In this document: positions 1 through 64,000 of the stretch, piece by piece
Layout: every line of letters starts with the position of its first letter
How positions within the stretch are numbered: the first letter of the stretch is position 1
Virus record (IMG/VR): IMGVR_UViG_3300022700_000179
Span: 41,714-105,713 of that record
DNA length: 64,000 nucleotides
Source of the DNA: a virus
Direction: 5' to 3' (one strand)
The notes under the pieces: model-generated
The model's database searches: none
What the model saw: only the letters and a program-made list of their open reading frames with translations
Told to the model about the DNA's origin: nothing
Program-made: the position numbers and the translations under genes

Positions 1-2
1 TC

Positions 3-452
3 CAGCTCGTCAGCTTTTCTGAAGCGAATTCTGTCATGGCAATCGTCAACCAGCTTAAGGATGCAGGAATCCAGGTCGGCCATGCTACTCACGCACATTT
101 AGGCCTTGTGTGGGCGTTGGGGAAGTATACCGGCTTCAACGCGGAGGAATTTGATCGAGTTATCATCGTAAGTGACATGAACTGCTATTCAGAGAACTTT
201 TTACGGAACGGTACTGATTTGGTAAGCCTTTTGGCAGAATATCGTCATACGGTCAATCCGGATGTGTTTTTCTACAGCTTGAACATTTCTGGAGGTAACC
301 AATCCCAGATGGATCCAAAAAACGACAGAACACTTTTGATGAGCGGATGGTCCGAGAAGGTCTTCCATCTGATCGCACAGTTCGAGAATCCGGGCACATT
401 GCCCACAATCGACGCGTTACGTGATAGGTTTAGCTATTCTACAGCTAGCTAA
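3..452 (+). CDS. TROVE/Ro60-type protein, C-terminal part (5' truncated by window)
   Basis: The frame is open to the left edge without a start, so only the C-terminal ~149 residues are present; the first ATG, at 36, is probably internal. The visible part looks like the von Willebrand A-type half of Ro60/TROVE proteins: a hydrophobic strand ending in SDM (VIIVSDMNCY), then an NPDVFFYSLNISG segment and a closing SGWSEKVFHLIAQFE block. Ro family proteins bind the ends of misfolded RNAs and small Y RNAs and assist RNA quality control and decay. The RNA-binding ring would lie outside the window. Next to it is a convergent leftward gene. Family assignment is from recognised motifs; a role in the phage cycle is not shown. 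Confidence 0.7.
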   Translation, partial: QLVSFSEANSVMAIVNQLKDAGIQVGHATHAHLGLVWALGKYTGFNAEEFDRVIIVSDMNCYSENFLRNGTDLVSLLAEYRHTVNPDVFFYSLNISGGNQSQMDPKNDRTLLMSGWSEKVFHLIAQFENPGTLPTIDALRDRFSYSTAS

Positions 453-465
453 CTTTGTTGATTTG

Positions 466-819
466 CTACTTCTGTCTCTTCTTCGTAGTTATCTTGTGTT
501 TTGTCTTCCAGAAGTTGTACAGTTCCTTAATCAGTTTATCCTCCGGGATTTCCTTCTTACGTACTCTCCGATAAAAAGCAACTACAATTAAGGCCCGCAT
601 GTCTTCAACTGAACGGATGCCTTGTTGTTCCAGGTGCATACGGAGTGGGGCCCCTTCTTTGAGCCACACTTTTTCTACGAATGACCCTACAGTTCTATAG
701 CATTTCCATAGTTCTGCGGGCTTGTAGTTGGCGACTATTTCCACATAAGCTTTAGGCGTTCTCCGATCCAGTTCCTTCAGCCCTTCCTGAATGTTTCTCG
801 GTTGGCTTTCGTAATACAT
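466..819 (-). CDS. DUF6794-like small protein, paralogue of the 57.9 kb gene
   Basis: 117 residues on the minus strand inside a rightward region. A strong AGAAGGAG ribosome site precedes the ATG. The C-terminal two thirds align by eye with the protein at 57921-58271: both have a W, a KEG-PL segment, a Q/L-G-I/L stretch followed by DM, a helix, and a closing FWK. The DM block resembles the HPDDMS signature of the DUF6794 family, whose function is unknown. The C-terminus is Lys/Arg-rich. It is a single gene with its own upstream region, shared divergently with the gene at 992. Confidence 0.75.
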   Translation of the reverse strand: MYYESQPRNIQEGLKELDRRTPKAYVEIVANYKPAELWKCYRTVGSFVEKVWLKEGAPLRMHLEQQGIRSVEDMRALIVVAFYRRVRKKEIPEDKLIKELYNFWKTKHKITTKKRQK

Positions 820-845
820 GCGGCTCCTTCTGTGTGTACTCTTCT

Positions 846-874
846 AGTGTGATTCCAACTTGCTTCCTTGTCAA
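846..874 (-). promoter_or_regulatory. Candidate promoter for the leftward gene at 466-819
   Basis: A perfect TTGACA reads leftward at 874-869, followed after 17 bases by CACACT, a poor -10 box. It lies 27 bases or more upstream of the ATG at 819 and nothing else would drive this isolated gene. The -10 match is weak, so the call is tentative. Confidence 0.35.
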
Positions 875-912
875 GCCGAGTATAGTTGGGTTGGTTGAAC
901 TACCGTGAACTT

Positions 913-930
913 GGTTATTCTATAGTGTGG
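913..930 (+). promoter_or_regulatory. Phage promoter-like element, copy 1
   Basis: GGTTATTCTATAGTGTGG, matched at 16 of 18 positions by the element at 6084-6101. It contains TATAGT as a -10-like core but has no good -35 box at the usual distance. Directly after it the transcript would start with a hairpin (GTACCC pairing with GGGTAC between 932 and 955). It would drive the gene at 992. Confidence 0.5.
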
Positions 931-991
931 AGTACCCAGTCTCTTAACGGGTACAGTTCTGTCAACAAACTTGTTTAGAGGGAGTTCCGAA

Positions 992-1423
992 ATGGCAACC
1001 GTAACTGTAGAAACCAGTGCAGTTTATCTCACAGTACAGAATCTCAGCAGCTGGTCCATTGTAGCGATGAACCGCAAGCTTGGACCTGGAGCCTCTGCTG
1101 ACGTTCCTCGTCGGTATATTAATTACTGGCGTGCCAAAGATCTAGCCGAGCTAGTTAACAAGGGGTATATCTCTATCACCATCGATAACCAGGTCTACTC
1201 GCTGTCGGGTTACGGTCCGTTGAGCGTAGAGTTCATCCAGGGACTGGCAGAGCCTACGGCAGCACCTTTTTCTGGGCTGCTCACTTTTGCCAACGCTGAC
1301 CGTCCTGGGGTTGGTGGGATGCCTGATGGGACGATGATCTGGAATACAGATACTCTGATTCCTAATTGGGCTGATGCAACCTCGGGTACTGGGTGGGTCG
1401 ACGCTACTGGTGCAGACGTCTAA
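992..1423 (+). CDS. Putative virion protein, monocistronic
   Basis: 143 residues from the ATG at 992, chosen for the AGAGGGAG ribosome site seven bases upstream (an in-frame TTG at 971 is less likely). It is rich in Thr, Ser, Ala and Gly with alternating hydrophobics, suggesting beta structure. The C-terminal segment, with ADRPG, GTMIWNTD and NWADATSGTGW, resembles the short tail piece found on many phage structural proteins, where small Gly/Asn/Asp loops surround a Trp. Its own promoter-like element and a very strong terminator suggest high independent expression. The exact virion role is unknown. Confidence 0.75.
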   Translation: MATVTVETSAVYLTVQNLSSWSIVAMNRKLGPGASADVPRRYINYWRAKDLAELVNKGYISITIDNQVYSLSGYGPLSVEFIQGLAEPTAAPFSGLLTFANADRPGVGGMPDGTMIWNTDTLIPNWADATSGTGWVDATGADV

Positions 1424-1458
1424 TCCAGTTCTGCAGTTCGGCTGCCTTTTACTATATA

Positions 1459-1510
1459 TGCGCTGCTAGGCGGGGGGTCTAGTGTCTTCCCCGCCTAGCA
1501 GCGCACTTTT
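1459..1510 (+). terminator. Strong intrinsic terminator
   Basis: A perfect 17-base-pair stem (1459-1475 with 1489-1505), a 13-base loop, then CTTTT. It ends the transcript of the gene at 992-1423. The GC-rich stem is among the most stable structures in the window. Confidence 0.9.
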
Positions 1511-1522
1511 GAGGTATAAAAC

Positions 1523-2530
1523 ATGAGGGTTTCTACACTTTATCCTGTACGTAAGGCACCTAGGTATGCGATGAGCATATCGACCACTACTGCTGCGGAA
1601 GGCGAGCCGAAGATAAGTAAAGAATTGCATGAACTTATTGGTAAATTTCTACTTCGTATAGTTGAGTCTGTGGGTCCACAGAGTAGGAATCCAGTAGAAG
1701 AAATACAAGATGAACTTGCGCTTGCTCGAGTGAACTACTATTCAGATGTCGACTTCTTGCTAGATCTGTTTTCTCAAAATCCGATTATAGGTCGGACACC
1801 GTTATCCAGCATCCTACCCGACCCAATGCCAGATGACATCTCTCTGCTAAAAGTGATCGGATCAGCCGTAGACCGTCTTTTGCTCCGGGTTGCATCCAGA
1901 TGGTACAAGCATGAGTTTGGTGACGCAAAAGACAAAAAAGCGGCAGCGACCGATTTTTACGTTTATTACGACGACATACCTTATTACGTTTTTGGTTTGG
2001 TGAAAGCTGAAGATGTGGCGCAGCTTCCTTACAGTTCGCAGGATGTACTGATACTAACGAGAAATTATTTGGACACCTTGTCCGAACTAACGAAGGAGCA
2101 TCCGGAAGCGGACGCCGCTGCTTTGCTTAAACAGTACCCACCGAGTAATAAAGATGTCAACCCAAAAGAATTGGCTGACGTAATTGGTAATGAGCCCTCT
2201 TTAGCTTTCGCAAATATCGGTCCGATTTTGAAGGAATACAAGCATGGGGATGTGTATGCAGCTGCCAGAGCTGCGTTGGACTCTGCTGTGTTTGTAAACG
2301 CTAAAGAGATAATAGAATCTGGTACTTGGAGACCCCAAGCTGTAGACCATGACACTGAGGTAGACATTCACCCCCCTGAGGGGATAGATGACGTAACAGA
2401 CGAGGAGGAAGGTGCGGAACGACCTAGTGCAGAAGAGGGTACAAAAGTAGAAAAACCCAAAAGTCCTAGTCAGAGTCCCTCTGGTCCCATGCCACCTCAT
2501 AAGTTAGATCAGAGTTCAAGGCCAGTCTAG
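1523..2530 (+). CDS. Hypothetical protein, acidic C-terminus
   Basis: 335 residues; GAGG lies eight bases before the ATG, just downstream of the terminator. A mostly helical body (residues ~30-260) is followed by a low-complexity tail rich in Glu, Pro and Ser (~275-335). No family recognised. Its stop overlaps the GTG start of the nucleotidyltransferase-fold gene, so the two are translationally coupled and probably act together. Position upstream of terminase suggests a virion or DNA-packaging accessory role, but nothing in the sequence proves it. Confidence 0.8.
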   Translation: MRVSTLYPVRKAPRYAMSISTTTAAEGEPKISKELHELIGKFLLRIVESVGPQSRNPVEEIQDELALARVNYYSDVDFLLDLFSQNPIIGRTPLSSILPDPMPDDISLLKVIGSAVDRLLLRVASRWYKHEFGDAKDKKAAATDFYVYYDDIPYYVFGLVKAEDVAQLPYSSQDVLILTRNYLDTLSELTKEHPEADAAALLKQYPPSNKDVNPKELADVIGNEPSLAFANIGPILKEYKHGDVYAAARAALDSAVFVNAKEIIESGTWRPQAVDHDTEVDIHPPEGIDDVTDEEEGAERPSAEEGTKVEKPKSPSQSPSGPMPPHKLDQSSRPV

Positions 2531-3633
2531 TGCCTATTTACGATTATCATTATCGGACTTTGAGTCCAGACATTTGGAAGTCCGATGAGCTGACTTTGAA
2601 CGCTAACACTCAGCGTTTTTTACAGGAACAGCTTTCTCGTAGGTTTAGTGAGAACAAAGGTATTTACTTGGTTGGAGATCTCACGGGCCATTATTACTCA
2701 CCAACTTCCGATTTGGACTTACTAATTGTGGCACCTAGGAGTAAGGTAAAAGATTACTTACACGAAGCCGAGATGGTCAGTGGTTTTTACTTGGACAATA
2801 CAGACCATCTGGTGAATTTTCATATTGTTGGGGAGGAAACCGTACCAGAAGCATTGGCGGAAAAGTTCGGACCTCTATTCAATGTAACCGCGAATACTTG
2901 GGTCGGGCGCCGCGTGTTGGGTCTTACTGAGATGACTAATGTCGATTCACTAATGCGTACTGTAAACTGGAAATTGTATAAGAAACGTAACTCGCTCGAA
3001 CTCTATCCGTATAAATGGAGAATTATATCTGAAGCTTTTTCTCAGTTAGCTAAAGACGACCGTGAGCAAGTACTTTCTACCATGAAGTATACTGCACGCA
3101 AGGTAGAAAAAAATATACGGAAAGTGCTAAAAGGCTTTAATGATGCTGCTGTTTGGAAAAATTCTTCAGTCTTTGCTTCTTCTTTACGGGACGGCGGCCA
3201 AGACGTCGTAGACGACTTTGCTTTGTCCGGCGAACTCCCTGCCAAAGTTATGGCTGCTATTATACATCATTATAGGTATGAAGATGTGGTCGATAAGTTG
3301 GAAGATCTCCATAGTAAAATACAGAGAAGCGAAGAAGACTTTTTACGTACCACTGCACCCTCTTACAACCCTACCCCACATAATCCCGATCCTGTAGGTA
3401 TCGACGCTAGTGTGCATACTGCGGATACCGCCACGCAAAAATATATGTGGCAGCGCCTTGATTTTGTTGCCGATATGATTATTAGGCACTACGGGGGGTA
3501 TGGGCAGGCGCTAGACACCGTTTTCAAAATATGTTCTTACATTTTAGAGAAGAGTCGTTACGTTGGTACTGATTCGCGGAGACGTAGGATAGTCTATCGT
3601 CTATATCGCAAGTATTACTTGCGTATTGACTAG
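2530..3633 (+). CDS. Nucleotidyltransferase-fold protein
   Basis: 367 residues starting at a GTG that overlaps the preceding TAG. Residues 48-67 carry the hallmark of the pol-beta-type nucleotidyltransferase superfamily: hydrophobic strand, G-D (49-50), a turn with SPTSD, then D61-L-D63 followed by LLIVAP. Such proteins transfer a nucleotide to an RNA, protein or small-molecule acceptor using the two Asp residues and a third acidic residue later. The rest is alpha-helical with a basic, Arg/Tyr-rich C-terminus that may bind nucleic acid. The substrate is unknown. Related folds occur in large phages near packaging genes, so a structural or DNA-end function is possible. Confidence 0.65.
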   Translation: MPIYDYHYRTLSPDIWKSDELTLNANTQRFLQEQLSRRFSENKGIYLVGDLTGHYYSPTSDLDLLIVAPRSKVKDYLHEAEMVSGFYLDNTDHLVNFHIVGEETVPEALAEKFGPLFNVTANTWVGRRVLGLTEMTNVDSLMRTVNWKLYKKRNSLELYPYKWRIISEAFSQLAKDDREQVLSTMKYTARKVEKNIRKVLKGFNDAAVWKNSSVFASSLRDGGQDVVDDFALSGELPAKVMAAIIHHYRYEDVVDKLEDLHSKIQRSEEDFLRTTAPSYNPTPHNPDPVGIDASVHTADTATQKYMWQRLDFVADMIIRHYGGYGQALDTVFKICSYILEKSRYVGTDSRRRRIVYRLYRKYYLRID

Positions 3634-3646
3634 TTGGAGGTTCAGT

Positions 3647-4267
3647 ATGCCGTCAAGTGAGTGGAAGACGAGCCAAGTTAACGGTTACGCAGCAGTAGTA
3701 CTGAGTGGCGACACAAACGCTGTAAAGACAGCAAAGGCCGTTTACAAGGCTCTAGGTATGGCAATTCAAGATTCATCTCCAACTAGCCTTATTTTGCAGG
3801 ATGTCAAAGAACCTGATATACAGGAAGTATCAGATATTGCTGAGAGCAACGGCTTGTATATAGCAAGCAAAAATGGTCCGAGGAAATATCTGGTACGATC
3901 AAGAAAACAAGTTCGTAAAGCTCTGCGGCTCAGTCTGCAAACAGGTAAATGGTATTTTGCGGAGTATGCTGAGGATTCTTATCCTTTGGTATACATACGC
4001 AATATGAGCATTGAAAACATCAGAAATGGTGATGCGGCGGAAGAAGCACAAATGTTCGAAGTAGAACTACTTGGGACAAATGATTCTACACCTGTGTCTC
4101 TTACCTATAACGCACGAGATCTAGCACGTTTAGGGCTGCGTCCGGCTACCACCGAAGATTTCGCAGCGTACAGCATGATTTCACCCCCTTTAGAGCAATT
4201 AGTTCCGGCATTTGCTCGGCAGGCTCCAAACTTGGCTCACTTGGCCAATTTTAACAGAGAGTGCTAA
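3647..4267 (+). CDS. Hypothetical protein
   Basis: 206 residues. The start at 3647 is chosen because TTGGAGG sits six bases before this ATG, just after the previous stop; an upstream in-frame start would overlap the previous gene. Predicted mixed alpha/beta with a two-fold pattern: an N-terminal ~70-residue half (KTAKAVYKALGM, EVSDIAESNGLY) followed by a second half with beta character. No recognised domain. It lies in a five-gene run from 1523 to 4918. Confidence 0.8.
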   Translation: MPSSEWKTSQVNGYAAVVLSGDTNAVKTAKAVYKALGMAIQDSSPTSLILQDVKEPDIQEVSDIAESNGLYIASKNGPRKYLVRSRKQVRKALRLSLQTGKWYFAEYAEDSYPLVYIRNMSIENIRNGDAAEEAQMFEVELLGTNDSTPVSLTYNARDLARLGLRPATTEDFAAYSMISPPLEQLVPAFARQAPNLAHLANFNREC

Positions 4268-4273
4268 AAACTC

Positions 4274-4918
4274 ATGGCTTGTGACTTCTGCGAGAGTATC
4301 CCCCGTAGCTTGGTTGCGGAGTTGAACGATGATCTACGCGAAGGGGATGATTCTGCTGCTGTTCTAGCAGAGAGATATGATACAACTGTTGAGGCTATCG
4401 AAGTTCACGAACGGAATTGCCTATACGCTGACAATGACGGGTACGACGAACTAGATCGTATGATAAAGCAGCTAGATATTGCAGCATCTCGTAGCATGCG
4501 TACTTATAAGGAGAATAGTAAAAATTTCGAGGCTATGGACCATTTCATAGCTCTTACTAAAGAAAAACGTGCTGCTATTGTGGCCAAAGAGCGTTTACGG
4601 CCATCTGACGAGTTTGTCAAGGAGATAGCTACTAAGATTCTGTCACCTCTGATAAAGCGAATAATAATAGTCAACACGGAGGAGGTTGAACGTCTTAGAA
4701 CCGCATTGTTCTCTATTACAGACGCTCGGATACACAAGAAGATCGATCGAGCACTGAAGGACTCATTGCGCAATTCAGGTAGGAGATTAGCGTTGGAGTG
4801 TGACGCACTGCTTCCAACCCTCCAGAAGATATTCAATGCGCAAGAGTCTACTGTAAAGGATTTGGGGCTCGATGGTGAGGCAAGTCAAGAAGACACAGCG
4901 GATCCAAAACTAAACTAG
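4274..4918 (+). CDS. Possible small terminase subunit or DNA-binding protein
   Basis: 214 residues. The N-terminus has CDFC, then a helix-turn-helix-like segment: a helix ending in D-L-R-E-G-D, a second helix (AAVLAERY), a turn (DTT), and a third helix ending VHERNC. This arrangement (about residues 12-50) resembles the DNA-binding heads of phage small terminase subunits, where a histidine often closes the last helix. The remainder is long, charged and helical, compatible with an oligomerisation domain. It is 2.2 kb upstream of the large terminase gene. The call is a fold-and-context guess; a general DNA-binding role is the alternative. Confidence 0.45.
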   Translation: MACDFCESIPRSLVAELNDDLREGDDSAAVLAERYDTTVEAIEVHERNCLYADNDGYDELDRMIKQLDIAASRSMRTYKENSKNFEAMDHFIALTKEKRAAIVAKERLRPSDEFVKEIATKILSPLIKRIIIVNTEEVERLRTALFSITDARIHKKIDRALKDSLRNSGRRLALECDALLPTLQKIFNAQESTVKDLGLDGEASQEDTADPKLN

Positions 4919-4981
4919 CAACAGTTCCCTCCATTTAACCGCGCCGACCCGAAACTCACAGGGAAAACATAGTTGTATATG

Positions 4982-5017
4982 CTGTAAACTGGGTTGCAGA
5001 CACCCTTTAGTTTGCAG
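4982..5017 (+). promoter_or_regulatory. Leader hairpin before the lysozyme-like gene
   Basis: CTGTAAACT pairs with AGTTTGCAG (nine pairs, one G-U) and encloses a second stem GGGT/ACCC. It ends one or two bases before the AAGGAG-containing ribosome site of the gene at 5033, so it could regulate translation or stabilise the 5' end. No clear promoter was seen in the 114-base gap. Confidence 0.5.
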
Positions 5018-5032
5018 GAAAGGAGCACACCT

Positions 5033-6010
5033 ATGAAAAAATCAGTGTTCAGCTTGTTGGCTTTTTACTTAATCTCTTTTTTAGGCCTGTCTGGTGTACT
5101 TGCGGATAGGGCTTCCCAGAAAAGTAGTAACTACAGTAAACTACATAAGTCGTTTTATGTAGAATCGGGTCGTACTTTGTCTTTACCCGATCCGTTGCTG
5201 AACCTGAAAAAGAAGATCCCGGAAGACGTAGTCTCTTCAGAAGAATACAAAGAGACTCGAAAAGCCCGAATTGCAGACCTAGTCGTTTCTCTTAAAGCAA
5301 TCGAGGACCGTGGTGTACGGTTGCGCGATAAAGATCGTATTAAAATAGCGGACGCTGCTCTGCATGCTGAGGAGAGGACCGGGGTTGACGCTGTGGTGAT
5401 GCTGGCGGTTGGGCGTATGGAGTCTGACTTCCGGGGTCTGATGTTGCTAAATACCAGGTGTAAAGCAGGATTGCAGTTTAAGGGGTGCTTTGCTGATTGC
5501 GGTATGACGCAGCACCACGTACGCGGGGATAGGGGTAAGGTTATTCGTTATTGCAAAAAACTGAATCGTAATCCCAGACTCTCATTCTTGAAGAGCGCAC
5601 AAGAAATAGCCCGGCATGTAAAGTGGTGTCTGGCCCGAAAACACCAAAAATGGCATCTGCCCCTGCGACGGTGTGTGCTAAATCGCTACAACCAAGGGTA
5701 TCGCTATAAGACTATTAGGCGTTGCCGTAAGCGGGTGTGGGATTACTACCATACCTCTAGAGCTTTAGGTGATTCTTGGAAAGAGCGTCGATTCCCATGC
5801 AAGTACTTACGCAGAGTACGCAACCAGAGCAAACCCGATTGGTACTCAGAGACTAAGAAATGCACTCGTACCCTTCGTAGATGTGTTTCTAGGGCCGCCT
5901 ATTGGAAGAAGCTCACTTGTTTCGAGTATGGTGCACGTAATAAGGCACGGTTAAAAAAAAGCTGCCGTCGTTGCTATAGTATTCCCAAAATAAGTACGGA
6001 TTACTACTAG
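5033..6010 (+). CDS. Exported lysozyme/lytic transglycosylase-like protein
   Basis: 325 residues from the ATG at 5033 (AAGGAG seven bases upstream). Residues 1-24 are a typical signal peptide: MKK, a hydrophobic core, then VLA. The body fits an SLT-type lysozyme fold: catalytic-type Glu in RMESDF (E130), a G-M-T-Q motif (157-160) and a Y-N-Q-G motif (219-222), in the order seen in soluble lytic transglycosylases that cleave the glycan strand of peptidoglycan. The region after ~residue 140 is exceptionally rich in Arg, Lys and Cys, which suggests disulphide bonding outside the cytoplasm and binding to an anionic envelope. It could serve in lysis or be a virion-associated wall enzyme. The next gene is a membrane coiled-coil protein. 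Confidence 0.65.
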   Translation: MKKSVFSLLAFYLISFLGLSGVLADRASQKSSNYSKLHKSFYVESGRTLSLPDPLLNLKKKIPEDVVSSEEYKETRKARIADLVVSLKAIEDRGVRLRDKDRIKIADAALHAEERTGVDAVVMLAVGRMESDFRGLMLLNTRCKAGLQFKGCFADCGMTQHHVRGDRGKVIRYCKKLNRNPRLSFLKSAQEIARHVKWCLARKHQKWHLPLRRCVLNRYNQGYRYKTIRRCRKRVWDYYHTSRALGDSWKERRFPCKYLRRVRNQSKPDWYSETKKCTRTLRRCVSRAAYWKKLTCFEYGARNKARLKKSCRRCYSIPKISTDYY

Positions 6011-6083
6011 CTGTCGTAGACGGTCCTCTGTTAGGTACCCACCCACCTTTTCCTCTTTTTCTTTCTTCAAATCGGATAATTAA

Positions 6084-6101
6084 GGTTACTTTATAGTGTG
6101 G
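6084..6101 (+). promoter_or_regulatory. Phage promoter-like element, copy 2
   Basis: GGTTACTTTATAGTGTGG, nearly identical to the element at 913-930. It is followed at once by a small hairpin (TGGTG pairing with CACCA), matching the layout of copy 1. It lies 88 bases upstream of the gene at 6189 and would start the long terminase/portal transcript. Confidence 0.5.
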
Positions 6102-6188
6102 TGCCATTCTCACCACCTGGTGTAGTAGTTTGTTGTATTAAACCGGGTATTCGTGGTCGTAGCCTTGTTGTACCACTTCTTCATAACA

Positions 6189-6557
6189 ATGGCTAAGTCG
6201 ATCCCTCAGCCAATAGACTGGGGAATTGGTCTAAGTCTGCTCAGTTTACTTGTTTCGGTAATTGTGACCTTTATAATACTGATCCTTAAGAAGAAAAGTA
6301 GAGTAGAAGAGGAGCTGAGAAAGGCACAATTTAGCGCGTTAGAGAAGGACATATCTAATGTACTCCATACCTGTGCACGGCTGGAGGATCAACTGAAATC
6401 TGTCGAGAGCGAGTTTAAAAGTCATTATGGCGGCTGCTCGAAGAAATTCGTATTGAAGGACGTCTATTCTGAGGTTCTACGCGCACAACGTGAAGAAGTG
6501 CAAGATATAAAGAAGATGTTGACCCAGCAATCGGATGTAATCGAAAAGTTAAGGTAA
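6189..6557 (+). CDS. Membrane-anchored coiled-coil protein (holin/spanin-like)
   Basis: 122 residues from the ATG at 6189; a GTG at 6153 is an alternative and neither has a good ribosome site. One strong transmembrane helix (about residues 11-34, ILILKKK at its end) is followed by a long heptad-like helix with many Glu, Lys and Leu (35-122). This N-in membrane anchor plus coiled coil resembles inner-membrane spanins or phage membrane tethers. Adjacency to the exported muramidase-like gene makes a lysis role plausible but not proven. Confidence 0.6.
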   Translation: MAKSIPQPIDWGIGLSLLSLLVSVIVTFIILILKKKSRVEEELRKAQFSALEKDISNVLHTCARLEDQLKSVESEFKSHYGGCSKKFVLKDVYSEVLRAQREEVQDIKKMLTQQSDVIEKLR

Positions 6558-6570
6558 GGAGAATGGTGCA

Positions 6571-7080
6571 ATGGATGAGGCTAGAAACACTGGGAACTCT
6601 ACATTTCCCGCGGCAGTTGACTTGTCTGAGCTAGATGAACTGGTAGATGATGAGTTGGGGCTGGAGCCATCATCCACAGCGGATATTTTAGAAGATTCTG
6701 CGGATAAACCATTACCGCGACCGCGTTCTTCCACGGAGTACAGTAAACATTTTGGTACGCAAACCTCTTTAGACCTATGTGAGCATTGCGATGACTTATG
6801 TGATGAGAGCTGTGCTGACGTTAGTAATATTGTCGAAGCAGAATTAGTACATCCATATGACAAAATAATAAAAGAAGAAAAACGCAATCATACTACAACA
6901 GGCGTTATCCGTATTATGCGCGCAAACGGGGACGACGAAGCAGCAGATTTACTAGAGGAAATACGTGGTCTAACTAATGATGTATCAAACGTGCTGGATG
7001 GGCTCTCTGAATTGCACAAACGGCGTACTGGTAGCTACCCCCGTCTGAGCACTCAAACTAATGATAAAGAATCTAAGTAA
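6571..7080 (+). CDS. Small acidic protein with Cys cluster
   Basis: 169 residues; AAGGAG precedes the ATG by nine bases. The N-terminal half is acidic (SELDELVDDELGLEP). Residues ~68-80 hold LCEHCDDLCDESC, four close cysteines that could bind zinc. The C-terminal half is helical and charged. It sits six bases upstream of the large terminase gene, so a packaging accessory role is possible. No family recognised. Confidence 0.75.
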   Translation: MDEARNTGNSTFPAAVDLSELDELVDDELGLEPSSTADILEDSADKPLPRPRSSTEYSKHFGTQTSLDLCEHCDDLCDESCADVSNIVEAELVHPYDKIIKEEKRNHTTTGVIRIMRANGDDEAADLLEEIRGLTNDVSNVLDGLSELHKRRTGSYPRLSTQTNDKESK

Positions 7081-7085
7081 AAGTC

Positions 7086-9578
7086 ATGCCTAAGTCTGGC
7101 AAGAAAGGTAGACAGCCTAGCATCGCTTCGTCGAGTAAGCCTAAGGCTAAGAAGAGAAAGCTAACGGAGTTCGGCTTTTCTCTCGGTGATAACGATGATG
7201 TTAAAATTGCAAAATCTAACCGTACACGTAAAGAGAGCAGCGGTTCTAAACCGAGAAAAGCAGATCAGGAAGAATACCGTAAGCTTGGGTCTGAGCTAGA
7301 CAACCTGCTAAATGGTTCGGAGGATAAAACAAGTATTGATACGGTAGAGTCTGGGGGGCTTTTACCTATTCCTGATAAGGAAAATGAGTCCCCTGATCAA
7401 GACAGCAGTAAAAATAGTAGCAATAACGCCGTGTCAACTAACTATTTCGAGTTACTTGGGGATGTCGCTGATGAAGATGACTCAGACGAGCTTCTGCCAG
7501 ATGTAAAGGGCTTAGTTGAGCGCGCTATTTCTGCCGACCTAGACCCCTCCGTATTCTCCGGTTCCAGTTTTCCCGTTGCTTCTAATGTCATAGAGTTTTG
7601 TAGGGATCCAGACTTTTTAGGCTTTTCCGGAGATTTGTACCCACGGCAGGTAGAGATACTAGCGCATTATTTTAAAGATGTTTGCTATTTTTGCAGTGAC
7701 CTTGATTATATCCATAAGGTTCCCGTAAACGACCCAGTTGGCGACGTTTTAGACCGATTTGCACTTCTGCGCTTTGGCGTTTGCCCCAAATGTAAACGTA
7801 ATCGGACGGAAATACTTTCTGACTGGATAAATGACCCAAGATTCGGAGAATACAACGATCTTGATCCTAACGTTGCTGCTAGCTTGCGCCCAGTACCTCC
7901 GAATGAGTTTGTTGGGGTGTGGGGACAGCGATCTGGCAAGAGTTATACCGTTGGTACGTTCGCTTTTCCCTATATCTTACATAGGTATTTGGCTCTTCCC
8001 AATCCTACCAAATATTTTATGGTTCCATCGAATCAAGTACTAGAGGCCACATTTGTAGCCCCTACCCTGCATCAGATTACAAAATATGTGTGGACGCCGT
8101 TCAGAGAAGCTTTTGCTGCTTCTCCTTGGTTTAAGGAAGTAAGGGAATCACTCCTTTCTGAGGGTAAACGATTAGGTACTACGCTTTACCGTGAGGGAGA
8201 GCGCTTCATTATATTTCCTGCTAAAAATTTGGCCATTCACATACTAGCTGCGTCCAGTACCGGTCTACGTGGGGCAACGCGGCTGTTCTGTTCACTAGAT
8301 GAGCTTGGTTGGTTTAACAGCGACGAGGATGGTAAGAAGCGTGCTGGAATCAAAGATGGGAATGCGGTCTTTGACGCCCTGGACAACAGCCTTAATACCG
8401 TGCGTTCTCATGCAGACATACGGCGTGAGGACTTGCGTGATTACGACGTACTAGATGGGCATATGTTTAATATATCCAGTCCGTGTACAGTTGGCGATCC
8501 AATTATGACCAGAGCTGCGCTCGCCCCCAGAGCGCCGAGGATGTTCTATACGCATTATGCCACGTGGGAAGTGAATCCTAAAGAAAAGGAAGAACGTATC
8601 AAAGAACGTATGGCCGGTGACATGGATCGGTTCATGCGGAACTGGGCGGCCATACCTCCACGTGCATTAAGTCCGTTTTTCTCTGATTCTAATTTAGTGG
8701 CGAGCCTGTCAAGACCATCAGATAAGGATGAAGCACTATTCAACTATTATGTGGAAAATTATGAAATGGAGGGGGAGTCTATTATAAGGTTACGTCCGCA
8801 CCTGGCGAATGTGCGCGCTGACCCATACGGTGCCCGGATTTTAGCCGTAGATAATGGTGAAGTGCAGAACTCTTTTGCTTTGTGTGTCGCAAAATATGAC
8901 GCGACATTGGACAATTACTATTTTGAAGAGTTTGTAGAAGTGGCTCCGTACCGGGGCCATGTAGTGGATCTTAATTGGTGTTATGAGAATTTCATTGTTC
9001 CATTGGTTAACACTTTCAATTTTCTGCATGTGGCTTTTGACCGGTGGAATTCTTCGCATGCCTACCATGATCTTAAGACGAACCAGGGTTTCAATGCCAC
9101 TACTGGAAAAGACGCGGAAATATACACGTTAAAGTGGCCAGATTTTGATGCATTCCGTGAGGATTTGCGAGGAATGCGCTTGTCGTTCCCGTCTACGGAA
9201 ACAGTGCCAGATGAGTTACTTTCCATTAAAGATCTGTCGCGTAGGGCTGCAACCCCACGCGCACATATGCTATTGCAACTCACAACTGTAGAGCAATTTG
9301 GTCGAAAAGTGCTGAAACCTAATCAAGGGCAGGATGACCTTTTCCGGGTAGCCGTTTTAGCGCATCGATTCATGCGGAAGTACAAGAAGCTTTATGCAGA
9401 ACACAGTATTTCCGCGCGACGTAGAGGCGACTTCCGTTCGGTTGCTATCTTCAGAGGAGCCAGTCGGCCCAATAGTGGCGGCTATACTAGCGGCGGTCCT
9501 AAATCGGGCAGGTCTGTCGGTGTTACACGACAGCGTAGTGCGGCAATGCCCAGGAGATCGTCTGGAGGAAAATTGTGA
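7086..9578 (+). CDS. terL: Terminase large subunit
   Basis: 830 residues, longer than most large terminases. This is the ATP-driven DNA-packaging motor and headful nuclease, acting at the portal of the prohead. The N-terminal ~150 residues are a basic then acidic low-complexity extension. Residues 200-236 contain CxxC and CxxC pairs (C200, C203, C233, C236), a zinc finger inserted before the motor. The Walker A is GQRSGKS (280-286); Walker B is LFCSLDE with D405-E406. The RNase H-like nuclease follows, with D589 in LAVDNGE and D652 in AFDRWN as two metal-binding Asp residues. The stop overlaps the next ATG. Confidence 0.95.
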   Translation: MPKSGKKGRQPSIASSSKPKAKKRKLTEFGFSLGDNDDVKIAKSNRTRKESSGSKPRKADQEEYRKLGSELDNLLNGSEDKTSIDTVESGGLLPIPDKENESPDQDSSKNSSNNAVSTNYFELLGDVADEDDSDELLPDVKGLVERAISADLDPSVFSGSSFPVASNVIEFCRDPDFLGFSGDLYPRQVEILAHYFKDVCYFCSDLDYIHKVPVNDPVGDVLDRFALLRFGVCPKCKRNRTEILSDWINDPRFGEYNDLDPNVAASLRPVPPNEFVGVWGQRSGKSYTVGTFAFPYILHRYLALPNPTKYFMVPSNQVLEATFVAPTLHQITKYVWTPFREAFAASPWFKEVRESLLSEGKRLGTTLYREGERFIIFPAKNLAIHILAASSTGLRGATRLFCSLDELGWFNSDEDGKKRAGIKDGNAVFDALDNSLNTVRSHADIRREDLRDYDVLDGHMFNISSPCTVGDPIMTRAALAPRAPRMFYTHYATWEVNPKEKEERIKERMAGDMDRFMRNWAAIPPRALSPFFSDSNLVASLSRPSDKDEALFNYYVENYEMEGESIIRLRPHLANVRADPYGARILAVDNGEVQNSFALCVAKYDATLDNYYFEEFVEVAPYRGHVVDLNWCYENFIVPLVNTFNFLHVAFDRWNSSHAYHDLKTNQGFNATTGKDAEIYTLKWPDFDAFREDLRGMRLSFPSTETVPDELLSIKDLSRRAATPRAHMLLQLTTVEQFGRKVLKPNQGQDDLFRVAVLAHRFMRKYKKLYAEHSISARRRGDFRSVAIFRGASRPNSGGYTSGGPKSGRSVGVTRQRSAAMPRRSSGGKL

Positions 9579-9994
9579 TGACTAGCTATGATTTAGTGAG
9601 GGGATTGTTAAAGGAAGCCTCTCAACCATTTGGTATAAACAGCGTCAATCGGCTTGTGGGCAATCTCCGAGTGGCGGGTATACCTGACACTTTGGATCCT
9701 AAAAGTGAGAGAGTAGCTCGGCGTATACTTTCAGAAGCTATTAGTAGACAACAAAAGAAGCTAAGGACTGCAGACGCTGGCAGCACAAACAGTGCCACAG
9801 TAGTCCAATCTTCCAATACTGACGACCATTTTATAGAGATAGACGCCCTTATATCAGAGGGTAAATGCCCACGCTGTAAAACGCATATGGTAGATGTAAA
9901 ATTGGGTGGTTACAACCCTGACACGCGAGCGTACGAGCGTGGTATGTATTGCAAAGCCTGCCGCACGACACTGCCGATGAATTGGGGTAAGTAG
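9578..9994 (+). CDS. Zinc-ribbon protein between terminase and portal
   Basis: 138 residues from the ATG overlapping the terminase TGA (GTG at 9575 is an alternative); GGAGG lies upstream. The N-terminal ~60 residues are helical with many Arg and Lys. The C-terminus forms a zinc ribbon: CPRC near residue 93 and CKAC near 124, separated by a GGYNPDTRAYERG loop. Short proteins between terminase and portal in large phages often carry such ribbons. A DNA- or portal-interaction role is inferred from position only. Confidence 0.75.
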   Translation: MTSYDLVRGLLKEASQPFGINSVNRLVGNLRVAGIPDTLDPKSERVARRILSEAISRQQKKLRTADAGSTNSATVVQSSNTDDHFIEIDALISEGKCPRCKTHMVDVKLGGYNPDTRAYERGMYCKACRTTLPMNWGK

Positions 9995-10033
9995 CTCCTG
10001 CTCTCTACCTAACCAGTGCGCCGAGGTTGCTGA

Positions 10034-12373
10034 ATGTCTATGTTCCGAATTCGATATGATATGACCGAGGGTAGACGGCTGCGCCGAATACAAAATCGAC
10101 ATGCCGGATTTATGCGATCACACAGTGGTTCGCCTAAATCGAAAATGCGTCATGGGGCGGCTATGACCAACCTGACAGCACCCATGCTGGCAGGAGGTGG
10201 ATTACATCAGAGATACTCCCCAGTATGGGAACGTGCAGAGGATCCAACTCTAGCTGAAGATTTTCTGCCTGCCGATAGTCAAACTCAAAATAAAATATTT
10301 CGTAACTTAATAATGTTTGACGCCATTGCTGGACCAGCAACAGAGTATTGGAAAGATCTGGCGTTTTCACCGAATGTTATATTGAGCGGGCTGGATGATG
10401 ATAAGGTACTGCAATTTTACCAAGATGCGTTAGCTGCTAGTGGCATCTTGCCTATGATGCCTTCTTTGCTTTCTGACTACCTTACGTTTGGTAAGTTTGT
10501 GTTTCACATGCTTATGGATGAGAGCAAAGGTTATTGGTATGAGACCATTCCACATGATCTAGATTATGTGAGTATCAAAGTATCCCCAATACCTAGTATG
10601 CCTCCATTAATTGATTACCAGCCTAGCGAGGACCAGCGTGAGTGGGCAACCAGTTCCGATAATCGAGTGGTGGAACAGCGGCGGGATATGGACCCGGTTT
10701 TGGTAAACCTTCTCGCGTCTGGGCAGCCGATTCCTTTGGCCCCTGAGAATACCATGTTCCTCCCTAGGATGGTATTTGCAAATGATTACTACGGAACGTC
10801 TTATCTTACTCGTGTAATGCCTTTCAAGATATATGAGAAAGCTGTTTTAGACGCGTCCATTGCTGGAGCCCGTCGCCGGGCCGGGCCACTTTGGCATATT
10901 ACGGTATGGCCAGATGCATCAGACGATGAAATGTCTGAAATTTTAGATATGTTTTTTGCGGCGGAAGAAGACCCAATTGGGGGCAAGGTGGTGACCCGTG
11001 AAGGAGTTATAGTAAACTCATTAGGCGGAGGTTCTGGAGAATATTGGAAGCTTTCTGACGAGTGGTCTTTTTTATCAGAAGCAAAAATGCGGGCGTTGGG
11101 AATTTCTGAAACGTTTCTTACAGGCGAAGCAAACTGGAACTCGATGGAGGTTATCCTATCGACGTTCCTCGAGAAGGTTCGTGCTGTACGCAACTATTTC
11201 ACTCAGAAAATTATTCTAGAGAAGATTATATACCAGTTAGCTCAGATGCATGATATCCGTCACCGTTCCGAGGCGGAGTTAGCCCATCGTATCCGTACTG
11301 GTAAAAAGAGCCGGATTGATAGCCAGCCCGAGTTCAAGCTTCCATCCATTGAATGGGATAAGGCGCTTTCTCCAGTTGCAGATCAAGATTATATGGCGAT
11401 CCTGAACGAGTTGGAAGAGAAGGGATTACCAATTCCGATTCGGATGCGTGCTCAAGTGGCGGGGTTTGATATCGACAAAGCTATGAATTCGTTTGAGTCC
11501 GATTTGGAGACGCACAAAGAAATATACGAGCATAAAGTTGCGCTTGCTGAACTCAAAAAGCAGTACGGCTTTGATGATTCAGGTCAGTACACTGGCGGAG
11601 GCGGGGAGCTAGGCGGTGGTTTAGGTGAGCTAGGAGGTGGGTTGGGTGAGGGACTTGGTGGACTTGGTGGGGGTGAACTGGGAGGTGGAGAACTTGGGGG
11701 TGGGGGCGAACTTGGTGGAGGTGAACTGGGAGGTGGGGGAGGAGTTGAAGAGGTACCCCCATCGGCACCAGAGGGTGGACTTGAAGGTTTTGGGGCAGGA
11801 ACTGAGAAATCTAGATTCCCAGTTAAAAACCAGCACAAGAGGTTTGTTGGTAATACCAGACCACATGTGGTGAACAGCCTACTCGATCGAATTGCTTCAG
11901 TTCCTATTTGGGACGATCGTAAAGAGCTTTTTGGATTGACGCAGCGTAAGATTGCTAAGATATTAGACCGAATTGATAAAAGTGCTCCAGATATAGACCA
12001 CAGAAAACAGTTCGCCAGAAAAGTGTTTTCGAAGCTGAAGAGGAACGAGGGCTTAGATCGTAGGCAAGCACAGGTTGTGCAATATCTGGCATTTCGTTTG
12101 GGATTGGTACCCCCTGTCCCAATTCCAGAAGATGATTTTGAGCCTCTGAATAAGTACTTACTCGACAAGGTCCGTGAGGACGGATTGAGTAAAGAAATTA
12201 CAAAAGAGCTGAACTACGTCTCCCGTATTTCAGAGGCATGTGGTAGGGAGCACCCGTATCAAATCAAACATTCGGATTTCAATCCTGTGCTCACTCGGTT
12301 TGACCGGGCCCTTTCCGATAAACAAATTCTCACGGGTCTTACAACCAGTGTTTCTCCTTTTATTAAAGGATAG
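10034..12373 (+). CDS. Portal protein with Gly-rich insertion
   Basis: 779 residues; GAGG seven bases before the ATG. The central region has the portal-family pattern of the T4 gp20-like type: MPFKIYEKAVLDASIAGARR, a following DDEMSEILDMFF helix, GKVVTREGV, and WSFLSEAKMRALGISETFLTGEANWNS. The portal ring forms the DNA channel at one head vertex and docks the terminase. Unusually, residues ~521-570 are a pure Gly/Glu/Leu repeat, encoded at 11594-11744. After it come ~200 further residues, basic and helical, that look like an appended domain. The position after terminase and before scaffold, protease and capsid supports the call. Confidence 0.88.
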   Translation: MSMFRIRYDMTEGRRLRRIQNRHAGFMRSHSGSPKSKMRHGAAMTNLTAPMLAGGGLHQRYSPVWERAEDPTLAEDFLPADSQTQNKIFRNLIMFDAIAGPATEYWKDLAFSPNVILSGLDDDKVLQFYQDALAASGILPMMPSLLSDYLTFGKFVFHMLMDESKGYWYETIPHDLDYVSIKVSPIPSMPPLIDYQPSEDQREWATSSDNRVVEQRRDMDPVLVNLLASGQPIPLAPENTMFLPRMVFANDYYGTSYLTRVMPFKIYEKAVLDASIAGARRRAGPLWHITVWPDASDDEMSEILDMFFAAEEDPIGGKVVTREGVIVNSLGGGSGEYWKLSDEWSFLSEAKMRALGISETFLTGEANWNSMEVILSTFLEKVRAVRNYFTQKIILEKIIYQLAQMHDIRHRSEAELAHRIRTGKKSRIDSQPEFKLPSIEWDKALSPVADQDYMAILNELEEKGLPIPIRMRAQVAGFDIDKAMNSFESDLETHKEIYEHKVALAELKKQYGFDDSGQYTGGGGELGGGLGELGGGLGEGLGGLGGGELGGGELGGGGELGGGELGGGGGVEEVPPSAPEGGLEGFGAGTEKSRFPVKNQHKRFVGNTRPHVVNSLLDRIASVPIWDDRKELFGLTQRKIAKILDRIDKSAPDIDHRKQFARKVFSKLKRNEGLDRRQAQVVQYLAFRLGLVPPVPIPEDDFEPLNKYLLDKVREDGLSKEITKELNYVSRISEACGREHPYQIKHSDFNPVLTRFDRALSDKQILTGLTTSVSPFIKG
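11594..11744 (+). repeat. G-rich coding repeat inside the portal gene
   Basis: About 150 bases made of imperfect repeats of GGTGGTGAACTTGG-like units, almost free of C on the coding strand. It encodes a GGGELGGG-type linker. Such simple-sequence tracts change length easily and may form G-rich structures. It separates the conserved portal body from the C-terminal extension. Confidence 0.85.
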
Positions 12374-12378
12374 CTAAG

Positions 12379-12822
12379 ATGCAGAAGAGAATAGCCCAAG
12401 ATCCTTTGGAAGAATTAGGAGATGCAGGACTAGCAGAATTAGAAGACATCGCTAAGGAGCAAGAGGTACCAGGTGAGCCGGTGCCTGCTCCCGACGAATC
12501 AGAGATGGTCAAGGAAATCTCTGAGCATCCGAGTACAAAATGGCGGGAATATTTACAACCAATTATTCGTGCAATAAAGGCACAGTTAGGTGGTGTACCT
12601 GTATCTTTGGTGGACCCGGACATCTCTAACGACTACGTCTCCCCCCAGTTTGGTTTTAATATTACAGGGTATATCAATTTCCCTAAAGGTAGACCCGATG
12701 ATGTAAGGTCGGAGTTTGGGGACTCCCCTATCCGGTTTGAGGTTTATATCGGGCCGCCAGATTACGACATCCATTATCCAGTAGAACTCTATAGTGCAGA
12801 AGATGTAGTTAACTCTATATAA
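12379..12822 (+). CDS. Hypothetical protein after portal
   Basis: 147 residues, five bases after the portal stop, with AAGGA eight bases upstream. The first ~50 residues are acidic; the rest is beta-rich with an FEVYIGPPDYDIHYPVELY segment and an EDVV ending. The neighbour at 12856 ends in a similar PVEV...EVVEWL pattern, so the two may share a fold. Probably a head-assembly accessory by position. Confidence 0.75.
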   Translation: MQKRIAQDPLEELGDAGLAELEDIAKEQEVPGEPVPAPDESEMVKEISEHPSTKWREYLQPIIRAIKAQLGGVPVSLVDPDISNDYVSPQFGFNITGYINFPKGRPDDVRSEFGDSPIRFEVYIGPPDYDIHYPVELYSAEDVVNSI

Positions 12823-12855
12823 GAGTCTTTTACAAGAGACGGGGATCAGGTTCAA

Positions 12856-13254
12856 ATGCCTAAATGGAATCGTGTATGGCGCAATGTCAATGATCAGTGT
12901 CCACAATCTTGTATAAATTTTACTAATCCGGCTTTACGGCAGCAGTCCGTAGTACTAGATCAGTTTCCGTCTACTGTAGACAATATGTCGCAAGCTATGC
13001 GGATTGTAGCTGAGGGGATTGCTGAACGTGTTGGTGGAAAATCTATTGTTGTTAAGTCCGAATCTGAGCGTATACATGACGTTAGCATGCGTCTATCGAG
13101 GGATGTAGCTAGTTTGGTTTCTATAAATTTTAGTTTTGGTGCCCAAGCAAACTATCCAGTAGAGGTTACTTATAACTATAGGGATGACTCTGGTACCGCT
13201 AAATTCGGTGATATAGCTGAGGTGGTAGAATGGCTGGCCGTCCGCTTAAGGTAA
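12856..13254 (+). CDS. Hypothetical protein, possible relative of preceding gene
   Basis: 132 residues with GGGGATCAGG upstream. It has a helical middle (MSQAMRIVAEGIAERVG) followed by beta segments ending ANYPVEVTYNYRDDS and AEVVEWLAVRLR. The order of elements recalls the protein encoded just upstream. The 3' end overlaps the next gene by 25 bases. No family recognised. Confidence 0.75.
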   Translation: MPKWNRVWRNVNDQCPQSCINFTNPALRQQSVVLDQFPSTVDNMSQAMRIVAEGIAERVGGKSIVVKSESERIHDVSMRLSRDVASLVSINFSFGAQANYPVEVTYNYRDDSGTAKFGDIAEVVEWLAVRLR

Positions 13255-13481
13255 TGGAAGTCTTGTCCAATTCACCACCAAAAAAGTTAGTATATAAAGG
13301 GCGTACTTACGTTCTTGCTAAGACACGAGAAGACTTAATGTGGGAACAGGTAGAGAGACTTTTGTCTCAAATGTTAAACACGGTCAAGTCGGATCGTCCT
13401 TCGATTAGCAAAAAGAGCGGAGTCGCCGGTACATATCAAGAGCTTAAGGTCTTCCTCAAAGATCTAGGCGTCACGCTCTAG
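13230..13481 (+). CDS. Small protein with the YKG...YVLA motif
   Basis: 83 residues from the ATG at 13230, preceded by GAGGTGG; an ATG at 13254 forming TAATG with the previous stop is equally possible. Residues 19-30 read KLVYKGRTYVLA, the first copy of the motif that recurs in 12 proteins downstream. The remainder is a charged helix pair. It lies directly upstream of the scaffold-like gene. A role as a packaged or scaffold-bound small protein is inferred from the motif's distribution. Confidence 0.75.
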   Translation: MAGRPLKVMEVLSNSPPKKLVYKGRTYVLAKTREDLMWEQVERLLSQMLNTVKSDRPSISKKSGVAGTYQELKVFLKDLGVTL

Positions 13482-13505
13482 CTTCAACTCACACACCTCT
13501 CTGCC

Positions 13506-13560
13506 GCGACATTATCTGAATTACCAGACTGGTGTGTTGTATACCTGCAACATCAGGAGG
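13506..13560 (+). promoter_or_regulatory. Leader elements of the scaffold gene
   Basis: GCGACATTA (13506-13514) and CCTGCAACATCA (13544-13555) occur here and again, in the same order, at 20061-20082 before the decoration/capsid genes. The second element runs directly into AGGAGG, the ribosome site of the scaffold-like gene, so a translational role is possible. Confidence 0.55.
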
Positions 13561-13564
13561 TCTC

Positions 13565-15874
13565 ATGGCAACAGAGGGTAAAACGAGAGATGGACCGTCA
13601 ATGACTCCAGAGGAGAAATACGCCTCTGAGTTGCTTGATACGGCGGCAAAGAAAAAGAATAAAAAACCCAAAAAGAAAAAGAAGACTGACCACGAAACCA
13701 ACGTCCAGAAGTTTTTGCGTGACTTCTTCGAATTAGGGAAACCTAAGAAGAAGACCAAGAAAACTAGTCCCGGACTACCTGGTTTGTATTGGAGAGGGGT
13801 CGAAGATTCACCCTTCTCTTATCAACCCGGTGGTGATGGTGGAGGGGATGGTGGGGGCGGTGGAAATGGTGGGTCGGCTGCGAGTGTTGCCGAGACCGAG
13901 GAGGAATTGATGCGCCAGCTCCGAAAGAAGATGGATCTAAAGGGCAAAAAGGCGGGTGGAGAGAACCCCTATGTTGGTTGGGATAATCTTCCTAAGGGAT
14001 GGACCAAAGAGTCCGTAGAGAAGTTCTGGGGTTCCCTGACTGGTGATCATGAGCACAAGTTCACAGAGTGCAGGAAGAAAATGGAAGGGAACGTAGACGA
14101 TCCCGATGCTTTCTGTGCGTCGTTAAAGGATATGATGAAGGGTACTGAAGAGTGGCGGGGTAAAGGCAAAGGCGCTGCTAGTACCTCTTCACGACCGTAT
14201 AGTGCTGATTCACTCGATGAAATGGGCTTCGATCCTGGACGTGCTCAAAACGAGTTCCGCCAAGAAACTGGACCGGTAGAAGAAGCCATCCAAATCGAAG
14301 AAACCCCACCTACTGAAGTCGATCCCGAAGAAGTTGAGCCCGTTGACATGGAGGACGTATCTGCGAATCCTCCCCAAAGGGCAGATATGGCATCAGGAGA
14401 AGAGACACAGAACGTGCCCGACGGGCCAGAAGCAATGGAGGATCCGCAGATGCAAATCCACAAGGGAACCGAAGAAATTTTTGAAGTAGATCCAAGTATG
14501 GTTGAGGAGCTAAACGTAGCCGTTGACCTGGAAGTTGGCGAGGACGATGAGGATGATTACGCGTCGCCTGTCCCGAGTGAAGGGGATGAGATGGAAGCCG
14601 TAGAGGACGAGGAGGATGACCTGCTCGGTGACGAAGAAATTCCAGAGGTAAGCGACGAGGAAGTCGAGTACGAGCTGGAGATGGAGGCTCCTGAGGAAGA
14701 TTTGGGCGAGATGGAGGAGGAAGATGAGCTGGAGGAGGCGTGCGGATCGAGAGGGGATCGCGCGAAGCTGTATAATTCTGAGCAGCCTGTCCTTGTAAAG
14801 GAAGATGATGTTGAAGTTGTTGATGAGGGACGTGGACACGCCGGTGCAACCCCTGATTCCCCGCCGACTACCTTAGAGCCCGAAGATGCGGAGGCTCCTA
14901 CACTCCCACAAAGCGACATCAAGGTACCTGCGATCGATCCTGCGGAAAAAGAGAGCACTGACGTGGTGTATGAGGTCGTAGTGCCTGCGTCGTCTTTAAC
15001 GGACGAGTCGATCGATCGTATCGAGTTGGCACGCTACGGCGAGAACTCAGACGATCCAATGTATATCGTCCTCTTGGACGGCGATCCCGTTGCTAAGATT
15101 GCACTTTCAGACCAAAACCTCCCCGATGAGCACCGAGAGACCTTCCTCGATGACAACTATCCCAACTTTGTCCTTGAGGGCATGGAGCAGTTTGGTGTCC
15201 AGGCGACTTTGAAGACGGTTAACGCCCGTTTCTACGCGGCCCGTGCAAATGAGGGTGAAGTAGCCGAGTCGGTTAAGGCCCGTGTCGCCTCTGAGATGCA
15301 CGAGGCGCGGCAGGTAGAGATCGGTCGGTTGAAAGACGATCTGCTGAATGTGGCCTCGGTAGTTCTGCAGGGAACTATGAAAAATTACCTGTTGGACAAC
15401 CCCCTGCGTGATGCACTGATCTCACGGTTCCATCGTGCCGGTGTGGATCCCAGTGCTGCGGTTGACGAAATTGACGATGCCTTCCGTTCAGCTGGCCAGG
15501 ATTTCTTCAACACAGTTCTTGAAACAGCTGACGAGTGGCTCGGCCTCCCCAAGGAAGCCCTTGAGCACCATGTCCAGAAAATTCAGGAAATGTCGCATAG
15601 ACATCCTGGATACGACATGGTTCAGGGTTACAACGAGGACGACATCCCCGAAGCAGTCGAGCCCACCCCGGAACCTCGTCAGTATGCTGCACAGGCGGCT
15701 GCACCTGCCCCAAGTGTGCCCAAGAACGTTCCCTTGCGCAGCGCGGCCCCACGAGCACCCTCCGGTGGTGGATTCAAGCAGGATAAAGAGTATTGGAAGC
15801 GTCAGCTGAACCTCAGCGGTCGTGTAGCGAACGCTTCTTTGGCTCAGTATCAGCTCCGTAACCCCAAACAGTAG
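13565..15874 (+). CDS. Scaffold-like/prohead core protein
   Basis: 769 residues from the ATG at 13565 (AGGAGG upstream). Residues ~25-75 are Lys-rich, followed by a Gly-rich linker with GGDGGGDGGGGG, then a compact domain at ~140-215 with GWTKESVEKFW, a Cys, and DDPDAFCASLK that is repeated in the protein at 25271. Residues ~230-480 are extremely acidic (Glu/Asp), then a mixed alpha/beta domain and a helical C-terminus. Acidic, helical, low-complexity proteins encoded next to the prohead protease typically form the internal core that is cleaved during maturation. Codons are GC-ending and unlike those of the small neighbours, as in the capsid gene, pointing to high expression. Confidence 0.65.
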   Translation: MATEGKTRDGPSMTPEEKYASELLDTAAKKKNKKPKKKKKTDHETNVQKFLRDFFELGKPKKKTKKTSPGLPGLYWRGVEDSPFSYQPGGDGGGDGGGGGNGGSAASVAETEEELMRQLRKKMDLKGKKAGGENPYVGWDNLPKGWTKESVEKFWGSLTGDHEHKFTECRKKMEGNVDDPDAFCASLKDMMKGTEEWRGKGKGAASTSSRPYSADSLDEMGFDPGRAQNEFRQETGPVEEAIQIEETPPTEVDPEEVEPVDMEDVSANPPQRADMASGEETQNVPDGPEAMEDPQMQIHKGTEEIFEVDPSMVEELNVAVDLEVGEDDEDDYASPVPSEGDEMEAVEDEEDDLLGDEEIPEVSDEEVEYELEMEAPEEDLGEMEEEDELEEACGSRGDRAKLYNSEQPVLVKEDDVEVVDEGRGHAGATPDSPPTTLEPEDAEAPTLPQSDIKVPAIDPAEKESTDVVYEVVVPASSLTDESIDRIELARYGENSDDPMYIVLLDGDPVAKIALSDQNLPDEHRETFLDDNYPNFVLEGMEQFGVQATLKTVNARFYAARANEGEVAESVKARVASEMHEARQVEIGRLKDDLLNVASVVLQGTMKNYLLDNPLRDALISRFHRAGVDPSAAVDEIDDAFRSAGQDFFNTVLETADEWLGLPKEALEHHVQKIQEMSHRHPGYDMVQGYNEDDIPEAVEPTPEPRQYAAQAAAPAPSVPKNVPLRSAAPRAPSGGGFKQDKEYWKRQLNLSGRVANASLAQYQLRNPKQ

Positions 15875-15903
15875 TCTTTGATTTTTAGTCGTGCTCTGCA
15901 CGC

Positions 15904-15937
15904 GGAGGCAGGGTTGAATCCAACCCTGCCTCCTTTG
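15904..15937 (+). terminator. Intrinsic terminator after the scaffold gene
   Basis: A 13-base-pair perfect stem (15904-15916 with 15921-15933), AATC loop, then a TTT run. It should reduce transcription into the protease gene, making the scaffold more abundant than the protease. Confidence 0.85.
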
Positions 15938-15966
15938 GAGGGCGCGAGCCACAAGGAGCAGTTTGG

Positions 15967-16797
15967 ATGTTGACTCTTCCCAATATATATACAAGCTCTC
16001 ACAGAATAGTTTCTAGCGGTCGCGGGATACATGTTGGTGACACTTTCTTTTCCCAAACACAGAATGGGGACATATATTACGATGAGCCTAATTTTATAGA
16101 GGGCCATCGGCTAGAAACGCTTCGCGCAAACGGCGGTTCTAGCATACGTATAGCTGGAACAGAACTAGGCAAAGTATCACAAAACTGTGCTTGCGGTTTT
16201 TTGGACGTGTCATGGTTACCTTTGGCCGCGAAAGCGTACAAGATAAGTCCCGATATTAAAGATTATGTCTTGGTAGACATCCCAATTGTACTGGCGAACG
16301 TACCTAATAGAAACGGCGACTGCTTTACTTACAAAGAACTCACTACCTTCCGTCCAATTATTGGCATGCCGGCGTTCAAGACGTTCTATGGCAAGCCCGC
16401 ACACCAGGATCACGATAATATGGATCCGACGCGTGCAAAGGGGGTTATTTTCGATGCAACACTTACCCCCTTCCGCGGCGTTTGGCATGTAAAAATACTA
16501 AAAGGCTTCGACCGTACCAAGGATCCGCGTCTTGCAAAACTGGTTCGCCAGAAATCACGCATTGGCCATTCAATGGGTGCGTTGGTTGAGCGGACTGAAT
16601 GCGGGTTACCATGGTGTAACTTCCATTCAGATGGGCGTATAACTTGTGACCATATTAATGGAGGTCAGGGTAAGGGGGATATTATTAAGGGACATCTAGT
16701 CTATGAGAACATGATGGACTACTATTTTGTGGAATGTAGTTCAGTAGAAGATCCAGCATATCCGATCGCTCTTTCTCGAGAAATATGGGGAGTGTAA
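15967..16797 (+). CDS. Prohead maturation protease
   Basis: 276 residues; AAGGAG eight bases before the ATG. It matches the herpes-assemblin-like phage prohead proteases of the T4 gp21/U9 type: NRNGDCFTYKEL, then GKPAHQDHDNMD with H146 as the likely catalytic His, and IGHSMGALV with S202 as the nucleophile. A CGLPWCNFH...CDH cluster follows and may bind zinc. The closing ECSSVEDPAYP is also typical. The enzyme cleaves scaffold and head proteins inside the prohead before DNA packaging. It is flanked by the scaffold-like gene and by a motif-bearing protein that starts four bases after its stop. Confidence 0.88.
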   Translation: MLTLPNIYTSSHRIVSSGRGIHVGDTFFSQTQNGDIYYDEPNFIEGHRLETLRANGGSSIRIAGTELGKVSQNCACGFLDVSWLPLAAKAYKISPDIKDYVLVDIPIVLANVPNRNGDCFTYKELTTFRPIIGMPAFKTFYGKPAHQDHDNMDPTRAKGVIFDATLTPFRGVWHVKILKGFDRTKDPRLAKLVRQKSRIGHSMGALVERTECGLPWCNFHSDGRITCDHINGGQGKGDIIKGHLVYENMMDYYFVECSSVEDPAYPIALSREIWGV

Positions 16798-16801
16798 CGA
16801 A

Positions 16802-17689
16802 ATGAATCCTCCGTCCCAGATAAAGTATAAGGGCACCATTTACAAGCTTAGATCTGCAGGGGATGTTCAGGTCTCTCCGGGCAGTCCAGTGGGACCGGAG
16901 GGGGTATTATTGATTGAACGTCAATACCCTACGGAATCTCGGGCATTGTATATCGACAACGATGGTGATTTCTTTGCCAAAATAAAGCTCAATTGGCACA
17001 AGAGTAATGTGTTTGACGAGTTAACATTTGATCTTTCTCCGGCAGGAGCGAAAGAGTTTTTTGATAGCCTCAAAACAGAAAGTGACGGTAAGCTGAGCGC
17101 TAAGATACCGGACGAGCAAGTTAGGCAATTGTGGGGGCCAGCTGTGCCAAAAACGCCGGAGGGTGTGGATCCCAAAAAAGTCATAGATGTAAGTGGGCAC
17201 TACATAAAGGTATCTGATCTTCCGGCTGACATAAAGCGGGAAGCTGCATACACATTTGAGGGTCTTCTTCGGGAAGAATTGGCAAGTATAAGTAAAATAG
17301 AAGGTCGATTCTGCTCCGATCCTTTTAGCGTAATGGGCTTGCGCTACAATGTTCCAGAACATGTAGTTCAGCTGTTTGCAGAGACGCTTACAAACGCTAT
17401 GAACGAGTATTTAAGAGAGCAATTCAACACACAGGCTACGGTAGACATAAATGTAGCGGACTCCTGTGGTCCTGTAGACGGGCATGGGGGTATATACGTA
17501 TTCGGTAATGGTAGAGAGGAACTTAATAACTTACGTGTACATTTAGAGGGGAACGTTTTGTTACCTGTATGGCGGGAAGTGTGGAATAGGTATCAGCAGG
17601 GAGAGATACCTGTTGGAGAAAAGCAAAGAGCGTTGGCTTCTTTCAAAGTCAAAGTACTAGCTGCAGTTCGTCCGGAGAACGGTCAGTAG
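16802..17689 (+). CDS. YKG-motif protein next to the protease
   Basis: 295 residues. Residues 6-17 read QIKYKGTIYKLR, right after the start, a copy of the shared motif. The following body is mixed alpha/beta with no recognised fold; a DSCGPVDGHGGIYVFG segment near residue 225 is Gly-rich. The gene starts four bases after the prohead protease stop, so it belongs to the head operon. Confidence 0.8.
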   Translation: MNPPSQIKYKGTIYKLRSAGDVQVSPGSPVGPEGVLLIERQYPTESRALYIDNDGDFFAKIKLNWHKSNVFDELTFDLSPAGAKEFFDSLKTESDGKLSAKIPDEQVRQLWGPAVPKTPEGVDPKKVIDVSGHYIKVSDLPADIKREAAYTFEGLLREELASISKIEGRFCSDPFSVMGLRYNVPEHVVQLFAETLTNAMNEYLREQFNTQATVDINVADSCGPVDGHGGIYVFGNGREELNNLRVHLEGNVLLPVWREVWNRYQQGEIPVGEKQRALASFKVKVLAAVRPENGQ

Positions 17690-17702
17690 GAGATACAGAA
17701 TC

Positions 17703-18446
17703 ATGACACAAAAGACAAAAAATAGTGATTTGTCATTTAGCGAGCTTCTAAACCTGACTTCCGTTTCTGCGGCTAAAGGTGACAAGAAAAATAAGGTTAA
17801 GGACGAGCGGCAACCTGGATCAATTCCGGACGACATACGCCGTAGAATGAGTGATCCACTAGCCGATATTTTTTCAGAAAAGGGAATGGATCTCTACGGA
17901 AAAGCCGTTTCTGCTATACAGAAAGAGTTAAAACAAATATTCGACGAGGGTATTTCAGACCTCAGCTCTGTTATCCACAAAAAGCTTGGTGAGTTTGGGT
18001 ACGAGGAGTCGGTAGATCATTTCCGTCCCTGGATGTCTTCGATAATCGATGATGTCAAGGAAAAGGGAATGGGAGAGGTAACTGGTGCCCTTGAGGATAT
18101 GCTGAGTCAGATGTCAACGGATTACGCAGAGGGCGAAGAAGAAACCGAGGGTGATGCACTACTGAGTGTAGATACCCCTGAAGTTGGCGACGAAGAGGTA
18201 GAGGTCGTTGAAGAGGAGAAGGTGGAAGAACCGGAAGAACCGGAAGCAGCTCCAGAGGGTGGCGAGGAGTTGGACTTAGGTTCCCTTCTAGGTGGAGAGG
18301 AGACCCCTGCAGCTGAAGCGTCCAGCAGTGGTGAGCGTAGATATAAACCCACGCCAGTTGTCAAGGAAGTTTTTGCGTCTTCTCGTAGGCGCCATCGCCT
18401 TTTGGAAGCGGCTTCTAATTGCCTTGATGAGTTGGACCGCGACTAA
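17703..18446 (+). CDS. Acidic helical head-region protein
   Basis: 247 residues. Residues ~60-135 are amphipathic helices; ~140-205 are very Glu-rich (EEVEVVEEEKVEEPEEPE), then a basic RRRHR segment. It lacks the YKG motif but resembles scaffold-type proteins in composition. A scaffold or internal head role is suggested by position between protease and capsid. Confidence 0.7.
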   Translation: MTQKTKNSDLSFSELLNLTSVSAAKGDKKNKVKDERQPGSIPDDIRRRMSDPLADIFSEKGMDLYGKAVSAIQKELKQIFDEGISDLSSVIHKKLGEFGYEESVDHFRPWMSSIIDDVKEKGMGEVTGALEDMLSQMSTDYAEGEEETEGDALLSVDTPEVGDEEVEVVEEEKVEEPEEPEAAPEGGEELDLGSLLGGEETPAAEASSSGERRYKPTPVVKEVFASSRRRHRLLEAASNCLDELDRD

Positions 18447-18461
18447 TCCAGGAGGCAAGTG

Positions 18462-18935
18462 ATGCCCAAGATTCCAGAGGAGATACAGTATAAAGGGTGC
18501 CGCTACGTATTAGCTGGGCGTAAACGTGGGCGCAAATCTGCTACTATTAAGGACAGTGGCTACCGACACGATGGCATCTTGTTTTACATAAATGTTCTCT
18601 GCCGAAGTAAGACAGGGAACGACTTGCCGTCTAGATTTGCAACTAGAGTAAATACAATCCCGGAAGGTATCTCACTTAATGAGCAGGAAACCGTAGCTGC
18701 GAAAAAAGCCATTGGAGATAGTGGCAAAAAGAAAGACAGCAATCTGTGGCACATACTAGTACGAGATGAGGGTTGGTTTTGGGCGGATGATCCTAAGAGT
18801 GTACAAAACGCTGTACCGATCCAGCAGACGTTGGATCTCGTTGAAAAGTATCGCGAGTGGGACCGCCCAGGAACCAATCCTTTAATCTATGCGGAGATCG
18901 TCACAAAAGTTGTTGGCGGCCGTAAAAGGGATTAG
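18462..18935 (+). CDS. YKG-motif protein
   Basis: 157 residues from the ATG at 18462 (GGAGG six bases upstream; a GTG directly before it is in frame). Residues 7-18 read EIQYKGCRYVLA immediately after the start. The rest has a beta-rich segment (DGILFYINVLCRS) and a helical C-terminus. Function unknown; placed in the same operon as the acidic protein and the next motif protein. Confidence 0.8.
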   Translation: MPKIPEEIQYKGCRYVLAGRKRGRKSATIKDSGYRHDGILFYINVLCRSKTGNDLPSRFATRVNTIPEGISLNEQETVAAKKAIGDSGKKKDSNLWHILVRDEGWFWADDPKSVQNAVPIQQTLDLVEKYREWDRPGTNPLIYAEIVTKVVGGRKRD

Positions 18936-18938
18936 TAC

Positions 18939-19994
18939 GTGTTAGTAGTCTCCTCTGACAATTTCTCTGACTACGTCAAGGAATACGATCGCCGTGTTCT
19001 TGAGGGAATCAGTAAGAAAAATGAGGGAGAATATGGTGGTATAGACTTGATTGTTGAGGATTGGGGTGGGTCTCCCACTTTCCCAGGTATCGCACTCCTC
19101 ATTAAAAGATTCGACTTGAATCTGCCTAGTACGGTAGAGGAACTGCAAGAAGATTTTGATGATGTGGCCGATCTGATTAGCTCGTTAGAGTTTAAGGTAA
19201 TGAATAAAGTAGTTCGGCCTATTAACAATCTCAGTGAGGTAACAAGGGTAGGGGGCGTTTACTCCGTTGGATGGGATGGAAGAAAACTAGCTCTTATGTT
19301 CAATGCCGGCCCATCTGAGGTAGAAGATCTAATGTCGGTGAAGGATAGGATAAACGTTGCTACTACACAGCAAGAAAATGCTGAGCTGCTCCGATGTGTA
19401 CGTTCAGCGGTAGACCACATTAAGTCCGCGGACCTCGGCAGAGCTTCAGAGGTAGATGCTCAGCACCTCAATGAGGCAATAGACATACTCGAAATATGTG
19501 GACTTTCAGACAAAACTAAGGACGTACGGTTGGCGCTCAAGAGTTTTGACAGCAACATAGAATCCGCTAGAGAGTATATTTATGGCCCTACTGGCCATGG
19601 CACAAACCGTGGCGCCCTGTACGATTTAATCACTTTCGCTGAGTCCCTCGAGAAAAATGTTGAGTCCGGACCGTTAGAGCAAGGTAATTCCAGGAGTCTT
19701 CTAATGCACCCGATTTCGCCTTACATCGTCTATCAAGGTTCGGTATACAAGAAGGTAGCTTACGACCTCCCTAAGGATATGAAAGGCGTAGAAAAATGTA
19801 AGCCCGAGGATTTTGATCCTAAGCGTGATCCTGCCGACCAAGAATGGTGTACGTACAGTTACGACGGTAAACTGCGCGGTCGTTTTAGAAAGAAGAAGGA
19901 CGCGTTACAGCACAAAGTATTTTTGATTAACATGTATTGGCAGAAGGGAAAGGGCAAGAATAAACCTAAGGGTAAATATTGGCGTAAGAAGTAG
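18939..19994 (+). CDS. YKG-motif protein with C-terminal WC...DGK domain
   Basis: 351 residues from a GTG three bases after the previous stop. Residues 1-250 are mostly helical, with a beta segment in the middle. The motif copy (YIVYQGSVYKKVA) is internal at ~262-274. It is followed by a small domain (~277-340): C, FDPKRDPADQEWCTY, DGK, GRF, then a helix and a Lys-rich end. The same domain occurs at the start of the protein at 27441. Motif and domain are thus adjacent in both proteins, which hints at a functional unit. Confidence 0.78.
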   Translation: MLVVSSDNFSDYVKEYDRRVLEGISKKNEGEYGGIDLIVEDWGGSPTFPGIALLIKRFDLNLPSTVEELQEDFDDVADLISSLEFKVMNKVVRPINNLSEVTRVGGVYSVGWDGRKLALMFNAGPSEVEDLMSVKDRINVATTQQENAELLRCVRSAVDHIKSADLGRASEVDAQHLNEAIDILEICGLSDKTKDVRLALKSFDSNIESAREYIYGPTGHGTNRGALYDLITFAESLEKNVESGPLEQGNSRSLLMHPISPYIVYQGSVYKKVAYDLPKDMKGVEKCKPEDFDPKRDPADQEWCTYSYDGKLRGRFRKKKDALQHKVFLINMYWQKGKGKNKPKGKYWRKK

Positions 19995-20311
19995 CTGGCT
20001 ACTTCACTTCATCCATCCGACAAAGTATATACTTACATTATAGTAGTCACGTAGAAGCCAGCGACATTACCCTGCAACATCATCACGGCTTCACCTCGCA
20101 ACATCAGACGGAAGCAACATTAATCGAGACGGACACTGTTGGTCTGTCCGGACTCTGCGGTCAGCAACATCATTTCAGAGCGCAGGTTTCGTCCAGGTCG
20201 ACAGCTAACTGGGAGGCAAGATTAACATTGCTTAGTACCTCTCCACGTCCTGAAAGCAATTGACCTGGTTTCAGGTCGTATCTGTTTAACCTGTTTTTGG
20301 AGGAAAGCCAA
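19995..20311 (+). promoter_or_regulatory. 317-base structured leader before the capsid operon
   Basis: No gene is seen. The start codon of the decoration-like gene is preceded by a hairpin around the previous stop (19988-20005), a promoter-like ACTTACATTATAGTAGTC at 20031-20048, the shared elements GCGACATTA and CCTGCAACATCA at 20061-20082, and further GCAACAT copies at 20098, 20114 and 20164. Several hairpins follow (CGGACA/TGTCCG; CCTGAAA/TTTCAGG near 20252-20280). GGAGG precedes the ATG. A long untranslated leader with repeated short elements suggests control of transcript stability or translation of the most abundant virion proteins. Confidence 0.6.
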
Positions 20312-21067
20312 ATGGCACTGCTTCCCAACGCGTCTGTGAAGACGAAGGTAGACTTCACTCGCAGCCGGTTTGAATGGAAGCGCCAGTTTGAGGTTGCCGC
20401 TACCGCGAATATCGTGGAAGAGGGGTCTCTGCTGCAGCGCATTCCTGACGCCGCCGGTCTGAAAGAGGTGGTCGATCTCAGCACGAATGCAGGTTCCCTG
20501 CGTCCGGCTGGTATTTCCCTGCAATCTCGAATCTCTGCTACCACTTTCGCGTGGGTAGAGGAGGTCGTGGTTCCTAGTGGTGCGCCATACACGGTGCAGC
20601 TCAGCAAGACCAACATCATCGATTCTGGTGGTGGCATCGCTGAGGCCGCTGCGTGGGACTACAACGCATCTGCGTACCTGAATGTAGTAGCGGGTGCTCC
20701 TCTTGGTACTCAGTTTGAGGTTGTCCCTCTAACTGGTCTTACCACATTCAACGTGGCCGAAGCGGGTCACAGCGTTCGTATGATCTACCGCTACAACTTG
20801 ACTGCTATTGAGCGGGATGAGTTGCTGCGGCAGTCGCACGTAAACCGCGGAGCCGAGGATCAGTTCGGTCTCATGACCGTCGCTCAGGGGCACTGCGTGG
20901 TTTACACGACCATGTATGATGCACAAGAGAAGTACCTAGTAGGGGACCAGCTGACTCTCGATAACAACGGTCTGTTCTCTAAGTCTGGGGCTACGAATTT
21001 TGGAGTGGTCATTTCGGTTCCGACCGCTTCCGATCCGTACCTGGGCGTTGAATACGACGCTGCTTAA
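20312..21067 (+). CDS. Head decoration-like protein
   Basis: 251 residues from the ATG at 20312 (GGAGG eight bases upstream). It is rich in Ala, Gly, Thr and Val with beta character, contains GSLLQRIPDAAG and GDQLTLDNNGLF, and lies 25 bases upstream of the major capsid gene. Codons are strongly GC-ending as in the capsid gene, consistent with high expression. This fits a decoration or head-stabilising protein. No catalytic motif is seen. Confidence 0.6.
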   Translation: MALLPNASVKTKVDFTRSRFEWKRQFEVAATANIVEEGSLLQRIPDAAGLKEVVDLSTNAGSLRPAGISLQSRISATTFAWVEEVVVPSGAPYTVQLSKTNIIDSGGGIAEAAAWDYNASAYLNVVAGAPLGTQFEVVPLTGLTTFNVAEAGHSVRMIYRYNLTAIERDELLRQSHVNRGAEDQFGLMTVAQGHCVVYTTMYDAQEKYLVGDQLTLDNNGLFSKSGATNFGVVISVPTASDPYLGVEYDAA

Positions 21068-21092
21068 TAGCTGATCCAAAGGAGACTTTCTA

Positions 21093-22238
21093 ATGAAGAC
21101 TTTCTCACGGAAACCATCTCTTCGGGATCGGCAGGGAAACGATATCGCCCATGGTAAGGCCTTCAAGGCTAACCCCCGTACGGGTAGTATGTCGTTTTCT
21201 GACAGCACGCCGCTGGTCGGATCCAATGGAGAGTACAATGCAGGTAGTGACCGTCAGCTGGCCGAGGTTGTTGACGGTATCGTAAAATTGGCTCGTCGTG
21301 GTGAGATTCACTACGAGGCGGGCACTGAAACCACTGCACAGGATGTGTCAGCCTGGAATCAGGAAGGCCATCTCGTGCAGGCAGCCCTGGCAGAGCGCGT
21401 GCCTTCGCAGGAAGGTCCGTTCCAGGTGCTTGGTGAAGTTTTCACCGACTCCGTTTCTGAAACCATGGGCCGCATGGGCTTCACCAACAAGGTGGTAGCC
21501 CAGCAGGACGTGGCTGAGGGTGGAACGGCACGTGTGCGCATCCGCCAGAAGGATGTCACTTCCTGGCTGATGCTGACCGACGGTCACACCGTTGAGTCCC
21601 TCATCCGTCAGAAGTACATCTATCCACGTGGCTACAACATCGAAACCCTCGTTATGATGGGTGAGGATGAGATCCACGAGGCTGGTGCACAGATCATCGA
21701 GGAAAAGTACAACGATGCGTTGGAAGCCACGATGGTCCGTGACGACAACATTACTAAGTTCCTGCTGGACCAGGCGGCAGACACACAGAATGACGTGATT
21801 GCTTTTAACGCATTCACTCCGAATGTGTTTGTTACCCTGCGTAACCAGATCTGGCAGTGGAGCCTCCCCGTCCCGCATTGCCTTATGGCTATCGACTTGT
21901 GGGACGACTTGTTCGCTGACCAGGACTGGGCACGTTGGTATTCGCCAATCGAGAAGCACGAACTGGCAGTCGAGGGTAAACTCGGTCGGCTTGCTGACAT
22001 CGAGATTATTACCGACGGCTTCCGTTATGACACCTTGCAGGTCCTCGACCCTGGCGAGGTTTACTTCTTGAGTTCTCCAGCAACTCTGGGTGTGAAGGCC
22101 AACATGATCGCGCTGAATAGCACGGTTGTTGACCAGCGCATGCTCGGACGCGCTGCTCGCGGGTGGTTCATCTTCCTGCGGCAGGCAACCATCATCGGTA
22201 ACGCTAATGGCGTTTCCAAGGGTATCCGTCTCTCCTAG
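21093..22238 (+). CDS. Major capsid protein (HK97 fold)
   Basis: 381 residues; AAAGGAG upstream. The pattern of a flexible charged N-terminus (~1-60), a long helix region (RQLAEVVDGIVKLARRGE), then VLGEVFTDSVSETMGRMGF and a C-terminal block with EIITDGFRYDTLQVLDPGEVYF is typical of HK97-fold capsid subunits in large phages. Codon use is the most GC-ending in the window. A strong terminator follows 16 bases after the stop. The N-terminal ~45 residues may be removed by the prohead protease, but no site can be assigned from sequence alone. Confidence 0.85.
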   Translation: MKTFSRKPSLRDRQGNDIAHGKAFKANPRTGSMSFSDSTPLVGSNGEYNAGSDRQLAEVVDGIVKLARRGEIHYEAGTETTAQDVSAWNQEGHLVQAALAERVPSQEGPFQVLGEVFTDSVSETMGRMGFTNKVVAQQDVAEGGTARVRIRQKDVTSWLMLTDGHTVESLIRQKYIYPRGYNIETLVMMGEDEIHEAGAQIIEEKYNDALEATMVRDDNITKFLLDQAADTQNDVIAFNAFTPNVFVTLRNQIWQWSLPVPHCLMAIDLWDDLFADQDWARWYSPIEKHELAVEGKLGRLADIEIITDGFRYDTLQVLDPGEVYFLSSPATLGVKANMIALNSTVVDQRMLGRAARGWFIFLRQATIIGNANGVSKGIRLS

Positions 22239-22254
22239 TTCGGAAACCTGATTC

Positions 22255-22290
22255 GTTCCCGGGGGAGCCACAACTCCCCCGGGAACTTTT
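22255..22290 (+). terminator. Intrinsic terminator after the major capsid gene
   Basis: A 13-base-pair perfect GC-rich stem (22255-22267 with 22274-22286), CCACAA loop and TTTT. It ends the decoration/capsid transcript. Confidence 0.9.
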
Positions 22291-22307
22291 CCTCCCTAGT
22301 TTAGGCT

Positions 22308-22361
22308 GTTTAATGAGATTCTCCGTGGGATCTGATTAAACGGTCCGAACTCAAAAAGTTC
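22308..22361 (+). promoter_or_regulatory. Two leader hairpins before the motif-protein operon
   Basis: GTTTAAT at 22308 pairs with ATTAAAC ending at 22341, and the pairing continues inward after a single G-G mismatch (AGAT/ATCT). A smaller hairpin GAACT/AGTTC follows at 22347-22361. GTAGGAG, the ribosome site of the gene at 22385, comes shortly after. This is probably the 5' leader of the 22.4-31.7 kb operon; no consensus promoter is evident. Confidence 0.45.
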
Positions 22362-22384
22362 ATTCACGATAGTAGGAGTCGCTG

Positions 22385-22567
22385 ATGTCGAATATGCCCC
22401 CCACCAAAATTAAGCATAAAGGCTATACTTACGTGCGTGCCGGTTTGTATAGAACTGCAGATTTAAGTTCTGCTCTACAGTCTGATGTGCTTTTGATAAA
22501 TCAGGTTATGAAGGCTCTGCAGGCCGGTAATCTGGACGAAATAGAGCCAATCTTGAGTCAGCCGTAA
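22385..22567 (+). CDS. Small YKG-motif protein
   Basis: 60 residues. Residues 8-19 read KIKHKGYTYVRA, leaving about 40 residues of a single helical domain. So small a protein consisting of the motif plus one helix pair supports the idea that the motif is a targeting or binding tag. AGGAG lies upstream. Confidence 0.75.
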   Translation: MSNMPPTKIKHKGYTYVRAGLYRTADLSSALQSDVLLINQVMKALQAGNLDEIEPILSQP

Positions 22568-22609
22568 TCAGCCTTAAGAGGTATAAGAATCAACCTTAAG
22601 AGGTGTAAA
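22567..22609 (+). repeat. Tandemly duplicated ribosome-binding segment
   Basis: Two copies of a ~21-base unit with a 22-base period: ATCAGCCTTAAGAGGTATAA and ATCAACCTTAAGAGGTGTAA. Each contains AAGAGGT, a ribosome site; the second is directly before the ATG at 22610. The duplication fills the whole gap between the two genes. Confidence 0.85.
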
Positions 22610-23269
22610 ATGGGAAATACTCAACAAAAGATAAAGTACAGAGGCGCAACCTACGTCTTGGTAGACAGCGCTCCCCCAAAAGAGATCACCTATAAAGGCG
22701 CCAAATATGTACTGGCAGCCAAGGTACAGTTCACGGAAGAAGAGCGCCGTGAAGCAGAAAAGCAAGTAGTAGAGAAATATGAGCATGGGCAACAACTACT
22801 TGACTTGTGGCCGCGTGTAACGGGGATACTTGATTCTGCTAGGCAGGCATTGGATAATTACGAAAATGCTTTGGCGCAGTCTGCAGAAGCTGCTAGAAAG
22901 GCGTTTTTTGATACTGAGGGTGGACTCAAAGCTATTACGAGGGGCAACTATGACCAACACATCAGTGATCTACTTACCGATCCTGACTATGTCCAAACTA
23001 TTCTCAATAATGTGAGTGATAGGATTGCTAAATCTAGAGCTTTACTGCAGAAGGCCCTCGAATTCAGGCGACTGTTCGAGACAGCCGTTTACACAGAGAC
23101 GAGCAACATGATTGATCCTGACATTGTAGAAGACGTAACTAAACACAAGAAGACAGAAATAGACAAAAATACCCGCAAAAATTTAGAGTATATAATTAAA
23201 CATTGGCCTGAAGACGCCGCGAATAAACTACCGAACGAACTGCGCGAACTGTACAGGAAACTGCACTAG
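22610..23269 (+). CDS. YKG-motif protein with two N-terminal copies
   Basis: 219 residues. Motif copies are at 7-18 (KIKYRGATYVLV) and 25-36 (EITYKGAKYVLA), in tandem directly after the start. The rest (~37-219) is almost entirely charged helix, with a likely coiled coil in 45-140. The two adjacent copies differ at the DNA level, so they are not a recent duplication. Function unknown; probable virion or head-core component. Confidence 0.8.
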   Translation: MGNTQQKIKYRGATYVLVDSAPPKEITYKGAKYVLAAKVQFTEEERREAEKQVVEKYEHGQQLLDLWPRVTGILDSARQALDNYENALAQSAEAARKAFFDTEGGLKAITRGNYDQHISDLLTDPDYVQTILNNVSDRIAKSRALLQKALEFRRLFETAVYTETSNMIDPDIVEDVTKHKKTEIDKNTRKNLEYIIKHWPEDAANKLPNELRELYRKLH

Positions 23270-23280
23270 GTAGCTGTTTC

Positions 23281-24546
23281 ATGCGACTTTGGCTGGACGA
23301 CGACCCCAATCGTGCCGTACCTTCAGGGGTCGACGTAATAGTACGTACGGCCGACGAAGCAATAAAGTGGATTGCTTCTGGTCAGATAACAGCAGTTTCT
23401 CTGGATCACGATTTGGGTAAATCTTCTGCTAGCTCTCCTGTAGATCCTGGCACCGGTTATGACGTAGCTCGGTGGATTGAGGAAAAAGCGTACACAGGTG
23501 AGTTGCCTCGTATTCAATGGTCAGTGCATAGCGCAAACCCAGTTGGTGCCAAGAGAATGGAGGACGCGCTGAACAACGCAAACCATTTTTGGTCCCAACA
23601 CGAAGATACAGTAAAAGAAGCTGACGGCCGCAATATCTATGAACTTGTTCGTACTATGCCGCCTACCGAGGACGGTGTGATGATCGATACTCTCAATTTG
23701 GCAGGACAAGAGGATGCCATGTTTTCCAAAGATGACGCGTTAAAAGCCGCTGAAGAGCTAGAGATTGACTGGGATGCTGTAGATTTTACACCAGAAGCTC
23801 TCATGAAAGGAATGAACGTAGAGTTGGAGCATGGCACTCGGTATGACGACGCTAACGTGACCGACGACGAGATGCTGCCTACGGCAAAAATTGCTTTGGC
23901 ACATTTGTACGAGTTTGCTGACTACTACGAAAGACTAGAGCGTATGGAGCAGGAGGCTATGAAAGAAACTAGTATTTTACCTGCACATGTAAAATATAAG
24001 GGAGCTGACTACTATTTAGCAGGTAAAGGTCGCATGCCTAAGGAAATGCGGCAGGGATGGGAGTCCGGTGACTGGGCTGAGTTTACCATTCCGGAGACAG
24101 GCGAGCATGGGATGGGAAGGATCATTTGGTTTGTGAAGTATGGTGATAAGGGCGCGGCGGTAATTCCAGTCAAGGCGATAAAAGACGATAGAGGCGAATG
24201 GTGGCCTGTTCCGGGACAGCAGGAGTATCTGCTACAATTAGAAGATTTGAAGCGAATTGATTATCCCGGTGAGCTATTACAGAATATCAAACCTAAGTTC
24301 AAGGAACTATCCCAAGATACAGCCGACATTGCAGGGGACCAACCTACTCTGTTTCTCCATAGAGATCCGGCGACAAAGCACCACTACGTGGAGCATCCTA
24401 GTATTCCTACCGCATCTTCTCTGCCTAGAGTCATTACTTTCGGGGGTGCCAAATACGAACGCTACGTAGAATTTCCAAAATACATACATTTTAATGGTAC
24501 CAAGTACGTCCTAGCAGGTTGCCAAGGTGAACGAGGAGCGATGTAA
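23281..24546 (+). CDS. cREC-like cyclic-phosphate domain protein with YKG motifs
   Basis: 421 residues. The N-terminal ~105 residues match the cyclic-phosphate-processing receiver-like (cREC) family: LWLDDDPNR, AVSLDHDLG, GYDVARWIEE and HSANPVGAKRM in the right order. That family is linked by others to RNA 2',3'-cyclic phosphate handling. A helical region follows. A motif copy is at ~236-247 (HVKYKGADYYLA). A 100-residue SH3-like segment comes next, and two more copies close the protein (~384-394 degenerate, ~401-412 YIHFNGTKYVLA). An enzyme-like domain tied to the virion-region motif suggests a packaged effector. That is inference. The stop overlaps the next start as TAATG. Confidence 0.72.
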   Translation: MRLWLDDDPNRAVPSGVDVIVRTADEAIKWIASGQITAVSLDHDLGKSSASSPVDPGTGYDVARWIEEKAYTGELPRIQWSVHSANPVGAKRMEDALNNANHFWSQHEDTVKEADGRNIYELVRTMPPTEDGVMIDTLNLAGQEDAMFSKDDALKAAEELEIDWDAVDFTPEALMKGMNVELEHGTRYDDANVTDDEMLPTAKIALAHLYEFADYYERLERMEQEAMKETSILPAHVKYKGADYYLAGKGRMPKEMRQGWESGDWAEFTIPETGEHGMGRIIWFVKYGDKGAAVIPVKAIKDDRGEWWPVPGQQEYLLQLEDLKRIDYPGELLQNIKPKFKELSQDTADIAGDQPTLFLHRDPATKHHYVEHPSIPTASSLPRVITFGGAKYERYVEFPKYIHFNGTKYVLAGCQGERGAM

Positions 24547-25271
24547 TGCCTAGTCAGCGTATAATGTACAAAGGTCAAGTTTACAGACTGGCTGATACCA
24601 GTAACATTAACGTAGAGCAGAAAATTCAAGAAGTTATTCCTATAGTTAAAAAGTATATGCAGTCTGCGGGTATTGGAACTGGGGAGCCTGAATTTGACGA
24701 TTATGATGCTATGGCTATGGCAGACATACTTGTTCATGCTATTTTGCACGCTGAGCTGTTCAACGAGGGACCGTACGAACATAAAGGATTCATCGAATGG
24801 CGTGAGCAGAACTATCCAAAGTCGAAGGTGGGGGCCGGGGTTTACGACGTTGTAATGTATATGGGTATGAATGCTCCTGGGCTCCTAGACAAAGCTGTGG
24901 ACGTATTGAAAGGACCCACAAAGTTTGATGAGGAATCTGCGGCTCCAGATCAAATTAGTTACAAAGGTGCAGTATACAAGCAAGCTGTGCAAGGACAGGA
25001 ACTGAACCCGAGACAGCTAGCGGACAAAATTATTATCCAAGCAGAGAACACGCAAAAAGAACTGAACGAAAAGTTAGCAGTTGCTAAACAGTCACTAGAG
25101 AATGCTGTTTCTAGCGAGGAAAGCGAGACTGCAACCGAACGACTAAGCAACATCTTGAAGGAAGCAGAGTCTGCTTACAACCAAGTTTGGCGGCTGCTGT
25201 ACGCAATGGAAAACTTTGCTACTACAAAGACAACTAACACTGAGGAAAAGAAAGAAGACGAAGAAGAGTAA
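24546..25271 (+). CDS. YKG-motif protein, two copies
   Basis: 241 residues. Motif copies at 5-16 (RIMYKGQVYRLA) and ~136-147 (QISYKGAVYKQA). Each copy precedes a separate helical segment (17-125 and 148-241), so the protein looks like two tag-plus-domain units joined. The C-terminus is acidic and low-complexity. Overlaps both neighbours by one base (TAATG). Confidence 0.8.
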   Translation: MPSQRIMYKGQVYRLADTSNINVEQKIQEVIPIVKKYMQSAGIGTGEPEFDDYDAMAMADILVHAILHAELFNEGPYEHKGFIEWREQNYPKSKVGAGVYDVVMYMGMNAPGLLDKAVDVLKGPTKFDEESAAPDQISYKGAVYKQAVQGQELNPRQLADKIIIQAENTQKELNEKLAVAKQSLENAVSSEESETATERLSNILKEAESAYNQVWRLLYAMENFATTKTTNTEEKKEDEEE

Positions 25272-27526
25272 TGTCTGTCTTCTCTCTGGACAATAAATCC
25301 TTTTCCGAGTGGCTGGAATCCAATCCAGATTATGATTATGTGCTAGAGTCTCTTCGCAAAGGGGTAGAAGAATTCTATAAAGAGTTTGTGAACGAGGGTA
25401 AGTACTCGGATTGGGTGTTTAATACCGATAACGGTATCAAGTCGACAGTCGGTGATGAATCCCGCCGTCTTTACGACGAATCGAAAGAAATTATCTATTC
25501 TGCGGATCCAAACCAACTACCTAAATTAGCTGGAAACGTGGAGGAAGCCCTCAACTACCTAAAAGATTCTATTGATGGTCGTAACTACATGCATGGCGTT
25601 CCAGCTCGTCTGAAAAGACTTCGACACAGGATTCATGAAATTGTGGACAGGTTTTCACAACCTACAAAGGTGCAAGCAATGCCTTACGACCAGGAGTTAG
25701 GTCCTGAGTACCGATACGAAATTGAGATGACTGGACCGGAGATGGCTCTGTTATCTACTTGGACTTCTGGTATGGGACCTCTATACGCTTTGGTTAGTCG
25801 TTTATACCGTGACCAAGGTCGTGCAACAGCGTCTGAACGTGAGCTAGATGAAGTATTGGATGCGGCAGGAATGACTATATCCGATGCGGTAGAGGGCATT
25901 ACAGAAGATGATAAAGTTGTGGCCCGAGGGATCATCAAGAAACTGAGTAAGGTACTCGATGTTCCTGAGAACGAGTTGCTAGAGATCTCTGCCGCAGCCG
26001 ACTCACCTATCGAATACTACAGGCAGGTTTTTGTAAACACGTTCGACGATTTATATAAGAACCTTTTTGGTCCATATGCTACGTATTTGGTGGAAGACAC
26101 GGGTACGCTAGAATCGGCGGCCCGTCGAGTAAGATACAGGCTGGGGGATCTACGCGAAAATCCTTCAAACAAGCTAGTTGATCAGTTAGAGAGGGATTTA
26201 ACTTCTTTCTATAACGCTTTGGATGCAGGGTTTGCAGCTTCTGGCGATAAACTCAGCTACAAACACCGTGGTTATAGGGAAGTTTTTCGCAGAATACTAG
26301 AAACCATACGAAGGATATTAGGAACAAAAGAGTATGCTGAAGGGGAAGAGCCAGAGCCGCCCCTGCGCTATCCCAACAGACCACCATTTCGTGATATGGG
26401 ACCTTTTAATAGAAAATCCAGCCGCAGTGAAAAGGGAGAGACAAAGATGGAATTACCCAAGGAAATCAAATATAACGGGTTGAAGTATGTACGTGCTGAG
26501 AATCCTGCACGTCCAGAGAAGAGTGCTCTTGATGAGGGGAAGATTCGTAAAGAGCTGGAATCGCAGTTTGGAGGCAATGTCCCCGCGCAGGAGTATAAAT
26601 ACCTCGACACCGTCAGCGGACCGAGCGGTAACCAATCAGACGCAGTAACGGACACTAAAGAAATGAACAAACGCCGTGAGGATGCCCTTAAAGGGAAGGG
26701 CTCAAACGACCAATCTGACCTGAACTCCAATACACCAAACAAGATCAAGTATGCGGGTTTGGTGTACGTGAAGGCAGAACCAGAAAAGCAATCTGCAGCT
26801 ACAACTTTACCTCCGCGAATTAAATACGCAGGTCGTGAGTATGTACGAGTTGGGTACGAGGATGCCGGTGAGTACAAATCGGATGACATGACGACTTGGA
26901 AGCCGGGTGAGGAAAAGGGCAAAAGTAAAAAGCTTGATGACTATTTTAGTCCCAGCGATTCCGGCAAAGCCGACTATTCTGAAAGGATGCCCAACAGCGA
27001 AGTGGATTTCGATAAAGCATCCGAAGGTATCGATCCGGCTTCCAGTGAACCCGGTCCAGAAAAGGGCGGCGGCGAGAACATGCCTAACGAGGAGCAGTCA
27101 AAAGAGACGGCCAAGGGTATGCCACGCCTAGACGGTGATGAGGACCGCATACCGACCGCAGCGAGTTCTCAGCCGCAGAGCATCAACTACGCTGGACATC
27201 GCTACGTTAAGGTAAGCGAGGCAGAGGCACGTAGAATTCTGGCAGCCAAGAAGAAGGAAAAGAAAACGGATCTGCCCAAAGGTTGGTCTAATAAATCTGC
27301 TAAAAAATTCTACGAAGATGCAGGTGCTACTGTTACCAAATGTGCCCGTGAAGTGAAAAAGCTCAAAAAGGAGGGTGACAAGAAATGCAAGGATGTTGAT
27401 GATCCTAAGGCGTTTTGTACTACCCTGGAGGGGCTTTACGATGAAGATGGCGACGAAAAATCCAAGAGCACGAAGTCTAAAGGCAAGAAAGATAACGGGT
27501 CCAAAGACAAAAAATCCAAAAAGTAG
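25271..27526 (+). CDS. Large multidomain YKG-motif protein, four copies
   Basis: 751 residues. Residues 1-380 form a helical domain. Motif copies follow at ~398 (EIKYNGLKYVRA), ~491 (KIKYAGLVYVKA), ~516 (RIKYAGREYVRV) and ~637 (SINYAGHRYVKV), separated by polar, disordered-looking linkers. The C-terminal domain (~660-725) has LPKGWSNKSAKKFY, a Cys, and DDPKAFCTTLE, and is shared with the scaffold-like protein at 13565. The end is Lys-rich. The bead-on-string layout resembles a polyprotein to be cut or a scaffold with repeated docking sites. Confidence 0.78.
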   Translation: MSVFSLDNKSFSEWLESNPDYDYVLESLRKGVEEFYKEFVNEGKYSDWVFNTDNGIKSTVGDESRRLYDESKEIIYSADPNQLPKLAGNVEEALNYLKDSIDGRNYMHGVPARLKRLRHRIHEIVDRFSQPTKVQAMPYDQELGPEYRYEIEMTGPEMALLSTWTSGMGPLYALVSRLYRDQGRATASERELDEVLDAAGMTISDAVEGITEDDKVVARGIIKKLSKVLDVPENELLEISAAADSPIEYYRQVFVNTFDDLYKNLFGPYATYLVEDTGTLESAARRVRYRLGDLRENPSNKLVDQLERDLTSFYNALDAGFAASGDKLSYKHRGYREVFRRILETIRRILGTKEYAEGEEPEPPLRYPNRPPFRDMGPFNRKSSRSEKGETKMELPKEIKYNGLKYVRAENPARPEKSALDEGKIRKELESQFGGNVPAQEYKYLDTVSGPSGNQSDAVTDTKEMNKRREDALKGKGSNDQSDLNSNTPNKIKYAGLVYVKAEPEKQSAATTLPPRIKYAGREYVRVGYEDAGEYKSDDMTTWKPGEEKGKSKKLDDYFSPSDSGKADYSERMPNSEVDFDKASEGIDPASSEPGPEKGGGENMPNEEQSKETAKGMPRLDGDEDRIPTAASSQPQSINYAGHRYVKVSEAEARRILAAKKKEKKTDLPKGWSNKSAKKFYEDAGATVTKCAREVKKLKKEGDKKCKDVDDPKAFCTTLEGLYDEDGDEKSKSTKSKGKKDNGSKDKKSKK

Positions 27527-28382
27527 CTCTGTTCAAAGGCGGGCGGTCATAGAAAAATGTGACAAGAAGGATCTTGATCCTGATGAGCCGAAGAGCGAGC
27601 AGAAGTGGTGTTTGTATACTCATGATGGGGATAAGCTTTTAGGTAGGCATCCTACTAAGGAAGACGCTGTGGATCAAGAAAAAGCAATTCATGCAGGGTC
27701 TGCCAATAGACGTATTATGTATAAGGGAGCTACGTACGTCTTGGCAGCGGCGCCTCTTGTTAAAAGTACTAGCGGCTTTCTTGCAGTAGAAATAGGCCCC
27801 ACTACTGCAACGGGCGACATAGTAGAAGCTATACGCATGTTCTTGCAGGACACTAAGCGTGACTATGCAACTATCCAACTTGGTAAGTATCTGGTAGAGA
27901 ACGCTCCCGGCTCAGACTTTGTTGGGGTACGTGGCTTGTACTACAACAGTTTTAACAAGTCTTGGCAGGAAAGCCCCATTCCCTCAGCGCAGTATACGAC
28001 GGGTAAAGAAGACACTGCTGAGCAGATTGTGCAAGATTGGCTAGATGACCGTTGGTCAGCTGGTATGAACGCTACGGGTTCGGTGGCACCTAGGTCGATT
28101 CGTTACAAAGGTGTCAAATATGTCTTAGCTGCCAATCCTGCTATTATGTGGTCGCCCCAAGAAGCGACAGCCATGTTCTTCGAGCAACTTGTATCAGAGA
28201 TGGACAAGCTCAATTCTATGATTGCTGACGCTACGAAAAAGGATCCTAAATCTGGTAACGACTACGTTGTAGTGTGGGCCCAGCCCCTCAATCAGCAGCT
28301 GAAAAAGATAGATACTTACCTGTCTCAAGTGCACAAATCGTTGAAGCAGAATCTTCCAAAGCAGCAGTCGCCTTCTGATTAA
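27441..28382 (+). CDS. YKG-motif protein with N-terminal WC...DGK domain
   Basis: 313 residues if started at the ATG at 27441, which has GGAGG nine bases upstream but lies inside the previous gene in another frame; the first ~30 residues are then a Lys-rich shadow. The recognisable protein begins near 27550 with CDKKDLDPDEPKSEQKWCLY, DGDK, GRHPTKEDA, the same domain as at the end of the protein at 18939. Motif copies are at ~91 (RIMYKGATYVLA) and ~219 (SIRYKGVKYVLA). Reading by +1 frameshift from the previous gene is an alternative. Confidence 0.7.
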   Translation: MKMATKNPRARSLKARKITGPKTKNPKSSSVQRRAVIEKCDKKDLDPDEPKSEQKWCLYTHDGDKLLGRHPTKEDAVDQEKAIHAGSANRRIMYKGATYVLAAAPLVKSTSGFLAVEIGPTTATGDIVEAIRMFLQDTKRDYATIQLGKYLVENAPGSDFVGVRGLYYNSFNKSWQESPIPSAQYTTGKEDTAEQIVQDWLDDRWSAGMNATGSVAPRSIRYKGVKYVLAANPAIMWSPQEATAMFFEQLVSEMDKLNSMIADATKKDPKSGNDYVVVWAQPLNQQLKKIDTYLSQVHKSLKQNLPKQQSPSD

Positions 28383-28408
28383 CCACAGCTTATGGTAGCC
28401 TTACTACT

Positions 28409-28726
28409 ATGGAACGTGTATCCGATATAAAAAAGACACTCTCAGACTTAGATATTTCTGAACCAGAGTCTGTGGGGCGCTTTTACGTCGTAGCCTTAGT
28501 TACAGGTCTCTCCCTTTCCTTGTCTAAGGTCGATTTTAAGTACATGCCCTCTATAAAACAAACTTGTGTGCATATATTGTATGGCCATATACCTACAATA
28601 TTTACTGTAGTCCAGGAACACAAAAAGGAACTAATGCTTGAACTCGGTGTTCTTCTACGAAAGGGGCCGAGGATGTATAGAAAATCGGCTCTACGGGAGC
28701 TAGCAACCTACGGTAAAGATAAATGA
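28409..28726 (+). CDS. Hypothetical protein
   Basis: 105 residues, all helical, no recognised family. No clear ribosome site precedes the ATG. It lacks the YKG motif. The stop overlaps the next ATG (ATGA), so it is co-translated with the motif protein at 28723. Confidence 0.65.
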   Translation: MERVSDIKKTLSDLDISEPESVGRFYVVALVTGLSLSLSKVDFKYMPSIKQTCVHILYGHIPTIFTVVQEHKKELMLELGVLLRKGPRMYRKSALRELATYGKDK

Positions 28727-29007
28727 GCAGTCCAACAAAGATAATTTATAGGGGTGCTACTTACGTTCTCGCCGACGCCGCGTTAGAAAAATTCTCCGAG
28801 AAGGCCCGTGTGGTTATACCAAAGCTGTTTGAACTTTGGGTAGGTGACGAATCTAATTTCAAGAACCTGAAAGCTGTTTTCGGCGGTCAACCAGCAGACA
28901 TTATAACAGATCGGCTCCGTGACAAGTTCAGCACAGATCTGGCAGACATTGCTACATTGATTGTGGACTTTGGTCCTGCAGCAGAAAGACTCTCGAGCGA
29001 TGACTAA
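28723..29007 (+). CDS. Small YKG-motif protein
   Basis: 94 residues. Residues 6-17 read KIIYRGATYVLA directly after the start, followed by one helical domain of about 75 residues. Same architecture as the small proteins at 13230 and 22385: a tag plus one short domain. Confidence 0.78.
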   Translation: MSSPTKIIYRGATYVLADAALEKFSEKARVVIPKLFELWVGDESNFKNLKAVFGGQPADIITDRLRDKFSTDLADIATLIVDFGPAAERLSSDD

Positions 29008-30388
29008 TCACGAAGCTGGAAACGATGTAGATGTTGCTGCGGATGGTGTTATGCCTTTGTTGGAGGTCGGGCAACAGGTAGAGACTCCTTTAGGCCACGG
29101 CCGTATTAGTGATATTAGTCTTGTGGCTTCAGACTATGGGACCCAGGTTGAGATGGAGCCTAAGATTATGGTTGATCTCGACGATCCTGAGGAAGGTATT
29201 CCTAATACTATACAAGTTTGTATGTGTAAGCTTGGACTTGGCGACGAGAAAAAAGAAGCTATAATTCGAAAAGAATTCAGTAGGCTTTGGCCACCGATCA
29301 CGGATGAGATACCCCAAGATTCCAGAATGATCGTAGATGTCCAAAACGAATTTGCGGAGACATCCAACATGACTACTCCCAGAGACACCGAAATTAAACA
29401 GTTTCATAAATTGTATCTAGGTGCCCTACAGTCAGATTCGCTGGACCCTTCAATTCTCCGGGATATCCAGTTAGTTGCTTACAAAAAATATGTTGATCTT
29501 TCTAGAGGATCTAAGAAAATAAGGGGCCGTATCGGGGATAGCGAAGAAGGCATGGTGGTCGATGTAGGGGCAGACGGCGGCAATGAATCTGCGGTCATCT
29601 TAAAAAAGAAGAAGGGCGACGAGGGGTTTACTCGCCTACTACTTTTCCTACCCGACAGCGATTCGCTAAAATGGGTCGCAGTTCCCGAGGACGTAGAGTT
29701 TGATGGATATGATGGCAGGGATGATCTGGGGGTAGAGCCACACGTCTACGATGACATGCGTTTAAACAGTCCTGAGTTGCATACGATCCGTAGACTTCCG
29801 GAAACCTATCTACCGCATGACCCGAATTACCCTTCCAGCATAACCACTACATTATGGAGGCCAACGATTCGTATGACACCGATCCGCTATTATAACACCC
29901 GTGAGGGGGCACTGGAAGTTAAACCTGAACATGCTCCCGAAAATGAAGAAAACTTGGAAGCAAACCAACAGGATTTGGTTAACTATCCTACTCCGGACTT
30001 TGTGCCACATGAGCATCACATGGCGCCATATGAGTCGGGGCAGCCAGTGTATGAGTATAGGGAAGACAAACGTCATCCGCATGCGCCAGAATTTATAGAA
30101 CCCACAGACGAATTGGTGCAATCCGCGGCCGATTTCTGGAGAGAGTACACGTTGGCACGTCAACGTTACAATCCGGCTTTTGGTTCCCACTTGAACAAAG
30201 ACGTACACCAGTTTGTAAAGGATTTTATGTCTCTGAAGGACATGTCCAGAGATGACGCTTTGGATTTACTCCGTTACATGGTGCAAGTAGGGTATTTTCC
30301 TCCAAGTGTATACGATTCAACTGTAGACACCTTCGCAGCAGATGACGTTGGTATGACCACTCGGACGCACTACACCAACGATGCGTAG
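29000..30388 (+). CDS. Hypothetical protein with SH3-like N-terminus
   Basis: 462 residues from the ATG at 29000, overlapping the previous gene by eight bases. Residues ~22-60 (GQQVETPLGHGRISDISL and following DLDDPEEG) resemble a small beta-barrel of the KOW/SH3 type that often binds nucleic acid or protein. A second such segment is near residues 170-215. The C-terminal 100 residues are helical with FGSHLNKDVHQFVKDFM. No YKG motif. Probably a structural protein by operon membership. Confidence 0.7.
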   Translation: MTNHEAGNDVDVAADGVMPLLEVGQQVETPLGHGRISDISLVASDYGTQVEMEPKIMVDLDDPEEGIPNTIQVCMCKLGLGDEKKEAIIRKEFSRLWPPITDEIPQDSRMIVDVQNEFAETSNMTTPRDTEIKQFHKLYLGALQSDSLDPSILRDIQLVAYKKYVDLSRGSKKIRGRIGDSEEGMVVDVGADGGNESAVILKKKKGDEGFTRLLLFLPDSDSLKWVAVPEDVEFDGYDGRDDLGVEPHVYDDMRLNSPELHTIRRLPETYLPHDPNYPSSITTTLWRPTIRMTPIRYYNTREGALEVKPEHAPENEENLEANQQDLVNYPTPDFVPHEHHMAPYESGQPVYEYREDKRHPHAPEFIEPTDELVQSAADFWREYTLARQRYNPAFGSHLNKDVHQFVKDFMSLKDMSRDDALDLLRYMVQVGYFPPSVYDSTVDTFAADDVGMTTRTHYTNDA

Positions 30389-31727
30389 TCCCACACCGAC
30401 CATAATAGAATTCCGTGGTGCATTTTATTGTATTGCGGATTCTGATGATGAGTTCGTTCAAGAGGTCGTCCTTAAGAAACTAAAGGAAAAGGGGCTGGAC
30501 CTGCCTGAAGAGATCCTTAGGGGTCCAGAAGAAACCGGCGAGCAGTATATCCCTGAGCTTACACCAAAAGATATAGAAGAAACAACGGAAGAAGTCACTG
30601 CGGTAACCCAAGCTGCCAGAGCACATGCTGAAGGCCTACTTCAAACGAATGGCATAGATTACGACCCAGATATTATCTACTCTGTCAATTTTCCTGAACT
30701 TTCCGAGGATAGGGGTTTTGTGGTTGAAGGTGAAGAGGGAGTGGAGGTAAGGTTCAAAGTTAACAAGGGTAATCTGTCACATTTTGATGGCAGCGCTTGT
30801 ATTTTTGATTACCGCTTTCCAGAGAGTATCTGGAGTCAGGTAAGGGATCGACTTCTAGGTCGAGGACGGATCACGCCCGGTGGACATGAGCTGGTCGAAT
30901 TTATTTTCCAGTTTTGCAATCATAACTTTGGTGTGTCCGCGCAAAAGGGTGCGTTGTTCGACGAACTGATTGCAGCCATTGGTTTTGTACAAGATCCGTC
31001 AAAAGTAAAAACTGATGCTTCTCGAAGACTGGAGCCGGTAGGCGGTACCCTTGAGGAGAGGCAAGAGCAAGTACTTGACTGGCTGAAAGAAATTATTCAA
31101 GAGGAAAACCAGCGCGGTAAAGGTGAGAGAACCAATTGGAATAATGAGGGTAGTGTACTAAGTACACTTAAATTTTATAGAGGCGAAAAGTTTATAAGCA
31201 AAGAACAGTATGACGAGATACTGAATTGGTTGGACACCGATTTTAGATCAATAATGGATGCCGCTGTAGCCAGGGCTCAGGGTAGTGGTGGTGGAGCGGC
31301 GGAGTCTGGTGGAGGACTAGTTAAGACCGTCGAAGAGTATGTCAAAGATCTAGCTGGTCAAGCTGGATACAATGGTCCAATACATTCGTACATTGATAAG
31401 AATACTGGTTTAATTGCATCTCAAATCGAAGCCCCCTACCGATTTGTGTACTTCCTTGAGAGGCAGGCCGGCGGAAACGTCAAGCTGGTTAGGGCATCAA
31501 TGCGTTTTTGTGACTATGACTACAGCGTAGATGACCCAGCTGACGCAGTAGAGCTACTAAAGCACGATGTCACTTTCGGAATGGCGTATAAAAATGCAGT
31601 GAATCCCAAAAAGTCTAAGCGTTACAGGAAGAAGTCCTTCGAGGATCACGTCCGGGACTACGTTTCGCAACAGGCCAAGCAGATGCAAGAGCAAGCCGGC
31701 GGCGAAGTCGAGGAGCCCATAGTGTAG
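30381..31727 (+). CDS. YKG-motif protein, last of the operon
   Basis: 448 residues; overlaps the previous gene by eight bases. Residues 8-19 read IIEFRGAFYCIA, the most diverged N-terminal copy of the motif. The body has two domains separated by a Gly/Ser-rich linker near residue 300 (GSGGGAAESGGG); the second begins KTVEEYVKDLAGQAGY. The C-terminus is charged. No known family. Confidence 0.75.
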   Translation: MRSPTPTIIEFRGAFYCIADSDDEFVQEVVLKKLKEKGLDLPEEILRGPEETGEQYIPELTPKDIEETTEEVTAVTQAARAHAEGLLQTNGIDYDPDIIYSVNFPELSEDRGFVVEGEEGVEVRFKVNKGNLSHFDGSACIFDYRFPESIWSQVRDRLLGRGRITPGGHELVEFIFQFCNHNFGVSAQKGALFDELIAAIGFVQDPSKVKTDASRRLEPVGGTLEERQEQVLDWLKEIIQEENQRGKGERTNWNNEGSVLSTLKFYRGEKFISKEQYDEILNWLDTDFRSIMDAAVARAQGSGGGAAESGGGLVKTVEEYVKDLAGQAGYNGPIHSYIDKNTGLIASQIEAPYRFVYFLERQAGGNVKLVRASMRFCDYDYSVDDPADAVELLKHDVTFGMAYKNAVNPKKSKRYRKKSFEDHVRDYVSQQAKQMQEQAGGEVEEPIV

Positions 31728-31833
31728 CTTCGCCCACATTTCGAGATCGTATATCTGCGGTCACCCTCCAAACTTTTCTCACCCCGTTATCTTAACGTGT
31801 TGTTTTTGTTAAGGATCTATTTTAGATAAATCC

Positions 31834-31861
31834 TTGACAATGTCGCACCCTTTCGTACAAT
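31834..31861 (+). promoter_or_regulatory. Sigma70-type promoter
   Basis: TTGACA (31834-31839), 16 bases, TACAAT (31856-31861). It is the best consensus promoter on the plus strand, placed in a 271-base gap and 138 bases upstream of the gene at 31999. Host RNA polymerase should recognise it, so this unit may be expressed earlier than the head genes. Confidence 0.65.
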
Positions 31862-31998
31862 CGGATCTACCTTGCGAACAAATCTACGCATAGACTGGCG
31901 CGATACCAGGACTACTCTTTTCCTAGTCGTATAGGAACACTGGGCTGAACTGGGACGAGTAGTATCTCGTCCCCAACATCACTTGACGGGGGTTCCCT
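31862..31998 (+). promoter_or_regulatory. Structured leader of the sigma-like gene
   Basis: GGGACGAG (31952-31959) pairs perfectly with CTCGTCCC (31966-31973), six-base loop. CCAACATCA follows directly, an echo of the CAACATCA element in the scaffold and capsid leaders. The upstream part of the gap (31728-31833) holds two weaker hairpins, CTTAAC/GTTAAG and AAGGAT/ATCCTT, but no clear terminator. Confidence 0.5.
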
Positions 31999-33339
31999 AT
32001 GACAGAAGGGCTGCGGGCTTGCGTTCTGCAGGCGACGAATGGGTTTACTGTACCTGACCTCACCAAAAAACGGATCTTGAGATTAATAGCTCTATATTCG
32101 TGCAGGCTTATCTCATCAAAAGATTATCGTAAAGCTGTTAAGCGGGTCTTCCCCAAAAATACTTGTATGCAAGCTAAACTTCTGTATTTAAAGGACTACT
32201 TGGAACATTCTACTATTAGAAATGACCTTTTCCGTGCAATCTACGAGCTTGTTCAGCATACCAAATTGCACGATAAGTTTATCCTTACTACGGCGCTCGA
32301 GTATGGGCTAGAGCCAGAGGAACTGTTGGCCTTTTACCGGATACTGAATGCCGGTGAGCACACTAAAATTCGCGATTTGGAAGTACCGCCAAGTGAGTGG
32401 GACTTAAATCGAATTGCAGATCTGATGATGTATTTGGACCGCATCATCACTAATTTTGCACGTAGATACCTAACCTACGTCCTTACCCATGATAGATCCA
32501 AAGAGAACATTGCAGACCTGGCGGGGGATCTTCGTACGCAGGCCATGAAAGTGATACGTGAGTATGAAGTGGCTAACCTTACCGAAGACCATATGACTAA
32601 AATGGTAGTCAGAAGCGTTCGCCATTTTGCAGCGAACCAGGCAGAGTCATATGGCAGGGAAAAACGAGCAGCTGTAAAACGTGTCAAGCACAAAGATCTT
32701 TACCGAATTGCTTGGTACTTGAATATTCAGGACATGACTATTACTCCGGTACGTGTTCGACCGGATATTGAGGATCGAGTACGCATACATGGCAATATGT
32801 GCGTGAAGGTTTCCATGCCCAGCAAGGATAAACAACTAATACACCTGAAACGGCTTTACGAGACTGAGGAGGAAGCATACAGCGCTTTAGAACTGCGACG
32901 TCTTGGTAAATACAGTAAACGTCACCACTACATCGACTTGTCTCCCCGTCAACGTGATGAATTTCGGAAGACGTCCACATCTATTTACAAAACTGTCGAG
33001 GGAGAGGATGGTGAATCCCTACCATTGGTCGAACGCCTTCCAGATGAGTCTAGCGAATTTAGCGTAGAGCCAGATGATTCCTTTGAGCATCTGCTACGTA
33101 CCGCCGACGTGACTGTTCGGGAATTCGCGACATTAGTCAGTGACCCACATGATCCCTTCTTTCTGTCCTATGCTGCTTCCGTTGGTGTTGATCCCGGTAC
33201 GTGTAGTTGCAAGAAGTTAGGTAAACTGGTTTGTTCTTTTTTGGGAACTACAAAAGACAAAGTGCGCAGTGGCCTATTAGACACCCCATGCTCAATTTGG
33301 ACGCAGGAACAAATAGGGCAGTTGACGCAGCAAACGTAG
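31999..33339 (+). CDS. Divergent sigma-factor-like protein (tentative)
   Basis: 446 residues. The middle (~150-215) recalls sigma70 region 2: a helix with ITNFARRYLTYVL, an acidic segment IADLAGDLRTQAMKVIREYE, then a helix and a basic stretch REKRAAVKRVK. In true sigma factors this region binds the polymerase clamp and melts the -10 box. The N-terminal 150 residues are helical and the C-terminus has two further helical segments, so a multi-domain transcription factor is possible. Similarity is by eye only. Its own promoter and the presence of unusual promoter-like elements fit the idea. Confidence 0.4.
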   Translation: MTEGLRACVLQATNGFTVPDLTKKRILRLIALYSCRLISSKDYRKAVKRVFPKNTCMQAKLLYLKDYLEHSTIRNDLFRAIYELVQHTKLHDKFILTTALEYGLEPEELLAFYRILNAGEHTKIRDLEVPPSEWDLNRIADLMMYLDRIITNFARRYLTYVLTHDRSKENIADLAGDLRTQAMKVIREYEVANLTEDHMTKMVVRSVRHFAANQAESYGREKRAAVKRVKHKDLYRIAWYLNIQDMTITPVRVRPDIEDRVRIHGNMCVKVSMPSKDKQLIHLKRLYETEEEAYSALELRRLGKYSKRHHYIDLSPRQRDEFRKTSTSIYKTVEGEDGESLPLVERLPDESSEFSVEPDDSFEHLLRTADVTVREFATLVSDPHDPFFLSYAASVGVDPGTCSCKKLGKLVCSFLGTTKDKVRSGLLDTPCSIWTQEQIGQLTQQT

Positions 33340-33348
33340 GAGTAGTCA

Positions 33349-34056
33349 ATGTCTCAGCTAAACCACCTGATTTTTCACATTGCTAGCGTAACACCAGACT
33401 ATGCGGGCGACGGGTTTCCTCCAGTGTCTGCCCACAGAATTGTCAGCGTAGCGTCTTGTCTATTAACACAAGAAGGGCCTGCTAATAGTGCAAACGTACA
33501 TTTTGACGCCAACACACTAGTACCAAAGAAGGTCAAGGAGCGGGATCTCGTCAGATCGTTCTTCGCTAGTGTGACAGAAGGACGAAAACTGGTGTCTGCT
33601 TTTAGTTCTATCTATTCAATTCCGGTGCTGATTTACCGTGCCCTATACCACGCTGTTCCAGAGGCAAGCAACTTTTTCCGACAGCGTGCTTTTTACGATA
33701 ACCCGTTTGAGGGGCATATAGATCTTGCCTTCATTCTGTCCAATGGTGGGGCAGTAAACGGTCCTAATTTTAACGAGCTGGCCCAGACTATGGCCCTTCC
33801 GCCCTTCAAACGTTCTGATGTATCGGAATCATTCCGAAAAGGAGAACTAGCGCCCATAGAAGCCCAGCTTGGTTTGGACGTTTTGGTCCTTACCTTGTCC
33901 TTCTTGCGATTTAGCTACGTATCAGGTGATCTACCGCTGGATTCTTACCAGGAGGTAGGCAAGAAAGTTTTGAAGGAGTTTGCAGGCGATATCGCTCTTT
34001 GCCGAGATTATCTGAATCGAATGAGTCCAAAGAAATTTTTCTGCGTAGGGAGCTGA
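33349..34056 (+). CDS. Degenerate PolB-associated 3'-5' exonuclease fold
   Basis: 235 residues. The order of segments follows the predicted PolB-associated 3'-5' exonucleases: strand LIFHIAS, DGFPPVSAHRIVSVAS, IPVLIYRALYHAVPE, EGHIDLAFIL, NELAQTMALP, LGLDVLVLTLSFLRF, SGDLPLDSY. The catalytic Asp-x-Glu of the first strand is replaced (H-I-A-S) and the usual N-G-x-x-F-D is missing, while HIDL and the late Asp remain. I therefore expect no nuclease activity. It may be a structural or regulatory relic. It ends flush against the convergent leftward genes. Confidence 0.5.
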   Translation: MSQLNHLIFHIASVTPDYAGDGFPPVSAHRIVSVASCLLTQEGPANSANVHFDANTLVPKKVKERDLVRSFFASVTEGRKLVSAFSSIYSIPVLIYRALYHAVPEASNFFRQRAFYDNPFEGHIDLAFILSNGGAVNGPNFNELAQTMALPPFKRSDVSESFRKGELAPIEAQLGLDVLVLTLSFLRFSYVSGDLPLDSYQEVGKKVLKEFAGDIALCRDYLNRMSPKKFFCVGS

Positions 34057-34506
34057 CTACCACATTTGTGCTTTGGGATCGTCGCCTAGCCGCAAAGCCT
34101 TGACCAACCTTTGAATATCATTCTCATACGTCTGTGCCCTGTTCCATCTTTCCCCACATACTAAGCAAGTTACCTTACCTTCCTCCCCCTTGAAGTGCCG
34201 CGTTCCGCAGGATGGACACACTTGACAGGTTTGGCACACGTGAGGGGCCCTGTCCAGGTGGTGCCAGGGACTGTCAGCTCGGTGGCTAACCTCTCCAGTA
34301 CATACCTGACAGATAGTTCTGGCTTCATGCTTTCTGTGGTGGTACAGGGCCAGCTCGATTTCGAATGCGTCCATCGAATGCCAGATATTCCCACATTCTG
34401 TGCACAGGATACGCTCCCCGACCCCTTTGCTCTTGGTGTTGATATAGTTCCCGTGTTGCAGGGAGTGTCGGTGTTCACAAATGGGACATGTTTTTAGGTC
34501 AGGCAT
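34057..34506 (-). CDS. Multi zinc-ribbon protein
   Basis: 149 residues. It has CPIC/CTEC, CQVC, CQTC-QVC-PSC and CLVC pairs, enough for three zinc ribbons separated by His-rich stretches. The two TGA/TAG stops of this gene and the convergent gene at 33349 are directly adjacent. It is the last gene of the leftward array and has its own possible promoter. Confidence 0.8.
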   Translation of the reverse strand: MPDLKTCPICEHRHSLQHGNYINTKSKGVGERILCTECGNIWHSMDAFEIELALYHHRKHEARTICQVCTGEVSHRADSPWHHLDRAPHVCQTCQVCPSCGTRHFKGEEGKVTCLVCGERWNRAQTYENDIQRLVKALRLGDDPKAQMW

Positions 34507-34535
34507 GATTACCTCCGTTCGTTGGTGTACTACGA

Positions 34536-34563
34536 AGGTAACCTCTTATTCGGTGTGTGTCAA
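34536..34563 (-). promoter_or_regulatory. Candidate promoter for 34057-34506
   Basis: Reading leftward: TTGACA, 16 bases, TTACCT. The -35 is perfect and the -10 poor. It lies in the 63-base gap before the zinc-ribbon gene, just upstream of GGAGG. Confidence 0.4.
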
Positions 34564-34569
34564 GGTGTG

Positions 34570-35022
34570 TTAGTGTAGGGGACTGTAAGATTGCTGAATC
34601 TTTGTGAAGTTGCTGACGACGTCTACATGCCTGGGTTCGCTGTCCAGGATTACCTCGTTGTCTGCGGTGTCAATGTGGAATACTCTTGCTATACCGTATT
34701 GACCTGCTACAAGATATAACTGCAAGGACCATACTTTAAGCGCATTGCTCCTGACCCACTCCGGGTAGTAATCCAGCCGGAATTTACCTAGACCTTGGCA
34801 AGAAGGACTGAATCGAACCTCCAAACATGTCTCGTTGCTACTCACATCCGGTCTTATTTGGATATATTGGGGTGACACTTTTTGTATAAATTTTTCTGCC
34901 TGTCGTGTAGATGGTAATACAACAGATGCGGTAGGAACCTCCGGCATTTCCCATCCGTATACATCGAACACTACACTGGACATGATGCACTTACAGTCCA
35001 AGCGGAGCGTGAGTTCTTGCAT
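34570..35022 (-). CDS. Hypothetical protein
   Basis: 150 residues, beta-rich (SSVVFDVYGW, LQLYLVAGQYGIARVFHID). Coupled to the upstream gene by a TAATG overlap. No recognised family. Confidence 0.75.
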   Translation of the reverse strand: MQELTLRLDCKCIMSSVVFDVYGWEMPEVPTASVVLPSTRQAEKFIQKVSPQYIQIRPDVSSNETCLEVRFSPSCQGLGKFRLDYYPEWVRSNALKVWSLQLYLVAGQYGIARVFHIDTADNEVILDSEPRHVDVVSNFTKIQQSYSPLH

Positions 35023-35360
35023 TAGTTCACCATGTTTCCGCTATTAGACTCAGCGCTGGGGAAGGATAAATTTATCCCCCACCCAATATCGAGTGTATCT
35101 GCCAGCTCGTTGATGAAGTCAGGATCATTTGCCTCTTTCAAACATTGAAGAAAAACAGGTACAACCTGCCGCATTGCTAAGTCCATGGCATACTTGAATA
35201 TAATGCTGCATACGTCCATTCTATTTAGATCTTTATAATTATTTAGTCTATCCAATACTTCTTCCAGGCCGGTGTTTCCTTCTAAGTTCTCTTTCAGCGC
35301 CTCTTTGAAGGCTACGATAAAGTCGAGGTGCCTGGAAATGTTTTCATTGTTGACCATCAT
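35022..35360 (-). CDS. Hypothetical helical protein
   Basis: 112 residues, start at MMVNNEN with AGGAGAGG upstream. Helical throughout, slightly acidic, one Cys. Coupled to the next gene. No known family. Confidence 0.75.
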   Translation of the reverse strand: MMVNNENISRHLDFIVAFKEALKENLEGNTGLEEVLDRLNNYKDLNRMDVCSIIFKYAMDLAMRQVVPVFLQCLKEANDPDFINELADTLDIGWGINLSFPSAESNSGNMVN

Positions 35361-35371
35361 ACGAACCTCTC

Positions 35372-35926
35372 CTATTGCAGTTTTTCTTGCCGTGGGCGAT
35401 CTTGTGGGACGGCTTCATGCAGCCACTCAATCCAGAATCGCCACTGTTCAGGAACTTGATTTTTGTTTATGGCTTCTACCAGTAGCGTAGGCATCCAGTT
35501 AGGCCGTGCAGGTTTGTGTAGTAAAGGCATGCCTGCTTCTTTAGGGGTCCTATTGTTTTTCTTTTGATTGCAAGGTTCGCACGCAGTTACGATATTGCCC
35601 CATGTAGTTTTTCCACCCCTCGATCGGGGCACAACGTGGTCGTAGGTAAGCAGTTTTTCTTTGAACCGTTTTCCGCAGTATTGGCATCGCCATTGATCTC
35701 TGGCATATATATGCCATCGATCCATAGGAACCTTTTGTAGGAACTTATGATTGTTACACGTCAACCGTATAACAGCCGGCATCTTTGCATCTATGTACTT
35801 AGAGCGTAGAGGGATATCGTAACATGCAACAACCTCGACCTTTTCTAGTATCCAAGCCGTTACTGCATCTCGCCAGCGAACGAGACGTATGGGTTCATAT
35901 CCTCGATTTAACAAAAGCGTCTGCAT
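35372..35926 (-). CDS. HNH endonuclease
   Basis: 184 residues. An N-terminal ~75-residue region precedes a complete HNH core: CQYC (C81, C84), TYDHVVPRSRGGK with the catalytic His97, N111, and CEPCNQKKNNRTPKEAGM (C116, C119). The family nicks or cleaves DNA with one divalent metal; two CxxC pairs hold a structural zinc. In phages such enzymes act in packaging, host-DNA breakdown or homing. It stands alone among nucleotide-metabolism genes rather than inside another gene, so it need not be a homing enzyme. Confidence 0.88.
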   Translation of the reverse strand: MQTLLLNRGYEPIRLVRWRDAVTAWILEKVEVVACYDIPLRSKYIDAKMPAVIRLTCNNHKFLQKVPMDRWHIYARDQWRCQYCGKRFKEKLLTYDHVVPRSRGGKTTWGNIVTACEPCNQKKNNRTPKEAGMPLLHKPARPNWMPTLLVEAINKNQVPEQWRFWIEWLHEAVPQDRPRQEKLQ

Positions 35927-35937
35927 TTTACATAACC

Positions 35938-36717
35938 TTAGTATTTTTGTTCCATCGTTTCATCGTGTAAAAGTTTTCTAGTATAGTAGTGATCTCTAGC
36001 CCATACGCTCTTCCAGTATATAGCACTTATGCCTGTGGGTGTAAAGGAGCTGTTGTGAGATTCGACATTCAGCAAGTCATTGTGCTCTTTAACGCATTCC
36101 ATTACAGACTGTGCTAATATCAATACTTCATCGGCGATTTTTTCAATTGGTAGCGTTGCGTCCAAAACAGCAGTACAGACTGTACTAGTACGTAAATGAC
36201 GCGCGAGCTTTAGATACTCACCAGCTATTTTCTTCTGGAACTCTATCTTTTCGTATATCTCTTTTGTTCCGCCCCTAGCATCAACTCTGTTCATAGCCTC
36301 CTCTTCCTTTCCAGCCATGTCCAACAGTATGGTAAGGTGAGGAGGTGCAGCTGCTAGGTAACGGTATATACCGGCCAACCATTCTTTTGTAAGGCTTTGT
36401 CCTTGATATACTTCCCAAGATAAATGATAGCGGTCACATACCACTATTTTCTCCTCCTCTATCCAGGGAACGATCTTTCCCCAGTAGTGCTCGTATCGGT
36501 CCAGTAAGAATTGCGCGGCTAGTGTTTCCGGTTGTGTGCACACGAATTCGCCAGATAGGCACTTCCGGATCAACTTCCCGATTGGGGAGTCAGTAGGTTC
36601 AAAAGTGAACTCAGCCTTTTTACCTAACTTGATTAATCTCTCGGTTAGCAACTTGGCCTGAGTGGTATGACCGGAACCATCTATACCTTCAAAAACAACG
36701 AAAATTGGGGTTGTCAT
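35938..36717 (-). CDS. tmk: Thymidylate kinase
   Basis: 259 residues. It phosphorylates dTMP to dTDP for phage DNA synthesis. The P-loop is FEGIDGSGHTT (residues 9-19); CDRYHLSWEVYQG is the DR(Y/H) motif that contacts the phosphate and substrate. The usual family length is ~210, and here the C-terminus is ~45 residues longer. A LID-like Arg-containing region (NRVDARGGTKE) is present. It lies 11 bases from the HNH gene in the same array. Confidence 0.88.
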   Translation of the reverse strand: MTTPIFVVFEGIDGSGHTTQAKLLTERLIKLGKKAEFTFEPTDSPIGKLIRKCLSGEFVCTQPETLAAQFLLDRYEHYWGKIVPWIEEEKIVVCDRYHLSWEVYQGQSLTKEWLAGIYRYLAAAPPHLTILLDMAGKEEEAMNRVDARGGTKEIYEKIEFQKKIAGEYLKLARHLRTSTVCTAVLDATLPIEKIADEVLILAQSVMECVKEHNDLLNVESHNSSFTPTGISAIYWKSVWARDHYYTRKLLHDETMEQKY

Positions 36718-36729
36718 TGTTTGTCCCTT

Positions 36730-36939
36730 CTAAACAAACAGGGTTGTTAGTATAGCTACTATTACGGTCAGTACTGTCCCTATAAGGAATCCACGCCAAA
36801 AACTATAATAGGCTACCGCATCTAGTAGATTGAAGAATAGCGATTCGCCGACTTCTCCGTGGTGTTTGTTTATTAAACTCCGTAGTTGGTCCGATGTGTT
36901 CTCAATAAATTCCTGGTCTTTCTTGTAATCGTCAGTCAT
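36730..36939 (-). CDS. Small membrane protein
   Basis: 69 residues. A charged N-terminal ~45 residues precedes one C-terminal transmembrane helix (FLIGTVLTVIVAILTTLFV), i.e. a tail anchor. Its ATG overlaps the stop of the gene at 36936 (ATGA). Confidence 0.75.
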   Translation of the reverse strand: MTDDYKKDQEFIENTSDQLRSLINKHHGEVGESLFFNLLDAVAYYSFWRGFLIGTVLTVIVAILTTLFV

Positions 36940-37568
36940 TTCGTTTTGTTGTCCGCAACTATGATGTATTCAATAGCCGAGTTTACGTAGTTTTCTCCTG
37001 CTTTAATCACAGAAATGGCTTTCTCTAGGATCTTCAACGTTCGAGCAGTTACATACCCTTCTGCCGACAACTCAGTGTCTGTAGTGTAGTTTTGTAATCT
37101 GACTTGGACCCTGAAAGCAGCGTCGGCTGTCAATGCATCATTATAAGCTAACAGCTCCGCAACCTTGTGTTCATCCCATGTAATTGGCTTGCCTTCGATT
37201 GGCATACGTAGTCGATTTAATCTCGTTGCGCATTTCTCCAAAGAATAACCATCTTCGGTGCGCCACTTTTCTATTAATTTAGTGATTTCCTTTCTAGGCA
37301 GAGGTTCAGCTGCTTGGTACGTGTTGGATCTGTCTTCTGCATTCCTGTGTTTTTGTAAGTAACCGGCATAGAAATTTCTTACGCCCTTTCCTGTGCAGTA
37401 TGCACGTCCTGGTTTTAAAGAATAACCGCACCAGTTCAGGTGTCTGGCTATTTTTGTCCACTCTTTTTTGGTTAAGTCTCCTGAAAGGGGTAGTCGCAAC
37501 TGGTTTAGCTGTTTTTGTATTTCCTCAAATATTAATGTGTTGTGTTCTTTTGTATAACTGTAGCCCAT
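36936..37568 (-). CDS. Protein with a duplicated recombinase-like motif
   Basis: 210 residues. Two related segments occur: residues ~2-45 (GYSYTKEH...QLNQLRLPLSG...EWTKIARHLN) and ~105-140 (GYSLEK...RLNRLRMPIEGKPITWDEHKVAELL). The pattern L-N-x-L-R-x-P...W...A...L resembles the 'Recombinase' linker domain of serine recombinases, but no catalytic domain is present. A DNA-binding role is possible. Confidence 0.65.
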   Translation of the reverse strand: MGYSYTKEHNTLIFEEIQKQLNQLRLPLSGDLTKKEWTKIARHLNWCGYSLKPGRAYCTGKGVRNFYAGYLQKHRNAEDRSNTYQAAEPLPRKEITKLIEKWRTEDGYSLEKCATRLNRLRMPIEGKPITWDEHKVAELLAYNDALTADAAFRVQVRLQNYTTDTELSAEGYVTARTLKILEKAISVIKAGENYVNSAIEYIIVADNKTK

Positions 37569-37593
37569 CTGGCGTAGTCTCCCTAACTGTTAG

Positions 37594-37956
37594 CTAGTGT
37601 AGTTTGTCGGTTGTGGTAATAATTCGGCTTTGTCCTTCTAGAAGAAACTTGCACATCATGTAGTTCAGCGTGTTTAGTCTATTATTTAGTGCCTGTGCTG
37701 TAGTAAGGTCATTTTGCTGCGCTGCTTTGTTCGCGGTACTGATGATACTTATAGTTGATGTGGCCCCCGCTAAGAATCCGGCAATAAATTCCTTATTTAC
37801 TCCTTCCAGTGCGTTCTGAATGTGCTCGGGTGCTTTAGCCGCCCCTTCAACAAGGACAGGATCCTGTTCCAGTGCAGTTTTTAGTCCTTCTAGTTGTTCC
37901 TCTGTCAACGGGGCTAGTGGGTTGATTCTCTTCGGCTCTTCTTTGTTTCCGTCCAT
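37594..37956 (-). CDS. Hypothetical protein
   Basis: 120 residues. Acidic N-terminus, then a helix region with GFLAGATSTISIISTANKAA that is moderately hydrophobic but probably not a membrane segment. No recognised family. GGAG upstream. Confidence 0.72.
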   Translation of the reverse strand: MDGNKEEPKRINPLAPLTEEQLEGLKTALEQDPVLVEGAAKAPEHIQNALEGVNKEFIAGFLAGATSTISIISTANKAAQQNDLTTAQALNNRLNTLNYMMCKFLLEGQSRIITTTDKLH

Positions 37957-37979
37957 TTTGTTCTCCTTTTACAGTTTCG

Positions 37980-38780
37980 TTAGCTGCTCCATCCATCCAT
38001 AGCTTCTGAATCATTTTCTAGTTCGTCCAACTCCTTTTTCATATTTGATAGTACTTTGTGGCTGTTCTCTATCGTAGCTTTTGTTCTTTTTATAGCATAG
38101 TGTGCGCTACCTGATCTTAGTACGTACCTTACTGCTTTACCCAGTCTTTCGCCATTATATGTCTCGATTTTGACTCCACTTGTAAGCTCGAACTTATTGA
38201 CAGCTCTATTTAGTCTTTCGTAGTTGTATTTAAACTCATTTTCTCCTGTCCTTGCTTTTTTACCCTTTTCGTATGCTTTGGTTAACTCATTTTTTATCTC
38301 GTTTTTTGGTATGTAGTTTCTAAACTTCTGTTCGGTTTGTTCGTGTGCCCGACGTAGGATTGCAGCGACAAAGTTTCTATCTAATGGAATAGGGTCCAGT
38401 GATTTTGCCTTCTTGACTACGCTAAGACGTCCCTTTTTTGGCGATAGCATTCCCCATGTCTCCGGTAATTCACCCTCCTTGACGTAGGCTGGATCCGAAA
38501 TCACAAGCCACCAATAGTCACAGTACTGTGCTATCTCCTCAGCTTTCTCTGGAGTCCTGCGTTCCTTTAGCCAGTCATTTCGGCTAACCTTTATTTCAAA
38601 TCCGTGTAACTCTAGACCACGACTTGGCCATAGCCCCAATACAATTGCATCGGCCGCCCGCGTATGAGCTGTGCCTGTGGTATTGTGTACGTTGGAGAAA
38701 AGTGCATACTGACCTTTCGGATACCTTTTTTCCAGCAGTTCGATCAGACGAAACTCCGTCCACACACTATCAACACTCAT
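37980..38780 (-). CDS. PD-(D/E)XK nuclease-like protein (MmcB-type)
   Basis: 266 residues. The N-terminal ~140 residues carry RAADAIVLGLWPSRG, then HGFEIKVSRNDWLKE, KAEEIAQYCDYWWLV and ELPETWGML. This order (Asp, then E-x-K, then a Tyr/Trp strand) fits the PD-(D/E)XK nuclease fold found in MmcB-like and phage proteins. Function is likely DNA cleavage or repair but the exact substrate is unknown. The C-terminal half is Lys-rich and helical. Confidence 0.65.
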   Translation of the reverse strand: MSVDSVWTEFRLIELLEKRYPKGQYALFSNVHNTTGTAHTRAADAIVLGLWPSRGLELHGFEIKVSRNDWLKERRTPEKAEEIAQYCDYWWLVISDPAYVKEGELPETWGMLSPKKGRLSVVKKAKSLDPIPLDRNFVAAILRRAHEQTEQKFRNYIPKNEIKNELTKAYEKGKKARTGENEFKYNYERLNRAVNKFELTSGVKIETYNGERLGKAVRYVLRSGSAHYAIKRTKATIENSHKVLSNMKKELDELENDSEAMDGWSS

Positions 38781-39042
38781 CTGTTCTCCCTCTTACTTTA
38801 CATGCGACAAAGTCTACAGTAGGAAAGTCTACAGTAGGCGGGTTGTTTGTTGGACGGTACTTGTACATCGTTAGGAGTTTATCTGCGCCGTGATCTACAT
38901 AACTATAATAAACGTACACCCCCGGAGGATATACAAATCCTACGTCAACACTGTTTGTAGGTTTTTCGGGTTCACGTAGGTTTCCGTCTTCTATGAATCC
39001 TTCATTCATAATTAGCTGGACGCGTTGTTTGAAGTGATCCAT
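38770..39042 (-). CDS. Hypothetical protein
   Basis: 90 residues. The middle is beta-like (VGFVYPPGVYVYYSYVDHGADKLL). Overlaps the nuclease-like gene by 11 bases, so translation is coupled. Confidence 0.7.
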   Translation of the reverse strand: MDHFKQRVQLIMNEGFIEDGNLREPEKPTNSVDVGFVYPPGVYVYYSYVDHGADKLLTMYKYRPTNNPPTVDFPTVDFVACKVRGRTDEC

Positions 39043-39072
39043 AAATTCAAACTTCCTTGTACTTTATACTAA

Positions 39073-39110
39073 GAGGGCCGTGCTACCCACAAAATAAAAG
39101 CACGGCCCTC
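39073..39110 (-). terminator. Hairpin terminator of the 39131-40261 gene
   Basis: A 12-base-pair perfect stem (GAGGGCCGTGCT/AGCACGGCCCTC), A-rich 14-base loop. There is no long U run after it on the minus strand. It lies 20 bases beyond the stop of the gene at 39131, between it and the next array. Confidence 0.65.
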
Positions 39111-39130
39111 CTAGTGCGTAGTATTAGGTG

Positions 39131-40261
39131 CTAGGCTGCCACTTTCTCATCCTTTTGTCGTACCCTAAAGCGTAAAGCCAGTCCATCTCGCATGGGCATT
39201 CTGGCCCATAGCTTCTGCTTAGACTTGCTCTCCTTCCAACCAGTTTCCCAGGTTTTATCCTTGACCCAAGATGCCTTGAGCGGTTCACCTGGCTCGTTCC
39301 CGGATAGCCAATCCAGCAGTTTTTTCTCGGGGACATTCTTTTGGAGAGCGTGCTTGAAGAAAGCCCAGTGAGTGGCACGGTATTGGAAACGAATTGCTTT
39401 TTGGAGGAACCGTAGTCTTTTATCTAGAGATACTGCCTGGTCATGGCCTTCCTGGCTGGTCTCAAATGGGGCGTACTCCCCGGTCAGCTCGAATCCATCC
39501 AGTGCTGTTTCCATAGCCCATACAGAGATCTTTTTCTCTTTCCCTACCTTGTGTCGTTTGGGGTATGGAGCTGATTCAATTTCTAACGTATCTCTGAGCC
39601 GTTTGATTTCCTTTCGAAGGAAGCTCATCTGATCTTTTAGACGTGCGTCTGCTGCCAGGGCGAGAAGATGGGGCGATCCGTAAAAGCTGGGCCACCTGTT
39701 GGGGTTGATGAAATGCTGGAACTTAATCGTATTCGTAGCATTCGCCAACTTTTTGAGCAGCTCCGGCTCGATACCGGTCTGTACCAGCTCGAGACTGTGC
39801 CAGCCTTCATACCATTCTCCTGTAACGTCTTGAATCATGAAATATCGAGGAGCACCAATAGTGCCGTCAGATTTCATGATGTTCATGTCTTCGATGAGGA
39901 TTGAGAAGGAAAACACTTCCTGATTAGCGGATAAGCCCATCGCCCGTCCGTGCCGATTGTCCTTGCTGGGGATGTACTCTCCTTCGGTTAGTGTAGCTGC
40001 GCGCCGCGTCTTGTACTCCGGGATGTTCAGGACTACTCGGTGTTCAACGAGTCGAGATAGCAGACAGGCGAGATCCAGGTTTGTGACGGGGTCGCCAGCG
40101 GGGTCTACGTAGGCAATGCCTGGCTTTCGGCTGTCTAGATCGAACGACCATGAATCAAGAAGTCGATTTGCGACTGCACGTACATCTTGCGTTCGATCAC
40201 TTAGTTTCTGTAGTTCTTCTTTGAAAGTCCTTCTGATTTTACGTGTCTTGTCTTTGCTCAT
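39131..40261 (-). CDS. Hypothetical protein with capsid-like codon use
   Basis: 376 residues, no recognised family. Residues ~210-235 form a charged coiled-coil-like helix. Codons end in G or C far more than in its neighbours, similar to the capsid and scaffold genes. It has its own hairpin terminator and a ~90-base gap upstream, so it is probably a highly and separately expressed protein despite lying in the small-gene array. Basic C-terminus. Confidence 0.75.
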   Translation of the reverse strand: MSKDKTRKIRRTFKEELQKLSDRTQDVRAVANRLLDSWSFDLDSRKPGIAYVDPAGDPVTNLDLACLLSRLVEHRVVLNIPEYKTRRAATLTEGEYIPSKDNRHGRAMGLSANQEVFSFSILIEDMNIMKSDGTIGAPRYFMIQDVTGEWYEGWHSLELVQTGIEPELLKKLANATNTIKFQHFINPNRWPSFYGSPHLLALAADARLKDQMSFLRKEIKRLRDTLEIESAPYPKRHKVGKEKKISVWAMETALDGFELTGEYAPFETSQEGHDQAVSLDKRLRFLQKAIRFQYRATHWAFFKHALQKNVPEKKLLDWLSGNEPGEPLKASWVKDKTWETGWKESKSKQKLWARMPMRDGLALRFRVRQKDEKVAA

Positions 40262-40353
40262 CTTGGTACTCCTTGTCCAGCGAGCGGGTTTATGCGTTCT
40301 CGGGAACGTTGATGCTATACTTGTAAGTACTATTTGCTTTTGCGCAAGGTCTA

Positions 40354-40923
40354 CTACGAAATTAAGCAGTCTTTTTTCGTCTTTACCTTATGTCGTTGCA
40401 GTGTGGCTGCACGTTTATACACACCAGCTTTCTTAATACTTTCCCACAGATCACCTACGTACTCTCCAATTTTTTTGTACGGTGTTAGGCCTACATAAAT
40501 CATCTCTGAGCCCTGTCGAGATATCTCTAGGGTATTTTTTCTCAAACCAATAATTCGAACTATTACACCAATATCAAAAGGACTTTTTTCCTGGAGCTGC
40601 CTAGCTAGGGGGTCTTTCTTGAAATTTTGTACTGAGGTTGGGTGAATAGACGTAACTACGTATCTTTTGTAGTCTCTCTCGTAATCCCAGTCTTTAGAGA
40701 ACGCAACAATATCTCCTACTTGCAACGGGGATAACGTAGCAGCTAGTTTGTACTCGTAGCGTTGCTGCTCTTCTTCCGACTCTTTGATCCGTTTACTTAG
40801 TCCTTTTATTCGCCGCTGGACCATATGTATATGATCTTGGTACACTCGTGCTTCGTTGCTCTCTACGTTTATCAATTCGCCAGTATCTAGTTTTCCTGGC
40901 GGGACAACCATCTTACCGGTCAT
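40354..40923 (-). CDS. Hypothetical protein, coiled coil plus SH3-like segment
   Basis: 189 residues. Residues ~25-60 form a charged coiled coil. The following LQVGDIVAFSKDWDYERDYKRYVVTSIHP has the GDxV pattern of small beta-barrel (KOW/SH3-like) domains. Basic C-terminus. Overlaps the next upstream gene by 11 bases. Confidence 0.7.
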   Translation of the reverse strand: MTGKMVVPPGKLDTGELINVESNEARVYQDHIHMVQRRIKGLSKRIKESEEEQQRYEYKLAATLSPLQVGDIVAFSKDWDYERDYKRYVVTSIHPTSVQNFKKDPLARQLQEKSPFDIGVIVRIIGLRKNTLEISRQGSEMIYVGLTPYKKIGEYVGDLWESIKKAGVYKRAATLQRHKVKTKKDCLIS

Positions 40924-41041
40924 TTTTACGATTATCCTGTTTGGTACGTTTATGTCCGCGGCCTATCCTTATACAAGCGATCCCAAGTAGAATAAGCCCC
41001 AGCCCAGATAGAAAATAGATTAAATCCTGTTTGTCTACCAT
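40913..41041 (-). CDS. Small membrane protein
   Basis: 42 residues from the ATG at 41041; a GTG at 41110 would overlap the neighbour by 53 bases and is less likely. One transmembrane helix (IYFLSGLGLILLGIACIRI) followed by a basic tail (GRGHKRTKQDNRKNDR). Confidence 0.6.
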   Translation of the reverse strand: MVDKQDLIYFLSGLGLILLGIACIRIGRGHKRTKQDNRKNDR

Positions 41042-41057
41042 GGAAGTTATCACTGCT

Positions 41058-41543
41058 CTATTTGATACCTTTTGCCTTTTCCAGGCTAGCCTCCAGTGCT
41101 TTTCTGACACGGCTCTTTTGTATCATATTGTTTAATGTTATGTAGACCAGTGCGAGCCGCGCTGCCTCTTCATTATCTCCAAAAGCTACGGTTCCGTTAA
41201 TGCTTATCGCTTGCCAACTCCCGTCTTCTTTTTCTTCACAGTGGCACATTCTACGTACTAGCCCGCCTGCTTCCATCGTTGCCTTTACTCGTGCTATTTC
41301 CGGCAACCTATGCTGCAGACGGATGTCCTCAGCGATAGCTCTAACATTGTCTTTTATTTGCGTGAGACCTTCATCTTCGTTAGTAGCCCATACGGTATTG
41401 TTGAACCTGTACGGTTTTTGCAGTCCCTCGATTTTAATTACATAGGCTGCACAGTACAAATCTCCATGTTCGAGGAGTTGGAACTTTAGCGAATCCCGGG
41501 TAGCTTCTTTTTTCTTAGCTATCCAGTTTTTCTTTTTACTCAT
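41058..41543 (-). CDS. Hypothetical protein
   Basis: 161 residues. Lys-rich N-terminus, a beta segment around residue 30 (GDLYCAAYVIKIEGL) and one CHCEE segment. No recognised family. Overlaps the next gene by eight bases (ATGAGTAA). Confidence 0.72.
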   Translation of the reverse strand: MSKKKNWIAKKKEATRDSLKFQLLEHGDLYCAAYVIKIEGLQKPYRFNNTVWATNEDEGLTQIKDNVRAIAEDIRLQHRLPEIARVKATMEAGGLVRRMCHCEEKEDGSWQAISINGTVAFGDNEEAARLALVYITLNNMIQKSRVRKALEASLEKAKGIK

Positions 41544-41820
41544 TTTTGTCGACCACTACTTGTTTAAATTCCTGATAGTACGCCAGTACCTTGTTTACGG
41601 TGGATTCAAAGCTGTTGTTTTCGGTAGTCTTGTGCAGTCTGGTAGCTAGACCTGTCAACTCTACTGCTGCCTTGTGGTTTAGGTACGTTTCTATTACCCG
41701 GATCCCATAAAGTAGTACGGTTAATTTTTTATTCTCTTCTGTGTATCTTCCTAGCATATTGCTTATGGAGTGCCGTAAAGCATTCATAGAGGTTAGCTTT
41801 AGTTGCGGAGTGCTTGACAT
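41536..41820 (-). CDS. Hypothetical helical protein
   Basis: 94 residues, helical, moderately charged. No recognised domain. Starts after a 63-base gap. Confidence 0.7.
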   Translation of the reverse strand: MSSTPQLKLTSMNALRHSISNMLGRYTEENKKLTVLLYGIRVIETYLNHKAAVELTGLATRLHKTTENNSFESTVNKVLAYYQEFKQVVVDKNE

Positions 41821-41883
41821 TGTTATTCCTCCCTACAATGTTTACAGTTTACTCCTCTGCGGTCCCAGTTAACCAGATTATAG

Positions 41884-42504
41884 TCAGACGACATTGTTTA
41901 TCTCGTCGACCAACTTATATCGTAGACACTGTTTTGCTGTCCAGTTTACGTCGTGCTTGAGTATTTCATCCAGTTTCTCCGGAGGTACTCTTGTGTGTTC
42001 AACATATGCTTTTTTGATAAGGTTCATATCAGTACGTACGTCCTTTATAAAATCCTCGGCTTCACTGGCTTTGCCCCAAAACCCCGTTTTCAATTGGTGG
42101 ATCATCATCGTTGCATGGGGCCTTATAATTCTACGATCGCCACCAATAACAGGGAAAGTAGCGGCACTTGCTACCCTGCCGCTTACCACTGTGATTACAG
42201 GTGCCTCTGTTTGTAATACCGCGTCCAGCATTGATAACCCTGCTGATAGGTATCCACCTTGGCTCTCTACATGTAAATAGATTGGGATAGGATCTTGCAG
42301 TCCGTAACGAATCCGCTTTGCTGCAAGTACGGCGTCTAGTTCGTGTAATGCTCTTTCTACCCTAAGAGACGCCTCGAACGATATGTCGGCGCACAGATAT
42401 ATTCTATTATCAACGGTTTCAACTCCACCGTCACTGCTTGGAAAAGACTCGTCATTACTAGTGTCGTGTTTGGTGTCTGCGTTGCTCAAGTTAGTATCCC
42501 TCAT
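41884..42504 (-). CDS. clpP: ClpP-like serine protease
   Basis: 206 residues with an extra ~28-residue acidic N-terminus. The catalytic triad is visible: Ser113 in GRVASAATF, His136 in ATMMIHQ, and Asp185 in the HDVNW segment before the closing KLVDEI. ESQGGYLSAGLSMLDA is the usual oxyanion-region motif. ClpP forms barrel-shaped compartments that degrade proteins handed over by a Clp ATPase; no such ATPase gene is seen here. It could modify host ClpP or act in head maturation, but the latter role has its own protease at 15967. Confidence 0.85.
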   Translation of the reverse strand: MRDTNLSNADTKHDTSNDESFPSSDGGVETVDNRIYLCADISFEASLRVERALHELDAVLAAKRIRYGLQDPIPIYLHVESQGGYLSAGLSMLDAVLQTEAPVITVVSGRVASAATFPVIGGDRRIIRPHATMMIHQLKTGFWGKASEAEDFIKDVRTDMNLIKKAYVEHTRVPPEKLDEILKHDVNWTAKQCLRYKLVDEINNVV

Positions 42505-42528
42505 CGCGCTGCATTTTGGGTCTTCAGA

Positions 42529-43536
42529 TTACACTATACGGTTTATCCGTGCTATCCAGCTCTGTTCGTACTGTCGAACTGCTAAGTCGTCTACTGTACA
42601 ATCCCACCCCTCTTTAGTTCCGAAGAAACCTTCTTTTTGTACAGGGTACCAGTGATACAGACTGCGATTGGCCTCGTACCAGAATGGGTACTCATTACAA
42701 CACGGGCATTTTTCTACTAGTGGTGCTTGAACCAGCTCTTCATCTTTGTCACTAAAGCGGTCGTCTTTTACGATGAGTGGTTTACCGAATACTTTGTGGT
42801 GCTCCAATTGCGCGCGGGTAAGCATCTTCAGTATATTCATTACATCTGGTGGGTATGAAAGTGGCAAGCCTACCTCTTTGCCATGCTCACCATGCATAGC
42901 GGTATCGTAGCTATGCTTTTTGATTAGGTTATGCAGCCATATCCAGTATGTATCCAGTATGCGTGTAGGTACTCCAGTAGAACCAAGGTAGTAACAAGAG
43001 TGTGCAACCATCCTGCTGCGACTACCAACCGGTAACGTAGCTGTGCCAAAAGCTGTGGCAAACCCGTAGCTATATACATATAAACGTAGCCCAGTTGGGT
43101 AGTCATTTACGGCTGTTGGCCTGATTTTACAGAATGGACATCGTGGTAGTGGTCGTTCCGTTTTACCTTGTTGCTCTTCACTGGATTCACTGTTGTTACT
43201 ATCATCTAGTGCAGGCTCTACTACAGATTCTATAGAGCCTATATAACGACTGGGTAGCGTAATGATGGTACCAGTACGGACATATTTTGCTGCTTCTATT
43301 GCCCTTGCCATTTCCAACTTTGATTCGTATCCCTTTAACGGATCTACTCTCATTTTTGTGTCTAATTGTAGCCTAGCCTCTATTTCCCATTCTTGTACTG
43401 TGCCCCGAAATGTCCGTATTCCGTAAGGGTTTTTTGTGCACTTATGGTATAGTCTGCCATCACCGCGTTTGGACCATTTTTGTGACGGGTGTTTGCCACA
43501 CCAAGGGCATTTAGTATTTACAGTTCTGTTAAACAT
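42529..43536 (-). CDS. Triple zinc-ribbon protein (Lar-like)
   Basis: 335 residues. Three Cys pairs start small ribbon units: CPWCGKHPSQKW (~10), CPFCKIRPTAVNDYPTG (~150) and CPCCNEYPFWYEAN (~285). The pattern C-P-x-C-G/K-x-x-P recalls the short Lar-type ribbons in phages that counter restriction. The role of this large version is unknown. Confidence 0.7.
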   Translation of the reverse strand: MFNRTVNTKCPWCGKHPSQKWSKRGDGRLYHKCTKNPYGIRTFRGTVQEWEIEARLQLDTKMRVDPLKGYESKLEMARAIEAAKYVRTGTIITLPSRYIGSIESVVEPALDDSNNSESSEEQQGKTERPLPRCPFCKIRPTAVNDYPTGLRLYVYSYGFATAFGTATLPVGSRSRMVAHSCYYLGSTGVPTRILDTYWIWLHNLIKKHSYDTAMHGEHGKEVGLPLSYPPDVMNILKMLTRAQLEHHKVFGKPLIVKDDRFSDKDEELVQAPLVEKCPCCNEYPFWYEANRSLYHWYPVQKEGFFGTKEGWDCTVDDLAVRQYEQSWIARINRIV

Positions 43537-43855
43537 GCTTTATGGAGTATCCGGTACCCTGTTTTCTGAATGTCCATTCTCCATAGAACTTATCTTCTAA
43601 TACTAGAGCTTTTTTAAGCGTATCTTGCAGTTCAGAGAGAAACATACAGTAGGTACATCTTTCATGGCAATCTTTGAACAGTAGTCGTGGTAAAGACCTT
43701 CCATGTTTCTTAAAACCTATGTATTGGAGGGTTGCGTGGAATTTGTAGTTGTCACGCCACTCTATGCTGGTTACAGTACGTTTCTGCGACGGTAGTAAAT
43801 TTCCGTCTTTGTCAAAGGGTATCCTCCAGGTCTTAGCTGCGCCGGCAGGGGCCAA
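43529..43855 (-). CDS. Hypothetical protein
   Basis: 108 residues. CTYC and a HERCTYC cluster near residue 65 suggest metal binding. Basic. Overlaps the next gene by eight bases. Confidence 0.7.
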   Translation of the reverse strand: MAPAGAAKTWRIPFDKDGNLLPSQKRTVTSIEWRDNYKFHATLQYIGFKKHGRSLPRLLFKDCHERCTYCMFLSELQDTLKKALVLEDKFYGEWTFRKQGTGYSIKHV

Positions 43856-43858
43856 CCT

Positions 43859-44077
43859 CTACATCCCCTCTGCTTTTTCAAGGCTTCTTAGTTTTGCGTA
43901 GTAGTCGTTCATCCATTTATTGACGTCTTCTCTTGGGCGTCTTGGGTAGAACAGTTGATTGCGTTTGTAGTCAATGTTCTCACCCGGTAGCTTCATCGAC
44001 CGTATTTTTTCCCTTTCTTCGTTAGTAATACCCCCAACTCCAGCTTCAGGCAAATCCTGAAAATCAGCTAGGCTCAT
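43859..44077 (-). CDS. Hypothetical small protein
   Basis: 72 residues, charged. Contains FYPRRPREDVNKWMNDYYAKL, a basic-then-helical segment. Overlaps the upstream stop (ATGA). No recognised family. Confidence 0.7.
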   Translation of the reverse strand: MSLADFQDLPEAGVGGITNEEREKIRSMKLPGENIDYKRNQLFYPRRPREDVNKWMNDYYAKLRSLEKAEGM

Positions 44078-44442
44078 TTATCTCTCCTCAGATGCGTGCG
44101 CCACTTAGTTCCCATTTTATGGACGCATGTGCTCAAGAAGGGGATTAGCTCCTCCTCTACAAACACGGCTTCACCGCTGTCTGCATCGTAGCGCTCCCTA
44201 GCTTGTTTTACAGCATCGTCGTAGTCCATCAATGGTAGAAGATACATTATCCCTGGGTCTACAACAGGCAACTCCATAATCTCGTCCCACATAGGGTGGT
44301 CGGGATCATACCGTCCTAAAATCACGCCGGGCAGTTCCATGCAATACTCGCACCCGGGATATAATTCTAATACATACCAACTGCCATCTGGCCCTGCGAT
44401 TCTGGCACCTATATTACCTCCGATACAGCCGCATGCCCCCAT
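44074..44442 (-). CDS. Hypothetical protein
   Basis: 122 residues. N-terminus has MGACGCIGG, a Cys/Gly cluster, followed by LELYPGCEYC. Probably binds metal. The upstream gene at 44446 provides its ribosome site (AGGAG). Confidence 0.7.
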   Translation of the reverse strand: MGACGCIGGNIGARIAGPDGSWYVLELYPGCEYCMELPGVILGRYDPDHPMWDEIMELPVVDPGIMYLLPLMDYDDAVKQARERYDADSGEAVFVEEELIPFLSTCVHKMGTKWRTHLRRDK

Positions 44443-44445
44443 CGG

Positions 44446-44625
44446 TTAGCTCCTGTGCTCTGCGTGTACTGGTATGTACATATCTAGAAATACTTTACGG
44501 TCTAGTACAAGTTCCTTTCCTCCTCCTTCTATTGGATAAAAGCAGACGTCTTTCTTGCGTAGTCTACTTACTCTTACTTTGTTGTCCTGTTTGTCTTTCC
44601 AAATGCTACGTTTCTTAATCTTCAC
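44446..44625 (-). CDS. Small basic protein
   Basis: 59 residues from a GTG at 44625 with AGGAAAGC upstream. It reads MKIKKRSIWKDKQDN at the start and ends VHAEHRS. The basic first half and VSRLRKKDVCFYPIEGG segment make it look real, and its stop lies over the ribosome site of the next gene. No family. Confidence 0.6.
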   Translation of the reverse strand: MKIKKRSIWKDKQDNKVRVSRLRKKDVCFYPIEGGGKELVLDRKVFLDMYIPVHAEHRS

Positions 44626-44727
44626 TGCTGCTTTCCTCGTTTAGTGGCTTCTGTTGTATACACAGCCAGTGCTAGACCTAACGGGTGTAATACTAGTCGG
44701 TTTACCTCAAAAAGCAAGCCCCATCTT

Positions 44728-45441
44728 TTACTTTTCTACGGCGATGTACTTACAGCCTTCCACGCTACCGTATATTTGAATGTCTACACTTATTTGCGCT
44801 TCTACTTCTACTGAGGTCTCTGTTTTACGTAGTTCGCTGTAGTCAGCATTAATCTTGTGGTTAAGCTCTAGCTCATGTGGAAGTACTATTATGTTGTTCT
44901 CTGGTACCACCCGTAGTGTATCGTAACGAAAACAATCTGTCAAAATATTTACAGCCCGATCTTTGTCTGTGTGCCGGTTTTCTAGAAGCGTACCGGCGTA
45001 GCCTTCTTCCAACATTCCTCTTTCTACCACTGGTGAATAGACCATCCCAATTGCCGACAACTGCCGTAGATCATTTAGAATGCTGGCTGGTACAATAATA
45101 TTATGATCGAGCAGTGAGCCGCCTAGCATGCTCCTTAGCGTCTCTAGCGAGAACCCATCCATCGTGCTTCTATCAAAACTTTCATAGGCAAAGTCAAAAA
45201 AGGCACGTTCAGCGTAATTTGAAATAGTACCAACCAGGTTGTTGATAATGTACTCATGGTATATACTATTGATCTCTCCATTTGGTAGTTCAGAGTATTC
45301 CATCCATTGAAATGGTCCTAGTATGCGAAATATTGGTTTTTTGTTTACGTCGTTTTTTGCGACTCGGATGGCTTTTGGTAGGAGTTCTACCTTTTTAAAT
45401 TCGTCTAGTGCATCCTGTATAAGTTGTTCGCTCTGCATCAC
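44728..45441 (-). CDS. Hypothetical protein, HK97-like or shell-type segment
   Basis: 237 residues. It has an unusual segment LTDCFRYDTLRVVPENNIIVLPHELEL that resembles the C-terminal GFRYDTLQVLDPGEVYFL block of the major capsid protein at 21093. The N-terminus is helical. This hints at a capsid-related fold lying in the leftward array, but the similarity is short. Confidence 0.55.
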   Translation of the reverse strand: MMQSEQLIQDALDEFKKVELLPKAIRVAKNDVNKKPIFRILGPFQWMEYSELPNGEINSIYHEYIINNLVGTISNYAERAFFDFAYESFDRSTMDGFSLETLRSMLGGSLLDHNIIVPASILNDLRQLSAIGMVYSPVVERGMLEEGYAGTLLENRHTDKDRAVNILTDCFRYDTLRVVPENNIIVLPHELELNHKINADYSELRKTETSVEVEAQISVDIQIYGSVEGCKYIAVEK

Positions 45442-45526
45442 TTGCCTCTTATCGTGTTACTCTTCACGGACGTTAACTAGTTCTGTCGTTTGCTGTCTCT
45501 CAAGTTGATGGTCTATAAACTGGTTA

Positions 45527-46168
45527 TCACTTTAGTTTTCCTTTCTGCAACGCTTTCGAGTTAATCACACAGACTCCATCAGATCTCTCACGTAAGTAGA
45601 CCGGACCGTCTACGTCCGCAAAATAGTTTTTGTAGTCTGTCTTAGGTTGATAGGTAGCGTTCGGATGCAGTAATACATTCGCACCGCAATCTGAACACGT
45701 AAGTCGGTACCCGTGATTAGGATCTTCGGGACTTGTATATATCTCCCCCTTTGGCTTGTACTCTTGTTTTACATACATGGGTCCAGAACAGGCAGTGCAC
45801 GTATAATCGCACTGAACGCTAATATCGTAAGGGATGCCTCTTAAAATAACTCTCCGGTGTTTGAGTGGATCGTCTTTGAGTGGATCGTCATAGCACACAT
45901 ATACGCACCCAAAGTGTACACTATAATAAAATTCCTTCTTGCAGTCATTACATACGTAGACAGCAAATGTAGTATTCGGATTACCTGGGCAGTCAGGAAC
46001 ATCATCCTCCGGTACTCGCGGAAACCAGCCCATGCAGGTAGAGATTACCCCCTCCGATTTATCCAGGTCGACACTGCCACAAAACGGGCACTCGGGATTA
46101 TTCCAGTCCAGATCTGGGTCTGGTCGTTCTTGTACGTAGTCAATTAGGTTACCTTTGTTGAATTGCAT
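45527..46168 (-). CDS. Multi zinc-ribbon protein
   Basis: 213 residues from the ATG at 46168 (GTG at 46201 is in frame). Zinc-binding pairs: CPFC (residue ~28), CNDC (~75), CTAC (~122) and CSDC (~160). The spacing fits two to three ribbons. Possibly an RNA/DNA-binding or host-takeover protein; no precise family. Confidence 0.72.
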   Translation of the reverse strand: MQFNKGNLIDYVQERPDPDLDWNNPECPFCGSVDLDKSEGVISTCMGWFPRVPEDDVPDCPGNPNTTFAVYVCNDCKKEFYYSVHFGCVYVCYDDPLKDDPLKHRRVILRGIPYDISVQCDYTCTACSGPMYVKQEYKPKGEIYTSPEDPNHGYRLTCSDCGANVLLHPNATYQPKTDYKNYFADVDGPVYLRERSDGVCVINSKALQKGKLK

Positions 46169-46262
46169 TGTCGTATTACTTCTCCTTGGTATCGCCACCA
46201 TCTTTTACGTAACGTTCAGCATCCTGTTTCGCAGGTCCTCAGTTTCTACCAACGTTTTCTCC

Positions 46263-46361
46263 TTAATGGGGATCAACCGCTAGTAGGTGTTCCATGATAA
46301 AGTCATACTTACCGCAGTTGGGGCACGGAAGGTATCGCTTGGTTTTAAGTTCAATCGTCAT
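46263..46361 (-). CDS. Tiny zinc-ribbon peptide
   Basis: 32 residues with a near-ideal AGGAG ribosome site. Sequence contains YLPCPNCGKYDFIMEHLL: one CxxCG knuckle followed by a short helix. Too short to fold alone unless zinc is bound together with a partner. Confidence 0.6.
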   Translation of the reverse strand: MTIELKTKRYLPCPNCGKYDFIMEHLLAVDPH

Positions 46362-46386
46362 TGTTATTTCTCCTAGCAACAAAAAA

Positions 46387-46498
46387 CAGATCGGGTGGGA
46401 TTCGAACCCACACCTCTGGACACTGGCCCAGCGTTCCTACCTGAAGCAGTTTCACGAACGGTACCTGTTTCGATTCACTACTTCTAAACTACCGACCT
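46387..46498 (-). tRNA. tRNA-like element, oversized and possibly degenerate
   Basis: A perfect T arm (GTGGG-TTCGAAT-CCCAC) is followed by CCGATCT and a G, which pair with AGGTCGG at 46498 as a seven-base acceptor (one G-U). A D-arm-like GTTT/AATC and an anticodon-arm-like GAAACAG/CTGCTTC (one mismatch, 15-base loop) lie between, plus a variable-arm hairpin CTGG/CCAG. The total of 112 bases and the large anticodon loop are abnormal, so the anticodon cannot be assigned. It ends in TTTTTT. It may be a decayed tRNA or a tRNA-like RNA. Confidence 0.35.
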
Positions 46499-46588
46499 GG
46501 GTGCTATTTGGATCCGCTACACCAAGGCGGCTTGTGGTGGGATGCGCAGTGCCGTCGCACATGAACATCATCCACCAATCTCTATAGC

Positions 46589-46810
46589 TCACGAACTTGT
46601 CTCTTTAGCTTGCTCCGAAGACTTAATTGTTTCTATCGAAGTGCCGCAAAATGGACACGAGACCACAAGAGCGTAAACCGGATCTGGATAACCACAGTGG
46701 AGTGATATGTAATAGCCGTCCGTGTCATTGTCTGCATCTTTAGCGGTCATCCACCGAATGAAATATTCTGCATCCGAACAACAACCCTTAAAACCGTCTG
46801 GGTGTGGCAT
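46589..46810 (-). CDS. Small zinc-binding protein
   Basis: 73 residues: CCSDAEYF, a YYISLHCGYPD segment and VSCPFCGTSIETI near the end. One ribbon plus a Cys pair. Acidic. Confidence 0.68.
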   Translation of the reverse strand: MPHPDGFKGCCSDAEYFIRWMTAKDADNDTDGYYISLHCGYPDPVYALVVSCPFCGTSIETIKSSEQAKETSS

Positions 46811-46813
46811 AAT

Positions 46814-47332
46814 TTACTCTGGATTTTCTGGATTTACATCATGAATCTCGATATAATAATCGGCTGTTACTATTGATGTCAATCTGTATGGATGGTTTTC
46901 GTCATCGTATTTGTGCACCGGAACGCCGTCGTTTCCATCAGCGTTACGTTTACGGCAGTAACTTTTCGCCAACTCAATGTCATCGAAGACAGCTTTAATT
47001 CGGTAGTCTGAGTAATCACCAGATACAACAATATAAATGCTACTCATCCTCTCACTCCTTTTATCATACTCCCCAGATGCTACCAGATCTCCGTATTTCT
47101 GCCAACGGCGAATCATCTCTTCAGCGATCTCTAGCCTTTCTGCTGGTGTGAAAAACTCTTCCGGTCTAAAATCAGGCAACATACCTTCTCTAAATCTGGT
47201 GGCATCTTCTCTTCGTTCAAGCATATCGTCGAACCCACCAGTTAAATCGAGGTCAGGTGACAATCCAACTACACCAAAATATGTGTTAACAATCTTGCCG
47301 CTTTGGAGTCTCCATTTATCTCGACTATTCAT
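46814..47332 (-). CDS. Fused small protein with DUF7336-like C-terminal half
   Basis: 172 residues, but a second in-frame start (ATG at 47047) has a strong AAAAGGAGTGAGAGG before it. The C-terminal 77 residues (MSSIYIVVSGDYSDY...AKSYC) resemble DUF7336-type short proteins and the N-terminus of the protein at 54822. The first half (~95 residues) looks like an independent protein joined in frame; both forms may be made. Starts with an ATGA overlap with the MazG-like gene. Confidence 0.65.
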   Translation of the reverse strand: MNSRDKWRLQSGKIVNTYFGVVGLSPDLDLTGGFDDMLERREDATRFREGMLPDFRPEEFFTPAERLEIAEEMIRRWQKYGDLVASGEYDKRSERMSSIYIVVSGDYSDYRIKAVFDDIELAKSYCRKRNADGNDGVPVHKYDDENHPYRLTSIVTADYYIEIHDVNPENPE

Positions 47333-47688
47333 TTTCGTGCGTCCTCGTTCTCATCCCAACCGTGCTTCCCACCCGATAGTTTTTCGCGGTTCATCTGTGC
47401 AAGATCTTCAAGCGAGAGTCCAACCAGGTGGGTCATGATGGACAGATAGTAAAGACAGTCCCCAAGTTCGGCGATCAGCTTGTCCTTGTTCGGTTCGTGC
47501 CCCGGTTTCCACAATACCTTTTTGATATGGTCGAGGGTCTCACCAGCTTCACCTGCAAGTCCCATTGATGCGTGGAGTAGTTGTTCGCCTGGAAGCTCGT
47601 CAACGCTTTGCCATGTCTTCAACGCCCGAGACTGGAATTCATCGGGTAAATGTGGATAACAAAAACGATTAAGGTTGTTCGTATTCAT
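47329..47688 (-). CDS. MazG-like nucleotide pyrophosphohydrolase
   Basis: 119 residues. Carries MGLAGEAGETLDHIKK (the E-x-x-E metal site), ELGDCLYYLSIM, and a C-terminal MNREKL segment, as in the all-alpha MazG family that hydrolyses nucleoside triphosphates to monophosphates. In phages it is thought to clear (p)ppGpp or damaged nucleotides. One-domain length fits. Confidence 0.82.
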   Translation of the reverse strand: MNTNNLNRFCYPHLPDEFQSRALKTWQSVDELPGEQLLHASMGLAGEAGETLDHIKKVLWKPGHEPNKDKLIAELGDCLYYLSIMTHLVGLSLEDLAQMNREKLSGGKHGWDENEDARK

Positions 47689-48872
47689 TCGTTTTCCTCC
47701 AATCTACAGAACCCTAGATCGCACAGTTCAAGAATCACTTTTTCAGCATCAGCCTTCATGCAGTCCGATTTATCTGCAACCCTTTCCAGAAAGTCGTGCT
47801 CGATCACCCAGAGGCCATGATCGCTCGTATCACGCGGAACGGGTTTGGCGCTCTGACCGTGACCGCATTCTTCTCGTTGACCTGTCGTATGAACAGGGAA
47901 GGGGCCAAGCAGCTCGAACGGCGTGTTCGCAAGACGGATGACACCCTCTTTCGTGTCTGTTACGTAGATACGCTTTTCGCCCCAACTCTCCCGCGCGATC
48001 CAAACCTCTTGTGTTTGTGCAATGGGTGGACTCACTGCACTACCCGTAAAAGGCGGTTTACCTGCAGGCTCGGAATTTGTCTTGGGTGTGTATCCTTGAT
48101 TTGTCATAGTTTCCTCCGTTTCGTGTTGGGTTTGATGGGTGTACTTACACTCAACAATTTTGTCGCTAGCGATACGAGCGATGCGCTTTCGCTCGCTGTC
48201 AAAGCAATCACTGCAAATATCACAGTGTGTATGCTCCCGGCACCACTTACACTCGACAACATGGTCGCAACAATCATCCAGAAGTTCGTCGCGTTCTTTA
48301 CGTAGGCGTTCAATTTCGTATATAACGCGTTTATTTTCTTCTTCGATGTCGCGGGGGCGCTCGACTAGTTCTCCGCAAGCGCACACAGTAGGTTTGCTGG
48401 GCTGTTGGTTAGAGTCTTTTTGATCATCCTGCTGCGAGTCAATAATGTCGCGGACGTACCTGCGTAGGTCCTCTAGCATCACCGCTACGTCAGTGTTCGC
48501 CTCCAAAGGGGCCTGGTCCTCATTCCGCGCACAAACAGTCTCCAGTTTAGATAGGATGGATTCCAAGTCAGGAATAGACACCATCTGTGTTTCCGCCGCA
48601 GGCTTATCAGACATCTTTTCTGTACCCTCCTTTGTTGAATACTTGTTCAGCCAGTCTACGTATTGTTCGGCCAACTCAGGATTGGACACGAACGAGTCCC
48701 ATGCTTCTTCTGTGTCAATTTCGATCGGCTGAGGCAGGGGTTGGCCAGGATCGACTTTGCCTATGCACACCCAAATTGGTTCCAGGTTTTGCCTCACGTC
48801 AAACCACCTTTTAATCTCAGCGTCCCATTCAAGAGCCTCGCCGATATTATCAAACTGGTGAATGAGTTTCAT
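47685..48872 (-). CDS. In-frame fusion of three small genes
   Basis: 395 residues from the ATG at 48872 (GGAGAG upstream); an earlier in-frame start would overlap the neighbour. Two further ATGs, at 48614 and 48107, each follow an excellent ribosome site (AAAGGAGG and CGGAGG), and no stop separates them. The middle part has CACGE and CCDHVVECKWCREHTHCDICSDCFDSERKR zinc motifs. The last part has a TGQREECGHGQ segment. The frame may be a true fusion, or three proteins may be made from it. Confidence 0.6.
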   Translation of the reverse strand: MKLIHQFDNIGEALEWDAEIKRWFDVRQNLEPIWVCIGKVDPGQPLPQPIEIDTEEAWDSFVSNPELAEQYVDWLNKYSTKEGTEKMSDKPAAETQMVSIPDLESILSKLETVCARNEDQAPLEANTDVAVMLEDLRRYVRDIIDSQQDDQKDSNQQPSKPTVCACGELVERPRDIEEENKRVIYEIERLRKERDELLDDCCDHVVECKWCREHTHCDICSDCFDSERKRIARIASDKIVECKYTHQTQHETEETMTNQGYTPKTNSEPAGKPPFTGSAVSPPIAQTQEVWIARESWGEKRIYVTDTKEGVIRLANTPFELLGPFPVHTTGQREECGHGQSAKPVPRDTSDHGLWVIEHDFLERVADKSDCMKADAEKVILELCDLGFCRLEENE

Positions 48873-48877
48873 GATTT

Positions 48878-49465
48878 TTATCTCTCCGCTCTTACCTTCT
48901 TCAATTGGTGCAACGTCGCCGAGCACATATCTCTTTGTTCATTTACAGTCGCATCATATGCAGGACGCCACCAATCCAACGGACTGTCCAACGCAAACTC
49001 CAAGAAGTCAATGGCGCCATCTAACCAGTCTGGCTTAATATCAATTGGCACATTCATAATACGACTATATTTTTCACACACTGGATAGAATCCCACTTTT
49101 CCGTCACCTTTTGTAGCTCGTTCGTGTAGGAATTCTTCCTGAGCTTTTCGTTTCAGAATATCCCATTGCTGCGGATCGTCAGGCAATGCAGAGTCGCCTT
49201 TTTCTTGTCTATCCGATAATTGTTCTAGTACCATAACGTCGGTAGTTACAAAGTAAAACCTTCCGCCTAGAGCACGATAAAGGTACTGCCGCCAGGATAT
49301 TCTTTTTTCTGTACACCCCTCTACCAATTCCCCATCCTTCCACTTGTAGCCATTACCTACGGTGAAGAACAGGTGGTCCATAACTCGGTAGCGGTCGAGT
49401 TCATCGAATCCGAACAGGTTGGGGTAACTCCACAGGGACTCAAATATGGTGTCTTCAAACGTCAT
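48878..49465 (-). CDS. Hypothetical protein
   Basis: 195 residues; GGGAGTGAGCAC precedes the ATG. Tyr/Trp-rich N-terminus (LWSYPNLFGFDELDRYRVMDHLFF). No recognised family. Confidence 0.75.
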   Translation of the reverse strand: MTFEDTIFESLWSYPNLFGFDELDRYRVMDHLFFTVGNGYKWKDGELVEGCTEKRISWRQYLYRALGGRFYFVTTDVMVLEQLSDRQEKGDSALPDDPQQWDILKRKAQEEFLHERATKGDGKVGFYPVCEKYSRIMNVPIDIKPDWLDGAIDFLEFALDSPLDWWRPAYDATVNEQRDMCSATLHQLKKVRAER

Positions 49466-49478
49466 GTGCTCACTCCCG

Positions 49479-50234
49479 TTATAGCTTATCTACACAGTAT
49501 TTACAGCGCGTCGGTCCACCAGAGATAAGAACACCACAATCAAGGCACGCGCGAACCGTGGTCCATGGACCAATGTGCATGGTATCCTCACCGAACTGCC
49601 GTACGACGGGATCCTCTGTGACGCCGTTACAGCACATATCCATGTAAGCTGTAATAACAGCGCGCCTGCCGCGATCGGCGCTGCGTTCTGTTTCGGTTTG
49701 GTCAGGACTAGGCACAACTCCTAGAAACTGGTCCTTGTCTTCATTTGGCGGTTGCCTAACTACTGCTTCTCTTCCACCAACATTTATTTTAGATCCTTCA
49801 CCAATACAATCATTCTCCTGCGGTGGGATAGGTTCTGGCTTTTCTACGCCTGCACGGTGCCATGGAACCACATAAACAGCATCAAATTCTATTTGATCAT
49901 CCTCCCATTTCACCGTCCAACAGTCTTTGATGTTCAATATGTAACCAGCATTATGAGGTGGACTAAAAGCGTGTACGGTTATATCGAATGGCCTGGTTTG
50001 TTGAGGCGCGTCGACCGCCTTCCCACTTAGTATCTTGTCTACGGCTGCTCCCCAAAGTATGCCGTGAACCCTCACAGCTCCGGTTTCCACTGCTGAATGG
50101 CACCCAATTCCATGTACTTCTACGTAGTCTTGGATTACCTCAACAACTACATTGTCTGCCACTCCAAAAGAGTAAAGTACACGACAGCCAATATGCTCAA
50201 AAGATGAAAAAGCGAACAGTGCTCGTGTTCTCAT
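49479..50234 (-). CDS. Hypothetical protein with C-terminal zinc ribbon
   Basis: 251 residues from the ATG at 50234 (AGGAGTGAG upstream; earlier starts overlap the previous gene). A ~150-residue beta-rich domain (VADNVVVEVIQDYVEVHGIG, AYILNIKDCWTV) with an internal acidic linker, then CLDCGVLISGG and CKYC near the end, a typical ribbon. Function unknown. Confidence 0.72.
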   Translation of the reverse strand: MRTRALFAFSSFEHIGCRVLYSFGVADNVVVEVIQDYVEVHGIGCHSAVETGAVRVHGILWGAAVDKILSGKAVDAPQQTRPFDITVHAFSPPHNAGYILNIKDCWTVKWEDDQIEFDAVYVVPWHRAGVEKPEPIPPQENDCIGEGSKINVGGREAVVRQPPNEDKDQFLGVVPSPDQTETERSADRGRRAVITAYMDMCCNGVTEDPVVRQFGEDTMHIGPWTTVRACLDCGVLISGGPTRCKYCVDKL

Positions 50235-50238
50235 GTGC

Positions 50239-50460
50239 TCACTCCTCGATGCCAATGATTTCCCAACAAGGTAGTTCGTCTTCGTGGCTCTTTAATCCTT
50301 CTGGAGTAGCTGTCAGGTTGGAGAACTTCACGTAGAAGTCTCCAGCTTTGGAATATATTACCAAGTTGTTTATGATTCCTCTCATAAGTCCCATACAAGT
50401 TTTAAGCGTTACCTCGCCATTGCGCACGTGTGGGATTAGCCTTGGAAGCAGTTTATTCAC
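50239..50460 (-). CDS. Hypothetical small protein
   Basis: 73 residues. Hydrophobic middle (VTLKTCMGLMRGIINNLVIYS) may be amphipathic rather than transmembrane. No family recognised. Confidence 0.65.
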   Translation of the reverse strand: MNKLLPRLIPHVRNGEVTLKTCMGLMRGIINNLVIYSKAGDFYVKFSNLTATPEGLKSHEDELPCWEIIGIEE

Positions 50461-50482
50461 TTTCTTGCTCCTTCATGACAGC

Positions 50483-50677
50483 CTATTCATACAATTCAGA
50501 TAGCTTATTGATCAACTCATTGTACTTCGCTATCTTGGTCTCGTTGCGCTTTATGTACACATCATAACTTGGAGGGACCGTAGCTAACATTTTCCCACAG
50601 AAATTCTTTTCTGTTCGCAAGGTGAATAATATCATATTCAACTCTTCGGGCGCCAGATTTACTTGCATAGTACTCAC
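50483..50677 (-). CDS. Hypothetical small helical protein
   Basis: 64 residues, probably a single helix pair (LAPEELNMILFTLRTEKNFCGKML). GAGGAGTGAG precedes the ATG. Overlaps the next gene's stop. Confidence 0.65.
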   Translation of the reverse strand: MSTMQVNLAPEELNMILFTLRTEKNFCGKMLATVPPSYDVYIKRNETKIAKYNELINKLSELYE

Positions 50678-51342
50678 TCCTCATTATTCTCGTCTTTACT
50701 GCCTGCCAGTGTTGCAACACGTTTTCGCTCGTCCTCAAAACAATTTAAGCACACTTCAACATGGCCCGTCTGACCACACCACCTACATGGGATCCCGCGG
50801 TAGTCGAAATCTTGTGCTTCTTCTAGGTCATCCTTTACTTGCTCAAACATCTTACGATGAACTAGCCCGCTTGGGTGTTCTTTGACAACGGCTGGGCGTG
50901 GACGCGCCTTTAGGCCATCAGGGCCACCAATATAAGCATCACAATCTAGACAGACAAAAGCGTCACACCTAGTTTCGATTAGATCACTGCCACATCTCGG
51001 GCAGTTTATAGTGACCAGTTTTGGTCCTCTTGCAGCCGATTCTCTTTCCATTTCTCTAGTAGTGTCTTGCATAGCGTTTGCTTCTTCGTGCTCATCCAAG
51101 TAAGCTTCACAGTTAGAGCACACCAGGTAAGTAGTAGTTCCTTTCACTTCAGAGTGCATAGGTGGATCAATGCGTCCACAACTATGGCATTGCCACTTTT
51201 TGTAGGGATTCATATTTTTGTAGTCGATCTTGTACGTTCGTTCTGGAACACTTTTGTCTACGTGTGAATAAGTTTTCTGGTTGTTTAGTTCCCACGAAGA
51301 GATCTCGCCTACCGGGAACGAGTCGTTATTTTTGTTTGCCAT
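50674..51342 (-). CDS. Multi zinc-ribbon protein
   Basis: 222 residues from the ATG at 51342, chosen for its AAGGTG site; a start at 51375 is possible. CHSC-CSNC, CPRC-CLDC and CRWC-CLNC pairs give three ribbons. The last part (CRWCGQTGHVEVCLNCFEDERKRVA) matches a segment of the fused protein at 47685, so the two share a paralogous domain. Confidence 0.72.
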   Translation of the reverse strand: MANKNNDSFPVGEISSWELNNQKTYSHVDKSVPERTYKIDYKNMNPYKKWQCHSCGRIDPPMHSEVKGTTTYLVCSNCEAYLDEHEEANAMQDTTREMERESAARGPKLVTINCPRCGSDLIETRCDAFVCLDCDAYIGGPDGLKARPRPAVVKEHPSGLVHRKMFEQVKDDLEEAQDFDYRGIPCRWCGQTGHVEVCLNCFEDERKRVATLAGSKDENNEE

Positions 51343-51637
51343 CGACGTACACCTTAAGTAGTGGTGGTTGGGCATCTCTCGAACCTAGTATCCACATTGA
51401 ATCTACGGGAAGCTGGATCCGAGCTGCTCGGAGCATCCACCGAAGTGGCGGACCGTTTTCAGAAGGAAGTAGCATACCTTGGCATAGGTCAACATACACC
51501 TCGACTAGTGGTTCTGGTCCATCCTCTGCGATACTGATTTCCTTCTTTCGCAGAAAGATTTGCCCGTCGTAATCAGGATGATTATTTGCGCGGAACGGAA
51601 GCTCGTTCGAGTCTATCATGGATGGCTCCTCTGGCAT
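51326..51637 (-). CDS. Hypothetical protein
   Basis: 103 residues; overlaps both neighbours. Beta-rich; contains GPEPLVEVYVDLCQGMLLP. No family. Confidence 0.65.
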   Translation of the reverse strand: MPEEPSMIDSNELPFRANNHPDYDGQIFLRKKEISIAEDGPEPLVEVYVDLCQGMLLPSENGPPLRWMLRAARIQLPVDSMWILGSRDAQPPLLKVYVDGKQK

Positions 51638-52164
51638 GGTCCTGAGTTCTTAACGTGCCCACACCACGTACATTTATTTGTGTCAGTCTGACTCTGGTTC
51701 GTGGCCTGTGCCTTCTGGTTAGTAGGCTGTGTTCGTAACTCCCGAGATACATCGGCCATAGTCAAGGAGTGCATTTGTTCTGCCAACGAAGATAGTTTAT
51801 CAAGACGACTGCGAAGCGCTTGCACTGTTTCTATCGAGCCTACTTCGTGGAGTAGATCAGCTTCCTCTTCCAACGCCTGTATCTCCTGTTCGCGGTCAGC
51901 GACCAGGGTACGCAACCGCTCTACTTCGGCCTCGCTTGCTTGCAATGCCATGCGGGAACGCGCGGAATCGTCATTAGCAATTCGGCTCTTCTGGATCAAT
52001 TCCTGATGTGACTGCTCTAAGTCCTGGTATGCTTGTACTAGAGAATCAAAGTTCATTCCCTGCCACTGTGGTTCATACTCACCACAACGACCACAACGTG
52101 AGGGCTTACCAATGTACTGGTGAGGTACGCACTGTACAATGAATTGCTCTGGTTCGCTGCTCAT
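51616..52164 (-). CDS. Coiled-coil protein with terminal zinc knuckles
   Basis: 182 residues. CGRCGEY near residue 20 and CTWCG near the C-terminus flank a long charged coiled coil (~45-135, with repeated Glu/Lys/Leu heptads). Possibly an oligomeric DNA-binding protein. Confidence 0.7.
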   Translation of the reverse strand: MSSEPEQFIVQCVPHQYIGKPSRCGRCGEYEPQWQGMNFDSLVQAYQDLEQSHQELIQKSRIANDDSARSRMALQASEAEVERLRTLVADREQEIQALEEEADLLHEVGSIETVQALRSRLDKLSSLAEQMHSLTMADVSRELRTQPTNQKAQATNQSQTDTNKCTWCGHVKNSGPCQRSHP

Positions 52165-52550
52165 AGCTTATCGTCCTCTACCGCCTTGGTTAGCAGGCTG
52201 TCTATCTCGGCTTGTGCTTCTGGTCTACTCAATCCTAATGGGGGTACGTCGATCTCCTGCCAGGCAACTGTTACCATCAATTGTGGTGGGTTCGGGTGAA
52301 ATAACGCGCGTACTAACTGAGTGATTTCTGTGTAGGTAATAGATACTTTACCGCGACAAAAAAGACGGAGCCAGTCTACGTCTAGCCCACCGCGCTCTGC
52401 CAAGTCTTCTACGGTTTTGTTGGGGTCGTACGCCAACGCATACAAAACATTGATCCGCATTTGTTCCACGGCATAGCGCTGGTCTAGAGTAAACTCGTAG
52501 ATCTTTTCTGCGGTATGTCGATGAAAGTCTTTTTGGTTTTCTTTACTCAT
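52161..52550 (-). CDS. HTH (XRE-like) regulator
   Basis: 129 residues from the ATG at 52550 (GGAGAG upstream); longer forms overlap the zinc gene at 52543. Residues ~45-90 match the Cro/C1-type helix-turn-helix: TVEDLAERGGLDVDWLRLFCRGKVSI, followed by a helix. Probably a transcription regulator, with a C-terminal ~35-residue acidic tail. Confidence 0.6.
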   Translation of the reverse strand: MSKENQKDFHRHTAEKIYEFTLDQRYAVEQMRINVLYALAYDPNKTVEDLAERGGLDVDWLRLFCRGKVSITYTEITQLVRALFHPNPPQLMVTVAWQEIDVPPLGLSRPEAQAEIDSLLTKAVEDDKL

Positions 52551-52749
52551 GGTACTTGCTCTCCAATGCGCGAACCCAGCTATTCCAATCCTCAATACAT
52601 GCTTGCTTCGTGTGCTGATGTGATTCCAGATGGAACATTGCCGGACACAAAGTTGGTTTGGGGTGTTTGAGCACAAACTCGAAGTACCCACTTTGTGGTT
52701 CAACGACAGGCCGTTCGCGGCAGTTTACACAAGGAAGCGGTTTAGGAAT
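52543..52749 (-). CDS. Small zinc protein without an ATG start
   Basis: 68 residues if started at an ATT at 52749, which overlaps the preceding TAA; no ATG or GTG fits. The reading frame encodes KPLPCVNCRERPVVE, later C-P and QACIEDWNSWV, matching the phage zinc-ribbon style of its neighbours (LPCPDC at 52742). Its stop overlaps the HTH gene start (ATGAGTAA). Real protein coding is likely, the start is not certain. Confidence 0.55.
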   Translation of the reverse strand: MPKPLPCVNCRERPVVEPQSGYFEFVLKHPKPTLCPAMFHLESHQHTKQACIEDWNSWVRALESKYHE

Positions 52750-53257
52750 CTTTTTTGTCAGGATGCTTTTTCGTGTATTCGTGTATCAGATTGTTCCATC
52801 TTTTCCACCACACACTAAGCGCCATTCGACGATCTTGAGTAGATGTAACGGAAAAATAAATTAAATAGTCTTCACACTTACGTGGACATTGTACTGCCAA
52901 CAGGCCCTCCTCTGGGAATATTGCAACAGGCAAGCTGCCGCAGTCTGGGCACGGCAGTGGTTCTGGGAAAGCCAACTGGGTCGATTCTTTTACGTCACTG
53001 ATCTCTTGTCCAAGTTTCGTAAGGTGATTTAAGATATGGTCACAAGATTTCCAAACCTCAGTTGCAACATTGAACTCCGCCTGGCCCATGTGACTCGGTT
53101 TTTCGTTCTCTTTAAGTTTGGTGGAGTCGTGAAACCGTGATATAGCTGTCCTGATGTTTCCAGCTACCGAGGTCTTGTGCTCGTCGGGAGTATCTTCAGA
53201 CCAGCAGATACTTGCAATGTACCGCTCTACCCATTCTCTAACTTGATCGTCAGTCAT
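52742..53257 (-). CDS. Protein with Lar-like zinc ribbon
   Basis: 171 residues. Helical first ~95 residues; then PEPLPCPDCGSLPVAIFPEEG and CPRKCEDY, a Lar-like ribbon; ends Lys-rich. Overlaps the gene upstream by four bases. Confidence 0.7.
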   Translation of the reverse strand: MTDDQVREWVERYIASICWSEDTPDEHKTSVAGNIRTAISRFHDSTKLKENEKPSHMGQAEFNVATEVWKSCDHILNHLTKLGQEISDVKESTQLAFPEPLPCPDCGSLPVAIFPEEGLLAVQCPRKCEDYLIYFSVTSTQDRRMALSVWWKRWNNLIHEYTKKHPDKKDS

Positions 53258-53592
53258 GAGGTCTTCTCCTTTGATTCTACTAAGTAGTCAAACCAACCAG
53301 TCACGTCCACACCACGATCAACCAACCGCACCCAGGGCCTAGTCGAGTTGTGAGAATAGGTGAAGTGTTCGATAAAATCACCCCTCGACATAGTTCCCAG
53401 CTTACCGTCGTCGGGAAGCACCATGTCTGGTTTGTTTTCGCTGTACGAAGGCGGTGTGCCACTGACCCACCACACACGATCTGATTCAACCTTCACCACA
53501 ATTGCTCGGTACGTGAACATTTCAGTGAAGTAGTCCCCTACTTGGGGATCGAGTAGGGCTTGGTAAGTCTCTTCTTTGGTGTAATTGGACAT
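53254..53592 (-). CDS. Hypothetical protein
   Basis: 112 residues. Starts KEETYQALLDPQVGDYFTEM, and VDRGVDVTGWFDYLV near the end. Trp-rich. No family. Confidence 0.68.
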   Translation of the reverse strand: MSNYTKEETYQALLDPQVGDYFTEMFTYRAIVVKVESDRVWWVSGTPPSYSENKPDMVLPDDGKLGTMSRGDFIEHFTYSHNSTRPWVRLVDRGVDVTGWFDYLVESKEKTS

Positions 53593-53601
53593 AGCGTTGT
53601 C

Positions 53602-53703
53602 TCAGTCTCTGGAACGTGGTTGTCCGTACCAAACATACCACCATCCCACGTGGAGTGCGGCCACCACTACAATTGCTACGAGTAGAATTAGTGTGTTCTT
53701 CAT
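53602..53703 (-). CDS. 33-residue membrane peptide, duplicate of neighbour
   Basis: MKNTLILLVAIVVVAALH followed by VGWWYVWYG and a basic end. The helix and WWYVWYG tail are nearly the same as the C-terminus of the protein at 53715, so it is a tandem duplicate of that segment. A single transmembrane helix. Confidence 0.65.
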   Translation of the reverse strand: MKNTLILLVAIVVVAALHVGWWYVWYGQPRSRD

Positions 53704-53714
53704 GCGCAATCCCT

Positions 53715-53978
53715 TTAGCTTCCAGAGCAAGGCCACCCATACCAAACATACCACCAACCTGCGTGGAGCGCAGCCGCCACTCCAGTAACCGCCAGTAAAA
53801 TTAGTGGATATTTAACGCACCTTTTTCTAAGTAACATTGTTGTCCAAGTGTACAAATCCAATTCGGCATCGGGCCCAACTATCACCCAAGCCAAAAACCA
53901 GAGTACAGTAAATAGGACTAACGCATACTTAATCCCGGAATAGAGTTCGAATAATCTGCACGCGGCTTCTTCAGTCAT
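53715..53978 (-). CDS. Small membrane protein
   Basis: 87 residues from the ATG at 53978 (overlapping the previous TGA). Two hydrophobic helices (ALVLFTVLWFLAWVIV and LILLAVTGVAAALH), ends AGWWYVWYG. The C-terminal 30 residues are duplicated next door. Confidence 0.68.
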   Translation of the reverse strand: MTEEAACRLFELYSGIKYALVLFTVLWFLAWVIVGPDAELDLYTWTTMLLRKRCVKYPLILLAVTGVAAALHAGWWYVWYGWPCSGS

Positions 53979-54184
53979 GACAGCACCCCCAAAATAAATC
54001 CAATGAGTCCGCACATTGAGCTTATAGCAATCAATAACAGCCAAGTAGGACGAGAGTCAAGTTTTTCTATAACGGCAATATCGACTTTTGCTTGGTTTAC
54101 GTCGTAGTAAACAAGTGCTTTCCTAGCGTAGGGTGGCATGTCTACAGGCTGTTCGGCATCTATATCAACTACTTGATTACTCAT
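53975..54184 (-). CDS. Small membrane protein
   Basis: 69 residues from the ATG at 54184 (AAGGA upstream). Charged N-terminus and a C-terminal transmembrane helix (LLLIAISSMCGLIGFILGVL). Confidence 0.68.
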   Translation of the reverse strand: MSNQVVDIDAEQPVDMPPYARKALVYYDVNQAKVDIAVIEKLDSRPTWLLLIAISSMCGLIGFILGVLS

Positions 54185-54479
54185 CGGTGCTATTCCTTTC
54201 GGTAACGTAACCCGCACTTCCTACAATGTTAGGTGTGAGTGGGCGTGTTACGTACCATCCACAGTTCTGGCACTCTACTAAGTGATAATCGGCTCGCTCC
54301 TGCTTAGTCACGTTTCGGTACCCTGGTCGGGCGCCGCAACAGACAACTTCATCGGCGTTGACTAACTGCTTGCTCTCGACGTACAAATAAGTGAAGCAAT
54401 TAGCATCTGACTGTATGTTAGGGCTACCGCATTTTTCACAAACAGGAGAAGCAATATGAACGGATGGAGATGGGCGCAT
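54177..54479 (-). CDS. Zinc-ribbon protein
   Basis: 100 residues from the ATG at 54479; earlier starts would overlap the neighbouring gene and the ribosome site is weak. CEKCGSPN, a CCGARPGYRN segment and CQNCGWYV form a ribbon pair. Confidence 0.65.
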   Translation of the reverse strand: MRPSPSVHIASPVCEKCGSPNIQSDANCFTYLYVESKQLVNADEVVCCGARPGYRNVTKQERADYHLVECQNCGWYVTRPLTPNIVGSAGYVTERNSTDE

Positions 54480-54486
54480 GCTATTA

Positions 54487-54816
54487 CTACTTATTCCGTT
54501 TTCTGTTGCCGTCTCTGAACATGTACATAAAATTACCAAGTCGGCGCTCGTCTTCATCTACGCCGTTTGTTCGAGTTGGCACCGGCACCCGTTTATCGTT
54601 TTCACCGCACCCATCTCCCCACGTGTTACAATCCGGCACCTTGAACGATACGCCTATTACTAGAGACGCCAAGATCAAAACATGGACGTACAAAATACTG
54701 CTCCTAGCTCTATCGCTCAACTTCAAACTATTTTTGGTTGTGAGATACCACATTGTGAAGAAAACTACAACCACAGAAAATATGATCACCCAAAATGTTA
54801 AAATAGGCCACAGCAT
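54487..54816 (-). CDS. Membrane protein
   Basis: 109 residues. Two transmembrane helices: LWPILTFWVIIFSVVVVFF and SSILYVHVLILASLVIGV. A Cys-containing, charged C-terminal tail (GDGCGENDKRVPV). Unknown function. Confidence 0.7.
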   Translation of the reverse strand: MLWPILTFWVIIFSVVVVFFTMWYLTTKNSLKLSDRARSSILYVHVLILASLVIGVSFKVPDCNTWGDGCGENDKRVPVPTRTNGVDEDERRLGNFMYMFRDGNRKRNK

Positions 54817-54821
54817 CGAAT

Positions 54822-55370
54822 CTACTCCTCTTCTAAGTCTAGGACGGCCATCCCGTCTTCATCGTATTCAGTTGGCCATTTATTGTCTTCCAACAAGAGG
54901 AGACGCGTTTCGTTGGCCAATTGAACAGCATGCTGTTCGTCTTTTGCGAACACATCAACCTGCATATTATGTTGCCTAAGTAACTGCTCAATACACAGCT
55001 CTTCAGGTGATGCCAGAGCTTTTTCACTACCTACTAGGACACCATTTTGTGGGCCGCTCAATAAAATGGTGTTGTCTCCATTCCACACAGAGTTGATACT
55101 AATTGGGCGTACGTAGTTTACGCTTCCATCCTGGGAGATAGTTACCTCGTATCCACGTTCTTCTGGTACGTCGGGTACTTCCGGATCTAGCTCATGTTCC
55201 CCGACCCAATACTCTGGCCGGTACGGGTATTCTTGATATTTCTCCTCGCCTGATTCTTTGTTCGGATTGTGGATAAGGCAATAGTCCAGCGCTTTTTCTT
55301 TAGACGAAAATATGTTGTCTACGTTTGGCTCATACACACTTCCACTATACACTACGTACACTTTATCCAT
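54822..55370 (-). CDS. Hypothetical protein with DUF7336-like N-terminus
   Basis: 182 residues. The first ~35 residues, KVYVVYSGSVYEPNVDNIF...ALDYC, resemble the C-terminal half of the fused protein at 46814 and DUF7336-type proteins. The rest is acidic and mixed. Confidence 0.68.
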   Translation of the reverse strand: MDKVYVVYSGSVYEPNVDNIFSSKEKALDYCLIHNPNKESGEEKYQEYPYRPEYWVGEHELDPEVPDVPEERGYEVTISQDGSVNYVRPISINSVWNGDNTILLSGPQNGVLVGSEKALASPEELCIEQLLRQHNMQVDVFAKDEQHAVQLANETRLLLLEDNKWPTEYDEDGMAVLDLEEE

Positions 55371-55376
55371 AAGCGG

Positions 55377-55799
55377 TTATCTCCAAGTAGTGATACAGGT
55401 AACACCCACTTCCAGGCTGCGGCTAATACCTGTAATCATTTGCTGCAACTCTACGCATTTACTACTGTGCCGTTCGACCTCCACGCCCTTGCGCTCGTTG
55501 TCCTTGGCCTTCCAATTGCCAGCGTAGTAGTCGCAGTGTACGTTAGCTGTCTTGTCTTTGTCAAGCGGGTTGTGGAGGCACACACGCGCTACTAACGTAT
55601 AGTCGCAACCAGACGTGTTGCAGCCACTACCCATGCTCAGTTTGGTCTTGTCGGTGTAGGGCTCGGTTGCGGTTTTGTCGCCAAAATAATCTTTAGTTTT
55701 GGTTTCTCGCGTACCACCAATGCAGTCAATGCGACTACACTGCGTGAGCATGGTTAGACTGCCGAAAAATAGCGCATTTACGAATGCTTGCCATTTCAT
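55377..55799 (-). CDS. Putative lipoprotein, Cys-rich
   Basis: 140 residues. MKWQAFVNALFFGSLTMLTQC is a signal peptide ending in a lipobox-like L-T-Q-C. The mature part has eight or so Cys residues, suggesting disulphides in the envelope. The first residues are copied in a tiny peptide gene at 56558. Possibly a superinfection-exclusion protein or lysis accessory; unproven. Confidence 0.65.
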   Translation of the reverse strand: MKWQAFVNALFFGSLTMLTQCSRIDCIGGTRETKTKDYFGDKTATEPYTDKTKLSMGSGCNTSGCDYTLVARVCLHNPLDKDKTANVHCDYYAGNWKAKDNERKGVEVERHSSKCVELQQMITGISRSLEVGVTCITTWR

Positions 55800-55804
55800 G
55801 ATCG

Positions 55805-55909
55805 TTACTCCTTTTCACTAGCCGGGTAGTACTCCACCCCGAAACTCTTCATGGTCTCTTTGCACTTTTCAACACCAAATACTACCGAAAATTGACGGCA
55901 CAAAATCAA
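55805..55909 (-). CDS. Small protein with TTG start
   Basis: 34 residues. AGGAAG precedes the TTG at 55909. Begins ILCRQFSVVFGVEKC and ends GVEYYPASEKE; its stop lies in the ribosome site (AAAAGGAG) of the lipoprotein gene. The frame stays open upstream, so the start is uncertain. Confidence 0.4.
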   Translation of the reverse strand: MILCRQFSVVFGVEKCKETMKSFGVEYYPASEKE

Positions 55910-55929
55910 CAAAAACTTCCTAAACTGTT

Positions 55930-56196
55930 CTAGGTTAGTTCTCCATTTATAACGATCAGATCGTTGGTGTCCAGGTCACGAGCTGTAAAATGAACGTCAT
56001 CCAGCTTTTGTTCTTCGCATAACTTACTCGATTTTGGTTGCCGCTCTACCTTCTTTGGCGCATCTGTTTCATCTTCTAAGTCCCAGAAGTGGTCTTCGCA
56101 GAGTCGAGCGTATTCCGGATCTATATCTTTCATGCGGTTTGCCGATACTCCAAGCGCCCTGCCGTCGAATAAAGTGTTTTTGCCGTTCTTGCTCAT
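55930..56196 (-). CDS. Hypothetical protein
   Basis: 88 residues, strongly acidic, probably partly disordered. No known family. Start chosen at MSKNGKNTLFDGRALG. Confidence 0.68.
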   Translation of the reverse strand: MSKNGKNTLFDGRALGVSANRMKDIDPEYARLCEDHFWDLEDETDAPKKVERQPKSSKLCEEQKLDDVHFTARDLDTNDLIVINGELT

Positions 56197-56222
56197 TTTG
56201 TTTCCATCCTCTTAGGCTATAG

Positions 56223-56555
56223 CTAAGATGTTGTAAACGTCCAGCACCCAAACAAATGTTCATTCCACAATCTCCAATTGTCCAAAAACTTTTTAAGTTT
56301 GGTTTTTCGATGCTGTTCTGGATCCCAGTTTATAACGAGTGGTCCGTCGTTTTGGATATTGCCATTCGTATTTACTATTATGCTTCTATGATATGTACAT
56401 ACGTACAACGAATCCCCAGATTCAACTACATAAAAGTGAGATTCTGTTGCCTTATGTATAAAGTAGTGATGGTCTACTAAATCATCTATCCAAACTCTAT
56501 GCCCAACCAAAACATGAAAAGATACAGGTTCTCTATTTTCGACTTCTCTGGCCAT
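56223..56555 (-). CDS. Hypothetical protein
   Basis: 110 residues from the ATG at 56555 (GGAGG seven bases upstream). Mostly beta (SFHVLVGHRVWIDDLVDHHYF, HFYVVESGDSLYVCTYHRS). Its ORF continues upstream of the start, but the tiny gene at 56558 occupies that space. Confidence 0.65.
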   Translation of the reverse strand: MAREVENREPVSFHVLVGHRVWIDDLVDHHYFIHKATESHFYVVESGDSLYVCTYHRSIIVNTNGNIQNDGPLVINWDPEQHRKTKLKKFLDNWRLWNEHLFGCWTFTTS

Positions 56556-56557
56556 TA

Positions 56558-56608
56558 TCATGCCTCCATTTTCTTTAACAACGCATTGACAAATGATTGC
56601 CACTTCAT
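56558..56608 (-). CDS. Tiny peptide copied from the lipoprotein start
   Basis: 16 residues, MKWQSFVNALLKKMEA. The first ten residues match the N-terminus of the lipoprotein at 55377 (MKWQAFVNAL). A strong ribosome site, an ATGA overlap with the previous stop, and TGA overlap with the next ATG make translation likely, perhaps as a leader that couples to the next gene. It looks like a partial duplicate. Confidence 0.45.
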   Translation of the reverse strand: MKWQSFVNALLKKMEA

Positions 56609-56892
56609 TTTCGCTCACTCCTTTGCTCAATATTGCCATCACAATCATCGAGCATATCCCGTACCAGGTACACTTCGTTTGGTAGCGGCACTCCAACTTC
56701 TTTCTTGGCTTCTATTTCGTGGACAGTTAACATGGCCCAACCACGACAGTTTGGTGCGCCGCAATCACAAGAACAAACGTAAAAGTTGTGCTCAGCTAAG
56801 GTAGTTAAGCTTAGATTGCTTCGTGCCGCGTAACGGTGTAAAAATTCTTCTTTCCTCATAACCCACCGCTGTTCGAGTTCGTAGTTAGCCAT
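56605..56892 (-). CDS. Hypothetical protein with Cys cluster
   Basis: 95 residues. Contains FYVCSCDCGAPNCRGW, a dense Cys motif that probably binds zinc. Ends EQRSERK over a ribosome site. Confidence 0.68.
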   Translation of the reverse strand: MANYELEQRWVMRKEEFLHRYAARSNLSLTTLAEHNFYVCSCDCGAPNCRGWAMLTVHEIEAKKEVGVPLPNEVYLVRDMLDDCDGNIEQRSERK

Positions 56893-57136
56893 CCATGGTG
56901 CTAGCGCAGTGCGTGATCGGAATAGTAATTGTTCGTCCGCTACTGGTACTGGTTTTCTTCCCTTCGTCCTCTTTCTCTAGCACCCCTTCATAGGCATTGG
57001 TTACGTCGGCTATCAATACCTTGATATCCTCCACCGTAATCGGTTCCCTGTTTTGCGCCTTTTTCTGTAAGCGGACCATGTGGTCTATGGCCACACGAGC
57101 CGGTGCGTCGAAATCATCGGGTGTCCATTTACTCAT
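56885..57136 (-). CDS. Hypothetical protein
   Basis: 83 residues. Helical N-terminal ~65 (DDFDAPARVAIDHMVRLQKKAQ...), then a disordered tail. Overlaps both neighbours. Confidence 0.68.
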   Translation of the reverse strand: MSKWTPDDFDAPARVAIDHMVRLQKKAQNREPITVEDIKVLIADVTNAYEGVLEKEDEGKKTSTSSGRTITIPITHCASTMDG

Positions 57137-57696
57137 TTTCTCTTTCCTTTGTACTCACGCACTCGCGATGATGAAGTCCAATGCTCGCTCCACAAGTACC
57201 GCCAATCTACATGGGCACTTTTCTTTTTACTCACTTCGTAATATCCCAAATCACGAAGATCAGTGAGCGTGTTCCAAGGACGCTTTCCGCCCAGTTGCCG
57301 CGCCTGTTCGCACATGGCTTCGTTGACTGCTGCAGTCAGCGGTGAAAAGTTACTCAGGTCTTCATGCACCAAATCCAAAGTGAATTTGAAATCCTGCTCT
57401 GCGTAACGGACTACGTAGATGTGGTCGATGAAAAAGCCTAGATTGTTGTGCAGTAGGTGCAGCTTATCCACGAAGAATTCCCCAAAGCTCTGCACCAAAA
57501 ACTCTTTCCCGCTTTCAGTCAAATTCAAGCAGGCTCCCTCATGGGATTCGTAGAGATATCCCGCTCCTACTTGCTTGTCTAGTAAGAGCTGGAGCGCGGT
57601 ATCAGAGAAGTGCTTTGGTAGGGGCATGTCTACTCGCAAGGCTATGGAGAGCAGTGCTAGGCTCTTCCCCGTATCTAGTTTTGCTCGTGTTCGCAT
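57133..57696 (-). CDS. Hypothetical protein, first of a leftward unit
   Basis: 187 residues from the ATG at 57696 (AGAGG upstream; a 57717 start is possible). An N-terminal winged-helix-like segment could be present (KSLALLSIALRVDMPLPKHFSDTALQLLLDK followed by GAGYLYE), as in DNA-binding regulators. No certain family. It follows a promoter with a palindrome. Confidence 0.6.
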   Translation of the reverse strand: MRTRAKLDTGKSLALLSIALRVDMPLPKHFSDTALQLLLDKQVGAGYLYESHEGACLNLTESGKEFLVQSFGEFFVDKLHLLHNNLGFFIDHIYVVRYAEQDFKFTLDLVHEDLSNFSPLTAAVNEAMCEQARQLGGKRPWNTLTDLRDLGYYEVSKKKSAHVDWRYLWSEHWTSSSRVREYKGKRK

Positions 57697-57771
57697 TATG
57701 GTCCGTCCTCTTACCACTTCAAAGAGTGGTAGGCACGTCGTCCAGTTAGCTATCTTCGAACAGCGGGAACT

Positions 57772-57807
57772 ACTATATAATTATAGTATACCAGAAAAAT
57801 AAATCAA
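57772..57807 (-). promoter_or_regulatory. Promoter with overlapping palindrome
   Basis: Reading leftward: TTGATT, 16 bases, TATAAT. The -10 box is inside ACTATATAATTATAGT (57772-57787), a 16-base palindrome that could bind a dimeric repressor. It would start the leftward unit at 57696. The plus side may have a -10 too because the sequence is symmetric. Confidence 0.55.
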
Positions 57808-57920
57808 GGCTTAATGATTTCCACCAAATTCGAGGCTCTCTTGACTCACCTTTCTAATATTCCATGGTCCAACAGCCCACGCAGTTACGGGCTCTCATGC
57901 CGGATAGACCGGGCTATTGA

Positions 57921-58271
57921 TCATAACTTTTCTTTCCAGAACGCTACATATTCTGCCACCTGGTTTATGATGTTCAGAGGTTTTCCATTAAGTTTGTTGT
58001 GTAGCGTCTGCAAAACGAGGCCGCTCATATCGTCTGGATGTTCTAGGCCTAGCTCAAGCATTTGCTTGTACAGTGGGCCTTCTTTAGTCCAGAACCCCCA
58101 CGAATTCCGGATTTGTTGTCCCATCACATGATGATATTTGCTAGGATCACTTTCCTTAAACTCCTCTACTCCTGGAAGAGACTCTAACTTATCCATAGCC
58201 TCTTCAAGGTTCTCAGGAATAGTATCAAAAATGCTCTCGGTAGAATCTACTTTTCCTTTTCCACTATCCAT
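57921..58271 (-). CDS. DUF6794-like protein
   Basis: 116 residues from the ATG at 58271 (GGAGG upstream). Contains NLEEAMDKLESLPG, a IRNSWGFW segment and LGLEHPDDMSGLVLQ, the DUF6794 hallmark. Close paralogue of the gene at 466. Function unknown. Confidence 0.75.
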   Translation of the reverse strand: MDSGKGKVDSTESIFDTIPENLEEAMDKLESLPGVEEFKESDPSKYHHVMGQQIRNSWGFWTKEGPLYKQMLELGLEHPDDMSGLVLQTLHNKLNGKPLNIINQVAEYVAFWKEKL

Positions 58272-58570
58272 CCTTGTTCCTCCGCGGCTGTCAGCCATTT
58301 TACTAACATGTCGTCACTCTCCGCCATGCTAGCATAGGCAGTTAATTTCCACAGATTCTTATCGTAGTTATAAACGCACTTTAGAAAGGGCCCCAGGATA
58401 ATTCCGTCCGGGCCCTCCAATCGAAGTTCGCCGTGAGGCATCACGGTGGAAGGTATTATTAACTCTCTAGTTAGCTTAACTAAATTTGAGGAACCGTGAA
58501 CTCCTACAAAGCGGACGATCTCCAACCGATGGTGTTCTTTTGCGGTATAGGTAGTCATGCTATTGATCAC
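58247..58570 (-). CDS. Hypothetical protein
   Basis: 107 residues. First half mixed, contains LRLEGPDGIILGPFLK; helical C-terminus. Overlaps both neighbours. Confidence 0.68.
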   Translation of the reverse strand: MINSMTTYTAKEHHRLEIVRFVGVHGSSNLVKLTRELIIPSTVMPHGELRLEGPDGIILGPFLKCVYNYDKNLWKLTAYASMAESDDMLVKWLTAAEEQGWIVEKEK

Positions 58571-58935
58571 TCCTTCTGTTTCTCTGCGGTGTCGGAACTA
58601 CTGTCCTCATAGGTGGTACTATAGGCGAGCCTGACGGGATGATCTTTCTTCGGTCGCTCTGAGCGGCCTTCTAGAAAAGCGATTCTCCTTTCCACCCGAA
58701 GAATCTTCTTCCGTAGAACAGACTCTTCCTTCAGCTGCCTATTCTCAAACTTTAGCAAGGAAAGGTATAAGAACCCAAGGTAACACACCGTAAAGAGAAG
58801 CGCATGTACTGCGGTGAATTCAGGAAGTCCTAGAGGTACCCGGAGGTAAAGGTATCCCAGCAACAAAATAAGAATACCATAGCTAAAAACGTCACGAGGC
58901 CTGAGGCACTCCCTAATTCGGGCCAAATGCTTCAC
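58567..58935 (-). CDS. Membrane protein with coiled coil
   Basis: 122 residues. Two transmembrane helices (FSYGILILLLGYLYL, ALLFTVCYLGFLYLSL) then a charged coiled coil and a disordered tail. Overlaps the next gene (ATGA). Confidence 0.68.
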   Translation of the reverse strand: MKHLARIRECLRPRDVFSYGILILLLGYLYLRVPLGLPEFTAVHALLFTVCYLGFLYLSLLKFENRQLKEESVLRKKILRVERRIAFLEGRSERPKKDHPVRLAYSTTYEDSSSDTAEKQKE

Positions 58936-58947
58936 TGAACACCTTCC

Positions 58948-59088
58948 TCATGGGTGCCATGGAGCCAATGCCATCGTAGCCGTACCCGCAGCAGCTCCCA
59001 ACCAACCATCGCCAGTTGAGAAGTAAACAGCAATACCTACAAATATAAACGAGGCTATATTAACGATTGCTGGTACAAAATTGTTCAT
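58948..59088 (-). CDS. Small membrane protein
   Basis: 46 residues, with AAGGA upstream. Two hydrophobic segments (IVNIASFIFVGIAVYF and WLGAAAGTATMALAP). No family. It lies close downstream of the orotate phosphoribosyltransferase gene. Confidence 0.65.
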   Translation of the reverse strand: MNNFVPAIVNIASFIFVGIAVYFSTGDGWLGAAAGTATMALAPWHP

Positions 59089-59101
59089 GATCCATTTCCT
59101 T

Positions 59102-59785
59102 TTAGGAGGTAAGGTCGTCCCAGTTAGTTTTTGGTCGTACCGCCTTACTACCCTCTTTACAAAGAGGACAGCTTTTCTCTTTCCAAGTTGGAAGTCGTTC
59201 GGACACTAAACTTAAAACGGCCCTTCCACCTAGGGTGTTTTTACCAGATCGGTTAACGAAAACCCCAACAAAAGAGGCGACTGTAGCTCCGGTTTCCTTG
59301 ACTGCGTCTATAGTTAGTTGGGTCGTTTCTCCGGTGGTCAATACGTCTTCTACTACCAAAACGCGATCCTGTTTCGTAAGTTCGAACCGTTTCAGTTTCA
59401 TGCTTTTGGAACCACGTTTTGACTGCGGTTCTGTAAACATTGATTTAACGGTACGAGAACCGTCGTTGGTACCATATCCAAAAAGGCCGTGAATGTGTGA
59501 CGCCACAACGTGCGCTATGGCGACCGCTCCCATAGCACTACCAACCACAGCCGTTGGAGGACTACATACACCAAGCCGATCGGCAAGCACAGCGGTAACG
59601 AGATCGAAGCAAGCTTCATTAAGCAGCAAAGGGTGCTCCAGAAGCTTACTAGTATTGATGAAGCCGTTACTGTGCCTCCCACTAGTTAAAAGGGCGTGGG
59701 GCTTTTTTGGGTTCCCGCCGTGGATCCAGAGAGCCCCGACACGCTTCAGTTCATCTCTCCACTTAACCTCTAATTGAACACTCAT
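59102..59785 (-). CDS. pyrE: Orotate phosphoribosyltransferase
   Basis: 227 residues. Transfers ribose-5-phosphate from PRPP to orotate, the fifth pyrimidine step. LLTSGRHSNGFINTSKLLE is the orotate-binding N-terminus; VLVVEDVLTTGETTQ is the PRPP-binding loop; the C-terminal CPLCKEGSKAVRPKTNW is found in some bacterial PyrE. A pyrE gene in a phage is uncommon and would raise pyrimidine supply. Confidence 0.85.
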   Translation of the reverse strand: MSVQLEVKWRDELKRVGALWIHGGNPKKPHALLTSGRHSNGFINTSKLLEHPLLLNEACFDLVTAVLADRLGVCSPPTAVVGSAMGAVAIAHVVASHIHGLFGYGTNDGSRTVKSMFTEPQSKRGSKSMKLKRFELTKQDRVLVVEDVLTTGETTQLTIDAVKETGATVASFVGVFVNRSGKNTLGGRAVLSLVSERLPTWKEKSCPLCKEGSKAVRPKTNWDDLTS

Positions 59786-59941
59786 GGGTGGTACTCCACA
59801 TTTTAGTTTGGTGTCGTTCTATGCTTTGGGCACTGCACTAACTTAGGTTTTACTTAAACCCAGTTTTTTCGAACCTTTGCGATAGTTCAATAACTGGAAG
59901 ACCTGTCATACGCATTGGCCACCTCGGTAGTCAGCCGCATC

Positions 59942-60121
59942 TCAATCAATGGTTTCTGGTTTCCACCTTTCTAGTACTTCGATCACAACATCTGCAATGG
60001 TTTTGTTGGTATCGTCTCTAGAATTGACTTCAATATACTCTGGACAGTTGATCTCCATCCACGCAGCAATGCGCTTAAACTGCTCTTCATAATAAGTCAG
60101 CAATTGAACTTGATCATCCAT
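59942..60121 (-). CDS. Hypothetical small protein
   Basis: 59 residues from the ATG at 60121 (AGGAG upstream), reading MDDQVQLLTYYEEQFKRI; mostly helical. A longer start would overlap the next gene. Upstream of it is a 20-base gap. Confidence 0.65.
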   Translation of the reverse strand: MDDQVQLLTYYEEQFKRIAAWMEINCPEYIEVNSRDDTNKTIADVVIEVLERWKPETID

Positions 60122-60140
60122 GTTAGGTTCTCCTGTAAGG

Positions 60141-60449
60141 TTAGGGCATACAATAATACCCATCTATCACTGTTATTGATCCAAAGTCTTCTTGGTTAGA
60201 TGGAAAAATGATTGAAAGCCCACAGGTACGATCTCCAAAGTGGTCTTCTAGTGATTTGAGATCTTCTAGGGTTTCTGCCGACACGATCCACGCGTACAGG
60301 TCACCGTCCCATGAACAATTTGGAGCTTCCGCGAATAACCTGTACTCACGGTAACCACAACCAGAGGGATTCCTCGGTCCCTGCAAATCCCGTTCGACGG
60401 ACTCTTTTGAGATGCGAGGGCAGTACGCACTATCGAGAATGAACTTCAT
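60141..60449 (-). CDS. Hypothetical protein
   Basis: 102 residues from the ATG at 60449; a TTG at 60524 with a closer AAAAGGAG is an alternative. Contains CPRISKESVERDLQGPRNPSGCGYREYRLF and AWIVSAETLEDLKSLEDHFGD. Mixed alpha/beta, no family recognised. Confidence 0.62.
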   Translation of the reverse strand: MKFILDSAYCPRISKESVERDLQGPRNPSGCGYREYRLFAEAPNCSWDGDLYAWIVSAETLEDLKSLEDHFGDRTCGLSIIFPSNQEDFGSITVIDGYYCMP

Positions 60450-60533
60450 GGCTTTGCGCTCCCTTCCTTCAATGATTGTTTCGACGCCAGACAAAACTCC
60501 GCTTCTGCCCTGTAACTTGCCCAAGGTCTCCTT

Positions 60534-61445
60534 TTAAGATTCATCATCGAAGAATACATCCGGAGTAAACAAACTTCGGAATCCGCTGGCTCTCTTATGT
60601 CCCCCTCCACCGAACTTTTTGGCTATTTTGGAGACGTCACACTGCTCTGTGTCTGAACGTAGCTGGTACACGTACTTACCGCTTTTGTCTACGCTATATA
60701 TACATGCGAAGTCAATGTCTTCGTCCCGTATTAGTCTGTGCCCTATATCAGATGCAAACAACGGGGAGTTTACTAGAGCGACCCTTAATATTTTGTCGTC
60801 GGATAAGTAGGTACCTTTACGGTGCAGTGAGAGTAACCAATTTATATCCTGTTTCTGTCGCCGTAGTATAGCTTCGCCTTCTGTAATAATTTCGTCAAAG
60901 TCTGTAGTGCCCTGCACTGACTGATGTGGAAATCTCTGCGCAATTCTATACCAAGCATCGATAGTTTTAGGGAAGCTTCTAAGCCACGCGGTTACCTCTT
61001 CTGTATGCTCCAGTTCATTAGTCCAAAGATCTCTATCTTGTACGTAACGACTTAAAAGGTCTAATCGATCCATTAAATCCGGATCCTTGGATAGTGGTCC
61101 CACCATTTTTGCGTCTTGTGTCACGTAGTCAAACGCCATCCGTGCGCCGCTTCGCTGCATGTCGAAATGTGCGAATGGCAGTCCTTTACATGCCTGCTCC
61201 GCGCTTTTGTGATGGTCTAGTAGAACTAGTTTAGTAGCAAGATCATCTATCCTCTTCAGCACTTCGCGTGGGTAAGAAAAATCCACAATGAAAACTGCGC
61301 GGTTCTCAAATATTTCGTCCGGTGGCACAGCGTCACCATGTTCTGCTGGAATCAACTCGGCTTGCTTGTCAGTAGCAAGCCAGAAGGTCAAGGCCCCACA
61401 AATACCATCTTCGTCATCATGATGCACTATAAGTGGACTACGCAT
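60534..61445 (-). CDS. DHH-family phosphoesterase
   Basis: 303 residues. DHH-family enzymes hydrolyse oligonucleotides or cyclic dinucleotides with two metals. Motifs in order: HHDDEDG (8-14), VDFSY, LLDHHKSA (the DHH), DMQRSGARMAFDYV, YVQDRDLW and the C-terminal DHHA1 signature GGGGHKRASGF. The first His-Asp group replaces the usual D-x-D-G-x-x-S with HDDEDG. Substrate could be short RNA or a signalling dinucleotide. Confidence 0.85.
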   Translation of the reverse strand: MRSPLIVHHDDEDGICGALTFWLATDKQAELIPAEHGDAVPPDEIFENRAVFIVDFSYPREVLKRIDDLATKLVLLDHHKSAEQACKGLPFAHFDMQRSGARMAFDYVTQDAKMVGPLSKDPDLMDRLDLLSRYVQDRDLWTNELEHTEEVTAWLRSFPKTIDAWYRIAQRFPHQSVQGTTDFDEIITEGEAILRRQKQDINWLLSLHRKGTYLSDDKILRVALVNSPLFASDIGHRLIRDEDIDFACIYSVDKSGKYVYQLRSDTEQCDVSKIAKKFGGGGHKRASGFRSLFTPDVFFDDES

Positions 61446-61758
61446 TAGTTCTCTCCTTTAAGTCGAGGTTATTAAACACCCCGTTTCTATCCTTTACCAC
61501 TCTCAGCCTGCCTTTTTCTACTAGGTCTAATATTGCAGTGAACTCGGATGTATGAGTATAGCAAATTGGTCCAGTCCACAAAAGAGTGTCATTCGGTCTT
61601 TGTATAATGACTTTGGTATTGGGTAGCCTTTCAGCTGACGTGCTAGTAGGGAGTGCTACTGCAAAGTCTGCTCGTTCCAACTTTCCGTCAACCTTTTCTT
61701 TGTTGGCTGGGCTACTTAAGTTAATTACTTCCAAGTTTGTGGGCTTTACTCCCATCAT
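61438..61758 (-). CDS. Hypothetical protein
   Basis: 106 residues. Beta-like (TKVIIQRPNDTLLWTGPICYTH). Overlaps the neighbours on both sides. Confidence 0.65.
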   Translation of the reverse strand: MMGVKPTNLEVINLSSPANKEKVDGKLERADFAVALPTSTSAERLPNTKVIIQRPNDTLLWTGPICYTHTSEFTAILDLVEKGRLRVVKDRNGVFNNLDLKERTNA

Positions 61759-62992
61759 TTTTTTTGTTTAGTCGCTCGTTGCGGTAGAGTAAATGTACTT
61801 TTTGATTATTGATCGCTTCAAGCGTCTTTATCCACTCTGGGTTGTTGCTTGGCGTACCCCAAACTAACATTTTCCCCTTTCTGGGTATTTTTGCCTTGTA
61901 AACAGTGATCCTTTTTGGTTGTAGGTTAGACACAGCAAGCGTTACATTAGACCCCCTACCATAGATGGCTGACTTGTCATTAGACGTATATACTTTACGT
62001 ACTACGGGGCGTGGTAGGTCAAGCTCGGCTAACACACCAAAGTCGTCGATCTGCACTTCTATACTTTGTCTTTTGTTGTCTGCCAAAATGTCTTCTACTG
62101 CCATAATAACGTTCTTGGTTAGTGTCCCTCCCAACGCTAAACGACCACCCGGTGCAACTTCAAGATCTGTCAATGGTCCCAACGTATTTATATAGCTGTT
62201 GCAGTCGTATCTTATAGGACCGGATGCGTTACGTAGAACTATGTGTGCTCTTGTATTTATTTGCGTCAGCTCCGTAGGATTACCACAAGAAAATTCGTCA
62301 TTATACGTTTGTATGTACGGTGCGTCTAATCTTCTGTCGAGTGCCTCGGTCTTTCCTTTAACAATAGCTAACTGGCATGTTTTTAGTGCATGACTTAGTC
62401 CATCTGGGTTGTAGTTACTGTAGAAGTATCCTCTTGGTGGTATTAACATATGGGCCAGTTCTATTGACCGACTTTTAGATGGGTTCCAGAATATAAAAGA
62501 ATAATCACCACCGTTTCTATGATCTAGGGTTTGCGTCACAAGAAAGCCCTTAGTTGTGCCGACTTCGGGTTTGTCACCGCTACAGTCTATTGGGGGATCG
62601 TTTTTACGTGTGGCTTTTACGACCGCTTTACTTTCACGCATCTGTACGCCGTCACTTTTGTTTTGTACCGGAATATTGTCTACAGTGGTACCTTCATTGT
62701 TTACGATAAATATTCTACCAGCTCGCACCTCCAGATGAATAGGTACAGTAGATTGCTGCATGGTAAACACATCGATCGTGACGACCAAAAAGTTTTTCGC
62801 ATTATTATTTGGAGGTGGGCCTAAAACTGTTACTGTACCGGGCAAGGTTACCCTCTCTTTACAAAAGTTCACGTACTGATTTTTATCAGACATATTCCAT
62901 TTTTGTAAAGAGTACGAGCAGCACTCAACTGTGTATTCGCGGTAGGTGGGATTGATGGAATGGTCTTGTGAATAGACTACCTTGACGATCAT
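61721..62992 (-). CDS. Large beta-rich protein of unknown function
   Basis: 423 residues. Alternating Val/Thr/Gly with many beta strands; N-terminus IVKVVYSQDHSI, a segment FLVVTIDVFTMQQSTVPIHLEVRAG and SFIFWNPSKSRSIELAHML. Could be a virion or receptor-associated protein, but no family is recognised. It is preceded by paired hairpin repeats. Confidence 0.7.
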   Translation of the reverse strand: MIVKVVYSQDHSINPTYREYTVECCSYSLQKWNMSDKNQYVNFCKERVTLPGTVTVLGPPPNNNAKNFLVVTIDVFTMQQSTVPIHLEVRAGRIFIVNNEGTTVDNIPVQNKSDGVQMRESKAVVKATRKNDPPIDCSGDKPEVGTTKGFLVTQTLDHRNGGDYSFIFWNPSKSRSIELAHMLIPPRGYFYSNYNPDGLSHALKTCQLAIVKGKTEALDRRLDAPYIQTYNDEFSCGNPTELTQINTRAHIVLRNASGPIRYDCNSYINTLGPLTDLEVAPGGRLALGGTLTKNVIMAVEDILADNKRQSIEVQIDDFGVLAELDLPRPVVRKVYTSNDKSAIYGRGSNVTLAVSNLQPKRITVYKAKIPRKGKMLVWGTPSNNPEWIKTLEAINNQKVHLLYRNERLNKKNDGSKAHKLGSN

Positions 62993-63010
62993 ATTTTACC
63001 TGCCTTTCTT

Positions 63011-63067
63011 GGGGAGGGTATACACCACTCCCATGTCCGTTTGGGAGGGTATAAAACACCGCTCCCC
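63011..63067 (-). repeat. Paired hairpin repeats in a leftward leader
   Basis: Two similar imperfect palindromes, GGGGAGGGTATACACCACTCCC (63011-63032) and its relative at 63043-63067, each with a GGGAG/CTCCC stem. Reading leftward each also contains TATACC, so they may be twin operators or RNA hairpins of the gene at 62992. Confidence 0.6.
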
Positions 63068-63131
63068 GTATCAACCAACGTGTGGTTCCTTTTACGAGTT
63101 TACAGTTACCTCCTCAAAACATGGAACTTGT

Positions 63132-63383
63132 TCAGGGTTCGGTGTCAAAATGCACACCGGTAATCTCGTAGGGAAATCTACGGTTGAAGTCGGCGTAGTT
63201 TGTACGACGCGTTCTTACCATTGTTGTGTTACGTGCAATTAACTGAAAAGAAAGGGTCTTTTCCTGATTAATCTCCTCAGTTGGCCATATTGGTAAATAG
63301 TGTGCTGTGTCCCCCTCTACTCTAAATAGAAGAACTAACTCTTGATCGTCATTAGTATATAGCTTATATTTCTGGCTGGTCAA
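63132..63383 (-). CDS. Hypothetical protein
   Basis: 83 residues, beta-rich start (KYKLYTNDDQELVLLFRVEG). No known family. Followed leftward by a 139-base gap. Confidence 0.68.
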   Translation of the reverse strand: MTSQKYKLYTNDDQELVLLFRVEGDTAHYLPIWPTEEINQEKTLSFQLIARNTTMVRTRRTNYADFNRRFPYEITGVHFDTEP

Positions 63384-63394
63384 AACTTTACTCC

Positions 63395-63985
63395 CTATGC
63401 AACGTGGTCTTCTACCTCATACAGAAATCTGGTGCCGGGCAACAGCGCCCTATTGACACTCGTACTTTGAATAAAAGCAGTAAATCCAGCAAGAGGTCCG
63501 GGCCTGAGCTTGACATTCGACCCTTTGTCCATTGGCGGAAGGCCAATCATAGTACGTGCGTCGTTTCCGGAGAACATAGCCCCCGTTTCGTTATCCAGCA
63601 GCACTACTTCTTTATAGGGCTGTACTTCTACTGTTTTGGTAAACTCGTAAAATCCACGACCCTTTGCGAACTTTAGCCCATTAGCCTCTGCGAACTTCTT
63701 TATTGGGGTTTTTTCAGCTACGCTTAGTACCTGAAACCTGCTTGGGTGTACTGGTTCGAGTTTACTGACATCTATATCTGATTTTGCGGACAGTGCCGTA
63801 TACACCCGCTTTGCCGCACTGGACGTGGACCAAGTTTTCCCAATGCTGCGGATCTCACGGGGCTTACGGCCGGCTAGTTTGTCGATGTTGTGGCCTACTA
63901 CATCAGTAAGTCTTCCCTTACGTTCAACCGTCTTCTCAAAAGTAAACAGGGCTTCATCGCTCTTTTGCTTGTAGCAAATAGCCAT
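63395..63985 (-). CDS. Hypothetical protein, possibly truncated by the window
   Basis: 196 residues if started at the ATG at 63985; no ribosome site is visible and the frame stays open to the right edge, so the true start may be outside. Mixed alpha/beta with a FYEFTKTVEVQPYKEVVLLD segment. No family recognised. Confidence 0.62.
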   Translation of the reverse strand: MAICYKQKSDEALFTFEKTVERKGRLTDVVGHNIDKLAGRKPREIRSIGKTWSTSSAAKRVYTALSAKSDIDVSKLEPVHPSRFQVLSVAEKTPIKKFAEANGLKFAKGRGFYEFTKTVEVQPYKEVVLLDNETGAMFSGNDARTMIGLPPMDKGSNVKLRPGPLAGFTAFIQSTSVNRALLPGTRFLYEVEDHVA

Positions 63986-64000
63986 AATGAGGTCGACGAT

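What the first reader, a model, noticed from the sequence alone, without database searches (positions are those of the whole stretch)
47685..48872. Three genes in one frame with intact internal ribosome sites
The 395-residue frame contains ATGs at 48614 and 48107, each behind a near-ideal ribosome site, and the site itself is translated (for example TKEGTEK-M). No stop codon lies between. Either gene fusion by stop loss has happened with internal starts kept, or separate nested proteins are made. The 46814-47332 gene shows the same design (internal start 47047).
Basis: seen in the sequence. Interest (0 to 1): 0.6.

Follow-up and report, generated by a model that had tools for sequence, protein, structure and literature searches.

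The report
Fused phage genes with internal starts
A stretch of a jumbo-phage genome reads as one 395-residue protein but holds two strong internal start signals, so it is probably a fusion of small neighbouring genes that may still make shorter proteins from within; this is a plausible variation on something phages are known to do, not a new kind of system.

Summary
In detail: an uninterrupted 395-codon frame (48872-47685, minus strand) has in-frame ATGs at 48614 and 48107 behind Shine-Dalgarno (SD) sequences, and 46814-47332 has one at 47047. SD-plus-ATG alone is at chance level in this genome (8 sites seen, about 11 expected). A start-likeness score trained on other gene starts (SD, mRNA openness, second residue) ranks the three sites 1-3 of 424 internal ATGs and above all 736 out-of-frame ATGs; with other feature sets 48107 stays near the top and the other two move within about the top nine. 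The 48614 SD is strong but badly spaced (11 nt). Fusion is best supported at 47047: what follows is a DUF7336-like protein that starts at that methionine in a paralog, a jumbo relative and Microbacterium phages. For 395 aa, the middle part ends like a paralog's C-terminus just before 48107; no relatives of the locus were found. Elsewhere in the genome, 23281-24546 is fused here but split by TAA in the same frame in a relative, and the SD at 26447 is conserved codon-for-codon in a diverged gene. Best reading: same-frame neighbours fused by stop loss, internal starts probably still usable. Known kind; expression unproven.

The parts
48615..48872 (-). Segment A (86 aa, MKLIHQFD...), first part of the 395-aa frame; start ATG 48872
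   Evidence: coding in frame; no homolog found
48626..48632 (-). AAGGAGG, internal SD for ATG 48614, spacing 11 nt; read as T-K-E-G-T-E-K
   Evidence: duplex energy -12.1, strongest of 424 in-frame internal ATGs, but spacing unusual
48108..48614 (-). Segment B (169 aa, MSDKPAAE...), charged predicted-helical part then Cys-rich tail CKWC...CSDCFDSERKR
   Evidence: tail is a paralog of the C-terminus of 50674-51375, E about 2e-8
48113..48117 (-). GGAGG, internal SD for ATG 48107, spacing 5 nt
   Evidence: 61-nt folding energy -1.5, weakest of 424 internal ATGs; top start-likeness score
47685..48107 (-). Segment C (140 aa, MTNQGYTP...) and stop TGA, overlapping the ATG of the MazG-like gene
   Evidence: no homolog found
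47048..47332 (-). Segment X (95 aa), upstream half of the second fused ORF
   Evidence: only weak phrog_6871 match, E 0.012
47055..47059 (-). AGGAG, internal SD for ATG 47047
46814..47047 (-). Segment Y (77 aa and stop), DUF7336-like domain starting at the internal Met
   Evidence: PF24024 E 3e-5, 24.2 bits against cut-off 25; in-register N-termini in the paralog 54822-55370, jumbo relative G011 and Microbacterium phage OneinaGillian gp78
54822..55370 (-). Stand-alone paralog of Y, with the domain at its own N-terminus
   Evidence: E 9e-7
50674..51375 (-). Paralog of the tail of B; protein ends a few residues after the shared domain
23281..24546 (+). Parallel case: 421-aa fused ORF; its first two modules are separate genes in relatives, in L017 in the same frame with TAA between
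25271..27526 (+). Parallel case: 751-aa ORF with internal SD and ATG 26447, conserved in L008

Best explanation
The 395-aa frame and the nearby 172-aa frame are in-frame fusions of small adjacent accessory genes of a jumbo phage. Same-strand neighbours that happened to lie in one frame lost the separating stop (by point change or small in-frame deletion), so the old ribosome site is now translated as linker (TKEGTEK, HETEET, KRSER). Ribosomes starting at 48872 make A-B-C. Those loading at 48614 and 48107 would make B-C and C, and those loading at 47047 would make the DUF7336-like protein Y alone. Shown: the open frame, the start-like contexts, Y as a stand-alone protein elsewhere, and a fused/split pair for another gene of the same genome. 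Inferred: that A, B and C were once separate, that the internal starts work, and any function.
For: Start-likeness ranks 1-3 of 424 and above all 736 out-of-frame ATGs, broadly robust to scoring. 48107 lies in the least structured context of all internal ATGs. Y starts at the internal Met in a paralog, jumbo relative G011 and Microbacterium phages. The tail of B is a C-terminal domain in its paralog, ending shortly before 48107. In the same genome 23281-24546 is fused while L017 keeps both halves in one frame with TAA between. At 26447, the residues R-S-x-K-G-E-T before the internal ATG keep identical codons in L008 although only 41% of conserved residues do so over the gene.
Against: SD-plus-ATG counts are at chance genome-wide. 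Spacing at 48614 is poor. No homolog of A or C, and no split relative of this locus, was found. Published analysis suggests SD-like motifs inside ORFs may be inconsequential (PMC6107199). The 23281-24546 case shows fusion but kept no strong internal start.
Confidence: 0.45

Rival explanations
1. One ordinary 395-aa multidomain protein; the internal SD-ATG pairs are chance products of Lys/Glu/Gly-rich linkers and are not used.
For: Genome-wide SD-ATG counts equal or fall below the null; synonymous recoding gives an SD as strong in 17% (48614) and 10% (48107) of draws; spacing 11 at 48614; internal SDs may generally be inconsequential (PMC6107199).
Against: The best-scoring internal starts of the genome cluster in these two neighbouring ORFs; 48107 also has the weakest local structure of all internal ATGs; Y is a separate protein elsewhere.
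Confidence: 0.28
2. Fusion happened, but the internal starts are relics and only the full-length fusions are made.
For: In 23281-24546 the fused gene keeps only a weak SD at the old junction (-5.8 at 23719), so starts do decay after fusion.
Against: The internal sites here have strong SDs and fairly open contexts, and the one at 26447 is conserved across a diverged gene.
Confidence: 0.23
3. Sequencing or assembly error removed stop codons or frameshifts that separate the genes.
For: Single metagenomic record; reads not available; no second copy found.
Against: Junctions are in frame and coding throughout; three separate junctions would each need an error; L008 shows the same fused states at the two parallel genes.
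Confidence: 0.04

Closest known systems
In-frame internal-start (nested) phage genes, such as T7 gene 4A/4B, phi-X174 A/A*, lambda C/Nu3 (own knowledge, not retrieved here)
   Same: One frame, internal SD plus ATG, shorter C-terminal product with the same stop
   Different: Here production of the short forms is not demonstrated, the parts look like formerly separate genes, and the frame holds two internal starts
Gene fusion by stop loss between adjacent same-frame genes
   Same: Fused/split pair with an in-frame stop shown for 23281-24546 against L017; Y fused to X
   Different: No split relative found for the 395-aa frame itself
DUF7336 (PF24024)
   Same: Y aligns with profile positions 3-52 of 60, E 3e-5
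   Different: 24.2 bits, just under the curated cut-off of 25; here it follows a 95-aa upstream part

Membership tests
In-frame nested gene (internal translation start) | Internal start codon in the same frame with SD at workable spacing | tested here: met
   48107 and 47047 canonical; 48614 strong SD but spacing 11
In-frame nested gene (internal translation start) | Start-like context beyond chance | tested here: met
   Combined score ranks 1-3 of 424; SD alone at chance
In-frame nested gene (internal translation start) | Internal start conserved in relatives | tested here: inconclusive
   No relatives of the focal locus; met only for the parallel site 26447
In-frame nested gene (internal translation start) | Short product is made | not testable with these tools
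   Needs N-terminomics, ribosome profiling or reporters
Gene fusion by stop loss | Parts occur as separate genes in relatives | tested here: inconclusive
   Met for Y and for 23281-24546; nothing found for A and C; B has a paralog with the shared tail at its C-terminus
DUF7336 (PF24024) | Score above Pfam gathering cut-off | tested here: not met
   24.2 bits against 25 for Y; described as DUF7336-like only

The most novel reading that the evidence does not exclude
This jumbo-phage lineage repeatedly fuses same-frame neighbouring genes while keeping their ribosome sites under selection, so that single frames yield ladders of nested proteins (A-B-C, B-C, C; X-Y, Y; and the 26447 product) as a general way of building multidomain proteins without losing the parts.
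Probability: 0.2. Interest if true: 0.6.

Novelty: new member of a known kind. Interest (0 to 1): 0.35.

Why it matters
If the internal starts work, gene callers that report one protein per frame miss real phage proteins, and the locus would be a snapshot of how separate phage genes become one multidomain gene while the old start sites persist. The conserved SD at 26447 makes that testable in a diverged relative. If they do not work, it is an ordinary fused accessory gene of unknown function.

Tried and rejected
Searches for relatives of the whole frame, of A, B and C and of neighbours in phage records and IMG/VR contigs, and for TerL and MCP relatives in GTDB contigs, gave nothing usable for this locus. 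A marker search with the major capsid protein found 14 relatives, including a 350-kb contig, but no relative of A, B or C was found in them. AlphaFold2 on the single 395-aa sequence gave pLDDT 40 and says nothing about domain borders. Rejected: SD strength alone as proof. Rejected: a three-gene origin for 23281-24546; the apparent third match to L031/L032 passes through a stop and looks like alignment overrun. Rejected: out-of-frame TGATAA just before the 47047 SD as a relic stop, since that frame is poor in coding signal and rich in stops throughout. The + strand ORF 47796-48305 lies in frames that score as non-coding.

Full report
The window lies in a 105.7-kb IMG/VR virus record. Its large terminase matches those of jumbo phages at 26-29% identity, and its major capsid protein has 14 relatives in IMG/VR, one on a 350-kb contig, so the record is probably a fragment of a jumbo-phage genome.

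The frame. On the minus strand ATG 48872 to TGA 47685 gives 395 aa without a stop. Internal in-frame ATGs at 48614 and 48107 follow AAGGAGG (spacing 11) and GGAGG (spacing 5). In the next-but-one ORF, 46814-47332, ATG 47047 follows AGGAG. All parts score as coding in this frame and not in the other five.

Is it more than chance? By SD strength alone, no. In-frame internal ATGs with duplex energy <= -9 number 8 against about 11 expected from synonymous resampling or codon shuffling, and canonical SD at good spacing is not clearly commoner in frame (9/424) than out of frame (11/736). Genes with two such sites: 2 seen, 1.1-1.3 expected. This agrees with published work that SD-like motifs inside genes may mostly be inconsequential (PMC6107199). 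But real starts also have open mRNA: 61-nt folding energy averages -8.4 at operonic starts and -12.1 at internal ATGs. 48107 has -1.5, the weakest of all 424. A naive Bayes score from SD with spacing, folding and second residue, trained on 66 starts chosen only by closeness to an upstream stop, ranks 48107, 47047 and 48614 first, second and third of 424, above all 736 out-of-frame ATGs. The two ORFs hold 8 of the 424 sites, so such clustering is unlikely by chance; my rough estimate is a few in 10,000, post hoc, and it depends on the scoring. With 14 feature sets 48107 is first in 10; whenever SD is combined with another feature 48614 stays within rank 5 and 47047 within rank 9.

Homology. Segment Y after ATG 47047 is DUF7336-like (24.2 bits, just under the cut-off). 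Paralog 54822-55370, jumbo relative G011 and Microbacterium phage OneinaGillian gp78 all begin with this domain at or within a few residues of their own start codon, in register with the internal Met. X-Y is therefore best read as a fusion. The tail of B matches the C-terminus of 50674-51375 (E about 2e-8); that protein stops a few residues after the shared domain, while B runs about 17 more residues to ATG 48107, which fits a lost stop there. A and C have no detectable homologs, and nothing but the SD marks the A/B border.

Parallel cases in the same genome. ORF 23281-24546 joins two modules that relative L017 keeps in the same frame with TAA between them and a new ATG a few codons on; L009 has the first as a separate gene, and L012, L016, L018 and L032 have the second as a separate gene. 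So same-frame fusion happens in this lineage. ORF 25271-27526 has an internal SD and ATG at 26447; in L008 (48% protein identity) the six conserved residues before it (R, S, K, G, E, T) all keep identical codons, against 41% for conserved residues overall; this is the best-conserved six-codon window of the gene, and synonymous changes resume right after the ATG. That is the pattern of a conserved ribosome site. It is one pairwise comparison, chosen after the fact.

Judgement. In-frame fusion of small genes with internal starts still usable is the best reading (0.45), with fusion but dead starts (0.23) and a plain single protein (0.28) as serious rivals. Support is highest for 47047, then 48107, and lowest for 48614. 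Whether nested proteins are made is untested. The kind is known: T7 gene 4A/4B and phi-X174 A/A* are textbook examples (own knowledge).

Noticed in passing
window 16802-31727, + strand structural region: Many proteins carry one or more copies of a short motif, roughly xxIxYxGxxYxLA (for example QIKYKGTIYKL, KIKYAGLVYVKAE), at N-termini, internally or at C-termini, also in relatives; possibly a virion or packaging tag.
   Followed up: partly
window 26447 in 25271-27526; L008: Internal SD and ATG conserved codon-for-codon in a gene only 48% identical at protein level.
   Followed up: yes
window 23281-24546; L017 2693-3500: Receiver-like module fused to a second module here; separate same-frame genes with TAA between in L017.
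   Followed up: yes
window ~34056: Gene strand switches from + to - and GC skew changes sign at about 34 kb.
   Followed up: no
window 10034-12373: ORF with a long Gly/Leu/Glu repeat tract (GGGELGGGLGELGGG...).
   Followed up: no
window 18939-19994, ATG 19704: Another internal AGGAG and ATG directly before the IxYxGxxY motif; relatives keep the gene fused, and where they have a Met there the SD is weaker or equal.
   Followed up: partly
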